DNA from: Acetobacteraceae bacterium
GTDB lineage: Bacteria > Pseudomonadota > Alphaproteobacteria > Acetobacterales > Acetobacteraceae
Length of the DNA stretch: 64,000 nt
Assembly (NCBI GenBank): GCA_947475245.1
Contig: CANJLW010000006.1
Location: forward strand, 1-64,000
Reading direction: 5' to 3'
The notes beneath the pieces were generated by a model, which saw only the letters and a list, made by a program, of their open reading frames with translations, was not told where the DNA came from and made no database searches. Position numbers and translations under genes: made by a program. Shown here in pieces: positions 1-64,000 of this stretch. Within the stretch, counting starts at the first letter, position 1, and the number at the start of each line of letters is the position of its first letter.

Positions 1-381
1 CCGACTCTGAGCACCGCTGATGCCGGCAAGGTCCGCCTCGGTGGCTACGCCCCGACGCTGGCGACCGCTGACGCCGGCAAAGTCCGCCTCGGCGGCTACG
101 CCCCGACGCTGGCGACCGCTGACGCCGGCAAAGTCCGCCTCGGCGGTTACGCCCCGACGCTGGCGACCGCTGACGCCGGCAAAGTTCGCCTCGGCGGTTA
201 CGCCCCGACGCTGGCGACCGCTGACGCCGGCAAAGTTCGCCTCGGCGGTTACGCCCCGACGCTGAGCACCGGTGACGCCGGCAAGGTCCGTCTCGGCGGC
301 TATGCCCCGACGCTGTCGACTGCCGATGCCGGCAAGGTCCGCCTCGGCGGTTACGCCCCGTCGCTGCCGACCCCGCGCTAG
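1..381 (+). CDS. 3' end of a 17-residue tandem-repeat protein (partial)
   Basis: This is an open frame entering from the left edge (frame 1) and ending at TAG 379-381, so only the C-terminal 126 residues are visible. The protein is almost entirely a 17-residue repeat with consensus ADAGKVRLGGYAPTLAT. Seven near-identical copies are followed by a short tail ending SLPTPR. The repeat alternates small or glycine residues with a K-V-R-L strand-like core. That would suit a beta-solenoid or other extended secreted structure, but this is inference. I do not recognise the family. Other frames through the repeat are also open, but only this frame ends just ahead of a terminator hairpin. No signal peptide or function can be judged without the upstream part. 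Confidence 0.75.
   Translation, partial: PTLSTADAGKVRLGGYAPTLATADAGKVRLGGYAPTLATADAGKVRLGGYAPTLATADAGKVRLGGYAPTLATADAGKVRLGGYAPTLSTGDAGKVRLGGYAPTLSTADAGKVRLGGYAPSLPTPR
4..360 (+). repeat. 51-bp in-frame tandem repeat array
   Basis: The hexamer GCCGGC recurs at 22, 73, 124, 175, 226, 277 and 328, exactly 51 bp apart. The intervening sequence is nearly identical, with most changes at third codon positions (for example GTC/GTT, GGC/GGT). The period is a multiple of three, so every unit adds 17 residues in frame. The central units are the most similar to each other, as expected for expansion by slippage or unequal recombination. The outer units vary more (GCGACC replaced by AGCACC or TCGACT). 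Confidence 0.95.
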
Positions 382-429
382 TCGGTCGGTTCTTCCAACC
401 AGGACATCTTGTCCCGTACCTGATAAACC

Positions 430-469
430 ACGCATGCCGATCCGCAGGGGTCGGCATGCGTCTGTGTGT
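430..469 (+). terminator. Rho-independent-type terminator of the repeat gene
   Basis: A perfect 11-bp inverted repeat (430-440 with 451-461) can extend inward by three more pairs to leave a GCAG loop. It is followed by TCTGTGTG, a modest T-rich tract. It lies 48 bp after the stop of the repeat gene. The ATG at 456 lies inside the right arm, which argues against that ATG as the start of the next gene. Confidence 0.7.
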
Positions 470-494
470 ACATATCCCCAGCGAGGGCCGCGCC

Positions 495-1280
495 GTGACC
501 GCCTCCGATCAGCCTACCGACAAGCCGCAGGCAGCACCGAAGCTGGTGACCTTTCACCGCTTCATCTCTTCCGCTCGGCTGCCGCAGCGGGCCGATCGTT
601 CGGCGGCGGGATCGCTGCCGACGCGAGCCTTTCGCTATTGTGAGCCGGCGACCTCCGCCTCCGCCTATGGCTACTACATCTTCCCGCCCATCGGCTTCTC
701 CGTCATGTGGGACGGTCACGACATCATGTGGACCTGGGAAGGCGTCGGCGACTGGTTTCCCCTGAAATCCGCTCAATTCCCGGGATTTCGGGACAAATTC
801 GACTCCATCGCGCCGGAAGAGATTCGCGAATACTCCCCCCCGTTCCTGGGCGCATTGCAGGAGCCTGGTCTGCTGCAACTCTGGACCGGTCTTGTGGTCC
901 GCACGGCACCGGGCTGGAGCCTGCTGGTCCGTGCCCCCGCTAACCTGCCGCGCAATGGCGGGTATGAGCCGTTCGAAGGCATTATCGAAACCGATCAATG
1001 GTTTGGGCCACTCATCACCAATATCCGGCTGACCAAAACCAACGTGCCGATCGACTTCCGCCCGGACTATCCGATGCTTCAGGTCCAGCCGATCCCGCGC
1101 TACGCCTATGAAGAAGCGACGCTGAACAACTACGAGCTGGTGCCGGAACTGACCCAGCTTACCCCAGAGGACTGGGACGATTACTACGATACCGTTGTAC
1201 GGCCGCATGTGCAGGAAAAGCGTCCGCGCGGGCAATATGCCGCCGCCGCGCGGAAACGCCGCGCCGCCGAGGAAAAATAG
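495..1280 (+). CDS. DUF6065-like conserved protein
   Basis: This is a soluble protein of about 261 residues with no signal peptide or membrane segment. It has an aromatic-rich core (GYYIFPPIGF, VMWDG, TWEG near the N-terminal third). It is followed by an LWTGL/VRTAPGWSLLVR segment and an acidic C-terminus ending in a basic RKRRA tail. The overall pattern resembles DUF6065 family members; no activity is known to me. I chose GTG 495, preceded at about 7 bp by GCGAGGG, over the in-frame ATG 456 because the latter sits in the terminator stem at 430-461. The gene stands alone, 11 bp before the next plus-strand gene, so the two may be co-transcribed. The family assignment is moderate and the coding call is strong. 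Confidence 0.7.
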   Translation: MTASDQPTDKPQAAPKLVTFHRFISSARLPQRADRSAAGSLPTRAFRYCEPATSASAYGYYIFPPIGFSVMWDGHDIMWTWEGVGDWFPLKSAQFPGFRDKFDSIAPEEIREYSPPFLGALQEPGLLQLWTGLVVRTAPGWSLLVRAPANLPRNGGYEPFEGIIETDQWFGPLITNIRLTKTNVPIDFRPDYPMLQVQPIPRYAYEEATLNNYELVPELTQLTPEDWDDYYDTVVRPHVQEKRPRGQYAAAARKRRAAEEK

Positions 1281-1291
1281 CCGGCTCTTCG

Positions 1292-2029
1292 ATGCGCGTC
1301 CGGTCGTTCGCGTCGGCGTTGCCGGCCCTGATCCTGATTATGTGCTCCCCCGCCGTCGCGGCGGAGTGTCCGGCCCCACCGACGACGACGCGCTTTGACC
1401 TGCCGCGCACGCGCGCCGCGATCAAGGACGCCGAACCGATCGCAATGGTAGCGTTCGGATCATCGTCAACCCTGGGATATCAGGCGTCGAGTCCGGCGGC
1501 GTCGTACCCGGCAGTACTGCAAGCACGACTGACCGCGGCGCTGCCGCAAACGCGATGGACGGTGATCAATCGCGGTGTCAATGGAGAGGACGCGCCGGAG
1601 GCTATGGCAAGGCTGAGCAGCGATGTCATCGCCTATCGGCCCAGGCTCGTCATTTGGCAGGTCGGCGCGAACGACGCATTGCGCGGGACGGACGCGTCAC
1701 TGTTTCAAACACAGGTCCGGGAAGGCGTTCAACGCCTGCGGGCGGCCGACATAGACGTGATTCTGATGGATAATCAACGCGCCCCGAGGATTGCGGCAGC
1801 GCCGAATCCGGCCGAGATCGATGCAGCGCTGCGTTCGCTGGCGGCGGAAACCGGAGTCGGCCTGTTTTCCCGCGGCGAGTTGATGGATTTCTGGTCCGCG
1901 CTTCCGAACGGCGGCCCTTCGGTGATCGCGCAGGACGGACTACATCATAACGATTTGGGTTACCGATGTGTCGCCGACGCGCTCGCGGCGCGGATCGTCC
2001 AATCAGTATCGGTTATGACGCCAGACTGA
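1292..2029 (+). CDS. Secreted SGNH/GDSL-family hydrolase
   Basis: This is a 245-residue protein with a signal peptide of about 24 residues (basic start, hydrophobic core, AVAA cleavage site), so the product is probably periplasmic. Block I is FGSSSTLG (residues 55-62), with the serine of the GxS position as the likely nucleophile. Block III is GAND (125-128), and the acid/base pair falls in DGLHHND (215-221). These are the marks of SGNH esterases or lysophospholipases related to TesA, although the canonical GDS is GSS here. The substrate (acyl ester, acetylated sugar or lipid) cannot be told from sequence. Its 3' end overlaps the convergent regulator gene by 17 bp. Confidence 0.85.
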   Translation: MRVRSFASALPALILIMCSPAVAAECPAPPTTTRFDLPRTRAAIKDAEPIAMVAFGSSSTLGYQASSPAASYPAVLQARLTAALPQTRWTVINRGVNGEDAPEAMARLSSDVIAYRPRLVIWQVGANDALRGTDASLFQTQVREGVQRLRAADIDVILMDNQRAPRIAAAPNPAEIDAALRSLAAETGVGLFSRGELMDFWSALPNGGPSVIAQDGLHHNDLGYRCVADALAARIVQSVSVMTPD

Positions 2030-4106
2030 CTTCCGCCATCAGTTGCTTTGCCCCTTCGGGGATTCCTGCCCGTCGCAGGCCCTCGGCATACAAAAGGCGG
2101 TCTTCGTTGCGTTCGAACGGTGCGTTGTCAAGGAACTGCCGAATGGTGAATTCGGGCTCCAGCGCCAGCAACCGCGTCCGTACCTGCTCGGTTTCTTGCG
2201 GGTTGTTCAGATACCCCAAGGCCGCCAGATACGGCTTGAACCCGGCGGAGAGCGACGAATTCATCTGCGTCGCATTGCGTCCAGCCTCCGCCGATGCCTC
2301 AAAATTCCGCTTCAGGAGGTGGATAACAGTGAAAAACCCGTCAAAGATAAACGCGTTCGGGTCCAGCGGTGACAGCCGCTTGTATCGATTGGCGCGCCGC
2401 TCCGCTTCCTCCGGGTCACCCGCATAGGCACAGGTGATGGCCGATAAGGCCCAGGCCATCGCCAAGTTGGGGTTGAGCGAAAGGGCGCGCTCGTGCAGCG
2501 CCGAGGCTTCGCGCAGGCGACGGTGTAAAAACGCCCGCACATGCCCGGCGATGGTCAGTGCCCTCGCGTCGAATGGATCGAGGATGATCGCGCGCTCCGC
2601 CAGTTCGCCCGCAATTTCCATCATATATTTGGCGTCGGTGGTCCAACCCTGGCCTACCAGGAAGATATGCCAATAGGCATACCAGGCGTGGGCGGAGGCG
2701 TAGTCAGGCTCCACGGCAATGGCCTTGGCGAGATACTCGCCCGCGCGCTCGTAAGGCACGCGTTCCATGCGGTTGATCAGGGGTATGGCGCGCAGCATCA
2801 GGTCGTAGGCGTCGGCATCGATCGGAGGCCGAGCGGACGTGCGGCGGGCTTCGATGAGGAGGATTTCGGGGTCGATCTGGGCAACGACCTCGGCCGCGAT
2901 TTCGTCTTGCAGGGACAGAAGATCGTTCGTTTGCCGGTCGAACCGCCGAGCCCAGACGACCTGGTTACCGGCGCGGAGATCGAGGAGGCGGACGGTGATG
3001 CGCAGGCGATTGCGCACGCGTTGGATGGTCCCGTCCAACAGGAAATCGATCCCGAACGCCTTGCGGATCGCCGACTCGTCGCGGTTGTCGGCGGCAAAAC
3101 GCGCCAGGGAGTTGGACGAAACGACGAACATCCAGCGGAACCGCGCCAGGGCGGTGGTGATTTCCTCGGCGAGACCGGGGGCGAGATGCGCGTCTTCTTC
3201 GGTCACGCCAACAAGTTGCATCGGCAATACGCCGACATGCGCCCCGCCGCGCGAGGGACCCGAGTCCGGCGGTGTCTGGTCGTCGGCGGCCTGCGACGTT
3301 TCCTCGGTCTCTTCCGCCTCAGGTGGGGCGGGTTCGACAACTGCCGGCGGACGAAGGGGAACGCGATTGCTGGCCGGTCCGCGGATTTCGGTCAGCAGCT
3401 TCTGTGTTTCGACGGATGGGGCGGCATCCAGCAGGTCCGCGAGGACCGAACGGCACCGATCGTAGGCCTGGATCGCCATGCCGCGTTCGCCGCGTGCCGC
3501 GTGCGCCCGCATCAGCGCGCGCCATGCACCTTCGTGGGCACGATCTATTTGCAGCAGTCTTTGCGCCGCCGGGATTGTCGTCTCCGGGTCACTTTGTTCG
3601 CGCAGCAGCGCTTCCGCGACGTTGCGGGCACGATCGCGCAGGCGTTCGCGCTCGGTTGTCAGCCACGCGTCAAACGACGGATCGACCCCATCGAGGTCTT
3701 CCAGAAGATCGCCGTCGAGCAGCGACAACGACGCCGGCTGCAGGACGGTCGCGCGCATGACCTCCTCCACATCCACCCAAACAAGCCCGGGCTTCAGCGT
3801 CAGATGGTCCCGCGTGACAGTCAGCAATTCTGTGTTGGTCGCGGACAAGGCATCGAGGAGGCGATGGATTTCCTGACGCAGAGACGCCCGTGCCTGTTCC
3901 TCCGGTCTCCGGCTCCACAGCAATTCCGCGAGGCGTCCGCGCAACGCGGGGCGTGGCGACGACAGAGCGATCGTAGCGAGAAGGGCGCGCGTTTTTCGCC
4001 CAGCCGGCAACACATTCTCGCTGGTGACCGTCCAAGCCTCCATCTGGCCAATCAGCCGAAGCCTGACCACAACAGGGCTGCCGTCTGTAGGGTTCGAATC
4101 TGGCAT
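2013..4106 (-). CDS. BTAD-type transcriptional activator with TolB-like and TPR domains
   Basis: This 697-residue protein has three parts. Residues 10-110 look like the OmpR-type winged-helix lead-in of SARP regulators (RLIGQMEAW, LRGRLAELLW). Residues about 110-245 form the BTAD helical repeat (AHEGAWRALMRAH, YDRCRSVLADLL). After a Pro/Glu-rich linker, a TolB-like N-terminal fold starts near VGVLPMQLVG (about 295). C-terminal TPRs follow from about 430 (EYLAKAIAVEPDYASAHAW, ALSLNPNLAMAWAL). This layout is common in proteobacterial regulators annotated as adenylate-cyclase-like or CadC-like, but no cyclase domain is present here. No membrane helix is evident, so it is probably cytoplasmic. 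Its targets are unknown; the nearest same-strand gene upstream is gshA. Confidence 0.85.
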   Translation of the reverse strand: MPDSNPTDGSPVVVRLRLIGQMEAWTVTSENVLPAGRKTRALLATIALSSPRPALRGRLAELLWSRRPEEQARASLRQEIHRLLDALSATNTELLTVTRDHLTLKPGLVWVDVEEVMRATVLQPASLSLLDGDLLEDLDGVDPSFDAWLTTERERLRDRARNVAEALLREQSDPETTIPAAQRLLQIDRAHEGAWRALMRAHAARGERGMAIQAYDRCRSVLADLLDAAPSVETQKLLTEIRGPASNRVPLRPPAVVEPAPPEAEETEETSQAADDQTPPDSGPSRGGAHVGVLPMQLVGVTEEDAHLAPGLAEEITTALARFRWMFVVSSNSLARFAADNRDESAIRKAFGIDFLLDGTIQRVRNRLRITVRLLDLRAGNQVVWARRFDRQTNDLLSLQDEIAAEVVAQIDPEILLIEARRTSARPPIDADAYDLMLRAIPLINRMERVPYERAGEYLAKAIAVEPDYASAHAWYAYWHIFLVGQGWTTDAKYMMEIAGELAERAIILDPFDARALTIAGHVRAFLHRRLREASALHERALSLNPNLAMAWALSAITCAYAGDPEEAERRANRYKRLSPLDPNAFIFDGFFTVIHLLKRNFEASAEAGRNATQMNSSLSAGFKPYLAALGYLNNPQETEQVRTRLLALEPEFTIRQFLDNAPFERNEDRLLYAEGLRRAGIPEGAKQLMAEVSLAS

Positions 4107-4175
4107 CAGATTTTCACGAGTTGCGTGGCCTTTTGTAAAGCCAGTTGAATTTTTATGCCAACTGTTCCGTTTTGA

Positions 4176-5555
4176 TCAAATGGCTGCTTCTTGAAAGATT
4201 CGGGTCACGTCGCCATGCCATTCTCCGGCATATCGCGCGAGCCAGTGTTCCGCCTGCGACGGAGCGCCCGCGGCGATGGCGCGCAACGGCTCCAGATAGA
4301 TCGTTTCGTCTTCTCCCGACGCGTTCAGGCGACATCGCGCGCGCAGTCCGTCCGTCGCGATGGCGACGACATCTTTCGCGAGATCGCGCAGCGTGCCGCC
4401 CCGCCATGCGGTCGCAAGTCCCTGCCGCGGCACGGCGGCTCGCATGGCGACGGCATCCTGCCAGCCGAGGTCGCTCAGCAAGCCGAGCGCGGCGGTCAGG
4501 GCGGCGTCGTCATAGAGAAGGCCGACCCACAGCGCGGATTGCGCGATCATCATGTCGGTCCGCCCGGCGTCCGCGCCGCGCATTTCCAGGAAGCGCTTGA
4601 TGCGGACATCGGTGAAGGCGGTCGTGGAATGATCGGCGAAATCGCCCAACGTGGCTTCGACGCCAACCAGATTATGCAGGCGACCATTCATGAAATCGCG
4701 GAACGACGCGCCGGCGACGTCGATATAGCCGCCGTCCCGATAGGCGAAATACATCGGCACCGAGTCGACCAGCCATTCGGCGTAGCGCTCAAAGCCAAAC
4801 CCATCCTCGAACATCACCGCCGGTATACCGGAACGCTGATTGTCCGTGTCGGTCCAGACATGCGCGCGATAGGATTGGAACCCGTTCGGCTTGCCCTCGG
4901 TAAAGGGGGAATTGGCGAACAGCGCGGTCGCCAGGGGTTGCAGCAGCAGCGACACACGCAGCTTGCGGAGCATGTCCTGCTCCGACGAATAGTCCAGGTT
5001 CACCTGAACCGTGCAGGTGCGGGTCATCATGTCCAGACCCATCGAACCGACCAGGGGCATATACCGCCGCATGATCTTGTAGCGGCCCTTCGGCATCCAA
5101 GGCATCGCGTCGCGTGTTGCGACGGGATGAAACCCCAAGGGAGAGAACCCGACACGCAGATCGGCCGACACCGCGCGAACCTGCTCGTAATGCGCTTCGA
5201 ACTCGGCGGCCGTGTCGTGCAGCGTTTCCAGCGGACCGCCCGAAAGCTCCAACTGTCCGGCGGGTTCAAGCGAGACAGATGCGGCGCCTTGCTTCAGGCC
5301 GATGATGTTCTCCCCATCCATGATGGGTTCGCCGCCGAAGCGGTGAATACCGTTCAGCACATCGCGGATGGCGCCCGGCTGACCGTCGGACGGTAAGTAA
5401 GGTGGCGTGGTGAGGTCATCGAGACGGAAGCCGAATTTCTCGTGCTCCGTCCCAATGCGAAAGCGATCGGCCGGCTTGCAGCCGACAGCGATGTGGTCTG
5501 CGAGTTGGCGGATCGACGTGATCGGCGTCGCGTCGGCGTCTCCGGGATTGGACAT
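4176..5555 (-). CDS. gshA: Glutamate-cysteine ligase, plant/alphaproteobacterial type
   Basis: This enzyme catalyses ATP-dependent ligation of L-glutamate and L-cysteine, the first step of glutathione synthesis, in the cytosol. The 459-residue product matches the GCS2-type ligases shared by alphaproteobacteria and plants rather than the E. coli type. Supporting stretches are the N-terminal RIGTEHEKFGF, MDGENIIGLKQG, the LELSGGPLETLH segment near residue 115, and the MRRYMP/MTRTCTVQVNLDY region. The length is typical. It lies 36 bp downstream of rsmE on the same strand, an arrangement seen in other alphaproteobacteria, so the pair is probably an operon. gshB is not in the window. Confidence 0.95.
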   Translation of the reverse strand: MSNPGDADATPITSIRQLADHIAVGCKPADRFRIGTEHEKFGFRLDDLTTPPYLPSDGQPGAIRDVLNGIHRFGGEPIMDGENIIGLKQGAASVSLEPAGQLELSGGPLETLHDTAAEFEAHYEQVRAVSADLRVGFSPLGFHPVATRDAMPWMPKGRYKIMRRYMPLVGSMGLDMMTRTCTVQVNLDYSSEQDMLRKLRVSLLLQPLATALFANSPFTEGKPNGFQSYRAHVWTDTDNQRSGIPAVMFEDGFGFERYAEWLVDSVPMYFAYRDGGYIDVAGASFRDFMNGRLHNLVGVEATLGDFADHSTTAFTDVRIKRFLEMRGADAGRTDMMIAQSALWVGLLYDDAALTAALGLLSDLGWQDAVAMRAAVPRQGLATAWRGGTLRDLAKDVVAIATDGLRARCRLNASGEDETIYLEPLRAIAAGAPSQAEHWLARYAGEWHGDVTRIFQEAAI

Positions 5556-5591
5556 GGGATTCCAGGGTGTCTCGGTTGTGAGGACAGGGTA

Positions 5592-6329
5592 CTAGGAGCG
5601 AGGCAAAGCCTGCAACAGGGCAAGTCCGGCGATGCAGGCGGTCTCGGCACGAAGCACGCGTGGTCCCAGGGTTATTGGGGTTACAAACGAGTATCCGCGC
5701 AAGGCGTCAAGCTCCACCCGCGAAAACCCACCTTCAGGCCCGACCAGCAGGCCCGCATTAGGATCGGGTGGCAGCGGTTGCGCGTTCTGCCGCTCCACCG
5801 CCGCGAACAGCGGGCGTTCGGCGGGCCAAAGGTCGAGAATGGCGTGCAGGCGGGCCGGGGCATGGATGGTTGGGATGGTCAGCCGCTCGCATTGTTCGGC
5901 GGCCTCAAGCGCGATCGCGTGCAAGCGCGCCTCGTTCACCCGCCCGGCGTTGGTCCGTTCCGTAAGGACCGGAAGCAGCGCGGAAGCGCCAAGTTCGGTC
6001 GCTTTTTGTACGACCAGATCGGTCGAGTCGCGTTTCAGCAGGGCGAATACCAGCCATGGTCCCGGTTCCGGTGCCTGGATCCGGGTCTGCGTCGTCGGCT
6101 GAAACTGCGCGCGGTCCTTGCGGATCGATTCAATCGTGCCTTGCCATTCCCCGTCGCGACCGTTGAACAGAACGATCGGGTCCCCGGCCGACCGGCGCAT
6201 GACGCCGCCCAGGTAATGCGCCTGCTCCGCCGTCGCGGCGACAGGGCATCCGGCGACAAGGTCGGCATCGACGAACAGGCGGGGAGGAGTCACGGATGGC
6301 GCGCTTTCAGGATTTCGGTTGACCGGCAT
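5592..6329 (-). CDS. rsmE: 16S rRNA (uracil(1498)-N(3))-methyltransferase
   Basis: This SPOUT-family enzyme methylates U1498 of 16S rRNA using S-adenosylmethionine. The 245-residue protein shows the family's C-terminal trefoil-knot signatures: LLVGPEGGFSRVE, LGPRVLRAETA, and the upstream QKATELGASALLPVLTERT. An N-terminal PUA-like segment (HYLGGVMRRSAGDPI) precedes them. The start ATG at 6329 is only 24 bp from the divergent ubiA start, so the two promoters must overlap. gshA follows 36 bp downstream. Confidence 0.95.
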   Translation of the reverse strand: MPVNRNPESAPSVTPPRLFVDADLVAGCPVAATAEQAHYLGGVMRRSAGDPIVLFNGRDGEWQGTIESIRKDRAQFQPTTQTRIQAPEPGPWLVFALLKRDSTDLVVQKATELGASALLPVLTERTNAGRVNEARLHAIALEAAEQCERLTIPTIHAPARLHAILDLWPAERPLFAAVERQNAQPLPPDPNAGLLVGPEGGFSRVELDALRGYSFVTPITLGPRVLRAETACIAGLALLQALPRS

Positions 6330-6353
6330 GTCGTGGGGCGCACACTAACAGCA

Positions 6354-7253
6354 ATGACTCCACATACCGATATCAACGCGAGCGGCCTGATCGCCCGTAT
6401 GCCGCCCGCCTGGCAGCCCTATTTGCTGCTGGCGCGGGTCGATCGACCGATCGGGACGTGGTTGCTGTTCTTGCCGGGATTGTGGGGGATTCTGCTCGCC
6501 CAGGCGAGCGCCTGGGACAGCGTTCGGCTCATTCTTTTGTTCGGTGTCGGCAGTCTGGCCATGCGCGCGGCCGGTTGCGTGGTGAACGATCTCTGGGATC
6601 GCGATATCGATCGGCAGGTCGCGCGCACGGCTGGGCGGCCTTTGGCATCCGGGGCCATTCGTCCCCGTCAGGCGCTGGTGTTCCTGGCGATGTTGCTGCT
6701 GCTCGGTCTTCTCGTCCTGCTGCAACTCAATCCTCTCGCCCAGATGCTGGGCGTTGGGTCGCTGCTGCTGGTGGGGCTATACCCCTTGGCCAAGCGGGTG
6801 ACCTGGTGGCCGCAACTCGTCATGGGGTTCACCTTCGGTTTCGGCGCACCCATGGGCTTCGCCGCGGCCGCCGGGCATATAAACGCGGCCTGGGTGGCGA
6901 TGTATGCTGCGGCGATCCTGTGGGATTTGGGCTTCGACACGATTTACGCCCATCAGGACCGAGAGGATGACGCGCTGGTCGGTGTTCGCTCCACGGCACG
7001 CCTGTTCGGCGAAAAGACCCGGCCCTTCCTGGCGGCCTGCTACGCGGCGGCGGTGGCTATGCTCATCGCCGCCGGATGGCTCTCCAACATCGGCCCATGG
7101 TTCTATCCCGCTCTGCTGCTGCCGGCGGGATTGCTCGCGTGGCAGGTCGCGGCCCTGGATATCAACGACCCCGGCAACTGCCTGCGGCTGTTTCGCGCCA
7201 ACCGTGATGTCGGGTTGGCCGTGGGCCTCGCCCTGCTTGCGGGTTGGTTGTGA
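6354..7253 (+). CDS. ubiA: 4-hydroxybenzoate polyprenyltransferase
   Basis: This integral membrane prenyltransferase attaches the polyprenyl chain to 4-hydroxybenzoate in ubiquinone synthesis. The 299-residue product has about eight or nine hydrophobic helices. It has the first Asp-rich motif NDLWDRDID (residues 78-86) followed by RTAGRPLASG, and the second motif DTIYAHQDREDD, both diagnostic of UbiA. I chose ATG 6354 (MTPHTDIN). The open frame extends about 900 bp further upstream, but that part is antisense to rsmE. The last codons overlap the following methyltransferase start as GTGA. Confidence 0.95.
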   Translation: MTPHTDINASGLIARMPPAWQPYLLLARVDRPIGTWLLFLPGLWGILLAQASAWDSVRLILLFGVGSLAMRAAGCVVNDLWDRDIDRQVARTAGRPLASGAIRPRQALVFLAMLLLLGLLVLLQLNPLAQMLGVGSLLLVGLYPLAKRVTWWPQLVMGFTFGFGAPMGFAAAAGHINAAWVAMYAAAILWDLGFDTIYAHQDREDDALVGVRSTARLFGEKTRPFLAACYAAAVAMLIAAGWLSNIGPWFYPALLLPAGLLAWQVAALDINDPGNCLRLFRANRDVGLAVGLALLAGWL

Positions 7254-7906
7254 CGCCTGAGGAAACCGACGCGTTCATCCTTGCCAACACGGTGATCGGT
7301 GTCGACGTGTTCGTCCCGGAGATTTCCCTGCATCTCGCCACGGAAATCACGCCGATCTGGCGCGCCAGCGAGGCATGGCTGAATGAGCGCAACGTCGAAC
7401 CGCCGTTCTGGGCCTTTGCCTGGCCCGGCGGGTTGGCACTGGCTCGTCATATCTTCGATCATCCCGGACTGGTCGCCGGTAAGCGGGTCCTGGACTTCGC
7501 GGCCGGCGGCGGCATCGCGGCGATTGCCTGCGCGATGATGGGCGCGCAAGTCGAAGCCGCCGATATCGACCCGATCGCGCAGGCGGCGATCCGCGTCAAC
7601 GCGCGCCTGAACGGCGTGGAGGTAGCGGTCGCCCCGGGCGACGTGGTCGGGCTCGCAGGTCGCTGGGATATCGTGATGTGCGGCGACGTCTGTTACGAGG
7701 CACCGATGACCGGCCACATCATGCCATGGCTCACGCGTCTGACCGACACAGCCGAGGTGTGGATCGCCGATCCCGGCCGCAGCTACCTGCCGACGCGCGG
7801 TTTAGAGCCGTTCGCGTCCTACCATATCGCAACCACGTTGGAGTTGGAGGACCGGCCCTTCCGCGATGTAGGGCTTTATCGTTTGTTCCCCTTGGCGGGC
7901 GGCTGA
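7250..7906 (+). CDS. Class I SAM methyltransferase, ETF-beta lysine methyltransferase-like
   Basis: This is a 218-residue Rossmann-fold methyltransferase. Motif I is LDFAAGGG; the preceding PFWAFAWPGGLALAR segment and the later MCGDVCYE motif fit the METTL20/ETFB-KMT group, related to PrmA. Characterised members trimethylate lysines on the beta subunit of electron transfer flavoprotein, but the substrate here is inferred. GTG 7250 overlaps the ubiA stop as GTGA. A TTG six bases upstream is also in frame but less likely. The 3' end overlaps the convergent gene at 7876 by 31 bp. ETF genes are not in the window. Confidence 0.8.
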   Translation: MTPEETDAFILANTVIGVDVFVPEISLHLATEITPIWRASEAWLNERNVEPPFWAFAWPGGLALARHIFDHPGLVAGKRVLDFAAGGGIAAIACAMMGAQVEAADIDPIAQAAIRVNARLNGVEVAVAPGDVVGLAGRWDIVMCGDVCYEAPMTGHIMPWLTRLTDTAEVWIADPGRSYLPTRGLEPFASYHIATTLELEDRPFRDVGLYRLFPLAGG

Positions 7907-9348
7907 GCACCTTGCTTGCCGTTGCCGGCCATGGTCGCCAGATCGACACCGTTGACGATGACCTGATCCTCGCTCGCGGTGAAAGCCCAGGTCATCCGCG
8001 GCCCTTCTATCCGCGCCAACCCGCGCAGCATGATCGCGATCGGCATGACATCGCGCAGTTCGGGCTTCTTGCGCGCTTCGGCGATCAGATCGTCGAGTCC
8101 TGTGCTCGACAATTGTCCCTCGACGCTGCCTTTGCCCGACGGTGTCAGGCGCAGCCGCGCCGAACCTGACAGGCGTAATGGGTCCAACTCCAGAGTCAGT
8201 GCCTCCACCCCCAGAAACGCGCCGTCCGCGGTGAACAGCGCGAGCGAGGCGGCTTCTATCGCCTTGGAGTCCTTCGCGTTGGTGGTGTTGTCGGTGATCA
8301 GTCGTGCCAGCTTGTCCCGATTGATCCCCGCAATCACCGGCCGCATCGACAGCTTGCTCGGCACCAGACTCGCCAGTTCCTTGGGCAGGCCGGGGATTTC
8401 AACACCTTCGATCGCCATGTCGATCCAGGCGCGAAGCAGCCCGCCCTGAATCTCCAGGCCCATGCCGGTGCGCATTTCCTCCAGCGAAACCTCTCCGATT
8501 CCGGGAATCTCGATCGACAGGTCGTCGACCGACTGCTCCAGTTCGAGCCGGGAAAAAAGGTCGAGGAACGCGGTCAGCGCTGCCTGCAGATCGGTCCGAT
8601 ACGCGTCGGAATTCTTTGGTTGGGATGCGCCGCCGCGCTGCCCGATGGCCGCGATCTCCTCGATACGCGGACGGCTGAGCCCGTCCAGGCGCGCGGTCGC
8701 CCGCGTGCGCCTGATTTCCATGGCGACTCGTTGGCCGTCATTGGTCGTTGCGATCGTGTGCCAACCGCCCACGCTGCCTTCCACACGCAGGTCCAGCTTG
8801 CCGTCCGCGCCGGGTGTCAGCGTGCCCTGACCTGCATAACGCTCGAAGCTCTGTTCCTGGCTGCCGCTTGGGTCGTCTACCTTGATTTCCACATCGCGGA
8901 GTTCAAATTCGGCCGAGGAGCGGCTCTTCAGCGCCGGGTCAATCGTGGCGCGCGCGTCCTGCGTGCCGACCGAGAACGCAAAACCCGACGGTGTGCGTGA
9001 CTTGTCCGAAGACATGGAGCTGACTCGCCCGCCGTTCGGCAGCACCAGGCGATCGATCGACCAGCGCCCGTCTTCCAGCGGACGCAACGCGACCGAAGCC
9101 TCCGCTTTCGTCAGGCCAAGCAGGGAATCCAGGGCCAGCGCGACACGGAAGTGATTGTCTTCCACCATCACGCGCAATGGCGACTCCTGGGCCGGCGGGC
9201 CGATCAACCATGTCATCCACGAGCGGATTTCCGTTTGCAGGGCTGCGGCACTCGCCGGGTCGACCGCGCGGGGTGGAACGGCCTGCGCCTGGGCGACTGC
9301 CGGACCCATCAGGGCGCTCAAGACGATACCGGCGCGGAACAAGCGCAT
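7876..9348 (-). CDS. Exported protein of unknown function (DUF2125-like?)
   Basis: This is a 490-residue protein beginning with a clear Sec signal peptide (MRLFRAG then a hydrophobic stretch ending VAQAQA). The rest looks like a beta-rich periplasmic or membrane-facing domain with repeated amphipathic strands (LDPLRLSGSARLRL, GVEIPGLPKELASL) and ends in a basic KGNKR tail. Length and style suit the alphaproteobacterial DUF2125 group, but I cannot confirm membership. ATG 9348 is chosen because AAGGA lies about 7 bp upstream; a GTG 30 bp earlier is in frame but would disrupt the signal peptide. Its 3' end overlaps the convergent methyltransferase gene. Confidence 0.65.
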   Translation of the reverse strand: MRLFRAGIVLSALMGPAVAQAQAVPPRAVDPASAAALQTEIRSWMTWLIGPPAQESPLRVMVEDNHFRVALALDSLLGLTKAEASVALRPLEDGRWSIDRLVLPNGGRVSSMSSDKSRTPSGFAFSVGTQDARATIDPALKSRSSAEFELRDVEIKVDDPSGSQEQSFERYAGQGTLTPGADGKLDLRVEGSVGGWHTIATTNDGQRVAMEIRRTRATARLDGLSRPRIEEIAAIGQRGGASQPKNSDAYRTDLQAALTAFLDLFSRLELEQSVDDLSIEIPGIGEVSLEEMRTGMGLEIQGGLLRAWIDMAIEGVEIPGLPKELASLVPSKLSMRPVIAGINRDKLARLITDNTTNAKDSKAIEAASLALFTADGAFLGVEALTLELDPLRLSGSARLRLTPSGKGSVEGQLSSTGLDDLIAEARKKPELRDVMPIAIMLRGLARIEGPRMTWAFTASEDQVIVNGVDLATMAGNGKQGAQPPAKGNKR

Positions 9349-9436
9349 AATTGCATCCTTGATCAGAAAGTGCCGCACGATAGCCGAACCGGCGCCCCTA
9401 TCGGAGGAAAAACGCCCGAGTGTTGCGTTTTGCCGA

Positions 9437-10801
9437 TTAAGGCGGCGGCACTGTGCCGAGCGGAAGCCAGACGCTGATGGTTGTGCCGACGTCGACCTCG
9501 CTGTCGATCGTCAGTTGGCCGCGATGGCGGTTGACGATGTGTTTGACGATCGCCAACCCCAGACCGGTTCCGCCCGCGGCGCGGGAGCGGCCTTTGTCGA
9601 CACGGTAAAACCGCTCGGTCAGCCGCGGCAGATGTACCTTCGCGATGCCCGCGCCGTTGTCCCGCACCGTCAGTACCACGCCGGCGCGGGCGGGCCATTG
9701 GCGCGCTTGCCCGTTGCTTCCCGGTTCGGCGCGTTTGGCGGTCAGGTACACCGTTCCGCCGTCCTTGCCGTATTTGACCGCGTTTTCCAGCAAGTTCTGC
9801 ACCACCTGCGCGATTTGATCGGCATCGCCGGTGGTTTCCGGCAACCCGTCCTCGATCTCCATGTCGATCGTGGCGTTCCGCTGGCGGAGCCTGGGTTCGA
9901 AGCCCGCGACGAGTCGCGGCAGCAGTTCCGCCAGATCAAGGCGCTCCGCCGGCGGTTGATGTTCCGTCAACTCGATACGCGACAGGCTCAGCAAATCGTC
10001 GATCAGGCGGTTCATCCGCGCGCCCTGTTCGGCCATGATGCCCAGGAAATGCTGCTGGGCATCGCGGTCATCCGCCGCCGGACCGCGCAGGGTTTCGACA
10101 AAACCGATCACCGAGGCCAAGGGCGTCCGCAGTTCGTGGCTGACATTGGCGACGAAATCTTCGCGCATCTGCTCGACCAGCCTTTCGCGGGTGCGGTCGG
10201 AAAGCACGACGACGACGCGCCCGCCGTCGGCCAGGGGCGGATCGATGGGCACGACGGTGGCAACCAGATCGCGGGGGACGGGCACCGCCAGTCCGATCGA
10301 GGCGATCTGCGACGTTTTCCCCGTCAGTGCCTGCCCGATCGCCGACCGCAGGCTGGGATGGCGCAAGACGGCGGGCAGATCGGCACCGAACGCCTGTCGC
10401 GCGGCGGCGTTCGCTCGGCGAATGTCGAATTCCGACGTCAGAACAATGACTGGGTCGGGCAGGCGTTCGAGAATCAGGGTATCCGCCAGGCGATCCTGCG
10501 CGCTGCGCAGCGCGTGCGCGGACAGCCTGCGGGCCAGCCGCTGAAGCTCACTGTCCAGGCTTTCCAACAGCGTGACGGAGGAGAATGTCGGCGGCGACCG
10601 GCTCGGTTCCACCTCCACCCGCCGAGCCATGTCGATTAGCGACGCGACATCGCGTTTTAATACCATGGCGGTCACACCGACGATTCCGATGTTCAACGCG
10701 GCGACGGCGGCGGCGGCCCAGCTGTCCACCCACCCGCCGAACGCGAGGATCGCCAGACTCCCCGTGATGGCACCGATCTGGATGGCCGCGACAACTTGCA
10801 T
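9437..10801 (-). CDS. PhoR-like sensor histidine kinase
   Basis: This is a 454-residue inner-membrane kinase. Two N-terminal membrane helices (about residues 5-22 and 28-47) are followed by a PAS-like domain (110-205) and the HisKA box FVANVSHELRTPLAS with phospho-acceptor H222. The HATPase domain carries the N box NLLENAVKYG, G1 DNGAGI, and G2 GGTGLGLAIVKHI. The PAS-HisKA-HATPase order and NVSHELRTPL box are those of PhoR, the phosphate-starvation kinase. No phoB, phoU or pst genes are adjacent; the gene follows the helicase by 14 bp on the same strand. PhoR identity is therefore a family-level call. Confidence 0.85.
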   Translation of the reverse strand: MQVVAAIQIGAITGSLAILAFGGWVDSWAAAAVAALNIGIVGVTAMVLKRDVASLIDMARRVEVEPSRSPPTFSSVTLLESLDSELQRLARRLSAHALRSAQDRLADTLILERLPDPVIVLTSEFDIRRANAAARQAFGADLPAVLRHPSLRSAIGQALTGKTSQIASIGLAVPVPRDLVATVVPIDPPLADGGRVVVVLSDRTRERLVEQMREDFVANVSHELRTPLASVIGFVETLRGPAADDRDAQQHFLGIMAEQGARMNRLIDDLLSLSRIELTEHQPPAERLDLAELLPRLVAGFEPRLRQRNATIDMEIEDGLPETTGDADQIAQVVQNLLENAVKYGKDGGTVYLTAKRAEPGSNGQARQWPARAGVVLTVRDNGAGIAKVHLPRLTERFYRVDKGRSRAAGGTGLGLAIVKHIVNRHRGQLTIDSEVDVGTTISVWLPLGTVPPP

Positions 10802-10815
10802 GGGGACCGTCCGCG

Positions 10816-13665
10816 TCAGGCCGTTGGATTGTCGTCGAGGAACGCACGGGTTTGTAGGACGGCTTCCGCCAACCCAACCCGTTGAACCGTCACGCCGGCC
10901 GGAAAGGCCGAAAGCAGGCGTGTGGGAGTTTGCCGATCGAGCAGCACGAACACGCCGCGGTCCGTTTCCCGGCGAATCAGCCGGCCGAAGGCCTGCCGCA
11001 GGCGGAGCCGCGCGATGCGGTCGTCGTAGTTCTTAGGGTTGCCGTCGGACAGGTGCACGCGGCGTTCGCGATGCAGGATGTCCGGCCTTGGCCAGGGAAC
11101 GCGTTCGAACACGACAAGGCGCAGGGCGCGTCCGGGCACATCCACGCCGTCGCGCATCGCGTCGGTGCCGAGGAGGCAACTTTCTTCCTCTGTGCGGAAG
11201 ATGTCGACCAGGGTGGCGTTACCCATGGTATCGACGTGTTGGGCGAACAACGGAATGCCGTTGGCTTCCAGCTCGGGCGCGATGCGCGCATGCACCGCGC
11301 GTAACCGGCGGATCGCGGTGAACAGGCCGAGTCCGCCGCCCCGCGCGGCCATGAACAGGCTGCGATAGGCACCGGCTAACTGGCCGATGTCGCCGCCGTA
11401 CACGTCCGTGACGACAAAGGCGCGAGTTTGCGCGGCGTAGTTGAATGGCGATGCGACGGTGGCGCGGATGGCCGGTGACGGCAGATGCGGCGCGCCGACG
11501 CGCGCTTCCGCGGCCGCCCAGGCCTGTTCCGGGTCGCCGTCGCCGGAGTCGCGCAAGGTCGCGGAGGTGACCAGCAACCCCTGCGCCGGTGCCGCGAGCG
11601 TGGTGGCAAACGGGATCGTCGGATCCAGCCAATGCCGGTGCAATCCGACGTCCTTATCGTTGGTTCCGTCGCGGTCGAGTTGAAAGAAGCACACGTAAGA
11701 CGGCCGCTGCCCCGGCGGCGGCTGGGGTTCGGTCAGCGCCCACAGCATGCTCTGCCAGGCGCCGAGCGGGTTGATGGCGCGTCGGTTCAGCGAGCGGCCG
11801 ATGGACTCGATGCGATTGCGCGTGGCCTCGTCGAGTTCTTCGGACTCGTCTTCGAGGCGTGCAAGAAGCCGGTCGCGCAGGGTGGAAAGCGGTTCGGCGA
11901 TGCGCGCCAGCGCGCGTGCCAGCCGGTCCGCCGCTTCCGCGAGATCCGGGCCGAGGGGAAACACGTCGCATTCGATCGAACCCCAGGGGATTTGCGTGCT
12001 GGGCATGCGTCCCGGTTCCGGGTCGTCACCCTGTGTGCGCGCCAGCACCTGACGATGCACAAGACGCAGGAACGCCTCGGTCGGGTTGGGGCGCGCGCCT
12101 TCAGTGGCCGAGGTGACTTCGATCCCCGCCAGTTCGGGGCCGGCATCCGCCAGCCGGGTTGCCCAGGCGGCGGCGGGCAGGGCGCGAGTTGCCTGCAGGG
12201 CCGCATCGAGCGGGGTTTCCAGATTGGGGCGATCCGCGATCAGTTCTTCCAGGCGCTTGCGAATGCCGCGCGCCCGGGATCGCCCGCCTTCCGCGCCCAG
12301 CAGCCAGCGGCGCAGTTCGGCGGTTTCCGTCCCGGACAATTCGGCCGAAAACGCGCCGTCGGCGGCATCGAACAAATGATGCCCTTCGTCGAAGACATAG
12401 CGAGTCGGCACCGTATTGTCGTCGATTCCGCCCCAGGCGGCCTGCGTCATCACCAGCGCATGATTGGCCACCACCAGATCGGCACCGCGCGCTCGGCGGA
12501 TCGTGTGCTCGATAAAGCACCTACGCCAATGCGGGCAGGCCGCGTGGATGCATTCCCCGCGCCGATCCGCCAATGTCGCGATCAACCCGGCACCGTGAAG
12601 TTCGGCCATCCATCCCGGCAGATCGCCGCCCTGAATGTCGCCGTCGTTCGTTGCCATCGCCCAGCGCGCGATCAGGCCGAGCGGGATGAGTTGGGAAGCC
12701 AGGAACCCGCCGGACGCCGTGTTGACCTGGTCTTCCATGTTCAACAGGCAGATGTAGTTTTCTCGGCCCTTGCGCACCACGACGCGACGGCGTCGGTCGG
12801 TGGGATCGGGGATCAGCCGGGCCAGTTCGCCGTCGATCTGGCGCTGCAAATGGCGTGTGAAGGTGCTGATCCAGACCGGTCCCTTGTTCTTTTCCGCCCA
12901 GACGCTGGCGGGCGCGAGGTAGCCCAGCGTTTTGCCGGTGCCGGTTCCGGCCTCCGCCAGCACAAGATGCGGATCGCCGCGCACTTCGCGCGGCGCGAAG
13001 GCGGCGGATGCGGCCCCGGCGTAATCGGCTTGCCCCGGACGCTGTTCGGCCTCGGGACCAAGCATGATCGCCAGCCGCCCGCGTGCCTCCGCTTCCCCGA
13101 CACCGTGCGCGGAGGGTGGGGGCAGGGGCGCGGCATCTTCCCATTCCGGCAGGTTCTTCCAAACCTTAAACGGCTCGACGGAGGCAATCGCGTCGGGTTT
13201 GTTCAGCGCGGCGAGAATATAGGGTGCCCATCCCCAGCCGGCCTTGCCCATGCGCGCGGCCAGAGCCGGGGCGTCGCGGTTAAGGACGGTGTCGCGGCCC
13301 TGCGCCAGCCGGTTCAACAGTGCGCGCGCCACGACCGGCAACAACGCGGCTTCGGCTTCCAGCCCGCCGGCCGGCGGATCGAGGTCGAGACCGATTGCCA
13401 GACCGCGCGGCGTCGGCGCGACGGTTTGCGCGGGCAGCACGAACGCGAAAAGTTCCAGCAGGTCGAAGGCAAGGCCCTGGCGCATGCCCAGGCGGCGTAA
13501 GGTCGCCGGAGCGTGCACCACGAGCGGGGGCGACATTTCGCGCAGGCGAGACGCGGCGTCCGCCTGGGTTACGACCATCAACTCGCCATCCGGCGTCAGG
13601 ATGGCGGAACGGCCATGCCCGGCGACCACGGCCGGCGCGTCGGGCGGCGAGATGGGAGAATTCAC
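10816..13665 (-). CDS. DinG/XPD-type ATP-dependent DNA helicase
   Basis: This 949-residue superfamily 2 helicase has Walker A AGTGTGKT (residues 239-246) and a DEGH Walker B box in the middle third. It has four cysteines between them in the pattern YICLL ... ECIHAACPHWRRC, positioned like the Fe-S cluster ligands of XPD/DinG enzymes. Late motifs include LVTSATL and a QAFGRLIR arginine-finger region. The first 200 residues are an extra N-terminal domain not needed for helicase action. It probably resolves DNA or RNA-DNA structures 5' to 3', as family members do. The start is GTG 13665 with only a weak ribosome site. phoR-like follows closely and may be co-transcribed. Confidence 0.88.
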   Translation of the reverse strand: MNSPISPPDAPAVVAGHGRSAILTPDGELMVVTQADAASRLREMSPPLVVHAPATLRRLGMRQGLAFDLLELFAFVLPAQTVAPTPRGLAIGLDLDPPAGGLEAEAALLPVVARALLNRLAQGRDTVLNRDAPALAARMGKAGWGWAPYILAALNKPDAIASVEPFKVWKNLPEWEDAAPLPPPSAHGVGEAEARGRLAIMLGPEAEQRPGQADYAGAASAAFAPREVRGDPHLVLAEAGTGTGKTLGYLAPASVWAEKNKGPVWISTFTRHLQRQIDGELARLIPDPTDRRRRVVVRKGRENYICLLNMEDQVNTASGGFLASQLIPLGLIARWAMATNDGDIQGGDLPGWMAELHGAGLIATLADRRGECIHAACPHWRRCFIEHTIRRARGADLVVANHALVMTQAAWGGIDDNTVPTRYVFDEGHHLFDAADGAFSAELSGTETAELRRWLLGAEGGRSRARGIRKRLEELIADRPNLETPLDAALQATRALPAAAWATRLADAGPELAGIEVTSATEGARPNPTEAFLRLVHRQVLARTQGDDPEPGRMPSTQIPWGSIECDVFPLGPDLAEAADRLARALARIAEPLSTLRDRLLARLEDESEELDEATRNRIESIGRSLNRRAINPLGAWQSMLWALTEPQPPPGQRPSYVCFFQLDRDGTNDKDVGLHRHWLDPTIPFATTLAAPAQGLLVTSATLRDSGDGDPEQAWAAAEARVGAPHLPSPAIRATVASPFNYAAQTRAFVVTDVYGGDIGQLAGAYRSLFMAARGGGLGLFTAIRRLRAVHARIAPELEANGIPLFAQHVDTMGNATLVDIFRTEEESCLLGTDAMRDGVDVPGRALRLVVFERVPWPRPDILHRERRVHLSDGNPKNYDDRIARLRLRQAFGRLIRRETDRGVFVLLDRQTPTRLLSAFPAGVTVQRVGLAEAVLQTRAFLDDNPTA

Positions 13666-13781
13666 CCGGAAAGTTTAGCCTCATTCGCGAGGCGTCGCCA
13701 ATCGGGAGTCACGGTTCACCGGCGGCGGCAAGTTTTGTGTGCCCGATTGACCTTGCGGCAAGGCGTCCATAGCTTCAGGCG

Positions 13782-15368
13782 ATGTCCGATACAGACCGAA
13801 ATCCGCTCGTCATTCCGAAAGCCTGGCCGTTTGAAGAAGCTGCGAGGGTCGCGCGGCGTCTGGCCGCGTCGGGCAAATCGCACGCATTGTTCGAGACCGG
13901 CTACGGCCCGTCCGGGTTGCCGCATATCGGCACGTTCGGCGAAGTCGCGCGCACGTCCTGGGTGCGGCACGCGTTCACCCAATTGACCGGGATGCCGTCG
14001 AAGCTGCTGGCGTTCAGCGACGACATGGACGGCCTGCGCAAGGCACCGGACAACGTCCCGAACCGGGAGATGCTGGAAAAGCATCTCGGGATGCCGCTGA
14101 CCCGCATTCCCGACCCCTTCGGCACCCACGACTCCTTTGGTGCACACAATAATGCTCGGCTTCGCGCCTTCCTCGACTCGTTCGGTTTTGAGTATGAATT
14201 CGCGTCCTCGACCGAGTATTACGCGCAGGGCCGCTTCGACGTCGCCTTGATCCGTATCTTGGAATGCTATGACGCGGTCATGCAGGTGATCCTGCCGACC
14301 CTTGGGCCGGATCGCCGCGCCACGTATTCGCCCATTCTGCCGATCCATCCGAAGACCGGCATCGTGATGCAGGTGCCGATGGAAGCGAAGGATCCCGTGG
14401 CCGGCACGGTCGTTTGGCGCGACCCCGAAACCAATGAAGCTTTTGAGACATCGGTCAAAGGCGGCCATTGTAAGTTGCAGTGGAAGGCCGACTGGGCCAT
14501 GCGTTGGTTCGCATTGAATGTGGACTACGAGATGTCCGGCAAGGACCTGATCGATTCCGTGAAACTGTCGGGCCGCATCTGTCGTATCCTCGGAAGCCAG
14601 CCGCCGGAAGGCTTCACCTACGAGCTTTTTCTGGATCAGAACTCGCAGAAGATCAGCAAATCCAAGGGCAACGGGCTGTCGGTGGACGAATGGCTGCGCT
14701 ACGCGCCGCCCGAGTCGCTCAGCCAGTTCATGTACAACCAGCCGCAGCGGGCCAAGCGTCTGTATTTCGACGTGATTCCGCGGGCGGTGGACGAATATAT
14801 TGCGAATGCCGACAAGGCGCGCGGGCAGGCCGATGGTGATCGGCCGAGCAATCCGGCCTGGCACGTGCATCGCGGCAATCTGCCGAACCATGCCGGCAGC
14901 CCGATTTCGTTTGGCATGCTGTTGAACCTTGCGAGCGTGGTCAACGCCGAGACGCCGGACATCCTGTGGGGCTTCATTCGTCGCTACGCCCCGCATGCGA
15001 ACCCGGAGACGGAACCGCTGCTGGCCCGCCTCGTGGATCACGCGATCGCCTATTACCAGGACATCGTCCGGCCGGATAAAAGCTACCGCGAGCCGGACGC
15101 CAACGAACGCGCCGCGCTGATCGACCTTGGCGCCACACTGGCGGAACTGCCGACGGATGCGTCGGCGGAGACGATCCAGAACGCGGTCTTCGAGGTCGGC
15201 AAGCGTCACGCCTTCCCCGAACTGCGGGCGTGGTTCGGGTGCCTGTATCAGGTCTTGCTCGGTCAGCAGGAAGGCCCGCGTTTCGGCGGTTTCGTCGCGC
15301 TGTACGGGGTGCGCGAGACGGAAGACTTGATCCGGACCGCCCTGGCGCGACACGTGGAAGTGGTCTGA
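13782..15368 (+). CDS. lysK: Lysyl-tRNA synthetase, class I
   Basis: This enzyme charges tRNA-Lys with lysine in the cytosol. The 528-residue protein is the class I form found in archaea and many alphaproteobacteria, not the class II LysS of E. coli. Signature motifs are HIGT (residues 48-51, the HIGH box) and KISKSKGNG near residue 290 (the KMSKS loop). The N-terminal [17 protein letters not shown] context is typical. It starts 4 bp upstream of a membrane protein related to lysyl-phosphatidylglycerol synthases, which use Lys-tRNA as donor. No second lysyl-tRNA synthetase is in the window. Confidence 0.97.
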
Positions 15369-15372
15369 ACCG

Positions 15373-17406
15373 ATGGCAGCCAAACCGACGGAAAAGGTAA
15401 AAAGCTGGATGCGGCATCTGCCGGCCGTGATCGGTCTGGTGCTGCTGATCGGCGCGATCTACGTGGTGCAAAAAGAGTTCCGGCACCTCAAGCTAAAGGA
15501 CATCGGCGATGTTCTGGCGGAAATCCCGACATCCGCGCTGGTGTTCTCGTTTATCTGGACCGTGCTGTCTTATGGCATTCTGACGTTCTACGATCGGCTG
15601 GGAACGATCTACGCCGGGCACAAGGTGTCGTACGGGCGGGTCGCGTTCGCGTCGTTCTGCGCCTATTCCCTGTCGCATAACCTGGGGTTTGCCGCGGTGT
15701 CGGGTGCCGCCGTGCGGTTCCGGCTCTATGCCCATTGGGGGCTTACGCCGCTACAGATCGGCAAGACAGTCGCGTTTTGCAGCCTGACCTTCGCGTTGGG
15801 CGGCCTGGTCCTGGGCGGCGCGATCCTGTTCGCCGAACCGAAAGCCATCCCGTTCTTCGGCCAATACCTGCCGTTATGGGCGCTGTATGGGGTCGGCGCG
15901 CTGCTATGGGCCGTCGTTCTGGCCTATGTGACGATGTCGCGCATCATCGGGCATGTCCGTATTCTCGGGAACGACATCGATCTGCCGGGCTGGCGGATGG
16001 CGATCGTCCAGGTGCTGCTGGCCACTGTCGACGTCGCGGTCACGGCGACCATTTTCTATGCTCTGCTGCCGGCCTCCCCGAACCTGACCTGGTTGATTTT
16101 CCTGGGCGTTTACGTGGCATCCTACACCGCCGGGTTGGCCGCCAATCTGCCTGGGGGGATCGGCGTTTTCGATACCGCGATGCTGTTCGGGCTGGAACCG
16201 TATATCGACGCCCCGCACGTCGTCGGCGCGATCGTCGTGTTCCGCCTCTATTACTACATCATCCCGCTGTTTCTGGCCGGCGGCCTGTTTGCCGGCAACG
16301 AGATCATGCTGCGCGGCGGTGGCGTGATGCAGTATTTCGGTCGGCTGTCCGCCGTGCAGGCCATCGGCCGTTGGAGCGAACCCGACTTCGCCGTCGGTGC
16401 CGCGACCGGCGCGGTGGCGCTGTGCGGCGCGCTGATGCTGGCATTGGGCGTGTTGGTCCCAAGCGGCGATTTCTCGTGGCTCGATCCCGATTATGCGGAT
16501 TTCGCGCGGCAGGCGGGGCAATTCCTGCCGTCGCTGATCGGCGCGGGCTTGATTGTCGCCGCCCTCGGGCTATCCCAGCGGGTCAATCTCGCCTGGGGCG
16601 TGACGATCGTCCTTTTGGTCGCGGGCGCGGCGTTCGCGGCGACACAGAATGGTCGCCTATGGGTCGGCTTGGTGCTGATCGTGACGACACTCCTCGTCGC
16701 CCCGTTTCGCGGCTGCTTCTATCGCCGAGCACGGCTTTTGTCGGGCAAGCTCGATCCGTCGACGGCCCTGTCGCTGATCGTGTTGGTGATCTGTCTGTTG
16801 GCGCTCGCCGTTACGCGATCGCATACCCACCTCCTGACCAACGACGCCTGGTGGGCGGTGGTCCTGTCGCCGGAAGCGCCGCATTCCGTGCGCCTGGCGG
16901 TGGCAATCGCCGTCATCCTGGGCGCGATCGCGCTGTGGCTTTTGCTGCGCCCGGGCCGGGTGCGGTTCCACGACTGGAACACCGAAGCGCAACGTCGCTT
17001 TGCCGCGCTCGGAGGCACCGCGCCGAAGCAGGCCGACGGATTGCTGATGGACGATTCTGACGGCGCGGGCGTGCCGTTCCGCCGGGTCGGTCGCGTTCTT
17101 CTGGCGCTCGGCGATCCGATGGGCCCCGCGGCGGAACGCGTCGCGACCATCTGGCGGCTGCGCGACCTCGCTCGGCAGGAAGGGCTGGACGCGGCGGTAT
17201 GGCGGGCGGGACCCGACCTGCTTAAGGTCTATGGCGATATCGGGCTGACCGCCTTGCCGCTTGGTCAGGATGGTCTGCCACTGCCGGAATCGGACGCGGA
17301 CACCCCCGCCGCCGCACACTATCTGGTTTGCATGGCGGAGCGTGACCTGTCGCTTCTGCTGCCGCTTCTTCCGCAATTCGCCGAACAGGCGACACCGGAT
17401 CGATGA
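15373..17406 (+). CDS. MprF-like membrane protein with a shortened synthase domain
   Basis: This 677-residue protein is dominated by about 13-14 transmembrane helices. It matches the UPF0104/lysylphosphatidylglycerol flippase domain of MprF (ASFCAYSLSHNLGF, AANLPGGIGVFD, VVFRLYYYIIPL). A soluble C-terminal part begins near residue 545 with FRRVGRVLLALGDPMGP and DIGLTALPLG, the opening of the MprF synthase domain. It ends after roughly 130 residues, where full-length MprF has about 300. The catalytic GNAT-like half therefore appears missing. It sits 4 bp after lysK and overlaps rmuC by 4 bp. Lipid flipping is a plausible role; transfer of lysine is doubtful. Confidence 0.8.
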   Translation: MAAKPTEKVKSWMRHLPAVIGLVLLIGAIYVVQKEFRHLKLKDIGDVLAEIPTSALVFSFIWTVLSYGILTFYDRLGTIYAGHKVSYGRVAFASFCAYSLSHNLGFAAVSGAAVRFRLYAHWGLTPLQIGKTVAFCSLTFALGGLVLGGAILFAEPKAIPFFGQYLPLWALYGVGALLWAVVLAYVTMSRIIGHVRILGNDIDLPGWRMAIVQVLLATVDVAVTATIFYALLPASPNLTWLIFLGVYVASYTAGLAANLPGGIGVFDTAMLFGLEPYIDAPHVVGAIVVFRLYYYIIPLFLAGGLFAGNEIMLRGGGVMQYFGRLSAVQAIGRWSEPDFAVGAATGAVALCGALMLALGVLVPSGDFSWLDPDYADFARQAGQFLPSLIGAGLIVAALGLSQRVNLAWGVTIVLLVAGAAFAATQNGRLWVGLVLIVTTLLVAPFRGCFYRRARLLSGKLDPSTALSLIVLVICLLALAVTRSHTHLLTNDAWWAVVLSPEAPHSVRLAVAIAVILGAIALWLLLRPGRVRFHDWNTEAQRRFAALGGTAPKQADGLLMDDSDGAGVPFRRVGRVLLALGDPMGPAAERVATIWRLRDLARQEGLDAAVWRAGPDLLKVYGDIGLTALPLGQDGLPLPESDADTPAAAHYLVCMAERDLSLLLPLLPQFAEQATPDR

Positions 17407-18692
17407 CCGAACTGGCGCTGCTGTTTGCCGCCCTGGCGGCGATCGCGGCGGTTTTGTCGGTCGTGATCGTGCTGCGTCAGGCGAATTCCCTGGCACAGTT
17501 GCGACTGCTGGCGGAGCAGTCCCTGGCCGGAGCACGGGCGGAGGCGGAAACGACCCGCGTCGCGGTAAGGGCGTCCACCGTCGATGCCGCCGACCGCCTC
17601 GCTTCGGTCCGCGGCGCATTGGATACCGCGACCGAGCAAATCCGAACCGTTTTATCCCGCGAGCAGGGCGAACTGCGGGTTGCCCTGGCCGAAGGACAGC
17701 AGAAATCCGCCGAACAGATCGCGATATCCCTGCGTGAGATGCGGGAGGGGAACGAGGCTAAGCTCGCGGAGATTCAGAAGACGGTGAACGAGCAGTTGCA
17801 TGCCGCCGTCGAAAAGCAAATGACCGACAGCTTCGCCCGTGTCAGCGATCAGTTTGAAGCCGTGCGCAAGGCGATGAGCGATGTGCAGGCAGTCACCGTG
17901 CAGATCGGCGACATCAAGCGGCTGTTCTCCAACGTGAAGACTCGCGGCGGCTGGGGAGAGACGCAGGTCCGCGCGATGCTCGACGATATCCTGCCGCCCG
18001 GCGCCTATGAGACCAACCGCAAGATCCATCCCGACAGCGACGAAGCCGTGGAATTCGCGGTGATCATGCCGATGCGCGGCGATCTGCGTCCGCTGCTGCC
18101 GATCGACGCGAAATTTCCGATCGAGGATTACGAGCGTCTGCTCGCTGCGTCGGAGGCCGGGGATGTCGAGGCCGAACGCATCGCGACTCGAGGGCTGGAG
18201 CGTCGGATCCGCGACGAAGCGAAGAAGATCGCCGCCAAATACATCGTGCCGCCGATCACGGTGGAGTTCGCGATCCTGTACCTGCCGACCGATTCCCTTT
18301 ATACCGAGGTCGCTCGCATCCCCGGCCTGATCGACGACATCGGCCGGGAAAGCCATGTGCTGCTGATGGGGCCGAGTCTGCTGCCGGCGCTGCTGCGGAC
18401 CGTGCATTTGGGGTTTGTGACCCTCGCGCTGGAACAGAATACCGACCGAATCCACGACTTGCTGGGTGCAACGCGCACCGAAATGCAAAAAATGGATGTT
18501 GTTTTAGGAAAGCTGTTGAAGCAGGCCGGTACCATGAGTCGGACGATTGAAACCGCGCGAACCCGCACGCGCTCGGTCAATCGTAAGCTGCGGGGGGTCG
18601 AAGCGCTCGATTCCGCCGTTGCGGAGCGCTTGCTGGAGGTGGATGCCGAGATCGAGGATATCGATGATTTGGATGCGGATTCAGCGGGTTGA
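17403..18692 (+). CDS. rmuC: RmuC-family DNA recombination protein
   Basis: This is a 429-residue protein with one N-terminal membrane helix (residues 3-22) and a long alpha-helical or coiled-coil stretch (30-150). A RmuC nuclease-like core follows, with SNVKTRGGWGETQVRAMLDDILPPG, near 175-200, and LPIDAKFPIEDYERL. RmuC proteins limit recombination at inverted repeats and contain a restriction-endonuclease-like fold. The last residues are acidic and disordered. The start ATG overlaps the previous stop (ATGA), so lysK, the MprF-like gene and rmuC form one transcription unit. A 279-bp gap with promoter signals follows. Confidence 0.92.
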   Translation: MTELALLFAALAAIAAVLSVVIVLRQANSLAQLRLLAEQSLAGARAEAETTRVAVRASTVDAADRLASVRGALDTATEQIRTVLSREQGELRVALAEGQQKSAEQIAISLREMREGNEAKLAEIQKTVNEQLHAAVEKQMTDSFARVSDQFEAVRKAMSDVQAVTVQIGDIKRLFSNVKTRGGWGETQVRAMLDDILPPGAYETNRKIHPDSDEAVEFAVIMPMRGDLRPLLPIDAKFPIEDYERLLAASEAGDVEAERIATRGLERRIRDEAKKIAAKYIVPPITVEFAILYLPTDSLYTEVARIPGLIDDIGRESHVLLMGPSLLPALLRTVHLGFVTLALEQNTDRIHDLLGATRTEMQKMDVVLGKLLKQAGTMSRTIETARTRTRSVNRKLRGVEALDSAVAERLLEVDAEIEDIDDLDADSAG

Positions 18693-18778
18693 ACGGAGAA
18701 GTGCATATCGCGTGGGATGTGCGCGAAGCGACGGGTAGAAAATTGCAGAGTAGCCATGTGTTTTTTGCGTATTTTACC

Positions 18779-18971
18779 TGGGCGCAAACTCTGAGAACCC
18801 CTATAATGTAAGGGTTCGTCGTGACGATTGACGAATGGTGTGCATCCGGGCGAAGCTGCTATTGCTCCGTCGGCTGGCCCACGGGACTGAGCAGCAGCCG
18901 GTGACTTCGATCGTGCAGATCGGGCCGCCATCGACAACGACTTTGGTAATGAGGACGACCGTCTCTTGAAC
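18779..18971 (+). promoter_or_regulatory. Promoter and long 5' leader of the cold-shock gene
   Basis: A perfect TATAAT box lies at 18802-18807, with a poor -35 match (TGGGCG, 18779-18784). The implied transcript has about 160 nt of leader before the cold-shock start. The leader contains an inverted repeat TTCGTC/GACGAA (18815-18820 and 18830-18835). It also has a six-codon mini-ORF (ATG 18949 to TGA 18969) abutting the start. Long structured leaders are characteristic of cspA-type thermoregulated mRNAs; regulation here is inferred. Nothing else is visible in the 18693-18778 stretch. Confidence 0.5.
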
Positions 18972-19637
18972 ATGAACAACCGCGGCCGCGGACGCCCCCC
19001 CCGGCGGCGCGGCTTCGACGACGATTTCGCCTTCGATCGGGCACCCCCGGGCGATATGCCGCGCGCAGCTCCGTCCTGGCCGTCATCGGCCGGCTTCGGA
19101 CCCGAACATGACGCGACCGTGAAGTGGTTCAATCCCGAAAAGGGATTCGGCTTCGTGGCGCTGTCGGATGGGTCCGGCGACGCATTCCTGCACGCAAACA
19201 CCCTTAACCAGGCAGGCCATAACGCCGTCAGCCCGGGCGCATCCCTCCGAGTCCGTATCGGACAAGGTCAAAAGGGTCGCCAGGTGTCCGAGGTGTTGTC
19301 GGTCGACGAGAGCACGGCAACCCCGGCGGCAAGCCGTGGTGCCGGACCGCGTCCGCCGATGGGTGCCGGTCCCGGTGCGGGTGGTGGCTTCGGCGCCGCG
19401 CCGCGTCGTGGCGCGCCGACCGGGCCGTCCGTCGAAATGCAGGGCATCGTGAAGTGGTATAACGCCACCAAGGGCTTTGGTTTCGTCGCTCCGTCGGAAG
19501 GCGGCAAGGACGTGTTCGTCCATGCCTCCGCCCTGCAACGGGCAGGCGTCGCTCAGCTCGCGGAAGGCCAGACCATTTGGATGGACGTCGTGCAGGGCGC
19601 CAAGGGCCCCGAAGCGGCTTCGATCCGCGTCGACTGA
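18972..19637 (+). CDS. Double cold-shock-domain protein
   Basis: This 221-residue protein has two cold-shock domains. CSD1 is at about residues 47-112 (TVKWFNPEKGFGFV with DAFLHA). CSD2 is at about 155-221 (GIVKWYNATKGFGFVAPSEGGKDVFVHAS). They are joined by a Gly/Pro/Arg-rich flexible linker. The N-terminus is Arg-rich (RGRGRPPRRRG), like an RNA-binding tail. RNP1 and RNP2 aromatic residues are intact in both domains. Such alphaproteobacterial double-CSD proteins act as RNA chaperones in stress or stationary phase. ATG 18972 is used. TTG 18966, 10 bp behind GAGGA, is an equally spaced alternative adding two residues. Confidence 0.92.
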   Translation: MNNRGRGRPPRRRGFDDDFAFDRAPPGDMPRAAPSWPSSAGFGPEHDATVKWFNPEKGFGFVALSDGSGDAFLHANTLNQAGHNAVSPGASLRVRIGQGQKGRQVSEVLSVDESTATPAASRGAGPRPPMGAGPGAGGGFGAAPRRGAPTGPSVEMQGIVKWYNATKGFGFVAPSEGGKDVFVHASALQRAGVAQLAEGQTIWMDVVQGAKGPEAASIRVD

Positions 19638-19685
19638 TATCGGTCTCCGCCGTCGTACCGACGGCCTGACCCAGACGACAAAAAT

Positions 19686-19714
19686 CCGTCGGCGCACAAC
19701 GCCGGCGGGTTTTT
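19686..19714 (+). terminator. Rho-independent terminator after the cold-shock gene
   Basis: A 9-bp GC-rich stem (19686-19694 with 19700-19708, one G-T wobble) with a 5-nt loop is followed by GTTTTT. It lies 48 bp after the stop codon. A smaller hairpin (CCGTCG/CGACGG) precedes it at about 19657-19671. Confidence 0.85.
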
Positions 19715-19849
19715 CGTATCCGCCGTCCGGGCGTGACAGCGGCATCTGCCCCCCATGCAGTCAATCGTGAACGGCGTGTGACTAAACTCACAGCCAAACA
19801 CAAACAATCGGCCAATAATCCCCCCACGACGGATCGTGTGGGGAGCAAC

Positions 19850-20491
19850 ATGGACGACGTTCTGGCCGGTCGCGATTTGCGGCTGACATATCTGCGCGAA
19901 CGCAGCGCGATCGAGACGCTGTTGGAGCGTCATGGACACGGCGACGCGGCCTGGGGACAGTCCGCGGCGCTCGCGTGGGATGACCGCTGCCGTCCGGATC
20001 GTTTGAACCATTTGGTCCTCGCGACGAATAACCGCTCCGGTCAGATCCTGGGCATGTTCGCGGCGCGCGACCAAATGACGACGCAGGAGCCTTACCTTCT
20101 GATCGAAACCGTCACCGCGGACCCGGCCTATCCGACCTTGGCGCTTCGAATGCTCGCCATGGTCATCATGCGTGGGATCGAGGCACCGACGATGCCGATC
20201 GCAATCGCCGCGCCGAAGGGTAACCCCGCGCTGCTCGACGCTCTGGTGGCCGGTCACAACCATATCCTTGGCTCCGTGTTCGACCGCGGTTCGGATCAGG
20301 TGGTGGTGCATCTGCAAACCGCCGCTCTGCGACTTCGGATCGCGCGGGGCATCGGCGCCGGTTTCAAGCCGGCGGTCCTGGATTTGCGCGGTGTCGGCAT
20401 CGAGGCCTTGATGGCCGGTGCCGGTCGCCTCTACCGAGCGCGCGCCGCGCGCCGAAAACCCGTGCGGCTATTGGCAACCGCGCCGCGATAG
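19850..20491 (+). CDS. Conserved hypothetical protein upstream of the carboxylase
   Basis: This is a 213-residue soluble protein I do not recognise. The middle (HLVLATNNRSGQILGMFAARDQ, then LLIETVTADPAYPTLALRMLAMV) has the rhythm of a GNAT acetyltransferase core: a strand, a beta-bulge, then a helix. A clear acetyl-CoA loop is not evident. The C-terminus is Arg-rich. ATG 19850 follows GGGGAG. That ribosome site lies in a hairpin (19822-19827 with 19838-19843) that could hide it. The frame extends upstream to 19733 without a better start. The gene ends 31 bp before the acyl-CoA carboxylase and may be co-expressed. Confidence 0.65.
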   Translation: MDDVLAGRDLRLTYLRERSAIETLLERHGHGDAAWGQSAALAWDDRCRPDRLNHLVLATNNRSGQILGMFAARDQMTTQEPYLLIETVTADPAYPTLALRMLAMVIMRGIEAPTMPIAIAAPKGNPALLDALVAGHNHILGSVFDRGSDQVVVHLQTAALRLRIARGIGAGFKPAVLDLRGVGIEALMAGAGRLYRARAARRKPVRLLATAPR

Positions 20492-20522
20492 CCACAATCC
20501 CCCTAACCCAGGGGGAAACACC

Positions 20523-23500
20523 GTGCCGAACGTCATCAAGAAACTTCTGATTGCCAACCGAGGCGAGATTGCCATCCGTGTCGCGCGCACCGCCGCGGAT
20601 ATGGGCATCGAGACCGTCGCGGTATTTTCCACCGACGACGCGTCCTCGCTGCATACCAGAATGATGGACAGCGCCGTCGCGTTGGACGGTTCGGGCGCGT
20701 CCGCCTACCTCGATATCGGCGCAATCGTAGCCGCCGCGCGGGATGCCGGGTGCGATGCGGTGCATCCCGGTTACGGATTTCTGAGCGAGAACGCAGCCTT
20801 CGCCGAACGCTGCGCCGAGGCGGGTTTGACCTTCGTCGGCCCGGCCCCGGAAACCTTGGCGCTGTTCGGCGACAAGGGGCAGGCGCGTGCGTTCGCGGAG
20901 CGGCACGGTATTCCCATCGTTCCCGGCACCTCCGGACCGACTTCGCTCGCCGAGGCACAAGCCTTCATGGCCTCTCTCGGCGCGCATGCGGCCGTGATGG
21001 TGAAGGCCATCGCCGGCGGCGGCGGTCGGGGCATGCGACCGGTCACCGATCCGTCCCAACTCGAAGCCACGATGGAACGCTGTCGTTCCGAGGCGATGCA
21101 GGCCTTCGGCAACGGCGATGTCTATGTGGAGCGCTTGTTTCCGCGCGCGCGTCATATCGAGGTGCAAATCCTCGGCGACGGCACTGGTGCCGTCAGCCAT
21201 TTGTGGGAACGGGAATGCAGCCTGCAGCGGGAACGCCAGAAGGTGCTGGAAATCGCCCCCGCGCCGTTTCTGCACCCAGGCGTGCGCGACCGTTTGCTGC
21301 GTGCCGCCGTGGCCCTCGCCGCCGCCGGTCGCTATCGCAATGCCGGGACCTTCGAATTCCTGGTGGACGCCGCCGACGCCACGGAAGATGCCGTCATCGC
21401 CTTCATCGAGGCGAATGTCCGTCTTCAGGTCGAGCACACCGTCACCGAGGAAATCACCGGCATCGATCTTGTCCGCGCGCAGCTCGGCATTGCCGCCGGT
21501 GCCACGCTGGCGGATTTGCACCTGTGTCAGCAGGACATTCGGGACCCGAACGGCTTCGCCATTCAGGCGCGAGTTAATCTGGAAACGATGCAGGACGATG
21601 GTTCGGTGCGATCGGCCGGCGGGGTGATCGCGGTGTACGAGCCGCCGTCCGGGCGCGGCGTGCGGGTCGATGGCTACGGCTATGCCGGATACCGCACCAA
21701 CCCGCGCTTCGATTCGCTGCTGGCGAAAGTGATCGTGCATGCGGCGTCCGGCGATTTCGGCCAGGCCGCGATCAAGACGGCGCGGGCTTTGGCGGAATTT
21801 CGCATCGCCGGCGTGCCGACCAACATGCCCTTCCTGGGCGCGCTGCTGCGTCACCCCGACGTTCTGTCCGGCGGCATGCACACGCGCTTCGTCGAGGAAA
21901 ACGCGGCGGCGCTTGTCGCGGCCCAGGCACCCCAGGCCCGGTATTTCGAAGCGCAAACCGCCGCCGCCCGCCGCCCGGGCGCGCGTCTGGATACGTCGGA
22001 CCCGCTGGGTGTCGTTCTGTACGGCAAGTCGGGTGCTCCGGCTGCACAGGTTGAAACATCCGAAGCCATTGCCGGGCCCGAGGGAACCGTGGGGCTGCGC
22101 GCGCCGATGCAGGGCACGATCGTCGCGCTGAGTGTCGAGGAAGGCGCAACGGTGCGGGCCGGGCAGGAAGTGCTGGTGCTGGAAGCCATGAAAATGCAGC
22201 ACGCCGTCGTCGCCGCGTCAGCCGGTATCGTGCGCGCCATCACCGTCGCGGTTGGCGACACGGTGTTCGAGGATCATCCGCTGGTGTTCATCGAAGAACG
22301 CGCCGAACTCGACGATGGCGTGCGCCAGGAAGAATCCATCGACCTCTCGCGCATCAGGCCCGACCTGCGAGAGGTATTGGACCGGCGGGACCGCACGCTG
22401 GACTCGCACCGGCCCAAGGCGGTCGCCCGTCGGCGCGCCACCGGCCAGCGCACGGCGCGGGAGAATATCGACGATATCTGCGATGACGGCACCTTCGTCG
22501 AGTTCGGTTCCCTGGTCCTGTCCGCTCGGCGTCGCACGGTGCCGATGGAGCAGTTGATCGATGAGTCCCCGGCGGACGGTTTGATCATGGGCCTGGCGCA
22601 AATCAACGGCGACCGCTTCGCCGAACAGCAAAGCCGAGCGGTGGTGGTTTCGTATGATTATACGGTGATGGCGGGGACCCAGGGGCATATGGGTCACCAC
22701 AAGCAGGACCGCATGTTCGAGATGGCGGAAAAATGGCGGCTGCCGGTCGTCATCTTTACCGAAGGCGGCGGCGGGCGCGGCAGCGACACGGACAACCTCG
22801 TTTCCTTCAGCGACACGTTCCATCGCCTGCCGCGTTTGTCCGGTTTGGTGCCGTTGGTCGGCATTGCCTCCGGCCGCTGCTTTGCCGGCAATGCGGTGTT
22901 GCTGGGGTGCTGCGACGTGATCATCGCGACCGAGGGCACGACGATCGGCATGGCCGGTCCCGCGATGATCGAAGGCGGTGGCCTGGGGGTGTACCGGCCC
23001 GAGGAGGTCGGCCCGATGTCGGTGCAGGTGCCGAACGGCGTCGTCGATATCCTGGTGAAGGATGAAGCGGAGGCGGTGCGCGTCGCGCGCCAGTACTTAT
23101 CGTATTTCCAGGGGCGGACGGAAGGTTTCACCTGTCCGGACCAACGCGCGCTGCGTCACATCGTGCCGGAGAACCGGCTGCGCGGGTATGACATGCGCTC
23201 GGTGATCGAAACCATTGCCGACGATGGGTCGATGCTGGAAATTCGTCGCGGCTTCGGTCTGGGAATGATCACGGCGTTTATTCGGGTCGAGGGGCGACCG
23301 ATGGGCGTGATCGCGAATAACCCGATGCATCTGGGCGGCGCGATCGACAGCGACGCGGCGGACAAGGCCGCGCGGTTCATGCAGCTTTGCGACGCGCACG
23401 ATGTTCCGTTGCTGTCTTTGAACGACAACCCCGGCAACATGGTCGGCCCGGAAGCGGAAAAGACCGCCCTGGTCCGCCATTGCTGCCGCACCTATTTGAT

Positions 23501-23900
23501 CGGCGCCAATCTGACGATCCCGACCTTCTTCGTCATGACCCGTAAGTCCTATGGCCTGGGCAAACTTGCGATGACCGGCGGATCGATGCGCGTCGGCGTC
23601 TTCGCCGTCGCCTGGCCGACCGGCGAATTCGGCGGCATGGGGCTGGAAGGACAGGTGAAGCTCGGGCGTCGGCGCGAGCTGGCCGCGATTGCCGATCCCG
23701 CTGAACGCCTTGCCGCCTATGAAGGGATGGTGGCAGAGCTGTACGAGCGCGGCAAAGCTCTGAACGCGGGTAGCCTGTTTGAGGTCGATGAGGTCATCGA
23801 CCCCGCCGAAACGCGTCGGTGGCTGATCGCGGGGCTGCGTTCCATGCCGCCCGCGCCGGTGCGCGAAGGCAAGCGTCGTCCCTGCGTGGATGGTTGGTAA
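20523..23900 (+). CDS. Single-chain biotin-dependent acyl-CoA carboxylase (LCC-like)
   Basis: This is a 1125-residue enzyme joining all three activities in one chain. The biotin carboxylase (about 1-450) carries KKLLIANRGEIAIRVARTA, AGGGGRGMR and EANVRLQVEHTVTE. The biotin carrier domain (about 520-595) carries the EAMKM motif with biotinylated K557. The carboxyltransferase beta and alpha halves (about 630-1110) include FTEGGGGRGSD, NNPMHLGG and DNPGNMVGPEAE. This layout matches the single-chain long-chain acyl-CoA carboxylases known from Mycobacterium and Rhodopseudomonas. Acyl-CoA chain specificity cannot be read from sequence. GTG 20523 follows AGGGGG. The window has no separate carboxylase subunits. 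Confidence 0.92.
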   Translation: MPNVIKKLLIANRGEIAIRVARTAADMGIETVAVFSTDDASSLHTRMMDSAVALDGSGASAYLDIGAIVAAARDAGCDAVHPGYGFLSENAAFAERCAEAGLTFVGPAPETLALFGDKGQARAFAERHGIPIVPGTSGPTSLAEAQAFMASLGAHAAVMVKAIAGGGGRGMRPVTDPSQLEATMERCRSEAMQAFGNGDVYVERLFPRARHIEVQILGDGTGAVSHLWERECSLQRERQKVLEIAPAPFLHPGVRDRLLRAAVALAAAGRYRNAGTFEFLVDAADATEDAVIAFIEANVRLQVEHTVTEEITGIDLVRAQLGIAAGATLADLHLCQQDIRDPNGFAIQARVNLETMQDDGSVRSAGGVIAVYEPPSGRGVRVDGYGYAGYRTNPRFDSLLAKVIVHAASGDFGQAAIKTARALAEFRIAGVPTNMPFLGALLRHPDVLSGGMHTRFVEENAAALVAAQAPQARYFEAQTAAARRPGARLDTSDPLGVVLYGKSGAPAAQVETSEAIAGPEGTVGLRAPMQGTIVALSVEEGATVRAGQEVLVLEAMKMQHAVVAASAGIVRAITVAVGDTVFEDHPLVFIEERAELDDGVRQEESIDLSRIRPDLREVLDRRDRTLDSHRPKAVARRRATGQRTARENIDDICDDGTFVEFGSLVLSARRRTVPMEQLIDESPADGLIMGLAQINGDRFAEQQSRAVVVSYDYTVMAGTQGHMGHHKQDRMFEMAEKWRLPVVIFTEGGGGRGSDTDNLVSFSDTFHRLPRLSGLVPLVGIASGRCFAGNAVLLGCCDVIIATEGTTIGMAGPAMIEGGGLGVYRPEEVGPMSVQVPNGVVDILVKDEAEAVRVARQYLSYFQGRTEGFTCPDQRALRHIVPENRLRGYDMRSVIETIADDGSMLEIRRGFGLGMITAFIRVEGRPMGVIANNPMHLGGAIDSDAADKAARFMQLCDAHDVPLLSLNDNPGNMVGPEAEKTALVRHCCRTYLIGANLTIPTFFVMTRKSYGLGKLAMTGGSMRVGVFAVAWPTGEFGGMGLEGQVKLGRRRELAAIADPAERLAAYEGMVAELYERGKALNAGSLFEVDEVIDPAETRRWLIAGLRSMPPAPVREGKRRPCVDGW

Positions 23901-23928
23901 TCCGAGAGGGGGATGCACAACGCCGATC

Positions 23929-23944
23929 TGTATGTATACTTACA
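23929..23944. promoter_or_regulatory. Palindrome-like site ahead of the E1-like gene
   Basis: A 16-bp partial dyad (TGTA-N8-TACA around the core GTATAC) lies 24 bp before the E1-like start codon. GTATAC-centred sites are typical of GntR-family operators, but no regulator gene is adjacent. It could equally be a -10 region. This is a weak call. Confidence 0.25.
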
Positions 23945-23967
23945 AACGATCTGGGGGAGCGACCGCG

Positions 23968-26346
23968 ATGAACGCACCGATGATGCATGTTGAACCATCC
24001 GTAACGCCGGAACGCGATGTGGTTATCCTGAAGCAGCTTGAACGAAAGTTGCTTTGGCTGTCATCGTGGATGATCCACAACGCGAACCATGTCCGTCCCA
24101 ATCGGGACGGGCTGAAGGTCGGCGGGCACCAGGCGTCGTGCGCGTCCTCGATCTCTATCCTGACCGCGCTGTACTTCGCCATAGCGCGGCCGCAGGATCG
24201 TATTGCCGTGAAGCCGCATGCCGGCCCGGTGTTCCACGCGATCAACTATCTGTTGGGACGACAAACGCGGGAGAAAATGCCGACCTTGCGCCAGTTCGGC
24301 GGTATTCAGCCCTACCCGTCTCGGGTGAAGGACGGCGGAGAGATCGATTTCTCCACCGGTTCGGTCGGTCTCGGCGTCGCGATGACCAGCTTTTCCGCGC
24401 TGATGGCGGATTATGCGCGACTGCATAACCTCGGGCGTACCGACTTGCCGCACGGCCGCCATATCGCGATCGCGGGTGACGCGGAGCTGGACGAAGGCAA
24501 TATCTACGAAGCCCTGTTGGAAGGCTGGAAGCACGATATCCGTAATCTCTGGTGGATTATCGACTACAACCGTCAGAGCCTGGATTCCGTGGTGCCGGAT
24601 CGTCTGTTCGGTCGGATTGAAGGCTTGTTCCGCGATATGGGCTGGAACTGCGTCACCATTAAGTACGGTCGCAAGCTCGAAGCCGCTTTTGCCCGGGATG
24701 GCGGAGAGGATTTGCGTCGTTGGATCGACGACTGTCCCAACAGCCTTTACTCCGCGCTGACGTTCCAGGGGGGCGCGGCCTGGCGGCAGACTTTGTTGAC
24801 CGACCTTGGGCGATCCAGGATCCGCTCCACGATCGATGCGCTGACCGACGACGAGTTGGGCGCGTTGATGACGAATCTCGGTGGCCATGACATCGAGACG
24901 ATGATCGAAACGTTGCGGGCGGCGGAGGCGGAAGGCGATCAGCCGACCTGTTTCATCGCATACACGATCAAGGGCATGGGGCTGCCGTTTGCCGGCCACA
25001 AGGACAATCACGCCGGTCTGATGACCAAGGAACAGATGGAACAATTCCGTCTGGATATGGGCATCCGTCCCGGCCACGAGTGGGATTTGTTCGAGGGGCT
25101 GGAGGTATCCGAAGCCGAAATCCGTGACTACCTGACGCGCTGCCCCTTCGGCACGCCGTTGACGCCGGAAGGACGCAAGCTCAGCGCGCCCGTCGTGCAT
25201 GTGCCCCCCGTTTTGCCGATGCCGAAACTGGCGGGGCGGAAGATGTCCACCCAGGGCGGGTTCGGCGAAATCCTGGCGGAAATCGGTCGCGGGCAGGGGG
25301 AGTTGAAGGACCTCGCCGGGCACATCATGACCACCAGCCCCGATGTCACGGTATCGACCAATCTTGGCCCCTGGGTGAACCGACGCGGCATCTTCGATCG
25401 GCATACCCGCAACGATGTCTTCCGCGACGCGAAGCTCGCCTCCGCCCAGCGATGGGGCATGTCGCCCCAGGGACAGCACGTGGAACTCGGCATCGCCGAA
25501 CAAAACCTGTTCCTGTTGCTGGGCGCGGCCGGGCTGGCCCCGTCGATGACGGGCGCGCGCATTCTGCCGATCGGCACCGTTTACGATCCCTTCGTCAATC
25601 GCGGTCTCGATGCACTGCTGTATGCCTGTTACCAGGACGCGCGCTTCCTGTTGGTTTCCACCCCGTCCGGGCTGACCCTGGCGCCGGAGGGTGGTCAGCA
25701 CCAGTCCGTGAACACGCCGCTGATCGGCATGGCGGCGGATCGTTTGGCGAGCTTCGAACCGGCGCATGTCGACGAACTCGCGATCCTGATGCGGCACGCG
25801 TTCGACTTCATGCAGCGGCCCGACGGGTCGGCGGTGTGGTTGCGCCTGTCGACCCGCGCGCTTGACCAGTCCGCGCGGACGCTGGACCCGGCGCAGGTCA
25901 TCGCGGGCGCGCATTGGATCGTGCCGCCCGCGCCGGGGGCCAGGATCGTGTTGGGTTATCAAGGTCCGTTGGCGACGGAGGCGATGGAGGCCTTTGCGGA
26001 ACTGGTGGCGGAAGAACCGGGCGCGGGCCTGCTGGCGATCACGTCCCCGGATCGGTTGCATGCGGGCTGGCTGGTGGCGCAACGCGCCCGTCGCGCGGGC
26101 GATCGCGGCGCGCGATCCTATGTCGAGCGGTTGTTGGAGCCGTTGGCCCCCGGCGCCGCACTGGTCACGCTGCTGGACGGCCATCCCGCCAGCCACGCCT
26201 GGCTGGGCGGTGTGCGCGGGCAGCGCGTGGTCCCGCTGGGTGTCGATCGCTTCGGGCAGACCGGCGATATCCCCGATCTGTACCGTGAATACGGTCTTGA
26301 TACTGACGCAATTCTGGACGCCTGCGCCCAGGCGCTGCTCGGCTGA
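23968..26346 (+). CDS. Pyruvate dehydrogenase E1 (AceE)-like / transketolase-family enzyme
   Basis: This is a 792-residue thiamine-diphosphate enzyme of the homodimeric E1/transketolase type. The TPP-binding motif GDAELDEGNIYEALLEG starts near residue 170 and ends with WWIIDYN. The pyrimidine-binding half has HVELGIAEQN and ITSPDRLHAGW. It resembles AceE/MdeB but is shorter than E. coli AceE (887). No E2 or E3 genes are adjacent. It could therefore work alone as a 2-oxoacid decarboxylase or ketolase, or pair with subunits elsewhere. ATG 23968 (MNAPMMHV) is chosen over upstream codons that run back into the carboxylase gene. It lies 67 bp after that gene. Confidence 0.8.
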   Translation: MNAPMMHVEPSVTPERDVVILKQLERKLLWLSSWMIHNANHVRPNRDGLKVGGHQASCASSISILTALYFAIARPQDRIAVKPHAGPVFHAINYLLGRQTREKMPTLRQFGGIQPYPSRVKDGGEIDFSTGSVGLGVAMTSFSALMADYARLHNLGRTDLPHGRHIAIAGDAELDEGNIYEALLEGWKHDIRNLWWIIDYNRQSLDSVVPDRLFGRIEGLFRDMGWNCVTIKYGRKLEAAFARDGGEDLRRWIDDCPNSLYSALTFQGGAAWRQTLLTDLGRSRIRSTIDALTDDELGALMTNLGGHDIETMIETLRAAEAEGDQPTCFIAYTIKGMGLPFAGHKDNHAGLMTKEQMEQFRLDMGIRPGHEWDLFEGLEVSEAEIRDYLTRCPFGTPLTPEGRKLSAPVVHVPPVLPMPKLAGRKMSTQGGFGEILAEIGRGQGELKDLAGHIMTTSPDVTVSTNLGPWVNRRGIFDRHTRNDVFRDAKLASAQRWGMSPQGQHVELGIAEQNLFLLLGAAGLAPSMTGARILPIGTVYDPFVNRGLDALLYACYQDARFLLVSTPSGLTLAPEGGQHQSVNTPLIGMAADRLASFEPAHVDELAILMRHAFDFMQRPDGSAVWLRLSTRALDQSARTLDPAQVIAGAHWIVPPAPGARIVLGYQGPLATEAMEAFAELVAEEPGAGLLAITSPDRLHAGWLVAQRARRAGDRGARSYVERLLEPLAPGAALVTLLDGHPASHAWLGGVRGQRVVPLGVDRFGQTGDIPDLYREYGLDTDAILDACAQALLG

Positions 26347-26424
26347 GTCGCGGCGGCGCGAACTTGCGGCCCGTCGAACGTTAAAATACCATCCAGGTTC
26401 ACACATAGTTCGGACACGTCCAAA

Positions 26425-27153
26425 ATGTCAGACCAAGCAAAAGCAGAACTCGCACCGACCGGCGTCCTGCGCGCGGCCATCAATATGGGTAACTTCCTGT
26501 TGGTAACCGGCAAGACCGCTTCCGGCGACCCCGACGGGGTATCCCCCGACATGGCGCGCAACATCGCTGCCCGTCTCGGCGTTGGCGTGACCTTCGTGCC
26601 CTATGCAAAGCCGAGCCAATTGGCAGACGATGGCGGGAAGGGGATTTGGGACATTGGGTTGATCGGCGCCGAACCCGCGCGCGCTCAAAAAATCGACTTC
26701 ACGGCGGCCTATGTCGAAATCGAGGCCACCTATCTGGTGCCTGCGGGTTCGTCCATTCAGTCAATTGCCGAAGTCGATCGTCCCGGCATCCGCATCGCTG
26801 TGTCCGCCGGCAGCGCATACGACCTTTGGTTGGAACGTAACATCAAGAATGCAACGTTGGTGCGCGCGAGCGGCTTAGAAGGCGCGGTTGAGCTGTTCGT
26901 AAGAGAGAAGATGGACGCCTTGGCGGGTCTGCGCCCCGGCCTGATCACCGACATCCAGAAGCTGCCGGGCGCACGCATTCTCGACGGTCAGTTCAGCGCC
27001 GTGCAGCAGGCGATCGGCACGGCGAAGACCAACCCCGCGGGCGCCGCCTTCCTCAAGGCGTTTGTCGAGGAGGCGAAAGCCAATGGCCTCGTCGCCGGCC
27101 TGATCGAAAAGCACGGTGTTGTCGGCCGCCTGACGGTCGCCCCCGCCGCCTGA
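26425..27153 (+). CDS. Solute-binding-protein family 3 domain without a signal peptide
   Basis: This 242-residue protein has the periplasmic amino-acid-binding (SBP_bac_3) fold. It begins GVLRAAINMGNFLL, continues with GVSPDMARNIAARLG and KPSQLADDGGKGIWDIGLIGAEPARAQKIDFTAAY, and has the second-lobe IRIAVSAGSAYDLWLER. The N-terminus (MSDQAKAELAPTG) is polar, with no Sec, Tat or lipoprotein signal. As written, the protein would stay in the cytoplasm. No permease or ATPase gene is adjacent. It starts 78 bp after the E1-like gene and ends 18 bp before the PrpD gene, so co-transcription with the latter is likely. A ligand-sensing or chaperone-like role is possible but unproven. Confidence 0.8.
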   Translation: MSDQAKAELAPTGVLRAAINMGNFLLVTGKTASGDPDGVSPDMARNIAARLGVGVTFVPYAKPSQLADDGGKGIWDIGLIGAEPARAQKIDFTAAYVEIEATYLVPAGSSIQSIAEVDRPGIRIAVSAGSAYDLWLERNIKNATLVRASGLEGAVELFVREKMDALAGLRPGLITDIQKLPGARILDGQFSAVQQAIGTAKTNPAGAAFLKAFVEEAKANGLVAGLIEKHGVVGRLTVAPAA

Positions 27154-27171
27154 CCTGGAAAGGCCGCCGCC

Positions 27172-28557
27172 ATGCCGACCATCGCCGAACGTCTGGCCGC
27201 GCTGACCGCGGCTATCACCTACGCCGATTTGTCGGATGCGGCGGTTCATTGGGCCAAGGTCGCTATTCTGGATACCGTCGGCTGCACCTTGGCCGGTGCG
27301 AACGAAGAATGTGCCCGTATTGCCGATCGGATCACCACGCTGGGTGGTTCGACCGGCGACAGCCTGATCTTCGGCTCCGACCGTCGGGTGCGCCCGATGG
27401 ACGCGGCTTTGATCAACGGCACGGCATCGCACGCCCTTGACTATGACGATTGCAGCGACACGCTGGGTGGGCATCCGTCCGCGCCCATCCTGCCGGCGCT
27501 GTTCGCCCTGGCAGAAACTCGACCGACGAGCGGGCGGGATTTCCTCGCCGCCTACGTCGCGGGCTGGGAACTGGAAACGCGGATCGCCCGCGGCGTCAAT
27601 TTCCATCACTACGAAAAGGGCTGGCATCCCACCGCCACGCTGGGGGTTTTCGGTTCGGCGGCGGCGTGCGCACACCTGCTGGGGTTGAACAGTCAACAAA
27701 TCACGACGGCGCTGGCGCTCGCGGCGACGTTTTCATCCGGCATCAAATCGAACTTCGGCACGATGACCAAGCCGCTGCATGTCGGTCACGCCGCGCGCAA
27801 CGGCCTGCAAGCCGCGCTGCTGGCGGCGGAGGGCTTCACCGCCAGCGCCGACGTGTTCGAGCACAAGCAGGGCTTCCTGAACGTGTTCAACGGCGCGGGG
27901 CATTTCGATGTCGATCGGATGTTCGCGGAACGGAGCGAACCGTGGGATATCGTCAGCCCCGGCGTCGCGATCAAACAATATCCCTGCTGCGGCAGCACGC
28001 ATCCGGCCATCGATGCACTGCTGATGCTGGTGCGGGAGCATCGCTTTGCGCCGGAGCAAGTGGATCGCGTCGATTCCTGGACTCATCCGCGGCGCCTGAA
28101 CCATACCAATCGGCCCGATCCGCAAAGCGAGCTGGATGCCAAGTTCAGCGTTCAGTACTGTATCGCGCGCGGCATCGTCAGCGGCCGGGTTTCGATCGAA
28201 CATTTTGAAGGTACGAGCTATCAGGACGCCGACGTTCAGTCGGTGTTGCAACGGGTCCATGCCGCGCCGCATCCGAATATGTCGATGGATACGTTCGAAC
28301 ATTTCGGCGCGGAAGTCCGCGTGACACTGACGGACGGTCGTGTGCTCACGCAGTCGGTGACCCGTCCGCTGGGCCGCGGTCCGACCCATCCGTTGCCCGA
28401 AGAGCTGCTGATCGCGAAGTTCATGAACTGCGCCATGCGCGCCATTCCGGAAGACGCCGCGACCCATACGCTTGGCATGTTGCGTGGGTTGGAGTCCGCC
28501 AACAGCGTCCGATCGCTCACCAATGCGATGGTGACGCGTTCGGCGCTGGCGGCGTAG
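27172..28557 (+). CDS. MmgE/PrpD family protein
   Basis: This is a 461-residue protein of the MmgE/PrpD fold, whose known members are 2-methylcitrate dehydratases or related dehydratases and decarboxylases (for example cis-aconitate decarboxylase). Diagnostic stretches are LDTVGCTLAGA near residue 30, NGTASHALDYDDCSD near 82, KSNFGTMTKPLHVGHAARNG near 185, and KQYPCCGSTHPAIDA near 268. Methylcitrate-cycle genes (prpB, prpC) are absent, so a propionate role is not supported. The neighbourhood suggests catabolism of another carboxylic acid. It converges on the AtzG-like small gene with only 6 bp between stops. Confidence 0.88.
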   Translation: MPTIAERLAALTAAITYADLSDAAVHWAKVAILDTVGCTLAGANEECARIADRITTLGGSTGDSLIFGSDRRVRPMDAALINGTASHALDYDDCSDTLGGHPSAPILPALFALAETRPTSGRDFLAAYVAGWELETRIARGVNFHHYEKGWHPTATLGVFGSAAACAHLLGLNSQQITTALALAATFSSGIKSNFGTMTKPLHVGHAARNGLQAALLAAEGFTASADVFEHKQGFLNVFNGAGHFDVDRMFAERSEPWDIVSPGVAIKQYPCCGSTHPAIDALLMLVREHRFAPEQVDRVDSWTHPRRLNHTNRPDPQSELDAKFSVQYCIARGIVSGRVSIEHFEGTSYQDADVQSVLQRVHAAPHPNMSMDTFEHFGAEVRVTLTDGRVLTQSVTRPLGRGPTHPLPEELLIAKFMNCAMRAIPEDAATHTLGMLRGLESANSVRSLTNAMVTRSALAA

Positions 28558-28563
28558 CGGCGG

Positions 28564-28740
28564 TCAGGCTTTCTTCAGGCGGAACGCGCTCAGCGGTTCT
28601 TCCGAATAGGCGCGGGGCCCCCGCACCAGTTCCGCCGCGCGATCCATGTCCTTTACCAAGGCTTCGAGCTTCGGCATGTCTTCGGCCTTCGGCTTCAGGC
28701 CCGTTGCCCGTACGCGTGCTTCGAATGAAATTTCCGACAT
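28564..28740 (-). CDS. Small AtzG/DUF4089-like protein 2
   Basis: This is a 58-residue protein, helical, with a C-terminal EEPLSAFRLKKA. Length, a central amphipathic helix (KLEALVKDMDRAAELV) and the acidic-EP ending resemble DUF4089/AtzG proteins. AtzG binds the AtzE amidase in a GatCA-like manner. It lies 22 bp downstream of amidase 2, consistent with partnership. ATG 28740 has a purine-rich AAGAGAG leader about 6 bp upstream. A longer in-frame version starting at 28794 would overlap the amidase stop and is less likely. Similarity to the other AtzG-like protein in this block is weak, so the assignment is moderate. Confidence 0.6.
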   Translation of the reverse strand: MSEISFEARVRATGLKPKAEDMPKLEALVKDMDRAAELVRGPRAYSEEPLSAFRLKKA

Positions 28741-28762
28741 TGTGTTGCTCTCTTTCGGGCGG

Positions 28763-30169
28763 TCAGTTTGCCGCCGCTGCAAGGGTTGCTTCAAGTTTCG
28801 GACGCATGCCGCGCCAGGATGTCGCTTTTTCGTAGGCGTCGCCCGCCTTCAGAACGATATGGTCCTCGAACGGACGCCCGGCGATTTGCAAGGAGATCGG
28901 CAGCCCCGCGCTGCTGAAGCCGTTGCAGATGCTTAATGCCGGAAAGCCGGTCATGTTGAACGGACGCGTCAACGAAGGGCCAACCGAGGAGTCGTAACCA
29001 CCGAGAATCGGGGCGGTGATGTGGCGGGTCGGCATCATCAGAAGATCGACATCACGCATCGTCGCGGTGACTTCCTGCACCAGGCGGGTGCGTTCGCGTT
29101 GCGCGTTCACGTAGTCCTCGGCGGAAACGAAGGCACCTGCCATGATGCGCAGCCGCCCGCGTTCACCATACAATTCGGGCGTTTCGCGCAGCCAGCGGCC
29201 GTGGATGGCGAAGGCTTCCGACGCGGTGATCAGGGAGTTGATCTCGGTGAATTTGGAAAGCGGGGAGAGCGTGACGTCGGTGACGGTCGCGCCGAGGCTT
29301 TTGTAGACCTCGATCGCGGCATTGAAGGCGGCGAGAACCTCCGGATCGGGAGTAAGATCGGTTTCGAAGAAGTGCCGCGGCACACCGATGCGCAGACCGT
29401 TCAGACCGCCGCCCAACGCGGCGGCGAAGTCCGCGATGGGCACATCGGCGCTGGCGGGATCGAGCGGATCGTAGCCGGCAAGGACCTGCATCATGATCGC
29501 GCAATCCTCGCTGGTCCAACACATCGGGCCGGCGTGATCGAGCGAGAAAGACAGCGGCAGGATACCGCGACGGCTGAGGTAGCCATAGGTCGGCTTATGC
29601 CCGGCTATTCCGCACCACGACGCCGGGCCGCGGATCGAACCGCCGGTGTCGGTGCCCATCGCCGCCATCGCCAATCCGGCGGCGACGGCCGAACCGGAGC
29701 CGGAGGAGGAGCCTCCGGGATCGTGGGCCGTGTTCCAGGGATTGCGCGCCGGCGGCCAGGGAAGGTCGAACGACGCGCCGCCGATCGCGAATTCCCATGT
29801 TGCCAGCTTACCGAGCACGATCGCGCCCGCCTGTCGCAGGCGGGTCACGGTCACGGCGTCCTCGGTCGGCACATGGTCCTTGAACAGGGCGGAATGCCCG
29901 GTCGTGCGCACGCCCGCCGTGTTGTAGATGTCCTTCAGTCCGATCGGGATACCGTGCAACGGGCCCTTCCAGTTGCCGGCGGCGATGTCGGCCTCGGCCT
30001 TGGCCGCGTCGGCCATCGCCTGGGCTTCCAGCGGCATCAGGTAGGAGTCGAGTTGGCTGTCGAGGGCGTGGATACGCTTGAAGAACGCCGCCGTCAGCTC
30101 GACCGGAGAGAGCTTTCCGACCTTTATCATCGCCGCGGCCTGGGCGATCGTCAGGAAATGTAAATCCAT
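28763..30169 (-). CDS. Amidase signature enzyme 2 (AtzE-like)
   Basis: This is a 468-residue serine amidase. The Ser-cisSer-Lys triad is visible: K79 in GIPIGLKDIYNT, the GGSSSGSG loop near 152-159, and nucleophile S178 in DTGGSIRGPA. It hydrolyses an amide bond in the cytosol; the substrate is unknown. The sequence is much closer to amidase 3 at 39987 than to amidase 1 immediately upstream; 2 and 3 share TTGHSALFKDHVP. It lies 17 bp after amidase 1 and 22 bp before an AtzG-like small gene, at the end of a long minus-strand operon with a peptide-type ABC transporter. Confidence 0.9.
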   Translation of the reverse strand: MDLHFLTIAQAAAMIKVGKLSPVELTAAFFKRIHALDSQLDSYLMPLEAQAMADAAKAEADIAAGNWKGPLHGIPIGLKDIYNTAGVRTTGHSALFKDHVPTEDAVTVTRLRQAGAIVLGKLATWEFAIGGASFDLPWPPARNPWNTAHDPGGSSSGSGSAVAAGLAMAAMGTDTGGSIRGPASWCGIAGHKPTYGYLSRRGILPLSFSLDHAGPMCWTSEDCAIMMQVLAGYDPLDPASADVPIADFAAALGGGLNGLRIGVPRHFFETDLTPDPEVLAAFNAAIEVYKSLGATVTDVTLSPLSKFTEINSLITASEAFAIHGRWLRETPELYGERGRLRIMAGAFVSAEDYVNAQRERTRLVQEVTATMRDVDLLMMPTRHITAPILGGYDSSVGPSLTRPFNMTGFPALSICNGFSSAGLPISLQIAGRPFEDHIVLKAGDAYEKATSWRGMRPKLEATLAAAAN

Positions 30170-30186
30170 TATCCTGTCCTTTCGAC

Positions 30187-31578
30187 TTACGCGACGAGGG
30201 CGGGACGCTTGCCACGCCAGCCGGTCGCTGTTTCATAGGCATGGCCGGCGCGGAACAGCATCGGTTCCGCGAAGGGGCGGGCGATCAACTGCATGCAAAC
30301 CGGCAGGCCGCCTTCGCCGTAGCCCGTGCAGACACTCATCGCCGGATTGCCGGTGACGTTGAACGGCATGGTGAGCGACGGCTTTTCCAGGTTTCCCCAT
30401 TTCGGCACGGAATCGATGCGCGGTGCTTCGCCGGGTTGGGAAGCGGAGACCAGAATGTCGTAGTCCGCCATCGCGTCGCGCACCTCGATGCACAGCATCC
30501 GGCGTCGGCGCATCGCTTGCACATAGTCGGCCGACGACATGAACGCGCCGAGGGCGATGCGATCCCTGAATAATTCCCCGTAATCGTTGAAGCGGGTCTT
30601 CAGCCAGGGCTGGTGTACCGCATAGGCTTCCGAGGTCAGGATGACCGAACCGACCGCATGATACTCCGACATCGGCGAAAGCGTGACGTCGGAGACTTCC
30701 GCCCCGAGACCGCGATAGACGTCCATCGCCGCGTCGATACCCTTGCGGGTGGCTTCGCTGACGGGGTGATCGTCCTCAAAGAAGTGGCGGATGACGCCGA
30801 TCCGCAGGCCCTTGGCACCCTTCGCCAGATCGGCCGTGAAGTTCGGCACCGGCCTGTCCGCGCTGGCGGGGTCTTCGGGATCGTAGCCCGCCATGGCTTG
30901 CAGCAGCATGGCGCAGTCCTCGACCGTCCACGCCATCGGACCCGTGTGATCCATCGTAAACGATAAAGGCAGCACGCCTGCTCGGCTGCATAGGCCATAG
31001 GTCGGCTTGATGCCGGCGATGCCGCACAGCGCGGCCGGGCCGCGGATCGATCCGCCGGTATCGGACCCGGTGCCGCCCAGAATAAAGCCCGCCGCGACCG
31101 CCGCGCCGGTGCCGGAGGAAGAGCCGGCGGTGAAGTGGTCGGGGTTCCACGGGTTCCGCGCGGGCGGCCAGGGCAGGTCGAAAGATGGACCGCCCATGGC
31201 GAACTCATGCGTCGCCAGCTTGCCCAACATGACCGTGCCGGCCGCGTCCCACTTCTTCACGACCATCGAGTCCGCGGTCGGGACGTTGTGTTCCAGCAGC
31301 TTCGAATGCGCCGTCGTGCGGATGTCCGCGGTGTTGTAGATGTCCTTGTGCGCGATCGGGATACCGTCGAGCGGTCCTTTCGCGCTGCCGGCCATGACAC
31401 GCGCTTCCGCGGCCTTTGCGTCGGCCATGGCGCGTTCTTCGGTGACCAGCAAAAAGCTGTGGAGGGCGCTGTCATGCGCCTTGATGCGGGCCAGGCTGGC
31501 TTTGGTCAGCTCGACTGGAGACAGTTTTTTCGCGGCGATCGCTTTCGATGCGCTCGCGATGGTCGGAAACGCGTCCAT
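30187..31578 (-). CDS. Amidase signature enzyme 1 (AtzE-like)
   Basis: This is a 463-residue amidase-signature hydrolase with K78 (GIPIAHKDIYNT), the cis-serine loop AGSSSGTG (151-158), and nucleophile S177 in DTGGSIRGPA. Family members include GatA and the AtzE 1-carboxybiuret hydrolase. The start ATG overlaps the stop of the upstream AtzG-like gene by one base (TGATG). Such coupling is expected for subunits of one complex. It differs clearly from amidases 2 and 3 (HSKLLEHNVP instead of GHSALFKDHVP), so it probably has a different substrate or acts at another step. No glutamine-dependent aspartyl-tRNA subunit GatB is nearby. Confidence 0.9.
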   Translation of the reverse strand: MDAFPTIASASKAIAAKKLSPVELTKASLARIKAHDSALHSFLLVTEERAMADAKAAEARVMAGSAKGPLDGIPIAHKDIYNTADIRTTAHSKLLEHNVPTADSMVVKKWDAAGTVMLGKLATHEFAMGGPSFDLPWPPARNPWNPDHFTAGSSSGTGAAVAAGFILGGTGSDTGGSIRGPAALCGIAGIKPTYGLCSRAGVLPLSFTMDHTGPMAWTVEDCAMLLQAMAGYDPEDPASADRPVPNFTADLAKGAKGLRIGVIRHFFEDDHPVSEATRKGIDAAMDVYRGLGAEVSDVTLSPMSEYHAVGSVILTSEAYAVHQPWLKTRFNDYGELFRDRIALGAFMSSADYVQAMRRRRMLCIEVRDAMADYDILVSASQPGEAPRIDSVPKWGNLEKPSLTMPFNVTGNPAMSVCTGYGEGGLPVCMQLIARPFAEPMLFRAGHAYETATGWRGKRPALVA

Positions 31579-31763
31579 CAGCGGACCTCCGGATAAAAGA
31601 TCAGCGACGGTTCGGCTTCGCGCGGCATCGGCGCGGCCGCCGTCGTCAGGATTTTCTGTAACGTCGGGTAGACGTCGAACAGCGTGTCCTTCTGTGCCTG
31701 ACTGAGCGGCAGCCCGGTCTGGGCGGCCAGAATGTCGAATTCTTCCCTGGTAACCGGCGGCAT
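31578..31763 (-). CDS. Small AtzG/DUF4089-like protein 1
   Basis: This is a 61-residue protein starting MPPVTREEFDILAAQTGLPL and ending EAEPSLIFYPEVR. The two-helix body followed by an acidic-EP-aromatic-Pro tail is characteristic of DUF4089/AtzG proteins. These are GatC-like partners that wrap around AtzE amidases. ATG 31763 is preceded by AGGAGA at good spacing. Its TGA shares a base with the ATG of amidase 1, which strongly suggests a stoichiometric complex. It lies 26 bp downstream of the ABC ATPase gene, inside the transporter operon. Confidence 0.8.
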   Translation of the reverse strand: MPPVTREEFDILAAQTGLPLSQAQKDTLFDVYPTLQKILTTAAAPMPREAEPSLIFYPEVR

Positions 31764-31789
31764 GGATGTCTCCTGAACAGACGTGGGAC

Positions 31790-32797
31790 TTACGCGGTGA
31801 CGGTTTCGGTCGCGCGAACGCAGCGGACCATGGCTCCGGAATCCGATGTGATGACGGGTATGATGCCGGAACGGCACCCGTCGGTCACATGGCGGCAGCG
31901 TGGCGCGAAGGCGCAACCGGGCGGCAGTTCCGCCAGGTTGGGAGGGGAGCCGGGGATGGTTTCCAACACGCGCCCGCGCAGCCCACCGTGTACTGTCGAG
32001 GATAGCAGGCCCTGGGTGTACGGGTGTTTGGGCGATTTCATGATTTCGCGGACGGTGCCGCTTTCCACGAAGCGGCCGGCATACATCACGGCAATGCGGT
32101 CGGAGATTTCGGCGGCCGCGCCGACGTCGTGCGTGACGAAGACGATGGCCATGCCGAGTTCTTCCTGCAACTGGCGCAGCAGCAACAGAATCTGAATCTG
32201 CACCGTGACGTCGAGCGCGGTTGTCGGCTCATCGGCCAGCAGGACGGACGGGGAGCAGGCAAGAGCCAACGCGATCATCGCGCGTTGACGCATGCCGCCC
32301 GACATCTCGTGCGGGAAGTTCTTCAGCCGTCGTTCGGCGGAGGGGATCTTGACCTGTTCAAGCAGGCCCAGCGCCCGCTTCATCGCGTCGGTGTAGGAAA
32401 TCCCCTCGTGCTGAACGATGGTTTCGGAGATTTGTTCGCCGATCGTATAGACGGGGTCCAGCGCGGCCATAGGCTCCTGGAAAATCATGGAAATCGCGCC
32501 GCCGCGCAGTTTCCCCAGTTCGGCCTTGGGCATGGTCAGCATGTCGCGACCGTTCAACCAGACCTTGCCCTGGATTTGCGCATAGGGCGGCAACAGGCCC
32601 ATCAGCGCTTTCAGGCTGACGCTTTTGCCCGACCCTGATTCGCCCAGGATCGTCATTGTTTCGCCCGCGCGCAGCGCGAAGGAAACGCCGTTGACGGCGG
32701 CGACATCGGTGTTGCGGCGCTTGAACCGTACTGTCAGGTCCTCCGCCTTCAGCACCGGTTCCCCAAGGATGGGTTTGACGTTGATACCTTCAGGCAT
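31790..32797 (-). CDS. Oligopeptide/dipeptide ABC transporter ATP-binding protein (OppD/DppD-like)
   Basis: This is a 335-residue ATPase that energises a peptide-type importer at the inner membrane. Walker A is GESGSGKS, the signature is MSGGMRQR, and Walker B is LLADEPTTALD. The C-terminal oligo_HPY Cys region (PPGCAFAPRCRHVTDGC) is as in OppD/DppD, where it holds an Fe-S cluster in some members. ATG 32797 sits behind a strong GGAGGAG ribosome site. The open frame runs further upstream but there duplicates the oppF-like coding strand. Its first 8 bp overlap the end of the upstream ATPase gene. Confidence 0.93.
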   Translation of the reverse strand: MPEGINVKPILGEPVLKAEDLTVRFKRRNTDVAAVNGVSFALRAGETMTILGESGSGKSVSLKALMGLLPPYAQIQGKVWLNGRDMLTMPKAELGKLRGGAISMIFQEPMAALDPVYTIGEQISETIVQHEGISYTDAMKRALGLLEQVKIPSAERRLKNFPHEMSGGMRQRAMIALALACSPSVLLADEPTTALDVTVQIQILLLLRQLQEELGMAIVFVTHDVGAAAEISDRIAVMYAGRFVESGTVREIMKSPKHPYTQGLLSSTVHGGLRGRVLETIPGSPPNLAELPPGCAFAPRCRHVTDGCRSGIIPVITSDSGAMVRCVRATETVTA

Positions 32798-33854
32798 GGT
32801 GTGCTCCTCCCATCGCGGCCTGGGCTTCCGGGCGGTGACAGGCGACCAGATGCGGCGTCGCGGTGTCGGCGACATCTTCGAACGGCAGGGCGAGTGTCGG
32901 AATTTGTTCGGCGCAGATCGCCTGGGCGAAGGCGCAACGCGTGCGGAACCGGCAGCCGGACGGTGGGTTGATCGGATTGGGCGGATCGCCGGTCAAAGGC
33001 ATCTCCGTCGTGCGCCGATCGGGGTCGAGTGTCGGCTTGGAGGCGAACAGCGCCCGCGTGTAGGGGTGGCGGGGGCGTCGGTAGATTTGTTCCACCGGCC
33101 CGGTTTCGACCACGCGGCCGAGATACATGACCAGGACCCGGTCGCTCATGTATTCGACCACGTTCAGGTCGTGGCTGATGAACAGATAGGTCAGGTTGAA
33201 GCTGGATTTCAGCTCGCTCAACAGGTTCAGCACCTGTGCCTCGACCGATTTGTCGAGCGCGGCGACGGCTTCGTCGAGGATGACGAGACGTGGCTCCAGC
33301 GCCAAAGCGCGGGCGATATTGACGCGCTGGCGTTGCCCGCCGGACAGTTCGTGCGGATAGCGGCGCGCGAAATGTCCGGGGTTCAGGCCGACCTGCGACA
33401 ACAGGGTTTCTGCCCGTTCCAGCGCCGCCTTGCCTGACAGGCCGTGCATGCGCGGGGCGTAGGCGATGCTTTCGGTCATGGTCATGCGGGGATTCAGGGA
33501 GGAGTAGCTGTCCTGAAACACCATCTGCATTTGCCGGCGCATCTGGTTCACGGTGATGCCGCTCTCTACGCCGACGGCGTCGCCGTCGAAGATGATGTCG
33601 CCATGATCGGGTTTGATCAGGTGCATCAAAAGTCGGGCAGTGGTGGATTTGCCGCAACCGCTTTCGCCGACGATGCCAAGGGTTTCGCCCTTGCGCACCG
33701 AGAACGAGACGTCGTCGACGGCCTGCACGGTGGCGATCTGCCGGTTCAGCATGCCGCCGCGCACGGGGAAGTACTTGCGCAGGTTGTCCACGGTCAGCAG
33801 CGGCTGAGCGGGGCCGCCGCGGTCGCGGGCGTCGAGGGTCTGGGTGGTGCTCAT
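32790..33854 (-). CDS. Oligopeptide/dipeptide ABC transporter ATP-binding protein (OppF/DppF-like)
   Basis: This is a 354-residue second ATPase of the importer. It has LRKYFPVRGG near the N-terminus, Walker A GESGCGKS, signature LSGGQRQR, Walker B LVILDEAVAALD, and the FRTRCAFAQAIC region of the oligo_HPY domain. LDEAVAALD replaces the usual DEPxSALD; Glu is kept, so ATP hydrolysis should be intact. ATG 33854 overlaps the permease stop as ATGA. A longer frame reading back to 34472 is antisense-like noise across the permease. Pairing of one OppD-like and one OppF-like ATPase is normal for this transporter class. Confidence 0.93.
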   Translation of the reverse strand: MSTTQTLDARDRGGPAQPLLTVDNLRKYFPVRGGMLNRQIATVQAVDDVSFSVRKGETLGIVGESGCGKSTTARLLMHLIKPDHGDIIFDGDAVGVESGITVNQMRRQMQMVFQDSYSSLNPRMTMTESIAYAPRMHGLSGKAALERAETLLSQVGLNPGHFARRYPHELSGGQRQRVNIARALALEPRLVILDEAVAALDKSVEAQVLNLLSELKSSFNLTYLFISHDLNVVEYMSDRVLVMYLGRVVETGPVEQIYRRPRHPYTRALFASKPTLDPDRRTTEMPLTGDPPNPINPPSGCRFRTRCAFAQAICAEQIPTLALPFEDVADTATPHLVACHRPEAQAAMGGAHHA

Positions 33855-34765
33855 TTGTTCAGCCTCACATCCATGGCGCTGCGGAAGCCGTCGCTCATGA
33901 GATTGAACGACATCGAGGTAATGAAGATCATCAGCCCGGGCAGGGCGGCGACGTAGGGTTGCACGTAGATCGCCTGGCGCAGGGAGTTCAGCATCAGCCC
34001 CCATTCCGGCGTGGGCGGGGTGACGCCGAGGCCGAGGAAGGACAGCCCGGCGGACAGGATGATCGATACGCTGATCAGGCTGGTGGCATAGACCAGGATT
34101 GGGCCGAGAACATTGGCGAGAACGTGGTGCCGGATGACCTGGAACGTCGTGGTGCCGGACGCGCGGGCGGCTTCGACGAAATCGAGCTGTCGGGCCTGGG
34201 TGGTCACGGTTTCCGACACGCGCACCAAAGGCGGAATGAACACGATCGACAGCGCGAGGATCGAGTTCGTCAGGCCGTTCCCCAGCATGCCGCAGATGGC
34301 GATGGCGAGCAGGATGGACGGGAAGGCATAGAACACGTCCATGACGCGCATGATCAGCGTGCCGACCAGGCCTCCGGCATAGCCGGCCAGAACCCCGAGG
34401 GAGCCGCCGATGGCGAGCGCGAAGGTGACCGGCAGGACGCCGGCCAGCAGGGACAGGCGACCGCCATAGCAAAGCCGGGTCCAGAGATCGCGCCCGGTCT
34501 CATCGGTGCCGAGCCCGTGGCCGGGGGTGCCGATGGGCTTGAGGCGCATGAGGACGCTGCCCTGGAACGGGTCGGCGGAGGTGACGAGCGGCGCGCCGAT
34601 GGTAATGAACAGGATCGTCAGAATGATGCAGGTGACGGCGATGGTGACGGGATCGCGCAGCAGGCGCTGGCCGACCGATTTCCAATAGCCGGGGGAGGGG
34701 GCCAATTTTTGCTGGTCGATCTTTGGAAGAGTCGGGCCAGCGATATCCATGGTTGCGTCGGACAT
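33851..34765 (-). CDS. Peptide-type ABC transporter permease (DppC-like)
   Basis: This is a 304-residue inner-membrane permease with about six helices. It has the DppC/OppC N-terminal cytosolic segment (GYWKSVGQRLLRDPVT) and GTDETGRDLWTRLCYGGRLSL. The EAA loop that contacts the ATPases is EAARASGTTTFQVIRHHVLANVLGPI. Together with the DppB-like protein it forms the translocation channel for the substrate delivered by the solute-binding proteins encoded divergently. It lies 13 bp downstream of the DppB-like gene and overlaps the ATPase gene by 4 bp. Confidence 0.93.
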   Translation of the reverse strand: MSDATMDIAGPTLPKIDQQKLAPSPGYWKSVGQRLLRDPVTIAVTCIILTILFITIGAPLVTSADPFQGSVLMRLKPIGTPGHGLGTDETGRDLWTRLCYGGRLSLLAGVLPVTFALAIGGSLGVLAGYAGGLVGTLIMRVMDVFYAFPSILLAIAICGMLGNGLTNSILALSIVFIPPLVRVSETVTTQARQLDFVEAARASGTTTFQVIRHHVLANVLGPILVYATSLISVSIILSAGLSFLGLGVTPPTPEWGLMLNSLRQAIYVQPYVAALPGLMIFITSMSFNLMSDGFRSAMDVRLNK

Positions 34766-34778
34766 GGTCGGATCCTTT

Positions 34779-35717
34779 TCAGCGCCGGATGCGCGGGTCG
34801 ATCGCTGCCTGAGCGATATCGACGAGCAGGTTGAGCAGGACGAAGAAGGTGGCGAGGACGAGGATCGTGGCCTGCAGGATGGGGATGTCGCGTCGGAAGA
34901 TCGCGAGGTTGAGCAGGTTGCCGGAGCCGGGCCAGTTGTAGACGGTCTCGACCAGGATCGAGCCGCCGAGGAGGTATCCGAACTGGAGTCCCATCAGCGC
35001 GAGCACGGGCGGGGCGGCGTTTTTGCAGATGTGGCGGATGACCGGCCAGCGGGTCAGGCCCTTGGCGGAGAGCGCGCCGACGAAATCCTGTCCGAGGATT
35101 TCCAGCACGGTGGCGCGCACCAGTCGGCCGATGACTCCCATGGGGATCAGCGACAGGGTGACGACCGGCAGGACGAGATATTGCAGTCGGTTGTAGAGCG
35201 GTTCGGCATCGTCGCCCATGCCCTGCGCGGGCAGGAAGTCGTTCATCACGGCGAAGGCGAGGACGAGGACGATGGCGCACCAGTAGTGCGGCAGCGAGAC
35301 TCCGGTGGTTGCCAGTGCGGAGAACAGCTTGTCGGGCCACCGTCCGTGATAGAGCGCGGAGATCATGCCGAAGCCGATGCCGAGGGAGAATCCGACCATG
35401 GCGGCGAGGATGGCGAGGATGAAGGTATTGCCGAGGGCGGCGATGAGCTGTCCCCAGACGGGTGTTGCGTTGAACACCGAGAGTCCGAAGTCGCCCTGCA
35501 GGGCGCGGAACAACCAGAGGAAATATTGGACGTAGAGTGGTTTGTCGAAGCCGAAGGCGGCTTTCATCTGGGCGATGATTTCGGGCGATGCCTCGGGCGG
35601 CATGAGCATATCGATGGGGTTGCCCGGGACGATATGGACCAGTCCGAAGACGACGAGTGTGACGCCGAGAAGGATTGGGATTGCCTGGAGCAATCTGCGG
35701 AAGGCGAAGACGAGCAT
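34779..35717 (-). CDS. Peptide-type ABC transporter permease (DppB-like)
   Basis: This is a 312-residue permease starting MLVFAFRRLLQAIPILLGVTLVVFGLVHIVPG, the canonical opening of DppB/OppB. Other family blocks are FDKPLYVQYFLWL, GVSLPHYW, and the EAA loop in VGALSAKGLTRWPVIRHICKNAA. ATG 35717 (AGGAG about 10 bp upstream) is preferred to the in-frame start at 35801, which adds a polar, atypical leader. It is the first gene of the minus-strand transporter-amidase operon. It faces the divergent cysteine-hydrolase gene across a 205-bp regulatory interval. Confidence 0.92.
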   Translation of the reverse strand: MLVFAFRRLLQAIPILLGVTLVVFGLVHIVPGNPIDMLMPPEASPEIIAQMKAAFGFDKPLYVQYFLWLFRALQGDFGLSVFNATPVWGQLIAALGNTFILAILAAMVGFSLGIGFGMISALYHGRWPDKLFSALATTGVSLPHYWCAIVLVLAFAVMNDFLPAQGMGDDAEPLYNRLQYLVLPVVTLSLIPMGVIGRLVRATVLEILGQDFVGALSAKGLTRWPVIRHICKNAAPPVLALMGLQFGYLLGGSILVETVYNWPGSGNLLNLAIFRRDIPILQATILVLATFFVLLNLLVDIAQAAIDPRIRR

Positions 35718-35922
35718 GGCGGACAACGCTCCTGTTCGGTTGCCGTGGCGTTCGGCGGTGGGCCTATGCTGCGATGCAGCACGATTGCCCGAGATTAGCA
35801 CTCCGACGGTTTCTGTCCAGTCAATTGACAGTCTATATTTTAACCATTTGCATATTATGTATTCTCATCATACGCTGGCAGTGCCGGTTGACCGGTAATT
35901 CAGTCTAAATCAGAGGCATACC
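35718..35922. promoter_or_regulatory. Divergent control region of the amidase-transporter block
   Basis: This AT-rich interval lies between the dppB-like gene and the cysteine hydrolase gene. It contains a perfect 10-bp palindrome GTCAATTGAC (35820-35829). It also has TTGACA at 35825-35830, a possible -35 element facing right, followed by TA-rich sequence including TATATT and TATTAT. A second short dyad CCGGTTGACCGG lies at about 35883-35894. The AT content drops sharply on both sides. A shared regulator binding here would control both halves of the block; no regulator gene is nearby. Confidence 0.5.
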
Positions 35923-36642
35923 ATGCATAAACCCAGCATCAGCGCAGCCGTCGCGGCCCGTGCAATTGAGCGGCGCGGGAGTGTCCGTGTGTTCAAAAGC
36001 CTTGTTCCTGAGCGTACTGCCCATATTGTGGTCGATCTGCAAAACGGATTCATGGCCCCAGGCGAGGTCGCGGAAATCGGCAACGCCCGCGAAATCGTCC
36101 CCGCCGTCAACCGCATCAGCGCCGCTCTGCGCGACGCCGGCGGTATCGTTGTCTACATTCAGAACACCTTCGACGACCTCGCAGTCAGCACCTGGTCCAC
36201 CTTTTTCGACCATTTCTGCTCCCCCGCTCGGCGTCAGCGGATGATCGACGCATTCACACCCGGCGCCTTCGGACATCAGATCTGGGCCGGACTCGACGTC
36301 AGGGACGAGGACCTGAAGGTGCAAAAGCGCCGCTTCGGCGCCTTCGCGCCGGGATCGTCGGATTTGCACGAAATCCTGCAGGCTCGCGGCATCGACACCT
36401 TGATCGTCACGGGCACCGCGACTCAGGTCTGCTGCGAATCCACCGCGCGAGACGCGATGATGATGAATTACAAGGTGTTCTTCGTCGCCGACGGCAACGC
36501 CACGTTCACCGACGAGGAACATAACGCAACGATTTCGGCCATGGCGCACGCGTTTTGCGACGTCATCGACTCCGATGCCATGACGGCGATGATCGAGAGT
36601 CAAACAGTTTCAGAAGAAACCAAAGAGCCTGTCCTGGCATAG
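35923..36642 (+). CDS. Cysteine hydrolase (isochorismatase-like)
   Basis: This is a 239-residue hydrolase of the isochorismatase fold. The triad is D38 (VDLQNGF), K135 (LKVQKRRF) and C170 (TATQVCCESTARDA). Members with this triad hydrolyse C-N bonds in small amides such as nicotinamide, ureidoacrylate, N-carbamoylsarcosine and biuret; the substrate here is not identifiable. It has no signal peptide. It faces the transporter operon and is followed 88 bp later by the two solute-binding proteins, so it likely works on the imported compound or on a product of the amidases. Confidence 0.9.
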   Translation: MHKPSISAAVAARAIERRGSVRVFKSLVPERTAHIVVDLQNGFMAPGEVAEIGNAREIVPAVNRISAALRDAGGIVVYIQNTFDDLAVSTWSTFFDHFCSPARRQRMIDAFTPGAFGHQIWAGLDVRDEDLKVQKRRFGAFAPGSSDLHEILQARGIDTLIVTGTATQVCCESTARDAMMMNYKVFFVADGNATFTDEEHNATISAMAHAFCDVIDSDAMTAMIESQTVSEETKEPVLA

Positions 36643-36730
36643 CCCTTGCAATTGCCCCACCGGGTGTCGAGGCGGTCGCAGACGCGCCGCTTCGCCCCAA
36701 CCCCTGCAATCGCATGATTGGACAGCCCCG

Positions 36731-38332
36731 ATGATCTCAAGGCGTGGTCTTATGACCGCCGCGGCCAGTGCCGCCGCGCTCCCCATCCTTCCCAGTCACG
36801 CGGCGGGTCCGCAAATCCTGCGGATCGGCATGACCGCGGCCGATCTGCCGACGACGCACGGCATTCCCAATAACGGCGGCGAGGGCTTTCGATTCCTCGG
36901 CCATCCCGCGTACGACGCGCTGATCAACTGGGATTTCACCAAGCCGTCGAAGCTCGCCGATATCACCGGCGGCATCTTTACGGACTGGAAGGGCGACGAG
37001 GGCAATCCCTTGCGCTGGATTTTCTCTGTCCGTCAGGGCGTGAAGTTCCATGACGGCACCCCGCTGACCGCCGATGCCGTGCTGTGGAACCTGCGCCGCA
37101 TCTACGACGACAAATCCCCGCAGTACGACGCCACCGCCTCGCCAATCGTGCGCGCCACCGTGTCGATGATCGCGACTTATGAAAAGACCGACGAAAAGAC
37201 CATCGTCCTGACGACCAAATATCCGTTCAGCTTTCTGCCCTACTTGCTGACCCGCGTGCTGATCACGAGCCCGACGCGCTGGGAAGAGGCCGGCAAAAGC
37301 TGGGCCGAATTCGCCAAGAAGCCGGCGGGCACCGGGCCGTTCAAAATCACCAAGGTGGTGCCCGGACAATATGCCGAACTGTCCCGTAACGAGGAGTATT
37401 GGGACAAGGGCCGCATTCCCAAGCTGGAAAAGATGGTGGTTTATCCGATGCCGGAAGCCACCACACGGGTCGCGGCGCTTCGGTCCGGACAGGTCGATTG
37501 GATCGAAGTCCCGCCGCCCGATTCCATCCCGTCTCTCAAACAGGCCGGCATGCAGATCAGCCTCTGGCCCTATCCGCACACCTATCCTTACGCGTTGAAC
37601 TGCCTGGAATCCTCGCCGTTCCGCGACGTGCGGGTGCGTCAGGCGCTGAATTACGCGGTCGATCGCGAAGGCATGTGCAAGATGCTGAATGGCATCGCCA
37701 AGCCGGCCGCGGGGCTTTACCCACCGGAAGATCCGATCTTCGGCAAGCCGAAGAACAAATACATCTACGACCCCGACCGTGCGAAGGCGCTGCTGAAGGA
37801 CGCCGGCTACGGCCCAGGCAAGCCGGTCAAGGCCAAGATCATGATCTCCACATCCGGGTCCGGCCAGATGCTGCCCATCCCGATGAACGAGTTCATGCAG
37901 CAGAACTTCAAGGCGGTAGGTATCGACGTTGAATTCGACGTCGTCGAATGGGGCACCATGCTGGTCGCCATTCGCAACGCGCCCACGGCGCCGCAGTCGC
38001 ACGGCGTGGACGGCGTCAATATCAGCCTGAGTTTCACCGACCCGTCCTCGATGTTCCGCTACTACGCGACCGACAGCTTCGCCCCGACCAACTATAACTG
38101 GGGTCACTGGAAGCACGAGGAAGCGACCGACCTGCTGCGTAAGGCGCAGGCGACCTTCAGTTCCGCCGAACAATTGGAACTGCTGGCCAAGGCGCACGCG
38201 ATCGTCGTCGATGAGGCGCCGTGGCTGTTCATCGTTCACGACCTGAACCCGCGCGCGATGTCGAAAAAGGTCCAGGGTTTCATCCCGGCGCAAAGCTGGT
38301 CCCAGGACTTCACCCAGATCACGATGGCATAG
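36731..38332 (+). CDS. ABC transporter substrate-binding protein, family 5 (copy 1)
   Basis: This is a 533-residue periplasmic binding protein for the peptide-type importer. The N-terminus MISRRGLMTAAASAAALP has a twin-arginine motif, a hydrophobic stretch and a SHAA cleavage region, so Tat export is likely. SBP_bac_5 landmarks are GVKFHDGTPLTADAVLWNLRR and KPAGTGPFKITKVVPGQYAEL. The ligand is unknown. It is followed 12 bp later by a second copy of identical length. Both are on the opposite strand to their presumed permeases and ATPases. Confidence 0.93.
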   Translation: MISRRGLMTAAASAAALPILPSHAAGPQILRIGMTAADLPTTHGIPNNGGEGFRFLGHPAYDALINWDFTKPSKLADITGGIFTDWKGDEGNPLRWIFSVRQGVKFHDGTPLTADAVLWNLRRIYDDKSPQYDATASPIVRATVSMIATYEKTDEKTIVLTTKYPFSFLPYLLTRVLITSPTRWEEAGKSWAEFAKKPAGTGPFKITKVVPGQYAELSRNEEYWDKGRIPKLEKMVVYPMPEATTRVAALRSGQVDWIEVPPPDSIPSLKQAGMQISLWPYPHTYPYALNCLESSPFRDVRVRQALNYAVDREGMCKMLNGIAKPAAGLYPPEDPIFGKPKNKYIYDPDRAKALLKDAGYGPGKPVKAKIMISTSGSGQMLPIPMNEFMQQNFKAVGIDVEFDVVEWGTMLVAIRNAPTAPQSHGVDGVNISLSFTDPSSMFRYYATDSFAPTNYNWGHWKHEEATDLLRKAQATFSSAEQLELLAKAHAIVVDEAPWLFIVHDLNPRAMSKKVQGFIPAQSWSQDFTQITMA

Positions 38333-38344
38333 GATCCCAGCTTT

Positions 38345-39946
38345 ATGATTTCGAGACGTGGTTTCGTGGCGGGAGCGGCAATCGCCGCCTCCCTGCCGAT
38401 TTCGTCCGCTCATGCCGCGGGCGGCACATTGCGTATCGCCATGACGGCGGCGGATATTCCCAGCACGCACGGCATTCCGAATAACGGGTTCGAGGGGTTT
38501 CGTTTCCTCGGCTATCAGCCCTATGACGCCTTGGTGAACTGGGATTTGCGCAACAATCCCGATAAGCCCGCGAATATCGTTCCAGGACTGTTCAGCGCCT
38601 GGAAGCCCGATCCGGCCAATCCCCTCGGCTGGATCTTCACCGTGCGCCAGGGCGTGAAGTTCCACGACGGCACCGATTTCACCGCCGATGCCGTGATCTG
38701 GAATCTGCGCCGGGTCTATGACGACAAGTCGCCGCAATACGACGCCACCGCCGCGCCGATCATCCGCGCCGCCGTGTCCATGGTCGATGGCTTCGAAAAG
38801 AAGGACGATTCGACGATCGTCATCACGACGAAGTATCCGTTCAGCTTCTTCCCCTGGCTGTTGACTCGCGTCCTGATGGTCAGCCCGACCCAGTGGGAAG
38901 TCGTCGGCAAAAGCTGGGCGGAATTCGCGAAGAAGCCGGCCGGCACCGGGCCGTTCAAGATCGTGCGCGTCGTACCGGGCCAGTACGTCGAAATGGCGCG
39001 GAACGAGGAGTACTGGGACAAGGCGCGGATACCGAAGATCGAGAAGCTCTTCGTGCATCCGATGGCCGAAGCCACGACCCGCATCGCCGCGCTGCGCTCC
39101 AACCAGGTCGATTGGATCGAGGTCCCGGCCCCGGACTCCATTCCGTCGTTGAAAAGCGCCGGCTACAATGTGCTGCTGTGGCCGTATCCGCACACCTATC
39201 CCTATGTGCTGAATACGCAGGAAGGCTCGCCCTTCCAGGACGTGAAGGTCCGTCAGGCGATCAACTACGCGATCGATCGCGACGGGCTGTGCAAGCTGAT
39301 CAACGGCATCGCCAAGCCGGCCGTCGGGTTGTATCCGTCCGACAGCAAGTTCTTCGGCGACCCGAAGCAGAAGTACAAATTCGATCCGGACAAGGCCAAG
39401 GCGCTGTTGAAGGAAGCCGGCTACGGCCCCGGCAAGCCCGCCAAGGTCAAAATCATGATCTCCACATCCGGATCGGGCCAGATGCTGCCGATCCCCATGA
39501 ACGAGTTCATTCAGCAGAACTGCAAGGCTGTCGGTATCGAGATCGAGTTCGACGTGGTCGAATGGGGCACCATGCTCGTTGCCATCCGCAACGATCCCAA
39601 GGCACCGCAAAGTCACGGCGTGCACGGCATCAACATCAGCCTGAGTTCCGTCGATCCGTCGACGATGTTCCGCTATTACGCGATCGATAGCTTCACCCCC
39701 ACCAACTACAATTGGGGGCATTGGCGGAACGAAGAGGCGACCGCCTTGTTCAAGAAGGCGCAAGCCAGCTTCGACGAGACGGAACAGACCGCGCTGCTCG
39801 CCAAGGCGCACGCGATCATGGTCGACGAAGCGGCCTGGCTGTTCATGGTGCACGATCTGAACCCGCGCGCCATCTCGAAAAAGGTCACGGGCTTCCAGCC
39901 CGTGCAAAGCTGGTTCGTGGACCTGACGACGATCTCCATGACCTGA
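38345..39946 (+). CDS. ABC transporter substrate-binding protein, family 5 (copy 2)
   Basis: This is a 533-residue tandem paralogue of the preceding gene. It has a Tat-type start (MISRRGFVAGAAIAASLP) and the same SBP_bac_5 landmarks. Long stretches are near-identical (EFAKKPAGTGPFKI, KIMISTSGSGQMLPIPMNEF, VEFDVVEWGTMLVAIRN), while other segments have diverged. Substitutions are spread along the chain, so this is an established duplication, not an assembly artefact. The two could share one transporter and widen its ligand range. A GC-rich hairpin follows the stop. Confidence 0.93.
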   Translation: MISRRGFVAGAAIAASLPISSAHAAGGTLRIAMTAADIPSTHGIPNNGFEGFRFLGYQPYDALVNWDLRNNPDKPANIVPGLFSAWKPDPANPLGWIFTVRQGVKFHDGTDFTADAVIWNLRRVYDDKSPQYDATAAPIIRAAVSMVDGFEKKDDSTIVITTKYPFSFFPWLLTRVLMVSPTQWEVVGKSWAEFAKKPAGTGPFKIVRVVPGQYVEMARNEEYWDKARIPKIEKLFVHPMAEATTRIAALRSNQVDWIEVPAPDSIPSLKSAGYNVLLWPYPHTYPYVLNTQEGSPFQDVKVRQAINYAIDRDGLCKLINGIAKPAVGLYPSDSKFFGDPKQKYKFDPDKAKALLKEAGYGPGKPAKVKIMISTSGSGQMLPIPMNEFIQQNCKAVGIEIEFDVVEWGTMLVAIRNDPKAPQSHGVHGINISLSSVDPSTMFRYYAIDSFTPTNYNWGHWRNEEATALFKKAQASFDETEQTALLAKAHAIMVDEAAWLFMVHDLNPRAISKKVTGFQPVQSWFVDLTTISMT

Positions 39947-39953
39947 ACCGAAG

Positions 39954-39977
39954 CGGGGGAGCCGGACGGCTCCCCCG
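39954..39977. terminator. Bidirectional-type hairpin between convergent genes
   Basis: A perfect 10-bp stem (39954-39963 with 39968-39977) with a GGAC loop lies between the stop of binding protein 2 and the stop of convergent amidase 3. There is no T tract on either side, so termination is plausible but unproven. Confidence 0.6.
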
Positions 39978-39986
39978 TATCGTCGC

Positions 39987-41381
39987 CTACATCGCGAATG
40001 CCGGACGCTTGGAGCGCGTGCCAAGCGCCTTTTCCAGCGCATCGCCGACCTTCAGAACCAACGCATCCTCGAACGGACGACCGCCGATCTGCAGCGACAG
40101 CGGCAGGCCGGAGGAGCTGTAACCGTTGCAGATCGACAGGCCCGGATTGCCCGTCACGTTGAAGGCACGGTTGAAGAACGGCTGAAATCCCGAAGCCATC
40201 GAGTCCTCGCCGATCGGGCGTGCCGGGCAGCGCGCCGTCGGGAAGACCAGCACATCGACGGTCTTCATGACCTCGGCGACTTCCGCCACCAGCTTCGCGC
40301 GTTGCCGCTGGGCATTCACATAATCGGCGGCGGAGATGAACGCGCCGGCCATCAGCCGTTGCCGGCCATAGGCACCGTACAGTTCCGGCGTCGTGCGCAG
40401 CCAATGCTGGTGGAACGCATAGGCCTCGCTGCGGGAAATCAGGCTGCCGGTGTCGCCGTAAACGCCGAACGGCGACAAGGTGACATCGACGACGCCGGCG
40501 CCGAGCTCGCGCAACGCGGCGAGTGAGGTTTCAAATGCGGCGATGGTTTCCGGATCGGTCGTCAGATCGGTTTCGAAGAAATGGCGCACCACGCCAACCC
40601 GCAATCCGGCCAAACCGCCACCCAGCGCGTCGGCGAAGCTGACTTTGGGCGGGGTCGCACAGGCAGCATCCAGCGGATCGTGCACCGCCAGCACGTCCAT
40701 CATCAGCGCGCAGTCCTCGCTGGTCCAGCACATCGGTCCGGCGTGATCCAGAGAGAACGACAGCGGTAGGATGCCGCGTCGGCTGAGATAGCCATAGGTG
40801 GGCTTGTGCCCGGCGATGCCGCACCAGGCCGCCGGCCCGCGAATGGACCCGCCGGTATCCGTGCCCATCGCGCCCAGGCACAATCCCGCCGCGACAGCCG
40901 CGCCGGAGCCGGACGATGAGCCGGACGGATCAAGCGACAGATCCCACGGATTGCGCGCCGGCGGCCAGGGCAGGTCCATCGATGTGCCGCCGATGGCGAA
41001 CTCCCACGTTGCGAGCTTGCCCGTGAACACCGCTCCGGCGGCGCGCAATAACCCGACGGTAAAGGCGTCCTCGTCCGGCACATGGTCCTTGAACAGCGCG
41101 GAATGCCCCGTCGTCGCCACGCCTTCGGTGTTGTAGATATCCTTCAGGCCAATCGGAATGCCGTGCAGCGGTCCTTTCCAGTTGCCGGCGGCGATCTCCG
41201 CCTCCGCGGTCCGGGCCGCCGCCATGGCGGAGTCCTCCAGCACAAGCAGATGACTGTTCAACCGGCCGTCCAGTTCGGCGATCCGCGCGAACTGTGCCTT
41301 GGCGAGGTCGACGGGCGACAACGCGCCCGATCGAAGCTGCGCCGATGCCTCGGCGATGGTGAGAAAGGGAAGTGCGCTCAT
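39987..41381 (-). CDS. Amidase signature enzyme 3 (AtzE-like)
   Basis: This is a 464-residue amidase with K80 (GIPIGLKDIYNT), the SGSSSGSG loop near 153-160, and nucleophile S179 in DTGGSIRGPA. It is a clear paralogue of amidase 2 at 28763: both share GHSALFKDHVP, CGIAGHKPTYGYLSRRGILPLSF and similar C-termini. The copies flank the transporter, hydrolase and binding-protein genes at its two ends. No AtzG-like small gene is attached to this copy. ATG 41381 (MSALPFLT) is used; an upstream in-frame start at 41435 would add an atypical leader. Confidence 0.9.
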   Translation of the reverse strand: MSALPFLTIAEASAQLRSGALSPVDLAKAQFARIAELDGRLNSHLLVLEDSAMAAARTAEAEIAAGNWKGPLHGIPIGLKDIYNTEGVATTGHSALFKDHVPDEDAFTVGLLRAAGAVFTGKLATWEFAIGGTSMDLPWPPARNPWDLSLDPSGSSSGSGAAVAAGLCLGAMGTDTGGSIRGPAAWCGIAGHKPTYGYLSRRGILPLSFSLDHAGPMCWTSEDCALMMDVLAVHDPLDAACATPPKVSFADALGGGLAGLRVGVVRHFFETDLTTDPETIAAFETSLAALRELGAGVVDVTLSPFGVYGDTGSLISRSEAYAFHQHWLRTTPELYGAYGRQRLMAGAFISAADYVNAQRQRAKLVAEVAEVMKTVDVLVFPTARCPARPIGEDSMASGFQPFFNRAFNVTGNPGLSICNGYSSSGLPLSLQIGGRPFEDALVLKVGDALEKALGTRSKRPAFAM

Positions 41382-41553
41382 ACGATGGGGTTCTCCTACG
41401 ATGGATCGCAAAAGCCAAAGCAAGATCGGGACCATCCGATAATGGCGTTGCGATTTGCGTCATGCACACCGCGATCGACCCATTTTGGGAGGGAAAACGC
41501 CCGAAAACCCTGGCATGCCGGGTGCTGTGACTCCGTCAAATCGGAGACATACC

Positions 41554-42279
41554 ATGCGCCTCATCACCGTCCTGTTCGCTGCCCTGCTGATCTTCCCGAC
41601 GCTGACCGCGCAGGCCGTGGTTATTCCCGCAAGCGAACGGCTGTCCGATGTTCCTGCATCTGCCGGGACCGGGTTGTCTGGGTCGTATTATCGCCTGCCT
41701 GGCTATGTGCCGGACGTCCTCAGCGCCGCGACGGTCGCCGCGAAGCTCGTCGAACCCTCTGCCCGGTTTACCGCGCTCACGCTCTGTTTCCCGCGCTGCG
41801 GTGCGACGACCAAGGATGGCGGCCCGATCGAGGCCTATGTCGCGATGAACGGCACCGATCTGACGGGATCGGCGAACCTTGGCGCGTCGTTCACCCGGTT
41901 TTCCGGTGCCCTGGCGATCGCCAAGGCCGGAACCTACGCTTTCAGCCTCTACTCCGACGACGGCGCCATGCTGTCGATCGGCAACACCGTCGTCGCCGCC
42001 ATGCTCAAGCAGCAGCCATGGGCCGGCGTCACGACCTCCGCGACGTTTGAGCAACCCGGCCTTTATGCAATCCAACTGCTTCAGTTCGACATCGGCGGTT
42101 ACACCGGCATCACCTTGCTGCTGGACAGCTCGGCATTGCCGACCGCCGCGCTTTACGACACGGGCCGATTGGAAAGCGTCACCGCGAAACTGTCCGCTTC
42201 GGTGCCGGAGCCGAATTCCCTGAGCTTGCTGGTCGCGGGGTTGCTGGGGTTCACGACTCTGTATCGTCGGCGTGGTTAA
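41554..42279 (+). CDS. PA14-domain-like PEP-CTERM surface protein
   Basis: This is a 241-residue secreted protein. The signal peptide is MRLITVLFAALLIFPTLTAQA. The body (residues 35-200) resembles a PA14 carbohydrate-binding domain (SGSYYRLPG, AGTYAFSLYSDDGAMLSIGN, YAIQLLQFD). The C-terminus is a textbook PEP-CTERM sorting tag: VPEPNSLSLLVAGLLGF followed by YRRRG. Such tags direct processing by exosortase and display with exopolysaccharide; no exosortase gene is in this window. GGAG precedes the start by 9 bp. It overlaps the convergent membrane-protein gene by 4 bp. Confidence 0.88.
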   Translation: MRLITVLFAALLIFPTLTAQAVVIPASERLSDVPASAGTGLSGSYYRLPGYVPDVLSAATVAAKLVEPSARFTALTLCFPRCGATTKDGGPIEAYVAMNGTDLTGSANLGASFTRFSGALAIAKAGTYAFSLYSDDGAMLSIGNTVVAAMLKQQPWAGVTTSATFEQPGLYAIQLLQFDIGGYTGITLLLDSSALPTAALYDTGRLESVTAKLSASVPEPNSLSLLVAGLLGFTTLYRRRG

Positions 42280-43004
42280 AGCGTCGCCAGCCGCTGCGCC
42301 GCCAGCACGGTCAGCAGCAGCGCGTTGAGGAGCATCACACCCGGCATGACGGCGCGCAGCCAACCCATCCACCGCCGCCCCGCCGCCTGACCCAACACGC
42401 CGACGGCAATCAAGGTCGGCACGGTACCCAGACCAAAAGCCGCCATCGCCGCGCCACCGCTTACCATGTCGGGCGCGGCGGCCGCGGCGATCAAAGCCCC
42501 ATACAACAGCCCGCAGGGCAGCAGCCCCAGCAGCAGGCCCATGGCATATTCGGCCGCGAAGCCGCCTCGGCTTATCGTCCGTGTCCGGCGGGCAATCCAG
42601 CGCCCCCATGGCACGCTTGCGGGGACGGAGGGCAACGCGCCGCCGATTCCGCGCCACAGGCAGAACAACGCCGCCGTCAACAGCAACGCACCGGAAATCG
42701 CGGGATAGCGCAGGGTCAATGCGCCGGCCGCCCCCGCGAAGCCGCCGAGGAGCGCATAGGTGGTGATGCGTCCGAGGTGATAAGGGGCGAGGACGGCGAG
42801 GCCCGCGCGTCGCCATTCGCAGAGATGGTGCGCCGGCAGTCGCACCATCCGATCCGCGACCTGACCCAGAACGAACCCGCCGCACATCGGCGCGCAATGC
42901 GCCGGGCCGCCGGCCAGACCCGCCAGGAACATGCCGACCGCCAGCCCGCCGACCGGCGGGACCGAGCCGCACCACGCAAACATCAGGTCCAGGGCCGAAC
43001 TCAT
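42276..43004 (-). CDS. Sulfite exporter TauE/SafE or DsbD_2 (UreH-like) membrane protein
   Basis: This is a 242-residue integral membrane protein with about six helices. It has paired cysteine motifs at the membrane: HCAPMCGGF in the first helix and LLPCGLLYGAL in the fourth. These motifs define the DsbD_2/UreH-like group. Members are often encoded next to cbb3 oxidase genes and are suspected of helping copper or haem delivery; that role is inferred here. The start at 43004 (MSSALDLMF) is chosen over a longer frame that overlaps the divergent gene. The divergent FNR/FixK-type site could serve both directions. Confidence 0.8.
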   Translation of the reverse strand: MSSALDLMFAWCGSVPPVGGLAVGMFLAGLAGGPAHCAPMCGGFVLGQVADRMVRLPAHHLCEWRRAGLAVLAPYHLGRITTYALLGGFAGAAGALTLRYPAISGALLLTAALFCLWRGIGGALPSVPASVPWGRWIARRTRTISRGGFAAEYAMGLLLGLLPCGLLYGALIAAAAAPDMVSGGAAMAAFGLGTVPTLIAVGVLGQAAGRRWMGWLRAVMPGVMLLNALLLTVLAAQRLATL

Positions 43005-43038
43005 GGGGCATAGGTGTCGAGATCGGCGTGCTGTCGCA

Positions 43039-43052
43039 TTGATCTGCGTCAA
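43039..43052. promoter_or_regulatory. FNR/FixK-type anaerobox upstream of ccoN operon
   Basis: TTGATCTGCGTCAA matches the FNR/FixK consensus TTGAT-N4-ATCAA with one mismatch. It lies about 92 bp before the small gene that leads the cco operon and 35 bp from the divergent membrane-protein start. Low-oxygen induction through FnrL or FixK is therefore likely; no fnr gene is in the window. Confidence 0.75.
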
Positions 43053-43143
43053 TGCTGCATCGCCGCAAGACTTCCACGGTTGATCGGCGGCGCGGCCTGT
43101 TGGGTTCCGTCGCCAATGTGAACAGCAACCACCGGAGTCGCGG

Positions 43144-43356
43144 ATGGATATCCAGGTAAGCGACGTCATCGTCGGCCTTCTCATGTCGGTCCTTGGTCTG
43201 ATCGGCCTGTTTATGGCCGCGGGCGCGACCGACGACGCAATCTATGTTTTTGGCCTTTCCCTGGCCGGTTTCGCGGTCGTCTTCGTGCTGGGGTTGATCC
43301 GGCGTCATTTCGACCGGCAGTCCGGTACCATGCCGAAGGGGACCGACTATGTCTGA
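43144..43356 (+). CDS. Small two-helix membrane protein leading the cco operon
   Basis: This is a 70-residue protein with two predicted membrane helices (about residues 8-26 and 32-53) and a polar, basic C-terminus ([19 protein letters not shown]). Its start follows the FNR/FixK-type site. Its last 8 bp overlap the start of ccoN, so translation is coupled. I do not recognise a named family. Position and coupling suggest a cbb3-associated subunit or assembly factor; this is inference. Confidence 0.75.
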
Positions 43357-44809
43357 CGCGGCAATCCAATATAACGAAGACGTCGTGAAGAAATTCGTGA
43401 TCGCCGCCATCTTCTGGGCGGTGGTGGCGTTTTTGGTGGGCGTGGTTCTGGCCGGGCAACTGGCGTGGCCGGTCGCCAATCTGGGGCTGCCGTTTACGAA
43501 TTTCGGCCGACTGCGTCCGGTTCACACATCGGCGGCGATCTTCGCCTTCGGCGGATCGGCGCTGTTCGCGACCTCGTTCTATATCGTCCAGCGCACCTGC
43601 AGAGCACGGTTGTTTGGGGGAGAGGCGCTGGCGAATTTTATTTTCTGGGGCTACCAGTTCTTCATCGTCATGGCGGCATTGTCGTATGTGATGGGATTCA
43701 GCCAGGGGCAGGAATATGCCGAACCTGAATGGCATCTCGACCTTTTCCTGACGTTGATCTGGGTGCTCTACGGGGTTGTTTTCATTGGCACGGTGCTGAT
43801 GCGCAAGGAACCTCACATCTATGTCGCGAACTGGTTTTTCATCGCGATGATCCTGACGATCGCCGTGCTGCATCTCGGCAACAATTCGGCCATGCCGGTG
43901 TCGCTGTTCACGGCGAAAAGCTACAACGTCGCCTCCGGCGTGCAGAACGCGATGATCCAGTGGTGGTATGGCCACAACGCGGTCGGCTTCTTTCTGACCG
44001 CAGGGTTTCTGGGAATGATGTACTACTTCATCCCCAAGGCGTCGGGCCGGCCGATCTATTCCTATCGCATTTCGATCGTGCACTTCTGGTCGCTGGTGTT
44101 CATGTACATCTGGGCCGGCCCGCATCACCTGCACTACACGGCGCTGCCGGATTGGACGCAGACCTTGGGCATGGCCTTTTCCATCATGCTGTGGATGCCG
44201 TCCTGGGGCGGAATGATCAACGGGATCATGACCCTGTCGGGTGCCTGGGATAAGCTTCGCACCGACGCCGGCCTGCGCTTTTCGGTCACTGCCGTCGGCT
44301 TCTACGGCATGTCCACCTTCGAAGGCCCGGTGATGTCGATCCGCGGCGTCAACGCCCTGTCGCACTATACCGACTGGGGTATCGGCCATGTCCATTCCGG
44401 TGCCCTCGGCTGGGTGGCGTTCATCAGTTTCGGCGCGCTCTATTACCTGGTGCCGGTGCTGTGGAAGCGGGAGCGGCTCTACTCGCAGAAACTCGCGGCC
44501 TGGCACTTCTGGATCGCCACTCTGGGCATCGTTCTCTACATCACCTCGATGTGGGTCGCGGGCATCATGCAGGGTCTGATGTGGCGCGCATACGACCAGT
44601 TCGGCTTCCTGCAGTATTCGTTCTCGGAGTCCGTCATGGCGGTGCATCCGTACTATGTCATCCGGTTCACCGGCGGCGTGTTCTTCCTGCTGGGCAGTTT
44701 GATCATGGTCTATAACATGATCCAGACCGTCCGAAGCCCGACGACGGCGCGCCCGGCGGCCGAACCCCAAACCGGCCTGCCCATCGGCACCGCCATGGCG
44801 GGAGCGTAA
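43349..44809 (+). CDS. ccoN: cbb3-type cytochrome c oxidase subunit I
   Basis: This is the catalytic subunit of the high-affinity cbb3 oxidase, in the inner membrane. The 486-residue protein has about 12 helices and the haem/CuB histidine regions: [40 protein letters not shown], and [31 protein letters not shown] comes further on. Together these identify CcoN. The length is typical. It overlaps the preceding small gene by 8 bp and lies 4 bp before ccoO. Expression is probably driven by the FNR/FixK-type site at 43039. Confidence 0.97.
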
Positions 44810-44813
44810 GACC

Positions 44814-45533
44814 ATGTTCATCAAACATGAAACAATCGAAAAGAACGCCTTCCTGCTGCTGGTGTTCACGCTGTTGACCATTGCCGTCGGCGGCATCGTG
44901 GAGGTGATACCGCTTTTCACGATCGAAACGACGGTGGAGCACGTCAAGGGCGTGCGGCCCTATAGTCCGCTGGAATCCCGAGGCCGCGACATTTACGTTC
45001 GCGAGGGGTGCTATGTCTGCCACAGTCAGCAGGTGCGCGCGCTGCGCGATGAGGTCGAGCGCTACGGGCATTATTCGATCGCGGCTGAAAGCATGTTCGA
45101 TCATCCCTTCCAGTGGGGATCGAAGCGCATCGGTCCGGATTTGGCCCGTGTCGGCGGCAAGTATTCCAGCGACTGGCACTACGCCCACCTGATGAACGCC
45201 CAAAGCGTCGTGCCGGAATCGCTGATGCCGCATTATGCCTTCCTCGCCCAAACGCCGCTCGACACCGGCGATCTGGTGCGTCGGATCAAGGCGCAACGCA
45301 TGGTCGGCGTGCCCTATACCGACGATCAGGTAGCCAATGCCGCGGCCGATCTGAAAGCCCAGGCCGATCCGGCAGCGGATAATGCCGCACTGTTGCGCCG
45401 TTATCCGAAGGCCGTAACGGTTCCCGGCGACGGTCGATCGGTTACCGAACTCGACGCGCTCGTCGCCTACCTGCAAGTGCTTGGCACCATGGTGAACTTC
45501 GCCGATCCCGCCAACGAAAAGCCGAGGCAATAG
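44814..45533 (+). CDS. ccoO: cbb3-type cytochrome c oxidase subunit II
   Basis: This is a 239-residue membrane-anchored monohaem cytochrome c of cbb3 oxidase. An N-terminal helix ([20 protein letters not shown]) is followed by the haem motif CYVCHSQQ near residue 68. Axial-Met candidates occur in the [16 protein letters not shown] region. [35 protein letters not shown]-like blocks are characteristic of CcoO. It lies directly after ccoN and 11 bp before ccoQ. Confidence 0.97.
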
Positions 45534-45544
45534 AGGAGCGCGCC

Positions 45545-45691
45545 ATGTTGCAGATACTCCAATGGATCCAGCACCACTCCGTCGTCCTGATGCTGGCCGT
45601 GTTCCTGTTGCTGGTCATTTCGACCTTCTGGCCGGGGCGTCGCGCCGGCTTCGACCGCGACAGCCGCATCCCGCTTGAAGACGATCGCTGA
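45545..45691 (+). CDS. ccoQ: cbb3 oxidase small subunit
   Basis: This is a 48-residue single-helix protein between ccoO and ccoP. It begins MLQILQWIQHHSVVLMLAV, has one membrane helix, then FWPGRRAGFDRDSRIPLEDD. The F-x-P-x(5)-F motif and acidic tail are typical of CcoQ/FixQ, which stabilises the oxidase complex. AGGAG (45534-45538) lies just upstream. The gene was identified by reading the 11-bp interval after ccoO. Confidence 0.93.
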   Translation: MLQILQWIQHHSVVLMLAVFLLLVISTFWPGRRAGFDRDSRIPLEDDR

Positions 45692-45703
45692 GGAGACCGC
45701 ATC

Positions 45704-46567
45704 GTGCCAACAAAGATCGAGAAGGACTCCATCTCCGGTCAACTGACGACCGGGCATGAGTGGGACGGCATCAAGGAACTGAATCGTCCCTTGCCGAAAT
45801 GGTGGGTGTACATCTTCGTCGCGACGGTTATCTGGTCCGGGGTTTACTTCGTCCTGTACCCCTCCATCCCCGGAATATCAGGTTATTTCCACGGCCTGCT
45901 CGGCTATTCCACACGCGATACGGTCGAGGCCGATGTCGCGGCCGTTGTGAAACAACGCTCGGTTTACATGGATCGCATCGCCGCGCTGCCATACGACGCG
46001 ATCCGCAGGGACCGCCAATTGCTTGCGGTTGCCGAGACGGCCGGGCGGATCGTTTTCGCCGATAACTGCCAGCCCTGTCACGGCGCGGGCGGTGGCGGCA
46101 GCCCCGGCTTTCCGGCGCTGGCCGCGGGGAACTGGCTGTGGGGCGGCAAGCTGGCGGATATCGAAACCAGCATCGTCTTCGGCATTCGCGGCGGTCACGA
46201 CAATGCCCGCCAAAGCGCGATGCCGCGTTTCGGGGTCGATGCGATGCTGAAACCCGACGAAATCCAGGCTGTCGCCGATCACGTCATGGTGCTCTACGGA
46301 AAATCGACGGTAGGTTCTCCCGCGGGCGCGAAAATCTTCGCCGAGAACTGCGTCGCCTGCCACGGCGATGCCGGACAGGGCAATCGGGAGGTCGGCGGGC
46401 CGCGCCTGGCCAGTCGTACTCACCTGAACGCGGACGATCGCGCGACGGTCGTCGGCCAGATCGCCAATCCCCGCATGGGCGTCATGCCGCACTGGAACAC
46501 GCGTCTGGATCAGGCGACCATCAAGAGCCTGACGCTGTATGTGCATGCCCTCGGCGGTGGGGAGTAG
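45704..46567 (+). CDS. ccoP: cbb3-type cytochrome c oxidase subunit III (dihaem)
   Basis: This is a 287-residue dihaem c-type cytochrome that feeds electrons to CcoN. The N-terminal cytosolic EWDGIKELNRPLPKWW motif precedes a single membrane helix (about residues 33-55). Two haem sites follow: CQPCHG near residue 124 and CVACHG near 222. The GTG start has GAGGAGA upstream. The order ccoN-O-Q-P is standard. ccoG follows 14 bp later. Confidence 0.97.
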   Translation: MPTKIEKDSISGQLTTGHEWDGIKELNRPLPKWWVYIFVATVIWSGVYFVLYPSIPGISGYFHGLLGYSTRDTVEADVAAVVKQRSVYMDRIAALPYDAIRRDRQLLAVAETAGRIVFADNCQPCHGAGGGGSPGFPALAAGNWLWGGKLADIETSIVFGIRGGHDNARQSAMPRFGVDAMLKPDEIQAVADHVMVLYGKSTVGSPAGAKIFAENCVACHGDAGQGNREVGGPRLASRTHLNADDRATVVGQIANPRMGVMPHWNTRLDQATIKSLTLYVHALGGGE

Positions 46568-46581
46568 GGACCATCGACACG

Positions 46582-48030
46582 ATGCCCCCTGTCGGCCCGT
46601 TGCCCGTCTCGGCGGCAGACGCGCCCTTGTACGCCAATCGGGTCAGGGTGTATCCGAAAGCCGTACAAGGGCCTGTGCGCCGCTTCAAATGGGCGGTGCT
46701 GATCGCTTGCCTGACGATCTACTACCTGTTGCCGTGGTTGCGCTGGAACCGCGGCGTCACCCAACCCAACCAGGCCGTGCTGCTGGATATCGCCCATGAG
46801 CGCTTCTGGTTCTTCGGTTTGGAGTTCTGGCCGCAGGACATTTATTACCTGACCGGCCTGCTGATCATGGGCGCGGTCGCGTTGTTCCTGGTCACCAGCC
46901 TGTTCGGTCGGGTCTGGTGCGGCTATGCCTGCCCGCAAACCGTGTGGACGGACCTGTTCATGTGGGTGGAACGCCTGATCGAAGGCGACCGGAACGAGCG
47001 GATGAAGCGCGACGCCGCGCCCATCCGTTTCGACACCGCATGGCGCAAGGCCGCCAAACACATCGTCTGGGTCGGCATCGCGTTTTGGACCGGTGGCGCG
47101 TGGATCATGTACTATGTCGATGCGCCGACCGTAACGGTTCAGTTTTGGACCGGGCGGGCGTCGTCGGAGGTCTATTTGTTTACCGGCCTCTTCACCGCCA
47201 CCACTTATCTTCTCGCGGGTTGGGCACGCGAACAGGTCTGCACCTATATGTGCCCGTGGCCGCGCTTCCAATCCGCCATGCTCGACGAACAAAGTCTGAC
47301 CGTGACCTATCAGGCCTGGCGTGGGGAGCCGCGTACGCGCGGTAAGCGAGCCCCGGCCGCCGGCGGCGATTGCGTCGACTGCGGCGCCTGCGTGAATGTC
47401 TGTCCGACCGGGATCGATATTCGCGACGGTATTCAGATGGAATGCATCGGATGCGGGTTGTGCATCGATGCGTGCAATCATGTCATGGCCAAGACCGGAC
47501 GCCCGGGGTGGTTGATCACCTGGGATACGCTGGCCGATCAGGCCGCGAAGGCCGCCGGGAAGCACGCGCCGTTCAAGCTGTTCCGTCCTCGCACGATCAT
47601 CTATCTGTCGGCGCTCGGGATCGCGGCGAGCATCATGGTCGTCGCTCTGGCGCTGCGTCCCGGTATTGGGCTTTCGGTGCTGCACGATCGGGCACCATTG
47701 TTCGTCCGTCTGCCGGACGGCGGGTTGCGCAACGGCTATACCGTCAAGATCGTTAACAAAGCAGCGGTGCCGAAAACGTTCGAACTCGCCGTGCAGGGAC
47801 TGACCGGTGCCGTGCTGGCGGAAGCGGACGAAGGGATCGGCGCGGCCCCCCTGCTGAAACTGCCGGTCGACGCGGACAATGTCGGAACGTTCCGCGTGCT
47901 GGTTACCGGACCGTCGGCCGCCTCGGTCGATGGGTCGCAGCCGATTGAGTTCCTGCTGCGCGATACCGCGACAGGGGAACAAACCGTCTATCAATCTGTC
48001 TTCATGGGTCCCGTTGCGGGGCGGAGGTAG
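46582..48030 (+). CDS. ccoG: cbb3 oxidase assembly Fe-S protein
   Basis: This is a 482-residue membrane protein with about five helices. It has a GRVWCGYACPQTVWTDLF segment, a second Cys pair QVCTYMCPWPRFQ, and two ferredoxin-type 4Fe-4S motifs (CVDCGACVNVCPTG and CIGCGLCIDACN). The C-terminal part is an Ig-like periplasmic domain. CcoG (FixG/RdxA) reduces copper for CcoI-dependent insertion into cbb3 oxidase. ATG 46582 is used, 14 bp after ccoP. An AGGGA about 12 bp upstream is a modest ribosome site. Confidence 0.95.
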   Translation: MPPVGPLPVSAADAPLYANRVRVYPKAVQGPVRRFKWAVLIACLTIYYLLPWLRWNRGVTQPNQAVLLDIAHERFWFFGLEFWPQDIYYLTGLLIMGAVALFLVTSLFGRVWCGYACPQTVWTDLFMWVERLIEGDRNERMKRDAAPIRFDTAWRKAAKHIVWVGIAFWTGGAWIMYYVDAPTVTVQFWTGRASSEVYLFTGLFTATTYLLAGWAREQVCTYMCPWPRFQSAMLDEQSLTVTYQAWRGEPRTRGKRAPAAGGDCVDCGACVNVCPTGIDIRDGIQMECIGCGLCIDACNHVMAKTGRPGWLITWDTLADQAAKAAGKHAPFKLFRPRTIIYLSALGIAASIMVVALALRPGIGLSVLHDRAPLFVRLPDGGLRNGYTVKIVNKAAVPKTFELAVQGLTGAVLAEADEGIGAAPLLKLPVDADNVGTFRVLVTGPSAASVDGSQPIEFLLRDTATGEQTVYQSVFMGPVAGRR

Positions 48031-48032
48031 CA

Positions 48033-48515
48033 ATGTCGACAAATATCCTGCCGGCGCGTTCCGCGTGGCGGCTGTTTCCCTGGTTCATCGTCGGCGGCAT
48101 GTCGGTCGTGGTGGCCGTCAACGCGGTAATGATCACCACGGCCCTGACCACATTTCCGGGCAACGCGGGTCGCGACGGGTTCGGCCTGTCAAATCGTTAT
48201 AATATCGTTCTGGATCGCGTCGCCAATCAGAACGCCCTGGGCTGGACCGTGACCGCCTCGACCGACACGGATGCGCGCGCGTTGCTTGTGCTGAGCGCGG
48301 AGGACGGTGCTCCCATCGTCGGCGCGCGGATCGCCGCGACAGCGCAACGGCCTCTGGGTCCGTTGAATCGCACCGACCTCTCATTCTCCGAGATCGACCG
48401 GGGTCGCTATCGCTCCGCGGGACAACTTCCGTTGCCGGGACAATGGGACCTGACGTTGACGATCGACGCGAACAGCCACGCCCACACCTCGACCCAAAGG
48501 ATCGTTGTCAGGTGA
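48033..48515 (+). CDS. ccoH: cbb3 oxidase accessory protein CcoH/FixH
   Basis: This is a 160-residue protein with one N-terminal membrane helix (WFIVGGMSVVVAVNAVMITTAL) and a periplasmic beta-sandwich (LGWTVTAS, DGAPIVGARIAATAQRPL, LPLPGQWDLTLTI). This matches FixH, which stays with the oxidase and stabilises it. It starts 2 bp after ccoG and its stop overlaps ccoI as GTGA. The strand pattern rather than single residues supports the call. Confidence 0.92.
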   Translation: MSTNILPARSAWRLFPWFIVGGMSVVVAVNAVMITTALTTFPGNAGRDGFGLSNRYNIVLDRVANQNALGWTVTASTDTDARALLVLSAEDGAPIVGARIAATAQRPLGPLNRTDLSFSEIDRGRYRSAGQLPLPGQWDLTLTIDANSHAHTSTQRIVVR

Positions 48516-50884
48516 CTGCTCTGGCTTATGTCGGTCCCATCCCGAAGATGGATCGTGAACCGATTACCGCCTGCGCCCATTGCGGCCAGCCCGCCGCGGG
48601 AAGGCGGTTCTGCTGTGGTGGTTGCGAATCCGCCTTTGAAACCATCCAAGGCCTTGGTTTCGGTGCCTACTACGCCCGACGGCTGCTCGATCCAGACACG
48701 AGAGCACCCAGGCCGGAATCGGCGGAGCGTTGGGACCTCGTTCGCTTCGTGCAAACCGATGCGGATGGCAGCCACGCGCTGGTTCTGGCCGTCGACGGGC
48801 TGCAATGCGGGGCGTGCGTATGGTTGATTGAATCGGTTCTGGGCCGCGAAAAAGCGGTGGTGTCCGGTCGGGTCAACATGACATCCCGTCGATTGAAGCT
48901 GGTCTGGTCCGGCGAGATGGCGGAAGCCGACCGACTGATCGCCATGATCGAACGTCTCGGCTACCGCTTGATTCCCTTCGACGCCGCCGCGCTGGCGGGG
49001 CGCCATGACCGGACGGAGCGCGCATTGGTCCGCGCCATGGCTGTTGCCGGGTTCGCGGCGATCAATGTGATGGTCCTGTCGATCGGTGTCTGGGCCGGGC
49101 AGGCGTCGGGTTGGCTCGACGGCATGGGGCCGGCAACCCGCGATCTGCTGCATTGGGTCAGCGCCCTGATTGCCTTACCCGCGATTGCCTATGCCGGCAT
49201 GCCGTTCTTCGCCTCCGCCTTCGCCGCCCTGCGGCGGTTCCAGTCCAACATGGATGTGCCGATCAGCGTCGGCGTGATCCTGGTCACGACGATGAGCCTG
49301 GTGGAAGCGCTGAACCATGGCGACCATACCTATTTTGATTCCGCCGTGACGCTGCTGTTCTTTCTGCTGATCGGGCGGGTGATGGATCACCGCGCGCGCG
49401 GACAGGCCCGCGCCACCGCGGAACAGCTGCTGACCCTGCGCGCCGCCGACGTCACCCTCCTCCTCCCCGACGGCGGCACCGTGCGGCGCGCACAGGGGGC
49501 CGTTCAGCCGAACGATCGGGTCCTGGTCGGCATGGGGGAACGGATCGGCGTTGACGGCATCGTCGAACGGGGCAGTTCCGCGATTGATTCGGGTTTGATC
49601 TCCGGTGAGAGCGTTCCGGTCGTCGTCGGTCCGGGCGGGCAGGTGTTCGCCGGCACGCTCAATCTGGGCGCGCCCCTGACGATCCGCGCCACGGCCGCCG
49701 GCGGCGGTACCTTGCTGGCGGAATGCGTCCGGTTGATCGAGGCGGCGGAGAGCCGTCGGTCGCGTTTCGTGGTGCTCGCGGACCGCGTGGCCCGCCGTTA
49801 CGCGCCGACGGTTCACCTGGCGGCGCTGCTGACCTTTCTGGGGTGGTATTTTGTCGGCGATGCCCCGATGGCGCAGGCGTTGATGATCGCGAGCGCGGTG
49901 CTGATCATCACCTGCCCCTGCGCATTGGCATTGGCGGTGCCCGCGGTTCAGGTCATCGCGACCTCCGCGCTGCTGCGCGGCGGGATACTGCTGAAGTCGC
50001 CGACGGCCCTGGAACGGCTGGCCCTGGTCGACACCGTCGTTTTCGACAAGACCGGCACGCTGACGGAGCCAAGTCTCGGGTTGGTGCGCGATACGATCGA
50101 TCCGGAAGCGCTGCGTGTCGCCGCGACGCTGGCCGCCAATAGTCGCCACCCCCTGGCGCGCGCCTTGGTCGCCGTCGCGGGGGCGGTGATCCCCGCCGAT
50201 GACGTCGTCGAGGAACCGGGGCGGGGCCTGCGCTCCGGCAATATCCGCCTGGGCAGCGCGCGGTTCTGCGGCGTCGCGGCGGCGGACCCGGATGCCCCGG
50301 AATTCTGGCTGACCCGCCCGGACCATGCGCCGGTGCGGTTCGGCTTCGCCGAAACGCCACGCTCCGACGCGGCGGCGACCATTGCGCGTCTGCGCACCCT
50401 GGGGCTCGACGTGCGGTTGATATCCGGCGATCGCGCGGGCGCGGTCGAATCCATGGCGCAGGCCTGCGGCATTCAGGATTGGACCGCGGGATGCACGCCG
50501 GTCGAGAAGGTCGCGGCGATCGACGCGCTGACAGCGTCCGGACGCCATGTGCTGATGGTCGGCGATGGGCTGAACGATGGGCCGAGCCTGGCGGCGGCTT
50601 CGGTGTCGGCGTCGCCTTCGACGGCGGCGGATGTCAGTCAGACCGTTGCCGATATCGTCTTTCAGCGCAACAGGCTCGGCCCCGTCGTCGAGATTATCGT
50701 CATGGCACGCCGAGCACGGGCGGTGATGCGGCAGAATTTGATGCTGTCGATTGGGTACAACATCCTGATGGTGCCTTTGGCGGTTGCCGGCTGGGTGACG
50801 CCCTGGCTGGCCGCCGCCGCCATGTCCAGTTCGTCTTTGTTGGTGATTTCCAACAGCTTCCGCGCAAGGACCAAATCGGAATGA
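48512..50884 (+). CDS. ccoI: Copper-translocating P1B-type ATPase for cbb3 oxidase
   Basis: This is a 790-residue copper exporter that delivers Cu to cbb3 maturation. The N-terminal metal-binding region has CAHC (21-24) and CCGGC (34-38). The HMA-type LQCGACVW loop is at 98-104. The core has the membrane motif CPC (about 466), phosphorylation site DKTGTLT (D512), and GDGLNDGP. GTG 48512 overlaps the fixH stop and is preferred to ATG 48548 because of the coupling and AAAGGA 10 bp upstream. ccoS overlaps its end as ATGA. Confidence 0.95.
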   Translation: MTALAYVGPIPKMDREPITACAHCGQPAAGRRFCCGGCESAFETIQGLGFGAYYARRLLDPDTRAPRPESAERWDLVRFVQTDADGSHALVLAVDGLQCGACVWLIESVLGREKAVVSGRVNMTSRRLKLVWSGEMAEADRLIAMIERLGYRLIPFDAAALAGRHDRTERALVRAMAVAGFAAINVMVLSIGVWAGQASGWLDGMGPATRDLLHWVSALIALPAIAYAGMPFFASAFAALRRFQSNMDVPISVGVILVTTMSLVEALNHGDHTYFDSAVTLLFFLLIGRVMDHRARGQARATAEQLLTLRAADVTLLLPDGGTVRRAQGAVQPNDRVLVGMGERIGVDGIVERGSSAIDSGLISGESVPVVVGPGGQVFAGTLNLGAPLTIRATAAGGGTLLAECVRLIEAAESRRSRFVVLADRVARRYAPTVHLAALLTFLGWYFVGDAPMAQALMIASAVLIITCPCALALAVPAVQVIATSALLRGGILLKSPTALERLALVDTVVFDKTGTLTEPSLGLVRDTIDPEALRVAATLAANSRHPLARALVAVAGAVIPADDVVEEPGRGLRSGNIRLGSARFCGVAAADPDAPEFWLTRPDHAPVRFGFAETPRSDAAATIARLRTLGLDVRLISGDRAGAVESMAQACGIQDWTAGCTPVEKVAAIDALTASGRHVLMVGDGLNDGPSLAAASVSASPSTAADVSQTVADIVFQRNRLGPVVEIIVMARRARAVMRQNLMLSIGYNILMVPLAVAGWVTPWLAAAAMSSSSLLVISNSFRARTKSE

Positions 50885-51027
50885 CCGTCATCCTGTATTT
50901 ACTGGGCGCGAGTCTGGTTTTGGGCGGGGGCGGGCTCGCCGTCTTCCTGTGGGCACTCCGCACCGGCCAGTTCGAGGACCTGGATGGGGCCTCGAACCGG
51001 ATTCTGTATGACGAGAACGACCGGTAA
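50881..51027 (+). CDS. ccoS: cbb3 oxidase maturation protein CcoS
   Basis: This is a 48-residue single-helix protein (MTVILYLLGASLVLGGGGLAVFLWAL) followed by the family-typical GQFEDLDGASNRILYDEND. CcoS is needed for cofactor insertion into CcoN in other bacteria. It overlaps ccoI by four bases and closes the cluster 7 bp before a convergent gene. The sequence is diagnostic despite its size. Confidence 0.95.
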   Translation: MTVILYLLGASLVLGGGGLAVFLWALRTGQFEDLDGASNRILYDENDR

Positions 51028-51033
51028 CGGGGC

Positions 51034-51918
51034 CTATGCCGTCAGAAACAGGTCCTCCGGCCGGTAGACGCGGCTGACCAACCCCTGTTCGGCGGCGTAG
51101 CGCAGGCAGTATTCGATCCCGGTCCGGTTGGCTTGCAGGCCATAGGGCAGGGGATCGCCGCCGATCGTGGCGGCATAGCGCGCTTCCGCCGGGGCGGTGC
51201 CCGAGGCGGCCTTTGCTTCGTGGAACATCCGCATCAGTTCGGCCCCGAGCCAGGGATGTTCGTTCAACAGGTCCGTCCGCACGCAGACGACATGGTTGAC
51301 CGGATAGGCACCCGTCTTGCGGTACCAGGCAGCGGCGGCGGCATCCGCGTCCGGAATGACCGTGCGCACTTTGGTCTGATCCAGTCCCGTCAACGCGATG
51401 GCCGCGTCGATTTCCCCGGACAACACCATCGCGCGCAGGTCCTGGCCGGGCTCGATCCGGGTCACGTTCGGCGCGTCCTGGTATTCCTGCACATGGGCGT
51501 CTTCTTCCGTGACCCAGGTGATGTCGCGGTGGTCGACGCCATACTCGTCCAGCAGAATTCCGCGCACCCATACGCCGGTCGTCTGGGAAAAGGCGCGCAC
51601 GCCGATCCGCTTACCCTTCAGGTCCGCCGGCCCGCGCAGCGGCGAGTCGTGCCGACAAGTCAGCGCGGCGTGGTGGAAGCCGCGCATGACCACCACCGGT
51701 AGCGCGGTGATGGGTTTGCCGAATTCATGCGCCTGGGCATGGGTCGTCAGCGCGATTTCGCACAGATCGAAATCGAGCGTACGGACCATGCGCCGGAACG
51801 CGCGCGTGATCGGTTCGACGGACTCGAACGCCAGCGCGATCCGTTCGGACGCGACGGCGCCGGACTTCAGGGCGAGGGCATGCGGATAGTCGGCGATTGC
51901 CGCGCGCAGCCGGATCAA
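51034..51918 (-). CDS. 4,5-dihydroxyphthalate decarboxylase (Pht5)-like / SBP-fold protein
   Basis: This 294-residue soluble protein has the periplasmic-binding-protein fold but no signal peptide. It opens with IRLRAAIADYPHALALKSG, then LDFDLCEIALTTHAQAHEFGKPITALPVVVMRGFHHAAL and GKRIGVRAFSQTTGVWVRGIL. These are the blocks of Pht5-type decarboxylases, which use this fold as an enzyme. Whether this one decarboxylates or only binds is unknown. Start TTG 51918 overlaps the upstream SDR stop (TTGA). An ATG at 51963 in frame would overlap the SDR gene by 49 bp. Other phthalate genes are absent. Confidence 0.75.
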   Translation of the reverse strand: MIRLRAAIADYPHALALKSGAVASERIALAFESVEPITRAFRRMVRTLDFDLCEIALTTHAQAHEFGKPITALPVVVMRGFHHAALTCRHDSPLRGPADLKGKRIGVRAFSQTTGVWVRGILLDEYGVDHRDITWVTEEDAHVQEYQDAPNVTRIEPGQDLRAMVLSGEIDAAIALTGLDQTKVRTVIPDADAAAAAWYRKTGAYPVNHVVCVRTDLLNEHPWLGAELMRMFHEAKAASGTAPAEARYAATIGGDPLPYGLQANRTGIEYCLRYAAEQGLVSRVYRPEDLFLTA

Positions 51919-52661
51919 AGTGTTTGCCCGCCGTCGACGACCAGGGTCTGTCCGGTGACCCACGATGCCATGGGCGATGCCAAAAAGATCGCGACATTGG
52001 CGATTTCCTCGGCATAACCCAGGCGGCCGAAGGGGATGGAGTTCAGCACGGCGCCGTAAAGCTTCGGGTTTTCCGTCTTGCGTCGATCCCAGACGCCGCC
52101 CGGAAATTCAATCGATCCCGGCGCGATCCCGTTCACGCGGATGCCGTCGCGCGCATACATTGCCGCCTGCGTGTTTGTGTAATGGATCACCGCGGCCTTG
52201 ATCGCGCCATAGGGCGGCTGGCGGGCGGAAGCGCGCAATGCGGCGACGGAGGAGGTGTTGATGACACAGCCCTTGCCGGCTTTCAGGAACGGCAGTGCCG
52301 CCTGAGTCGCGTGCACGGTCGCCATCATGTCGATGGCCATGCTCGACATCCAGCCGGCGACATCGTCGGTCGATCCGAAGGCGGAGGCATTGTTGATCAG
52401 GACATCGATGCCGCCCAGCGTTTCGGCCGCGTCGGCGATATAGGACTTGATCGCGCCGGCGTCGGCGAGGTCGCAGGCACCGGCATGGGCGATGTGACCC
52501 AGCGCTGCGACCTCCAGCCGGGTTTCTTCCAGGGTTCCCGCGCCGCGCGCGCAGATCGACACATCCGCGCCGGATCCCGCAAAGCCCAGCGCCATGGCGC
52601 GGCCGATGCCTCGGCTGCCGCCGCAGATCACAACTTTTTTGCCCGTAAAATCGATGTTCAT
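51915..52661 (-). CDS. SDR family oxidoreductase
   Basis: This is a 248-residue short-chain dehydrogenase. Features are the nucleotide-binding GGSRGIGRA (residues 14-22), NNAS near 88, catalytic serine in INTSSVAA, YGAIK catalytic Tyr/Lys, and the C-terminal VTGQTLVVDGGQTL. ARGAG after the second strand suggests NADP(H) preference. Length is typical. Substrate unknown; it is coupled to the Pht5-like gene and lies 60 bp below the deacetylase gene, so the three may handle one aromatic or ureide compound. Confidence 0.92.
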   Translation of the reverse strand: MNIDFTGKKVVICGGSRGIGRAMALGFAGSGADVSICARGAGTLEETRLEVAALGHIAHAGACDLADAGAIKSYIADAAETLGGIDVLINNASAFGSTDDVAGWMSSMAIDMMATVHATQAALPFLKAGKGCVINTSSVAALRASARQPPYGAIKAAVIHYTNTQAAMYARDGIRVNGIAPGSIEFPGGVWDRRKTENPKLYGAVLNSIPFGRLGYAEEIANVAIFLASPMASWVTGQTLVVDGGQTL

Positions 52662-52721
52662 CGGCTTGCTCGGTTCCAGTTCAAGGTTGATCCGTCTTAC
52701 GCTCCGAAGCTTATTCGGGAG

Positions 52722-53615
52722 CTATCCGTTGTCGCGGCACCATGCGGCGATCTGGGCATGGGTGGCGAACCAGCACCCGCCCTTCGCCTTCATATGCGCG
52801 ATCAGTCGTTCCAATACCGGCATGCGCGATCTGTGCCCGGTGATGTGCGGATGCATTGTCAACAAATACAGCCCGCCCTCGTCCCACGCGCCGTCGAACT
52901 CGGCGCGAAAGATTTCCTCCACGGCCGAGGGCGGTGTGTAGGGGCGCAGGCCGGAGAAACGGACGAAGTTGTAGTAAACCGCGTCGTCGCGGATCCATTC
53001 CGGCGGTAATTCAATGATGCCGGTCGGTTCGTCCTGATCCAGCAGTTCGTACGGATCGTCGTCGGCCATCAGCGAACTGTCATACAGCAGTTTCATCTCG
53101 CGGATGATGTCCAGCGTGTTGACCGAGAAGTCCCAGCTTGCCGTGCGTATCCCGACCGGCTCGACGCCGGAAATCCGCGTCAGCGTTTCCCGCGCCCGCA
53201 GCGTCAGTTCCCGTTCAGCTTCACGCGGTAGCGAGGTGTTGACCTCGTGAATCCAGGAATGAATACCGATCTCGTGCCCGTCGGCGGCAACCGCGCGGAC
53301 TTCGTCGGGGTGCAACATCGCGGCGACGGCGGGGTAGAAGAACGAGGTCGGGATCGACTCGCGCGCCAGCAGCTTCAGGATGCGCGGCATGGCCTGGCGG
53401 TTGCCGTACTGGCCCTGGCTGATGCGCATCGGGCTTTCGTCGCCGTCGCGCAGGGGGATGGTCTCATGATCGGCGTCGAAGCTGATGGCGACGGCGCAGC
53501 GCGCCCCATTCGGCCACATCTTCGGCTTCATGCTTCGTCCCGCCCGCGCTCGGCCGACGATCTTGCGCCAGGTCTGTTCCGGCCATTGCCAGGGTTCGCC
53601 GTCCTTGTGCGCCAC
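52722..53615 (-). CDS. PuuE/polysaccharide-deacetylase-like hydrolase
   Basis: This is a 297-residue NodB-fold hydrolase. It opens with EPWQWPEQTWRKIVGRARAG and ISFDADHETIPL, then has FFYPAVAAMLHPDEVRAVAADGHEIGIHSWIHEVN (metal-binding HSWIH) and LLTMHPHITGHR. The layout is that of the PuuE allantoinase-like subgroup, not cell-wall deacetylases; there is no signal peptide. GTG 53615 has GGAGG about 8 bp upstream and matches family N-termini. Earlier in-frame codons would include atypical sequence. Substrate is uncertain. Confidence 0.82.
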   Translation of the reverse strand: MAHKDGEPWQWPEQTWRKIVGRARAGRSMKPKMWPNGARCAVAISFDADHETIPLRDGDESPMRISQGQYGNRQAMPRILKLLARESIPTSFFYPAVAAMLHPDEVRAVAADGHEIGIHSWIHEVNTSLPREAERELTLRARETLTRISGVEPVGIRTASWDFSVNTLDIIREMKLLYDSSLMADDDPYELLDQDEPTGIIELPPEWIRDDAVYYNFVRFSGLRPYTPPSAVEEIFRAEFDGAWDEGGLYLLTMHPHITGHRSRMPVLERLIAHMKAKGGCWFATHAQIAAWCRDNG

Positions 53616-53713
53616 GATCGTCGCCTCCGTCAGGAATGATGGACGGATGGTGCCCCGTGTTCGCGGCGGAGGGAAGATGGCGAGGCGGGACCCGCTATCC
53701 CCCAGCGCGGTCG

Positions 53714-55210
53714 TCAGCCCGATGCGCCGGAAGCGGTTGCCGACGGGCACCGCGGCTCCCCCAGGTATCCTTGCAAATCGGCGAGATCGTTGGGACCCAT
53801 CCGCAATCCGGCCTTGGTGCGCCGCCAGACGATGTCTTCCGCCGTACGCGCCCATTCGTTGCGCACCAGCCAATCGACCTCGCGCACACACAGCCCCGTG
53901 CCGAACATACGTTCGGGGCCGGTCGCGTCGCCCAGCACATCGCCGGCCAGGGTGCCGTATCGGCGTACCAGCCGCGTTGCATCGGTGTCGGTCAGGAATG
54001 GATACCGGGCCATCAGGTCACGCGCCCGGTCGGCGGCGCCGTCCCACGGAAAATCGCCGCCCGGCAGGAACGCGCCCGCCGTCCACGGGCCGCCCATCGT
54101 CGGAAAATGGTCTGACAGCTTTGCCATCGCCGCCTCGGCCAGTCGGCGATAGGTCGTGATCTTGCCGCCGAAAACGCTCAACACCGGCGGCGTACCGGTC
54201 AGTTCCAACACATAATCCCGCGTCGCCTCCTGCGCGGCGGAAGCGCCGTCGTCGCGCAGCGGGCGTACCCCGGCAAAGCGGCGGACGATATCGGCCGAGG
54301 TCACGGGAACCCGAAGCCAGGCGTTGACCGCGGCACACAGATACGCCTCCTCGGCCGCCGAAATGGCGACGTCGGCGGGGTCGCCTTGGTAATCCTCATC
54401 CGTCGTGCCGATCAACGTGAAATCCCGCTCGTACGGGATGGCGAAGCAGATGCGACCGTCGGCGTTCTGAAAGATGTAGCAGCGGTCATGCGCGAACAGT
54501 CGCCGCGTGACGATGTGGCTGCCCTTGACCATGCGTATGCGTGTCGGCGCGTTCTGCCCGACGACCCCGGACAGAACCGACGAAACCCAGGGGCCGGCGG
54601 CGTTGACCAACACGCGGGCCTGTTCCACGACACCGCCGGACAGGCGCAACGACCACACGCCATCGGTGGGATGGGCGGACTCGGCGCGGGTACGCACCCG
54701 TATATCCGCCCCGCGCAAGGCCGCGTCGCGCGCCGCCAGGACGACCAGGCGCGCGTCGTCGACCCAGCAATCGGAGTATTCGAATGCGGCGGTAAGATCG
54801 GGCCGCAGGGCTTGCCCCGCCTCATCGGTCCGCAAATCCAGCGTTCGTGTCGGCGGCAGCAATGTCCGCCCGCCCAGATGGTCGTAGAGAAACAAGCCCG
54901 CGCGGATCATCCACCACGGACGCAACCCGGCGTGGTGCGGCAGGATGAAGCGCAGGGGCCAGGCGATATGCGGCGCGGCGCGCAGCAGGATTTCCCGCTC
55001 TCCCAATGCTTCCCGTACCAGACGGAACTTGTAGTGCTCCAGATAGCGCAAGCCGCCGTGGATCAGCTTGGTGGATGCGGAGGATGTGGCGCCCGCTAGG
55101 TCGCCCTGTTCGACCAGCAGTACCGAAAGGCCGCGCCCCGCGGCATCGCGGGCGATTCCCACGCCGTTGATGCCGCCGCCGATGACCGCGATATCGTAAA
55201 GGCGCTTCAC
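53714..55210 (-). CDS. glpD: Glycerol-3-phosphate dehydrogenase (FAD)
   Basis: This is a 498-residue membrane-associated flavoenzyme oxidising glycerol-3-phosphate to dihydroxyacetone phosphate and passing electrons to quinone. The FAD-binding GGGINGVGIARDAAGRG is at about residues 9-25, followed by TKLIHGGLRYLEHYKF, NAAGPWV and GGKITTYR. All are typical of GlpD. GTG 55210 overlaps the CBS-BON gene stop as GTGA, so the two are translationally coupled. No glpK, glpF or glpR is nearby. Confidence 0.95.
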   Translation of the reverse strand: MKRLYDIAVIGGGINGVGIARDAAGRGLSVLLVEQGDLAGATSSASTKLIHGGLRYLEHYKFRLVREALGEREILLRAAPHIAWPLRFILPHHAGLRPWWMIRAGLFLYDHLGGRTLLPPTRTLDLRTDEAGQALRPDLTAAFEYSDCWVDDARLVVLAARDAALRGADIRVRTRAESAHPTDGVWSLRLSGGVVEQARVLVNAAGPWVSSVLSGVVGQNAPTRIRMVKGSHIVTRRLFAHDRCYIFQNADGRICFAIPYERDFTLIGTTDEDYQGDPADVAISAAEEAYLCAAVNAWLRVPVTSADIVRRFAGVRPLRDDGASAAQEATRDYVLELTGTPPVLSVFGGKITTYRRLAEAAMAKLSDHFPTMGGPWTAGAFLPGGDFPWDGAADRARDLMARYPFLTDTDATRLVRRYGTLAGDVLGDATGPERMFGTGLCVREVDWLVRNEWARTAEDIVWRRTKAGLRMGPNDLADLQGYLGEPRCPSATASGASG

Positions 55211-55923
55211 GTCCGGGTGTCGGGGCTTTCGATCACGGTGCCGGAATAAGGTTCCACGAACACAACGCGGTCGCGCACGGATTTGACCCCGGGCACGTTC
55301 TCGATCGTCACGAAGATCGCGCGCCGTTCGCCTTCGTCGACAATCGTGCCCCAAACATCGACCGCGCCATCCTCGACCGTGACGTTCACGGTTCCGTTGG
55401 CACCCCAGGCGGTCTTGTCCAGCGCATCCAGGATGGCGGTGCGCAACGCGCGGTCGCCGATCTTCACCGGCGGTGCCGCGGCGGCGCGCCCGACCAGCGC
55501 CCGCAACAGGTCGGATCGGCTGACGACACCGACGACACGCTTGTTGCGCGTCACCGCCACGCGTTTGATGCGGTTTTCCTCCATAATGTCCACGACGTCG
55601 TTCAGGTCGGCGTCATCGGCCACGGAGATCACGGACGCCGTCATAACATCCCGCACCCGGCGGCCATGCGCGTGGGTGAAGTCGGCCGCCTGCCGTCCCG
55701 GCGAGACCAGCAAGCGCAACCACCAGGGGCGGGAACGTTCGGTGCCGAGTTCTTCCCGCCGCAGCAGGTCGCCCTCGGTCACCACCCCGGCGAGGTCGCC
55801 GCTGTCGGTCACGACGAACAGGCCGGAGATGCCGCGGCCGAGCATGAGTTTGGCCGCATCCTCCACGCTGGAATCCGGGGTAACGGAGAGAACGTTACGG
55901 GTCATCACATCGGCCGCGATCAT
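55207..55923 (-). CDS. CBS-CBS-BON domain protein
   Basis: This is a 238-residue protein with two CBS modules (about residues 4-58: VMTRNVLSVTPDSSVEDAAKLM, and about 90-145: VMTASVISVADDADLNDVVDIM). A BON domain follows (about 155-222; TVNVTVEDGAVDVWGTI). CBS pairs bind adenine nucleotides and BON domains bind phospholipids, so the protein may sense energy charge at the membrane. It has no signal peptide. It directly precedes and overlaps glpD, which suggests it influences glycerol-3-phosphate oxidation, but this is inferred. Confidence 0.9.
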   Translation of the reverse strand: MIAADVMTRNVLSVTPDSSVEDAAKLMLGRGISGLFVVTDSGDLAGVVTEGDLLRREELGTERSRPWWLRLLVSPGRQAADFTHAHGRRVRDVMTASVISVADDADLNDVVDIMEENRIKRVAVTRNKRVVGVVSRSDLLRALVGRAAAAPPVKIGDRALRTAILDALDKTAWGANGTVNVTVEDGAVDVWGTIVDEGERRAIFVTIENVPGVKSVRDRVVFVEPYSGTVIESPDTRT

Positions 55924-55962
55924 GGGTGCGATCCTTGTTGCGTGTCCTCGGGCGGAGGTAGC

Positions 55963-57384
55963 TTAGCCTCCGCTCAATCCCGCCTGGGCGAACAATGCCA
56001 GCAGGCGCGCGTGAGAGCGTATACCGCGATGGAAGCAGCGTTCCTCGAATTTTTCATTGGGACTGTGGATCTGGTCGTCGTCCAGCCCGAATCCCATCAG
56101 AATCGTATCGACGCCCAGGACCTTGCGCAGGGAGGTGACGACGGGGATCGAACCGCCGCAGCCCATCAGGACGGCGGGCTTGCCGTACTCGTCGCCCAGC
56201 GCGGCCAGCGCGGCGCGGACCCAGGGGGAATCGACGTTGACCTCGATGCCGGGGGAACGGCTGAAACTCGCGAACTCCGCCACCGCGCCGGCGGGCAGCC
56301 GTTCGGTGACGAATTGCTGGAACTGTTGCTGCACGGCGTCCGGGTCCTGGCCGGGGACCAGTCGGAACGATACCTTGGCCGAAGCATGCGCGGCGATCAC
56401 GGTTTTGGCGCCGGTATCGGTATAGCCGCCCCAAATGCCGTTGATGTCGGCCGTGGGGCGCGCCCAAAGCCGTTCCAAAGCGGAATAGCCGCGTTCTCCG
56501 GCCGGCGACGTCAGCCCGATATCGCCCAGGAACGCGGCTTCGTCGAAGCCCAGGGAGTCCCATTGCGCGCGCTGCGCGTTCGAGATCGGTTTCACGTTGT
56601 CGTAAAAATGCGGCAAGCGGATGCGACCGTTTTCGTCCTGCAGATCGCCCAGGATTTTGGTCAGAACGTTGATGGGATTCAGCGCGGAACCGCCGTAAAG
56701 CCCGGAATGCAGGTCGCGGTTCGCGGCTTTGATGGTCACTTCGGCATAGGTCATGCCGCGCAACTGCGTCGTGACCGCCGGCGTATCGATATCCCACATG
56801 TTGGTGTCGCTGATCAGCGCGACATCGGCGGCCAGTTCGGCCTTGTTGGCGATCAGGAACGGCTCCAGGTTGACGGAGCCGACCTCTTCCTCACCCTCGA
56901 TAATCGCGGTGATGCGGACGGGAATGCCGCCGCTGACGGCATGCCAGGCGCGCAGGGCCTCGATGAACATCGTCGCCTGACCCTTGTCGTCGACCGCGCC
57001 GCGGGCGACGAAGCGCCTGCCGCGCGGGCCGTCGACGACGGTCGGCTCGAACGGGTCGCTGTGCCAAAGCGCCAGCGGATCTACGGGTTGTACGTCGTAG
57101 TGGCCGTAAAACAGCACGTGCGGGCCGGTGTAGCCGTCCGGACCGGGGTGATGGGCGACGACCACCGGATGTCCCGGCGTTGGGCGCAGGTCGGCGTTGA
57201 ACCCCAGACCGGCCAGTTGGTCGCGGCACCATTCGGCCGCGCGTACGCAGTCGCTTTTATGAGCGGGTTGCGCGCTGACGGAGGGGATGCGCAACAGCGC
57301 GAACAGGTTTTCCCGCGACCGATCCAGTTCGGCATCTACCCGTTGCAGCACGGCGGCGACGGTTTCGGGGGAGGGGACGGGCAT
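55963..57384 (-). CDS. M20 family dipeptidase
   Basis: This is a 473-residue zinc metallopeptidase. Metal and catalytic motifs are GHYDVQP (His/Asp), VARGAVDDKGQ, and IEGEEEVGS (catalytic and bridging Glu). RDLHSGLYGG and MGCGGSIPVV match the CNDP/M20A-like dipeptidases. No signal peptide is present, so it probably acts on cytosolic dipeptides. ATG 57384 has a GGAG element; the longer frame to 57543 carries an atypical basic leader. It is divergent from the FAD/Fe-S oxidoreductase, with 174 bp between starts. Confidence 0.92.
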   Translation of the reverse strand: MPVPSPETVAAVLQRVDAELDRSRENLFALLRIPSVSAQPAHKSDCVRAAEWCRDQLAGLGFNADLRPTPGHPVVVAHHPGPDGYTGPHVLFYGHYDVQPVDPLALWHSDPFEPTVVDGPRGRRFVARGAVDDKGQATMFIEALRAWHAVSGGIPVRITAIIEGEEEVGSVNLEPFLIANKAELAADVALISDTNMWDIDTPAVTTQLRGMTYAEVTIKAANRDLHSGLYGGSALNPINVLTKILGDLQDENGRIRLPHFYDNVKPISNAQRAQWDSLGFDEAAFLGDIGLTSPAGERGYSALERLWARPTADINGIWGGYTDTGAKTVIAAHASAKVSFRLVPGQDPDAVQQQFQQFVTERLPAGAVAEFASFSRSPGIEVNVDSPWVRAALAALGDEYGKPAVLMGCGGSIPVVTSLRKVLGVDTILMGFGLDDDQIHSPNEKFEERCFHRGIRSHARLLALFAQAGLSGG

Positions 57385-57558
57385 GGGAGTCTCCGCGATC
57401 AGGCCAGGGAGACATCTTGCCATGATGTGATCGACGCCACCATCGCCCCGAGAGCAGGCGCCCCGGTTCCGGTCGCCGGCCCGATTTCCAGGTACTCTGG
57501 CGCGAAACGTCGCGCCGCGCCACAATTCGGGGCTGACGCACATCCGGTCGAGTCCACC

Positions 57559-60468
57559 ATGAGCGCTTACGACGCCGTTACCGTGAACCCTGGCGATTCC
57601 AATCTGGCTCTCAGATTGGCCAATAATATCAGGGGTCAGGTCCTGTTCGATCGCGCCAGCCGAGGGCGCTATTCGACCGATGCCTCAATCTATCAAATGG
57701 AACCGCTTGGCGTCGTCGTGCCCGAAACCATCGATGATGTCGCGGCGGCCCTGTCGATCGCGCGGGAAGAAGGGATTCCCGTTCTGGCGCGGGGCGGCGG
57801 CACCAGCCAGTGCGGACAAACCGTCAACCGCGCGCTGGTCGTCGATTGTTCGAAGCACCTGCGCCGCGTGCTGAATGTCGATCCCGACGCTGGCACCGCG
57901 CTTGTGGAGCCTGGGCTGGTGCTGGGGCATCTGAATGCCGCCATTCGCAAGCACGGTCTGTTCTTCCCCGTCGATCCGTCGACCCACGCGCGCTGCACGA
58001 TCGGCGGGATGGCGGGCAACAACTCCTGCGGGTCAAAGTCGATCCGCTACGGTTTGATGGCCGATAATGTGCAATCGATCGACGCCATCCTGGCCGATGG
58101 ATCGCGGCACGTGTTCGGCGCGATGCCCGACAATCTCAGCTTCGACACCCCCGCCCGCATGGTCGATCTGGTGCAGCGCCTGCGCGCCCTCGGGGCCTCC
58201 GAAGCCGAGGAAATCGCGGCGCGCTTTCCAAAGCAGCTTCGCCGCGTCGGCGGCTATAACATCGATGCCTTGACGCCCGCCGCGCGCGCCGCAGGGCGCG
58301 ACAACCTGGCGCGCCTGCTGGTGGGGTCAGAGGGCACCTTGGCGTTCTCCGCCGCGCTGGAATTGAAGCTGCACCCCATCAAGCCGCGCAAGGTGCTGGG
58401 TATCTGCCAGTTCTCCACCTTCCGGGCGGCGATGGAGGCGTCTCGTCACATCGTCGGACTGGACCCGGAGGCGGTGGAACTGGTCGATCGCACCATGATC
58501 GATCTCGGGCGCGGCATTCCGATCTATCGCGCGACCATCGACCGGATGTTGATCGGGGAGCCGGACAGTCTGCTGATCGTCGAGTTTCACGGCCACGACG
58601 ACGCGCCGCTGCTGGCCAGGCTGCGGGACCTGGAACAGTTGATGGGCGATCTGGGGCATCCGCATGTCGTCCGCGCGGTCGACGCCGCCTTCCAGAATGA
58701 CATCGCGGCGGTGCGAGAGGCCGGGCTGAACATCATGATGTCGATGAAGGGGGACGGGAAACCGGTCTCTTTCATCGAGGACTGCGCGGTCGATCTCGAC
58801 GATCTCGCCGACTACACCGAACGTCTGAACGACGTGTTCGCTCGTCATGAAACCAAGGGCACCTGGTACGCGCATGCTTCCGTCGGATGCTTACACGTCC
58901 GCCCGGTGCTGAGCATGAAAGACCCCGCCGATGTCGCCAAAATGCGCGCGGTGGCCGAGGCGTGTTTCGCGCTGGTACGGGAGTACAAGGGATCGCACAG
59001 CGGCGAACACGGCGACGGTCTGGTGCGCAGCGAGTTCCACGCTTCGATGTTCGGGGAACGAATCGTCGGGGCGTTCGAAACGGTCAAGGACGCCTTCGAT
59101 CCGCGGGCGATGCTGAATCCGAACCGGATCGTTCGGCCGCCGGCGATGGACGATCGCACATTGTTTCGTTACGGCCCGGGTTATGCGGCGGTATCGGGTT
59201 TCACCCCTCGGCTCGACTGGTCCGACCATCCCGGTGCGCTGGGCGGCATGCTCGGCTCTGTCGAGATGTGCAATAATAACGGTGCCTGCCGAGCATTCGA
59301 TGCGGGGGTGATGTGCCCGAGTTATCGGGTGACGCGGGATGAAGCGCATTTGACCCGAGGACGAGCCAATACGTTACGTTTGGCGCTGACGGGCCAGTTG
59401 GGCGCCGATGCCCTGTCGTCTGATGCCATGGCGGATACCATGAGCCTGTGTGTGTCCTGCAAGGGCTGCCGGCGAGAATGTCCGACCGGTATCGACATGG
59501 CCAAGATGAAAATCGAGGTCACGGCCGAACGCGCCGCGCGTCACGGCGTCAAATGGCGTGAATCTCTGGTCGCGGAATTGCCGCGCTACGCATCGATCCT
59601 GTCGCGGGTGCCGACCTTGGCGAACCTGCGGAATCATCTGCCGCCCGTGCGTTGGTTGATGGAGAGGTATCTCGGCATTTCCGCGAAACGCGCGTTGCCG
59701 GAATGGAGCAGCGATCGTTTCCGCGACAGCGAAGCCGCCGCCGCCGCGCCAGCGAAACCGGTCGGAGAGGTGATTCTGTTCGCCGATACCTTCAATCGAT
59801 ATTTCGAGCCGGAGCACCTGCGCTCCGCCGTTCGGGTGCTGGCCGCCGCCGGGTATAAGGCCATTATTCCCGAAACCAAGGGACGCCCGCTCTGCTGTGG
59901 TCGGACATGGTTGTCCGCCGGAATGATCGACCAGGCGCGGGGGGAGGCGGAGCGCACTCTGCGCGGACTGGCGGGCGACTTGCCTGTAATCGGGCTGGAA
60001 CCGTCCTGTGTCATGACTCTGCGCGACGAGTTCCGTTCCCTCCTGCCGGGGGAGGCGACCGACAAGCTGGCAAGCCGAACGATGCTGCTGTCCGAGTTCA
60101 TCGCGAAAGAAAAGCCGGATTTGAAGTATAACCGCCTGCCCGGTGCGGCGCATATTCACGGTCACTGCCACCAGAAGGCGTTCGGCGCGTTCCCCGACGC
60201 GTTGACGGCGCTGCGGCAGGTGCCGGATTTGTCGGTTACGCCGATTGCGTCGTCTTGTTGCGGGATGGCCGGCGCCTTCGGCTACCAGGCGGAAACGCAG
60301 GACGTGTCGCTGGCGATGGCGGAAGCCGGTCTGTTGCCGGCGGTGCGCAATGCCGCCGCGCATGATTTTATCGTCGCCGACGGCACGTCGTGCCGGCACC
60401 AGATACGGGAGTTGACGGGGCGGGAGGTTGTGCATTCCGTCACGTTGCTTGAACGGGCCCTGAGATGA
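57559..60468 (+). CDS. FAD/4Fe-4S oxidoreductase (D-lactate dehydrogenase-like, fused)
   Basis: This is a 969-residue fused flavoprotein. FAD-binding type 4 domain (about 40-200: VLARGGGTSQCGQT, GGMAGNNSCGSKS), then the FAD-linked oxidase C-terminal domain (about 250-530). The Fe-S region comes next with CNNNGACRAFDAGVMCPSY and CVSCKGCRRECPTG. CCG cysteine motifs (PLCCGRTW, SSCCGMAG) close the chain. Such proteins oxidise 2-hydroxy acids such as D-lactate or glycolate. The substrate is not defined. ATG 57559 is chosen over a longer frame that is antisense to the dipeptidase gene. It overlaps the DUF924 gene by four bases. Confidence 0.92.
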   Translation: MSAYDAVTVNPGDSNLALRLANNIRGQVLFDRASRGRYSTDASIYQMEPLGVVVPETIDDVAAALSIAREEGIPVLARGGGTSQCGQTVNRALVVDCSKHLRRVLNVDPDAGTALVEPGLVLGHLNAAIRKHGLFFPVDPSTHARCTIGGMAGNNSCGSKSIRYGLMADNVQSIDAILADGSRHVFGAMPDNLSFDTPARMVDLVQRLRALGASEAEEIAARFPKQLRRVGGYNIDALTPAARAAGRDNLARLLVGSEGTLAFSAALELKLHPIKPRKVLGICQFSTFRAAMEASRHIVGLDPEAVELVDRTMIDLGRGIPIYRATIDRMLIGEPDSLLIVEFHGHDDAPLLARLRDLEQLMGDLGHPHVVRAVDAAFQNDIAAVREAGLNIMMSMKGDGKPVSFIEDCAVDLDDLADYTERLNDVFARHETKGTWYAHASVGCLHVRPVLSMKDPADVAKMRAVAEACFALVREYKGSHSGEHGDGLVRSEFHASMFGERIVGAFETVKDAFDPRAMLNPNRIVRPPAMDDRTLFRYGPGYAAVSGFTPRLDWSDHPGALGGMLGSVEMCNNNGACRAFDAGVMCPSYRVTRDEAHLTRGRANTLRLALTGQLGADALSSDAMADTMSLCVSCKGCRRECPTGIDMAKMKIEVTAERAARHGVKWRESLVAELPRYASILSRVPTLANLRNHLPPVRWLMERYLGISAKRALPEWSSDRFRDSEAAAAAPAKPVGEVILFADTFNRYFEPEHLRSAVRVLAAAGYKAIIPETKGRPLCCGRTWLSAGMIDQARGEAERTLRGLAGDLPVIGLEPSCVMTLRDEFRSLLPGEATDKLASRTMLLSEFIAKEKPDLKYNRLPGAAHIHGHCHQKAFGAFPDALTALRQVPDLSVTPIASSCCGMAGAFGYQAETQDVSLAMAEAGLLPAVRNAAAHDFIVADGTSCRHQIRELTGREVVHSVTLLERALR

Positions 60469-61037
60469 CCGAGTCCCACATGACCGCGCCGAGTGATGTT
60501 CTCGATTTCTGGTTCGGCGGTGATCGCTCCGTCGCCCGTTCGGAATGGTTCCAGAAAAGCGATGCCTTCGACGCCGCCTGCGCGCGCTTCGCCGACGCGC
60601 GTGCGGCGGCCATGCGGGGCGAACTGGACGGCTGGGCCGCGACGCCGGACGGCATGCTGGCGCTGATCCTTCTGTTGGATCAATTCTCCCGCAACTTGCA
60701 TCGCGGATCGAAGGAGGCATTCGCCGCAGACCCGCGGGCGCTGGCGCTGGCGCGGTCGGCGATCGACCGAGGGTTCGACACGGGTATGGGGCCGCGGGAA
60801 CGGATGTTTCTGTACTTGCCGTTCGAGCATTCCGAAAACATGGACGATCAGGACTTATCCGTGCGTCTGTTCGAAGCGCTGCGGCCGGCTTTGGGCGACA
60901 ACTCCGTCGACTACGCTGAACGGCACCGCGATGTCATCCGGCGATTCGGGCGGTTTCCGCATCGCAATGCCGCCCTGGGGCGAGCATCGACGCCGGCGGA
61001 AGAAGATTATCTGGCGCAACCCGGTGCCGGGTTCTGA
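60465..61037 (+). CDS. DUF924 family protein
   Basis: This is a 190-residue alpha-helical protein. It opens with DVLDFWFGG, then has LLLDQFSRNLHRGSKEAFAADPRALALARSAI-like repeats and RMFLYLPFEHSEN, hallmarks of DUF924 (TPR-like fold). No catalytic function is established for the family. The ATG overlaps the previous stop (ATGA), so it is co-translated with the FAD/Fe-S oxidoreductase. A second in-frame ATG (MTAPSDV) five codons later is a possible alternative start. Confidence 0.93.
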   Translation: MTESHMTAPSDVLDFWFGGDRSVARSEWFQKSDAFDAACARFADARAAAMRGELDGWAATPDGMLALILLLDQFSRNLHRGSKEAFAADPRALALARSAIDRGFDTGMGPRERMFLYLPFEHSENMDDQDLSVRLFEALRPALGDNSVDYAERHRDVIRRFGRFPHRNAALGRASTPAEEDYLAQPGAGF

Positions 61038-61066
61038 AGCGTCCTGAAACGGTCAAGGGAGCGGTC

Positions 61067-62182
61067 ATGAGCGGCAATATGAGGCGAATTGTGGTGATGC
61101 CCGGCACGGGCATCGGTCCCGAAGTCACGGCGCAGGCCGTGCGGATCGCCGAATGGTTCGCCACCGAACGCGGTATGTCGTTCGATATTTCGCAACCCCC
61201 GAGCGGGCTGGAGGCGTGGGCGTCGCTGGGCACCACGATGCCGGACTCGACGTTTGAAGCGTTGGGAAATGCCGATGCCATCCTGTACGGCGCGGCGGGC
61301 GGTCCGGAAGTCGATGCGCTGCCGCCCGAGGCGCGGACCGCGATGAATCTGCGTCGGCTGCGTAAGGCATTCGATCTGTTCGCCAATTTGCGCCCGGTTT
61401 TCGCCCACGACTCCATGCTCGATTCCTCCTCGCTCAAGCGTTCGGTGATCGAGGGGGTGGATATGATCATTGTGCGGGAACTGACCGGGGGCATTTATTT
61501 CGGCGAACCGCGCGGTATCGAGACGTTGCCCGACGGTCGGCGTCGCGGGATCAACACGCAGGTTTATACCAGCGACGAGGTGGAGCGCGTGGCCCGCGTG
61601 GCGTTCGAACTGGCCCGCTCGCGTCGGGGGCGGCTGACGTCGGTCGATAAGGCCAATGTGCTGGAAAGCAGCGTGATGTGGCGGGAGGAAGTGCAGCGTT
61701 TGCATCGGGCTGAATATTCCGATATCGTTCTGAACCATCTGTATGTCGACAACGCCGCGATGCAGCTTGTGCGAGAGCCGCGCCAGTTCGACGTCATCGT
61801 TACCGATAACATCTTCGGCGATATATTGTCGGATTGCGCCGCGATGATCACGGGGTCACTGGGGATGCTGCCGTCCGCGTCGCTGAGCGCGCCCGGGCCG
61901 GACGGCCGTCGACGCGCGTTGTTCGAGCCGGTGCATGGCAGCGCGCCGGATATTGCCGGAAAGGGCATCGCGAACCCGATCGGGTCGATCCAAAGCCTGT
62001 CGATGGCGTTTCGCCATGCTCTGGGTGCCGCGGCGGAGGCCGATTTGCTCGACCGCGCGGTGGCGGCGACGTTGCGGCGGGTCCGGACCGCCGATATCGC
62101 CGAGGGCAGCCTTGAACGCGTGTCCACCGTCGGCATGGGCAGCGCGGTTCTGGCGGAATTGCGACAGATGACCGGCGGTTAG
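61067..62182 (+). CDS. leuB: 3-isopropylmalate dehydrogenase-like protein
   Basis: This is a 371-residue beta-decarboxylating dehydrogenase. It matches LeuB throughout: NADAILYGAAGGPEVD, FDLFANLRPV, VRELTGGIYFGEPRG, TSVDKANVLESS, YVDNAAMQLV, FGDILSD with both metal-binding Asp, and VHGSAPDIAGKGIANP. LeuB oxidises 3-isopropylmalate with NAD in leucine synthesis. One oddity is PGTGIGPEV where nearly all LeuB have PGDGIGPEV; also leuC and leuD are absent. It could be a paralogue acting on another 2-alkylmalate. It lies 29 bp after the DUF924 gene. Confidence 0.85.
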   Translation: MSGNMRRIVVMPGTGIGPEVTAQAVRIAEWFATERGMSFDISQPPSGLEAWASLGTTMPDSTFEALGNADAILYGAAGGPEVDALPPEARTAMNLRRLRKAFDLFANLRPVFAHDSMLDSSSLKRSVIEGVDMIIVRELTGGIYFGEPRGIETLPDGRRRGINTQVYTSDEVERVARVAFELARSRRGRLTSVDKANVLESSVMWREEVQRLHRAEYSDIVLNHLYVDNAAMQLVREPRQFDVIVTDNIFGDILSDCAAMITGSLGMLPSASLSAPGPDGRRRALFEPVHGSAPDIAGKGIANPIGSIQSLSMAFRHALGAAAEADLLDRAVAATLRRVRTADIAEGSLERVSTVGMGSAVLAELRQMTGG

Positions 62183-62234
62183 CCGCGGCGCGGGCGTCCC
62201 TCGCGATAACGCCGCAATGAAACATTGCGTCAGT

Positions 62235-62261
62235 GCGCGGTATGTAAGATACATGTCGCGC
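62235..62261. repeat. Inverted repeat between leuB-like gene and the short repeat protein
   Basis: Arms 62235-62246 and 62250-62261 pair over 12 positions (ten Watson-Crick, two G-T) with an AGA loop. It lies 53 bp after the leuB stop and 24 bp before the next start. No T tract follows, so it may be a weak terminator, an mRNA structure or an operator. Confidence 0.5.
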
Positions 62262-62284
62262 GTTAGATATGTTGGAGTGCGAAG

Positions 62285-62680
62285 GTGAACTATATTCCGC
62301 CGTTCGAGGTTTTGAAGGGGTTTATGACTCTTTCGACCCAAAACGGGAAACAGACCGTTCATGGTTCGTATGACGATCTTGTGCGTCTGGTGCGTGCGCT
62401 GATCGCCGGAATACGTGTCGACGAAGCCTGGTACCTCAAGCGGTATCCCGATATTGCGAAGGCCATCAAGGCCGGCGTCGTCGAATCCGCCCAGAAGCAT
62501 TTTGTTTACGACGGCTATTTCGAGGGCCGGGTGCCGTTTCCGATCAAGGTGAACGAGCGCTGGTATCTGGAACAATATCCCGGTGTCGCCGAGTACGTGC
62601 GCAAGGGTATCCTGGAAAGCGGCCAGCAGCATTTTGACGAAAACGGCTACCAGGAAGGACGCATGCCGTTCGGAATGTAG
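62285..62680 (+). CDS. Short protein with two YPD-HF-EGR repeats
   Basis: This is a 131-residue protein carrying two copies of a roughly 43-residue helical repeat: residues 44-85 (AWYLKRYPDIAKAIKAG, SAQKHF, YFEGRVPF) and 87-129 (RWYLEQYPGVAEYVRKG, SGQQHF, YQEGRMPF). Similar repeats occur at the ends of bacterial glycosyltransferase polypeptides. GTG 62285 has GGAG upstream. It ends in TAG at 62678-62680. A TPR/GT41-like reading frame begins immediately in a different frame, so this may be the N-terminal piece of one larger gene cut by a frameshift. Confidence 0.75.
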   Translation: MNYIPPFEVLKGFMTLSTQNGKQTVHGSYDDLVRLVRALIAGIRVDEAWYLKRYPDIAKAIKAGVVESAQKHFVYDGYFEGRVPFPIKVNERWYLEQYPGVAEYVRKGILESGQQHFDENGYQEGRMPFGM

Positions 62681-64000
62681 GGCCCGCCGACGCGCTTCTG
62701 GCGCAAGGCCGAGCGGCTGAGGCTGGGGGAGAGCGGGACGCGGCGATCGCGTCTTATCAGGCGGCGATCCTCCAAAGTCCGGTCGATCCCGCCGGATACA
62801 TTCACCTCGGCAACCTGCTTTACGTCGCGGGTTTCATTGCTGAGGCGCGCGCGATATTCGACATCGGATTGCAGCGGATCCCGACGTCGCCGGTGCTATA
62901 CTGGGCGCGTTGCATGGCGATGCTGCCCATGGCCTACGCGGATCACGCCGAAATCGACGCAAGCCGTTCGGCCTTCACGCAAGCGTTGCGCGAGCTGAGG
63001 TCGGTTTGCTTCGCAAGTCACGATGCCGCGCGGGAGGCTCTGCGCGCGGTGGGGATGATGTCGCCGTTCTTCCTGCCGTATCAGGGCCGCGACGATCGGG
63101 CGTTATTGACGGAATTCGGCGAACTGGCGCGCGATGTCGTCGCTTTTTCCTATCCGCGACATCAGGTCGCGCCCACCCCGCCATTGCTACCCGAGAAAAA
63201 ATTGCGGGTCGGCATTGTCTCCGGCTTGTTCCGACGGCATTCCGTGTGGCGTCTGCCGACGCGGGGCTGGGTGGAAGCGATGGATCGATCCCGGTTCTCG
63301 GTGTTCGGCTATCACACGCGCGACGAACGCGACGATCAGACAGAGTATGCGGCGCGAATATTCGACCGCTTTACCACCGGGCTGCGCCCTTTGCCGGAAT
63401 GGGTGGCGACAATCGCGGCGGATCGTCCGCATGTGTTGATCTTTCCTGAACTCGCGGCGGATCAGGCGTCCATGCAACTGGCCGCGTTGCGATTGGCGCC
63501 GGTGCAGTGCGCTACCTGGGGGCAACCGGTGACCTCTGGTCTCCCCTCGATCGATTACTACCTGTCCAGCGATGCGATGGAGCCGGCGGACGGCGAGGCG
63601 CACTATACCGAGCGATTGATCAGATTGCCCGGATTGGGGGCGCTCTATCGGTCGGAGTACGCGACGTGGGGCGACGCACTGCCGGTTGGGGATGCCTGGG
63701 CCGACTTTGCCTTTGGGCTGGAAGCCGTGCGCTTTCTGTGTTGCCAGTCGGTGCAAAAATACCTGCCCGAGCACGATCACTTGTATCCAGACATCGCGAA
63801 GGCCTTGCCGGAAGCGCGGTTTGTCTTCGTGGCAGGGCAACAGCGGCCGTCGGAGATTTTGGCGCGTCGGTTGACCGCCGCCTTCGGGTCCGCCGGGCTG
63901 GATCCCGGACTGTATTGCCGTTTTGCCCCGCCTTTATCGCAAGCGGCTTTTTCGGCCCTGGTGCGCGATGCGCAGGTCTTCCTGGATACGCCGCTTTGGT
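62680..64000 (+). CDS. TPR and GT41-like glycosyltransferase, start missing, runs off the window
   Basis: This is a continuous frame from a stop at 62635 to the right edge. TPR sequence begins at once (ADALLAQGRAAEAGGERDAA, IHLGNLLYVAGFIAEARAIF). From about 63200 it resembles the SPINDLY/O-GlcNAc-transferase GT41 core: RVGIVSGLFRRHSV, LAPVQCATWGQPVTSGLPSIDYY, YTERLIRLPG. There is no ATG, GTG or TTG before TTG 62869, which is inside the TPR. So either a -1 frameshift from the preceding 131-residue gene or a rare start (CTG 62698) is needed. The 3' end lies outside the window. Confidence 0.6.

Follow-up and report, generated by a model that had tools for sequence, protein, structure and literature searches.

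In Pseudomonas sp. ADP, the 1-carboxybiuret hydrolase (6c62/6c6g) joins an amidase-signature chain, AtzE, to AtzG, an adjacently encoded protein of ~60 aa that ends in an E-P-x-x-F type motif. An excerpt of PMC6219798 describes AtzG as non-catalytic and AtzE as insoluble without it, presents the complex as a heterotetramer thought to be derived from GatCA, and places atzGE clusters frequently near ABC transporters. TrtA, BiuH and RutB are cysteine hydrolases of the isochorismatase fold; in an extract of PMC7948467, the product of TrtA is carboxybiuret, the substrate of AtzEG. Amides are also hydrolyzed by nitrile hydratase-amidase operons. The importers DppABCDF and OppABCDF comprise two permeases, two ATPases and an SBP_bac_5 binding protein, and non-peptide cargo is common among Dpp-type importers.

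We analysed 64,000 nucleotides of an Acetobacteraceae contig (CANJLW010000006.1), called the window below. Its block 28564-41381 combines amidases, AtzG-like small proteins, a Dpp/Opp-type importer and a cysteine hydrolase, and we interpret it, with moderate confidence, as a locus for scavenging small carboxamides by import followed by stepwise amide hydrolysis.

Organization of the locus

Eight minus-strand genes form an operon in the order dppB-dppC-oppF-oppD-sgB-ami1-ami2-sgA, with all gaps at most 26 nt and three overlapping junctions; this order and tight packing, as well as the features and their positions, agree with the preliminary description of this DNA. In coordinate order, sgA (28564..28740, 58 aa), ami2 (28763..30169), ami1 (30187..31578) and sgB (31578..31763, 61 aa), whose stop shares one base with the ami1 start, are followed by genes for an oppD-type ABC ATPase (31790..32797), an oppF/dppF-type ABC ATPase (32790..33854), a dppC-type permease (33851..34765) and a dppB-type permease (34779..35717). 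Divergent genes on the plus strand encode an isochorismatase-fold cysteine hydrolase (CHyd, 35923..36642) and two SBP_bac_5-type binding proteins, SBP1 (36731..38332) and SBP2 (38345..39946), each with an RR signal motif recognized by eye, on which their putative Tat export is based. A third amidase gene, ami3 (39987..41381, minus strand), ends the block. Start codons of oppD, oppF, dppB, sgA, sgB and ami3 were picked by us inside longer open frames.

The spacer between the divergent arms contains the dyad TGYTGCNNNGCARCA (35767..35781, no strand assigned), located by pattern match, which is a candidate shared operator. The pattern occurs once in the window, compared with 0.02 occurrences expected, a post hoc figure as it was derived from the same loci; the dyad is exact 5' of dppB in seven further loci and inexact in four others (L195 among them). 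The MmgE/PrpD, SBP_bac_3 and TPP-enzyme genes that flank the block were rejected as members, a search of 79 loci having given one weak SBP_bac_3 match (26%) only.

The amidases

PF01425 matches all three amidases with 328-348 bits, the KDIYN, GSSSG and G-DTGGSIRGP motifs are intact in each, and by the domain and the sequence of the Lys-cisSer-Ser motifs the proteins belong to the amidase signature family. As first proposed, ami3 is nearest to ami2, its paralogue, with 68% identity. They are not AtzE, GatA or any other named equivalog. The two AtzE models gave ami1-3 268.9-294.2 bits (TIGR02715, cut-off 425.75) and 277.8-292.9 bits (NF006631, cut-off 461), and in a quick tree AtzE and the PF13318-linked amidases formed a six-row clade (100) with ami1-3 outside it, so that the earlier label "AtzE-like" is not supported in the strict sense. 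A conventional aminoacyl-tRNA or indoleacetamide enzyme set, which had been named as one outcome that would overturn the proposal, was not found either, both models staying far under cut-off: 267.8-303.8 bits for the GatA equivalog (cut-off 481.1) and 236.1-264.5 bits for indoleacetamide hydrolase NF005688 (cut-off 532). No GatB appears in the block among the families found with Pfam and NCBIfam, and a separate GatC-GatA of this genome lies on contig C15; what the locus shares with GatC-GatA is the amidase fold and a weak resemblance of the small subunit. Moreover, it differs from AtzE-AtzG in carrying three amidases and two small subunits, and in related lineages the amidase itself ends in the small domain. 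AtzH (DUF3225) had no match among the twelve block genes in Pfam and NCBIfam family searches.

The small subunits and their pairing with amidases

Given pN/pS ratios of 0.25 and 0.38, sgA and sgB behave as real genes. Neither has a Pfam or NCBIfam match at E<=1; PF13318 (AtzG) missed both proteins of the window and matched one of 20 small-subunit family members (E 0.008). PF13318 and PF02686 were therefore set aside as direct proof of AtzG or GatC identity, the window being absent from their hits. In profile-profile comparisons with a reversed control, hhalign returned 94.9% for AtzG against the sgB family, whose ORFs had been selected by position and then filtered by their C-terminal motif, and 95.3% for the sgA family against the sgB family; with this motif removed, sgB-AtzG dropped to 54.9% and sgA-AtzG to 1.4%. 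The two former values support the AtzG-like identity that had been suggested for both proteins. A Foldseek search with sgB placed GatC/AtzG chains, assigned from entry title and length, at ranks 1, 2, 4, 5 and 9, with E values of 0.53-5.5 and no single one significant. Sequence-profile searches of the PDB with the small-subunit families contained no AtzG or GatC at E<=10; their matches, weak and unrelated, were discarded (the best, at E 0.0072, a hydrolase, followed by calmodulin-type proteins).

Across 33 same-genus genomes, 110 of the 112 matches listed for the sgA/sgB profile lay beside an amidase or within its frame, at most 150 candidates per genome being scored in searches with the small-subunit model A2. 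Twenty-four of them are C-terminal domains inside an amidase reading frame, this fused class being set by an open-frame length of at least 500 codons, with translations read for the match on contig C68 of the same genome as the window and for four other loci. Since the 20 rows of A2 were taken from ORFs adjoining amidases, their own recovery is circular. None of these rows came from the 24 C-terminal domains or from the own-genome matches on C7, C12 and C68. The predicted fold of a natural amidase-small-domain fusion from Acidisphaera (pLDDT 91.1, pTM 0.92, C-terminal helices at ~89-93) had as its top six PDB matches the catalytic chains of complexes of the GatCA type or of AtzEG. This adjacency or fusion across genomes supports the idea that the small proteins pair with amidases as in GatCA.

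In the window, ami1 and ami2 each have an AtzG-like small protein next door, of about 60 aa and with the E-P-x-x-F type of ending also present in AtzG; an adjacent small subunit was looked for at ami3 and none was found. The sgA protein also matches the sgB profile, and its gene tracks the presence of ami2/ami3 in the 33 genomes, a co-occurrence whose p-value is overstated because the genomes are related. The comparisons show an association of sgB with ami1 and of sgA with ami2 and ami3, and these amidases are their probable partners.

The importer and the cysteine hydrolase

Permeases, ATPases and SBP1 match Opp/Dpp/Nik-type models of NCBIfam, below the curated cut-offs of the models listed, and SBP2 matches SBP_bac_5 in Pfam. 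By these family assignments the locus encodes the parts of a Dpp/Opp-type importer (a binding protein of the SBP_bac_5 type, two permeases and a pair of OppD/F-type ATPases), in line with the peptide-type importer first reported. In contrast to DppABCDF and OppABCDF, there are two binding protein genes, which are divergent and lie behind a hydrolase gene. The nearest solved relatives of the binding proteins carry the names HbpA, YliB, DppA and AgaA. SBP_bac_5 proteins bind ligands of many kinds.

CHyd matches PF00857 (133.4 bits), and D38, K135 and C170 were located by motif and alignment, as in the D-K-C residues of TrtA, BiuH and RutB. Among NCBIfam models it fits RutB, PRK11440 and biuret hydrolase best, but it scored 76.5 bits against the RutB cut-off of 377.95 (TIGR03614) and 49.8 bits against the BiuH cut-off of 370 (NF050097). 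At the position +3 from the lysine the alignment has Phe in CHyd and Tyr in RutB. The extract of PMC7948467 gives a second lysine there in BiuH (K142/K145) and TrtA (K129/K132), which CHyd seems to lack, the TrtA residues being taken from that paper.

Recurrence of the gene set

In eight of the 79 loci with ami1 relatives, a span of 10 kb takes in ami1, CHyd and three or more importer genes. For most of the 79, the stretch examined contains no importer of this kind. One of the eight, in Acidisphaera sp. S103 (L049), has the importer, CHyd, sgB and ami1, and ami2, ami3 and sgA were not seen in it. The colinear order SBP-dppB-dppC-oppF-oppD-CHyd-amidase was found in three further loci, with variants in four, and another locus of the same genome (L188) keeps this set without the amidase. 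Rhizobium plasmids (R. tumorigenes, R. rhododendri) carry a small ORF, amidases, a Dpp importer and CHyd. By annotation, a plasmid of Roseomonas marmotae has the series amidase-small ORF-SBP-two permeases-two ATPases-isochorismatase-DinB-"AtzG-like protein"-amidase; the name "AtzG-like protein" is that of NCBI itself. The set of importer, cysteine hydrolase and amidases, whose failure to recur would have spoken against the preliminary description, thus recurs across genera, other Acetobacteraceae loci included, in two gene orders and two bacterial orders. Because it is found again in other genera, the arrangement is above chance. The enzymes are nevertheless not tied to this importer, since most ami1 relatives are without it in the stretch examined and some CHyd relatives adjoin other transporters.

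Discussion

In the proposed pathway, the periplasmic proteins SBP1 and SBP2 would supply a single ABC importer of the Dpp/Opp type. Cytoplasmic two-subunit amidases (ami1 with sgB; ami2 and ami3 with sgA), together with CHyd, would cut amide C-N bonds stepwise, and ammonia and acids would be released from the imported amide. By analogy with AtzG for AtzE and GatC for GatA, sgA and sgB would probably act as non-catalytic clamps that the amidase needs to fold and to be stable. We infer that primary amides are preferred over ureides, because nitrile hydratase, acetamidase-family and asparaginase-family genes adjoin relatives. Indeed, a nitrile hydratase adjoins two amidases with small ORFs in Agrobacterium rubi, including an ami1 relative, in contrast to the twelve-gene block of the window, which has none; FmdA_AmdA adjoins the amidase pair on contig C23 of the same genome; an asparaginase-family gene adjoins the importer genes of L195, and members of its cluster occur in five more loci. 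A further hint is a protein of R. tumorigenes with distant similarity to UrtA. This neighbour evidence derives from relatives of the locus.

A ureide pathway, emphasized in the preliminary description, would begin with import of a compound of the biuret, triuret, hydantoin or carbamoyl type, with CHyd acting like TrtA, BiuH or RutB and the amidases acting like AtzEG on carboxybiuret-type intermediates. It draws on AtzE, which apart from GatA is the best relative of ami1 among solved structures, on the top models of CHyd, on the link from TrtA to AtzEG in the PMC7948467 extract, on the same UrtA-like protein of R. tumorigenes, and on an Asp/Glu/hydantoin racemase that adjoins the C7 pair and is also annotated in R. 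marmotae. However, we regard it as unlikely, given the low RutB and BiuH scores of CHyd, its Phe where the extract places the second lysine, the position of ami1-3 outside the AtzE clade and the carboxamide genes beside relatives. The CHyd scores and the place of the amidases in the tree accordingly led us to demote a biuret, triuret or cyanuric acid pathway as the main reading.

Peptides or amino-acid amides might be imported instead by a true oligopeptide transporter, with the amidases stripping C-terminal or side-chain amides in the manner of peptide amidase or asparaginase. The importer type, the asparaginase-family gene of L195 and the occurrence of peptide amidase among the amidase relatives agree with this, but AtzE and GatA are nearer than peptide amidase both by sequence and by fold, and Dpp-type importers carry many non-peptides, which makes the proposal rather improbable. 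That the block merely gathers unlinked amide hydrolases in a nitrogen-metabolism neighbourhood, with no common substrate, is very improbable: the genome does have 26 PF01425 matches (two being fragments of a single open frame) and amidase relatives have many differing neighbours, but operon packing, the recurring set in two gene orders and two bacterial orders, and the dyad conserved between the two arms all argue against it.

Returning to carboxamide scavenging, the block was put forward as an undescribed system, and this stands in part. Clusters of atzG-atzE by ABC transporters are already published, as the excerpt of PMC6219798 states, and searches of an open-licence library yielded nothing on the divergent small-subunit family or its fusions, and nothing relevant on methylenediurea gene clusters. 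We tentatively suggest that GatC/AtzG-like small subunits form a large family in Acetobacteraceae and some other bacteria, for the most part without annotation. This family may have radiated with broad-range amidases in pairs, one for each substrate, with C-terminal fusions among them. Here sgA would serve both ami2 and ami3, so successive hydrolysis steps on the imported amide may be coupled through a shared subunit or through mixed complexes.

If this is true, many proteins annotated just as "amidase" would be half-enzymes whose tiny partner has been left unannotated, and the missing partner could explain failed expression and the unknown activity of such amidases. The locus would offer a defined import-and-hydrolysis cassette, with a substrate that simple growth and binding tests could find. 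In that case, amide catabolism would use the GatCA scaffold more widely, with AtzEG as one branch of this use and not an isolated oddity of herbicide degradation.

Results

Twelve genes make up the block at 28564-41381, and the preliminary description was borne out at the coordinates it gave. The genome that contains it is a 5.2 Mb draft, and the nearest named relatives of ami1, one of three amidase-signature enzymes in the block (ami1, ami2 and ami3), lie in records of Acetobacteraceae and allied Rhodospirillales. Eight genes run on the minus strand in the transcription order dppB, dppC, oppF, oppD (permeases and ATPases of an importer), sgB, ami1, ami2 and sgA, the last being, like sgB, a small AtzG-like protein; intergenic gaps are at most 26 nt and three junctions overlap. 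Beyond a 205-nt spacer, the plus strand carries an isochorismatase-fold cysteine hydrolase (CHyd) and then two binding proteins (SBP1 and SBP2), with ami3 convergent with the second. As for the flanks, an MmgE/PrpD-family gene (27172-28557) is convergent with sgA; on a plasmid of Agrobacterium vaccinii (L210), a gene of this family likewise stands ahead of an amidase paired with a small ORF, which may be coincidence. The 23890-27153 stretch holds a Transketolase/AceE-like TPP protein (158 bits with the aceE model, cut-off 860), then an SBP_bac_3 protein, by eye without an obvious signal sequence; in other loci neither gene was seen beside the block, save for one weak SBP_bac_3 match. At 43349-44809 lies a putative cbb3-type cytochrome oxidase subunit I, judged by eye.

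At E<=1, neither Pfam nor NCBIfam has a match for the 61-aa sgB or the 58-aa sgA. Both behave like real genes. For sgB, 15 pairs from 6 chosen sequences give a pN/pS of 0.38, and for sgA, 28 pairs from 8 chosen sequences give 0.25; in the remaining two frames of the sgA DNA the values are 1.7 and 2.9. An sgB-like ORF lies immediately 5' of the ami1 relative in 68 of 79 named loci (motif-filtered). In profile comparison, the sgB family (69 sequences) matched 28 PF13318-positive AtzG proteins with 94.9% probability (E 4e-8; reversed controls 0.3%), and the 15 syntenic sgB taken alone gave 91.4% with AtzG and 0.2% with GatC. The sgA family (20 sequences) reached 95.3% with the sgB family but only 32% with AtzG, and 14 GatC proteins gave 23% with sgB and 0.1% with sgA. 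With the C-terminal E-P-x-x-F motif removed, probabilities dropped to 54.9% for sgB-AtzG and 1.4% for sgA-AtzG, while the sgA-sgB match stayed at the same level (95.7%). The AlphaFold model of sgB (pLDDT 88.3, pTM 0.60) consists of two helices and an extended tail; among 350,542 chains, Foldseek placed chains of GatCA/GatCAB entries, taken as GatC by entry title and length, at ranks 1, 2, 4 and 9 and AtzG (6c62_C) at rank 5, each with a weak E of 0.53-5.5. Direct profile searches of PDB sequences at E<=10 recovered neither AtzG nor GatC.

A profile built from 20 small proteins encoded next to amidases (A2) gave six matches in the genome at E<=5e-6 (next best 0.34), all within 150 nt of amidases: both window copies and those on contigs C23, C7, C12 and C68, of which the last three were not part of the model. 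On C68 (L257:945-2576), translation shows that the AtzG-like domain is continuous with the amidase and forms its C-terminus. Across 33 same-genus genomes there were 112 matches at E<=1e-3, of which 110 had an amidase beside them or in frame: 61 preceded a listed, same-strand amidase, at up to 147 nt in 58 cases and at 321-438 nt in the other 3; 20 lay 17-56 nt downstream of one, 24 were downstream inside the amidase's own long open frame, and five of the residual seven adjoined an amidase gene or a fragment of one. The other two had no amidase in the stretch fetched. On one contig (L291, G029:C268), an sgA gene (E 5e-28) lacks an amidase within the fetched 4.5 kb, and the ami2/ami3-type amidase of that genome sits on another contig. 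A small ORF stood next to an amidase in 12 of 14 plasmid loci (from 30 listed of 84 matched records), one of which (Rhizobium tumorigenes) was in the A2 model; on two Rhodococcus plasmids A2 found no small ORF. The ORF is missing from the gene table shown for Cupriavidus, Planktothrix and Agrobacterium larrymoorei, PLSDB tables being incomplete. A fused amidase of Acidisphaera sp. S103 (L114) has a predicted fold (pLDDT 91.1, pTM 0.92; C-terminal helix pair at about 89-93) whose top six PDB matches are all catalytic chains, belonging to GatCA-type or AtzEG complexes.

In a quick-method tree of 68 amidases, ami2 and ami3 share one clade (8 rows, starred support of 100) and ami1 falls in another (11 rows, starred support of 99), both within a 38-row group (support 91, not starred) apart from AtzE (6 rows, starred support of 100) and the genome's own GatA. 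Small ORFs immediately 5' of ami2/ami3-clade amidases at four loci outside the window (L055, L058, L068, L190) all favoured the sgA model (35.0, 25.9, 37.6 and 20.4 bits) over the sgB model (18.7, 12.7, 21.3 and 7.3 bits), and ORFs 5' of ami1-like amidases scored higher with the sgB model; more distant own-genome ORFs on C3 and C38 scored with neither. Among the 33 genomes, 21 carry sgA and 16 an ami2/ami3-type amidase (>=60% identity to ami2), all 16 being sgA carriers; in one of the five other sgA genomes (G004), an 84%-identical amidase fragment adjoins sgA. The 12 genomes that lack sgA all lack an ami2/ami3-type amidase as well, and four of them (G001, G012, G013, G025) have ami1 at 74-81%. 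Fisher's p is 5e-6 or 2e-5 depending on the treatment of G004, values overstated because the genomes are related. No small ORF was found next to ami3; sgA therefore probably serves both ami2 and ami3.

Regarding recurrence, 8 of the 79 named loci combine ami1 and CHyd with three or more importer genes inside 10 kb; others end at contig edges or are without the importer. A second, colinear order (SBP-dppB-dppC-oppF-oppD-CHyd-amidase) was seen in L180, L182 and L183, and L179, L181, L190 and L192 have variants of it. In the genome itself, contig C3 (L188, G000:C3:155000-174000) carries this order in a stretch that lacks an amidase: another Dpp-type importer there is accompanied by a CHyd paralogue (47%) and by three proteins of the SBP_bac_5 type. 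CHyd relatives (E<=1e-30) were found in 67 of 299 same-family genomes and in 5 of 398 genomes of a phylum sample, own genome counted. Plasmids of R. tumorigenes and R. rhododendri carry the set (importer genes 43-64%, ami1 49%, CHyd 47%), as does, by annotation, one of Roseomonas marmotae, for which identities were measured for the amidase and small ORF. What accompanies sgB-ami1 in Belnapia-type relatives is instead a UgpC-type ABC system together with a TPP enzyme and enzymes of the enolase type; these neighbours form clusters represented in up to 17 loci. Five loci with Belnapia/Paracraurococcus-type ami1 relatives, most with sgB (L063, L065, L080, L093, L112), have a UgpC-type ABC transporter, PRK06154 TPP enzyme, MR/MLE enzyme and 2-hydroxyacid dehydrogenase as neighbours and represent a different conserved neighbourhood.

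The divergent spacer contains, at 35767-35781, the dyad TGYTGCNNNGCARCA (one in the window, 0.02 expected, for a search pattern itself derived from loci of this set), a possible shared operator which presumably resembles the CTGC-N3/4-GCAG sites of PhaR/AniA. Exact matches occurred in 19 of 297 loci; by position they lie upstream of dppB in L041, L042, L045, L046, L049, L150 and L196, besides overlapping same-genome copies. An exact dyad was absent there in L044, L051, L055 and L195, with near matches in the alignment for L044 and L051. The genome has 13 dyad sites versus 2 for the reversed pattern.

Discussion

AtzEG-like pairs next to ABC transporters have already been published (PMC6219798), and the small ORF of R. 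marmotae bears the NCBI name 'AtzG-like protein', so that some members of the family are already known as AtzG relatives. In the open-licence literature we found neither the divergent small-subunit family, nor its amidase fusions, nor the importer-hydrolase-amidase set.

All three amidases match PF01425 (328-348 bits) and retain the amidase-signature motifs, and all stay under the cut-offs of the 25 NCBIfam models listed for each; the best (GatA, PRK06169, AtzE) score about 268-304 bits against cut-offs of 425-506. The best solved non-GatA relative of ami1 is AtzE (6c62, E 4.7e-69). Both binding proteins are of the SBP_bac_5 type, and the solved structures closest to SBP1 carry the names HbpA, YliB, DppA and AgaA. 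CHyd has the isochorismatase fold (133 bits), with RutB and PRK11440 as nearest models at scores well under their cut-offs. The alternative that the block handles ureides is weakened, since CHyd has Phe three residues past the lysine, where RutB has Tyr and BiuH and TrtA have a second lysine (PMC7948467).

The neighbour genes of relatives point to amide nitrogen. A conjugative Agrobacterium rubi plasmid (pW2_73_1) carries a nitrile hydratase alpha gene beside two amidase genes, both with a small ORF (profile run on one of the two); two SH3-like genes are also on this plasmid. An acetamidase/formamidase-family gene lies alongside the own-genome C23 pair, between two amidases, and L195 has an asparaginase-family gene adjoining its importer arm, the cluster of this gene having further members in L179, L181, L185, L186 and L187 (the family scan covered the L195 member). 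In R. tumorigenes there is a distant UrtA-like protein (132.8 bits, cut-off 492.75). As a general scheme, it is reasonably likely that the block would import a carboxamide and then hydrolyse it stepwise.
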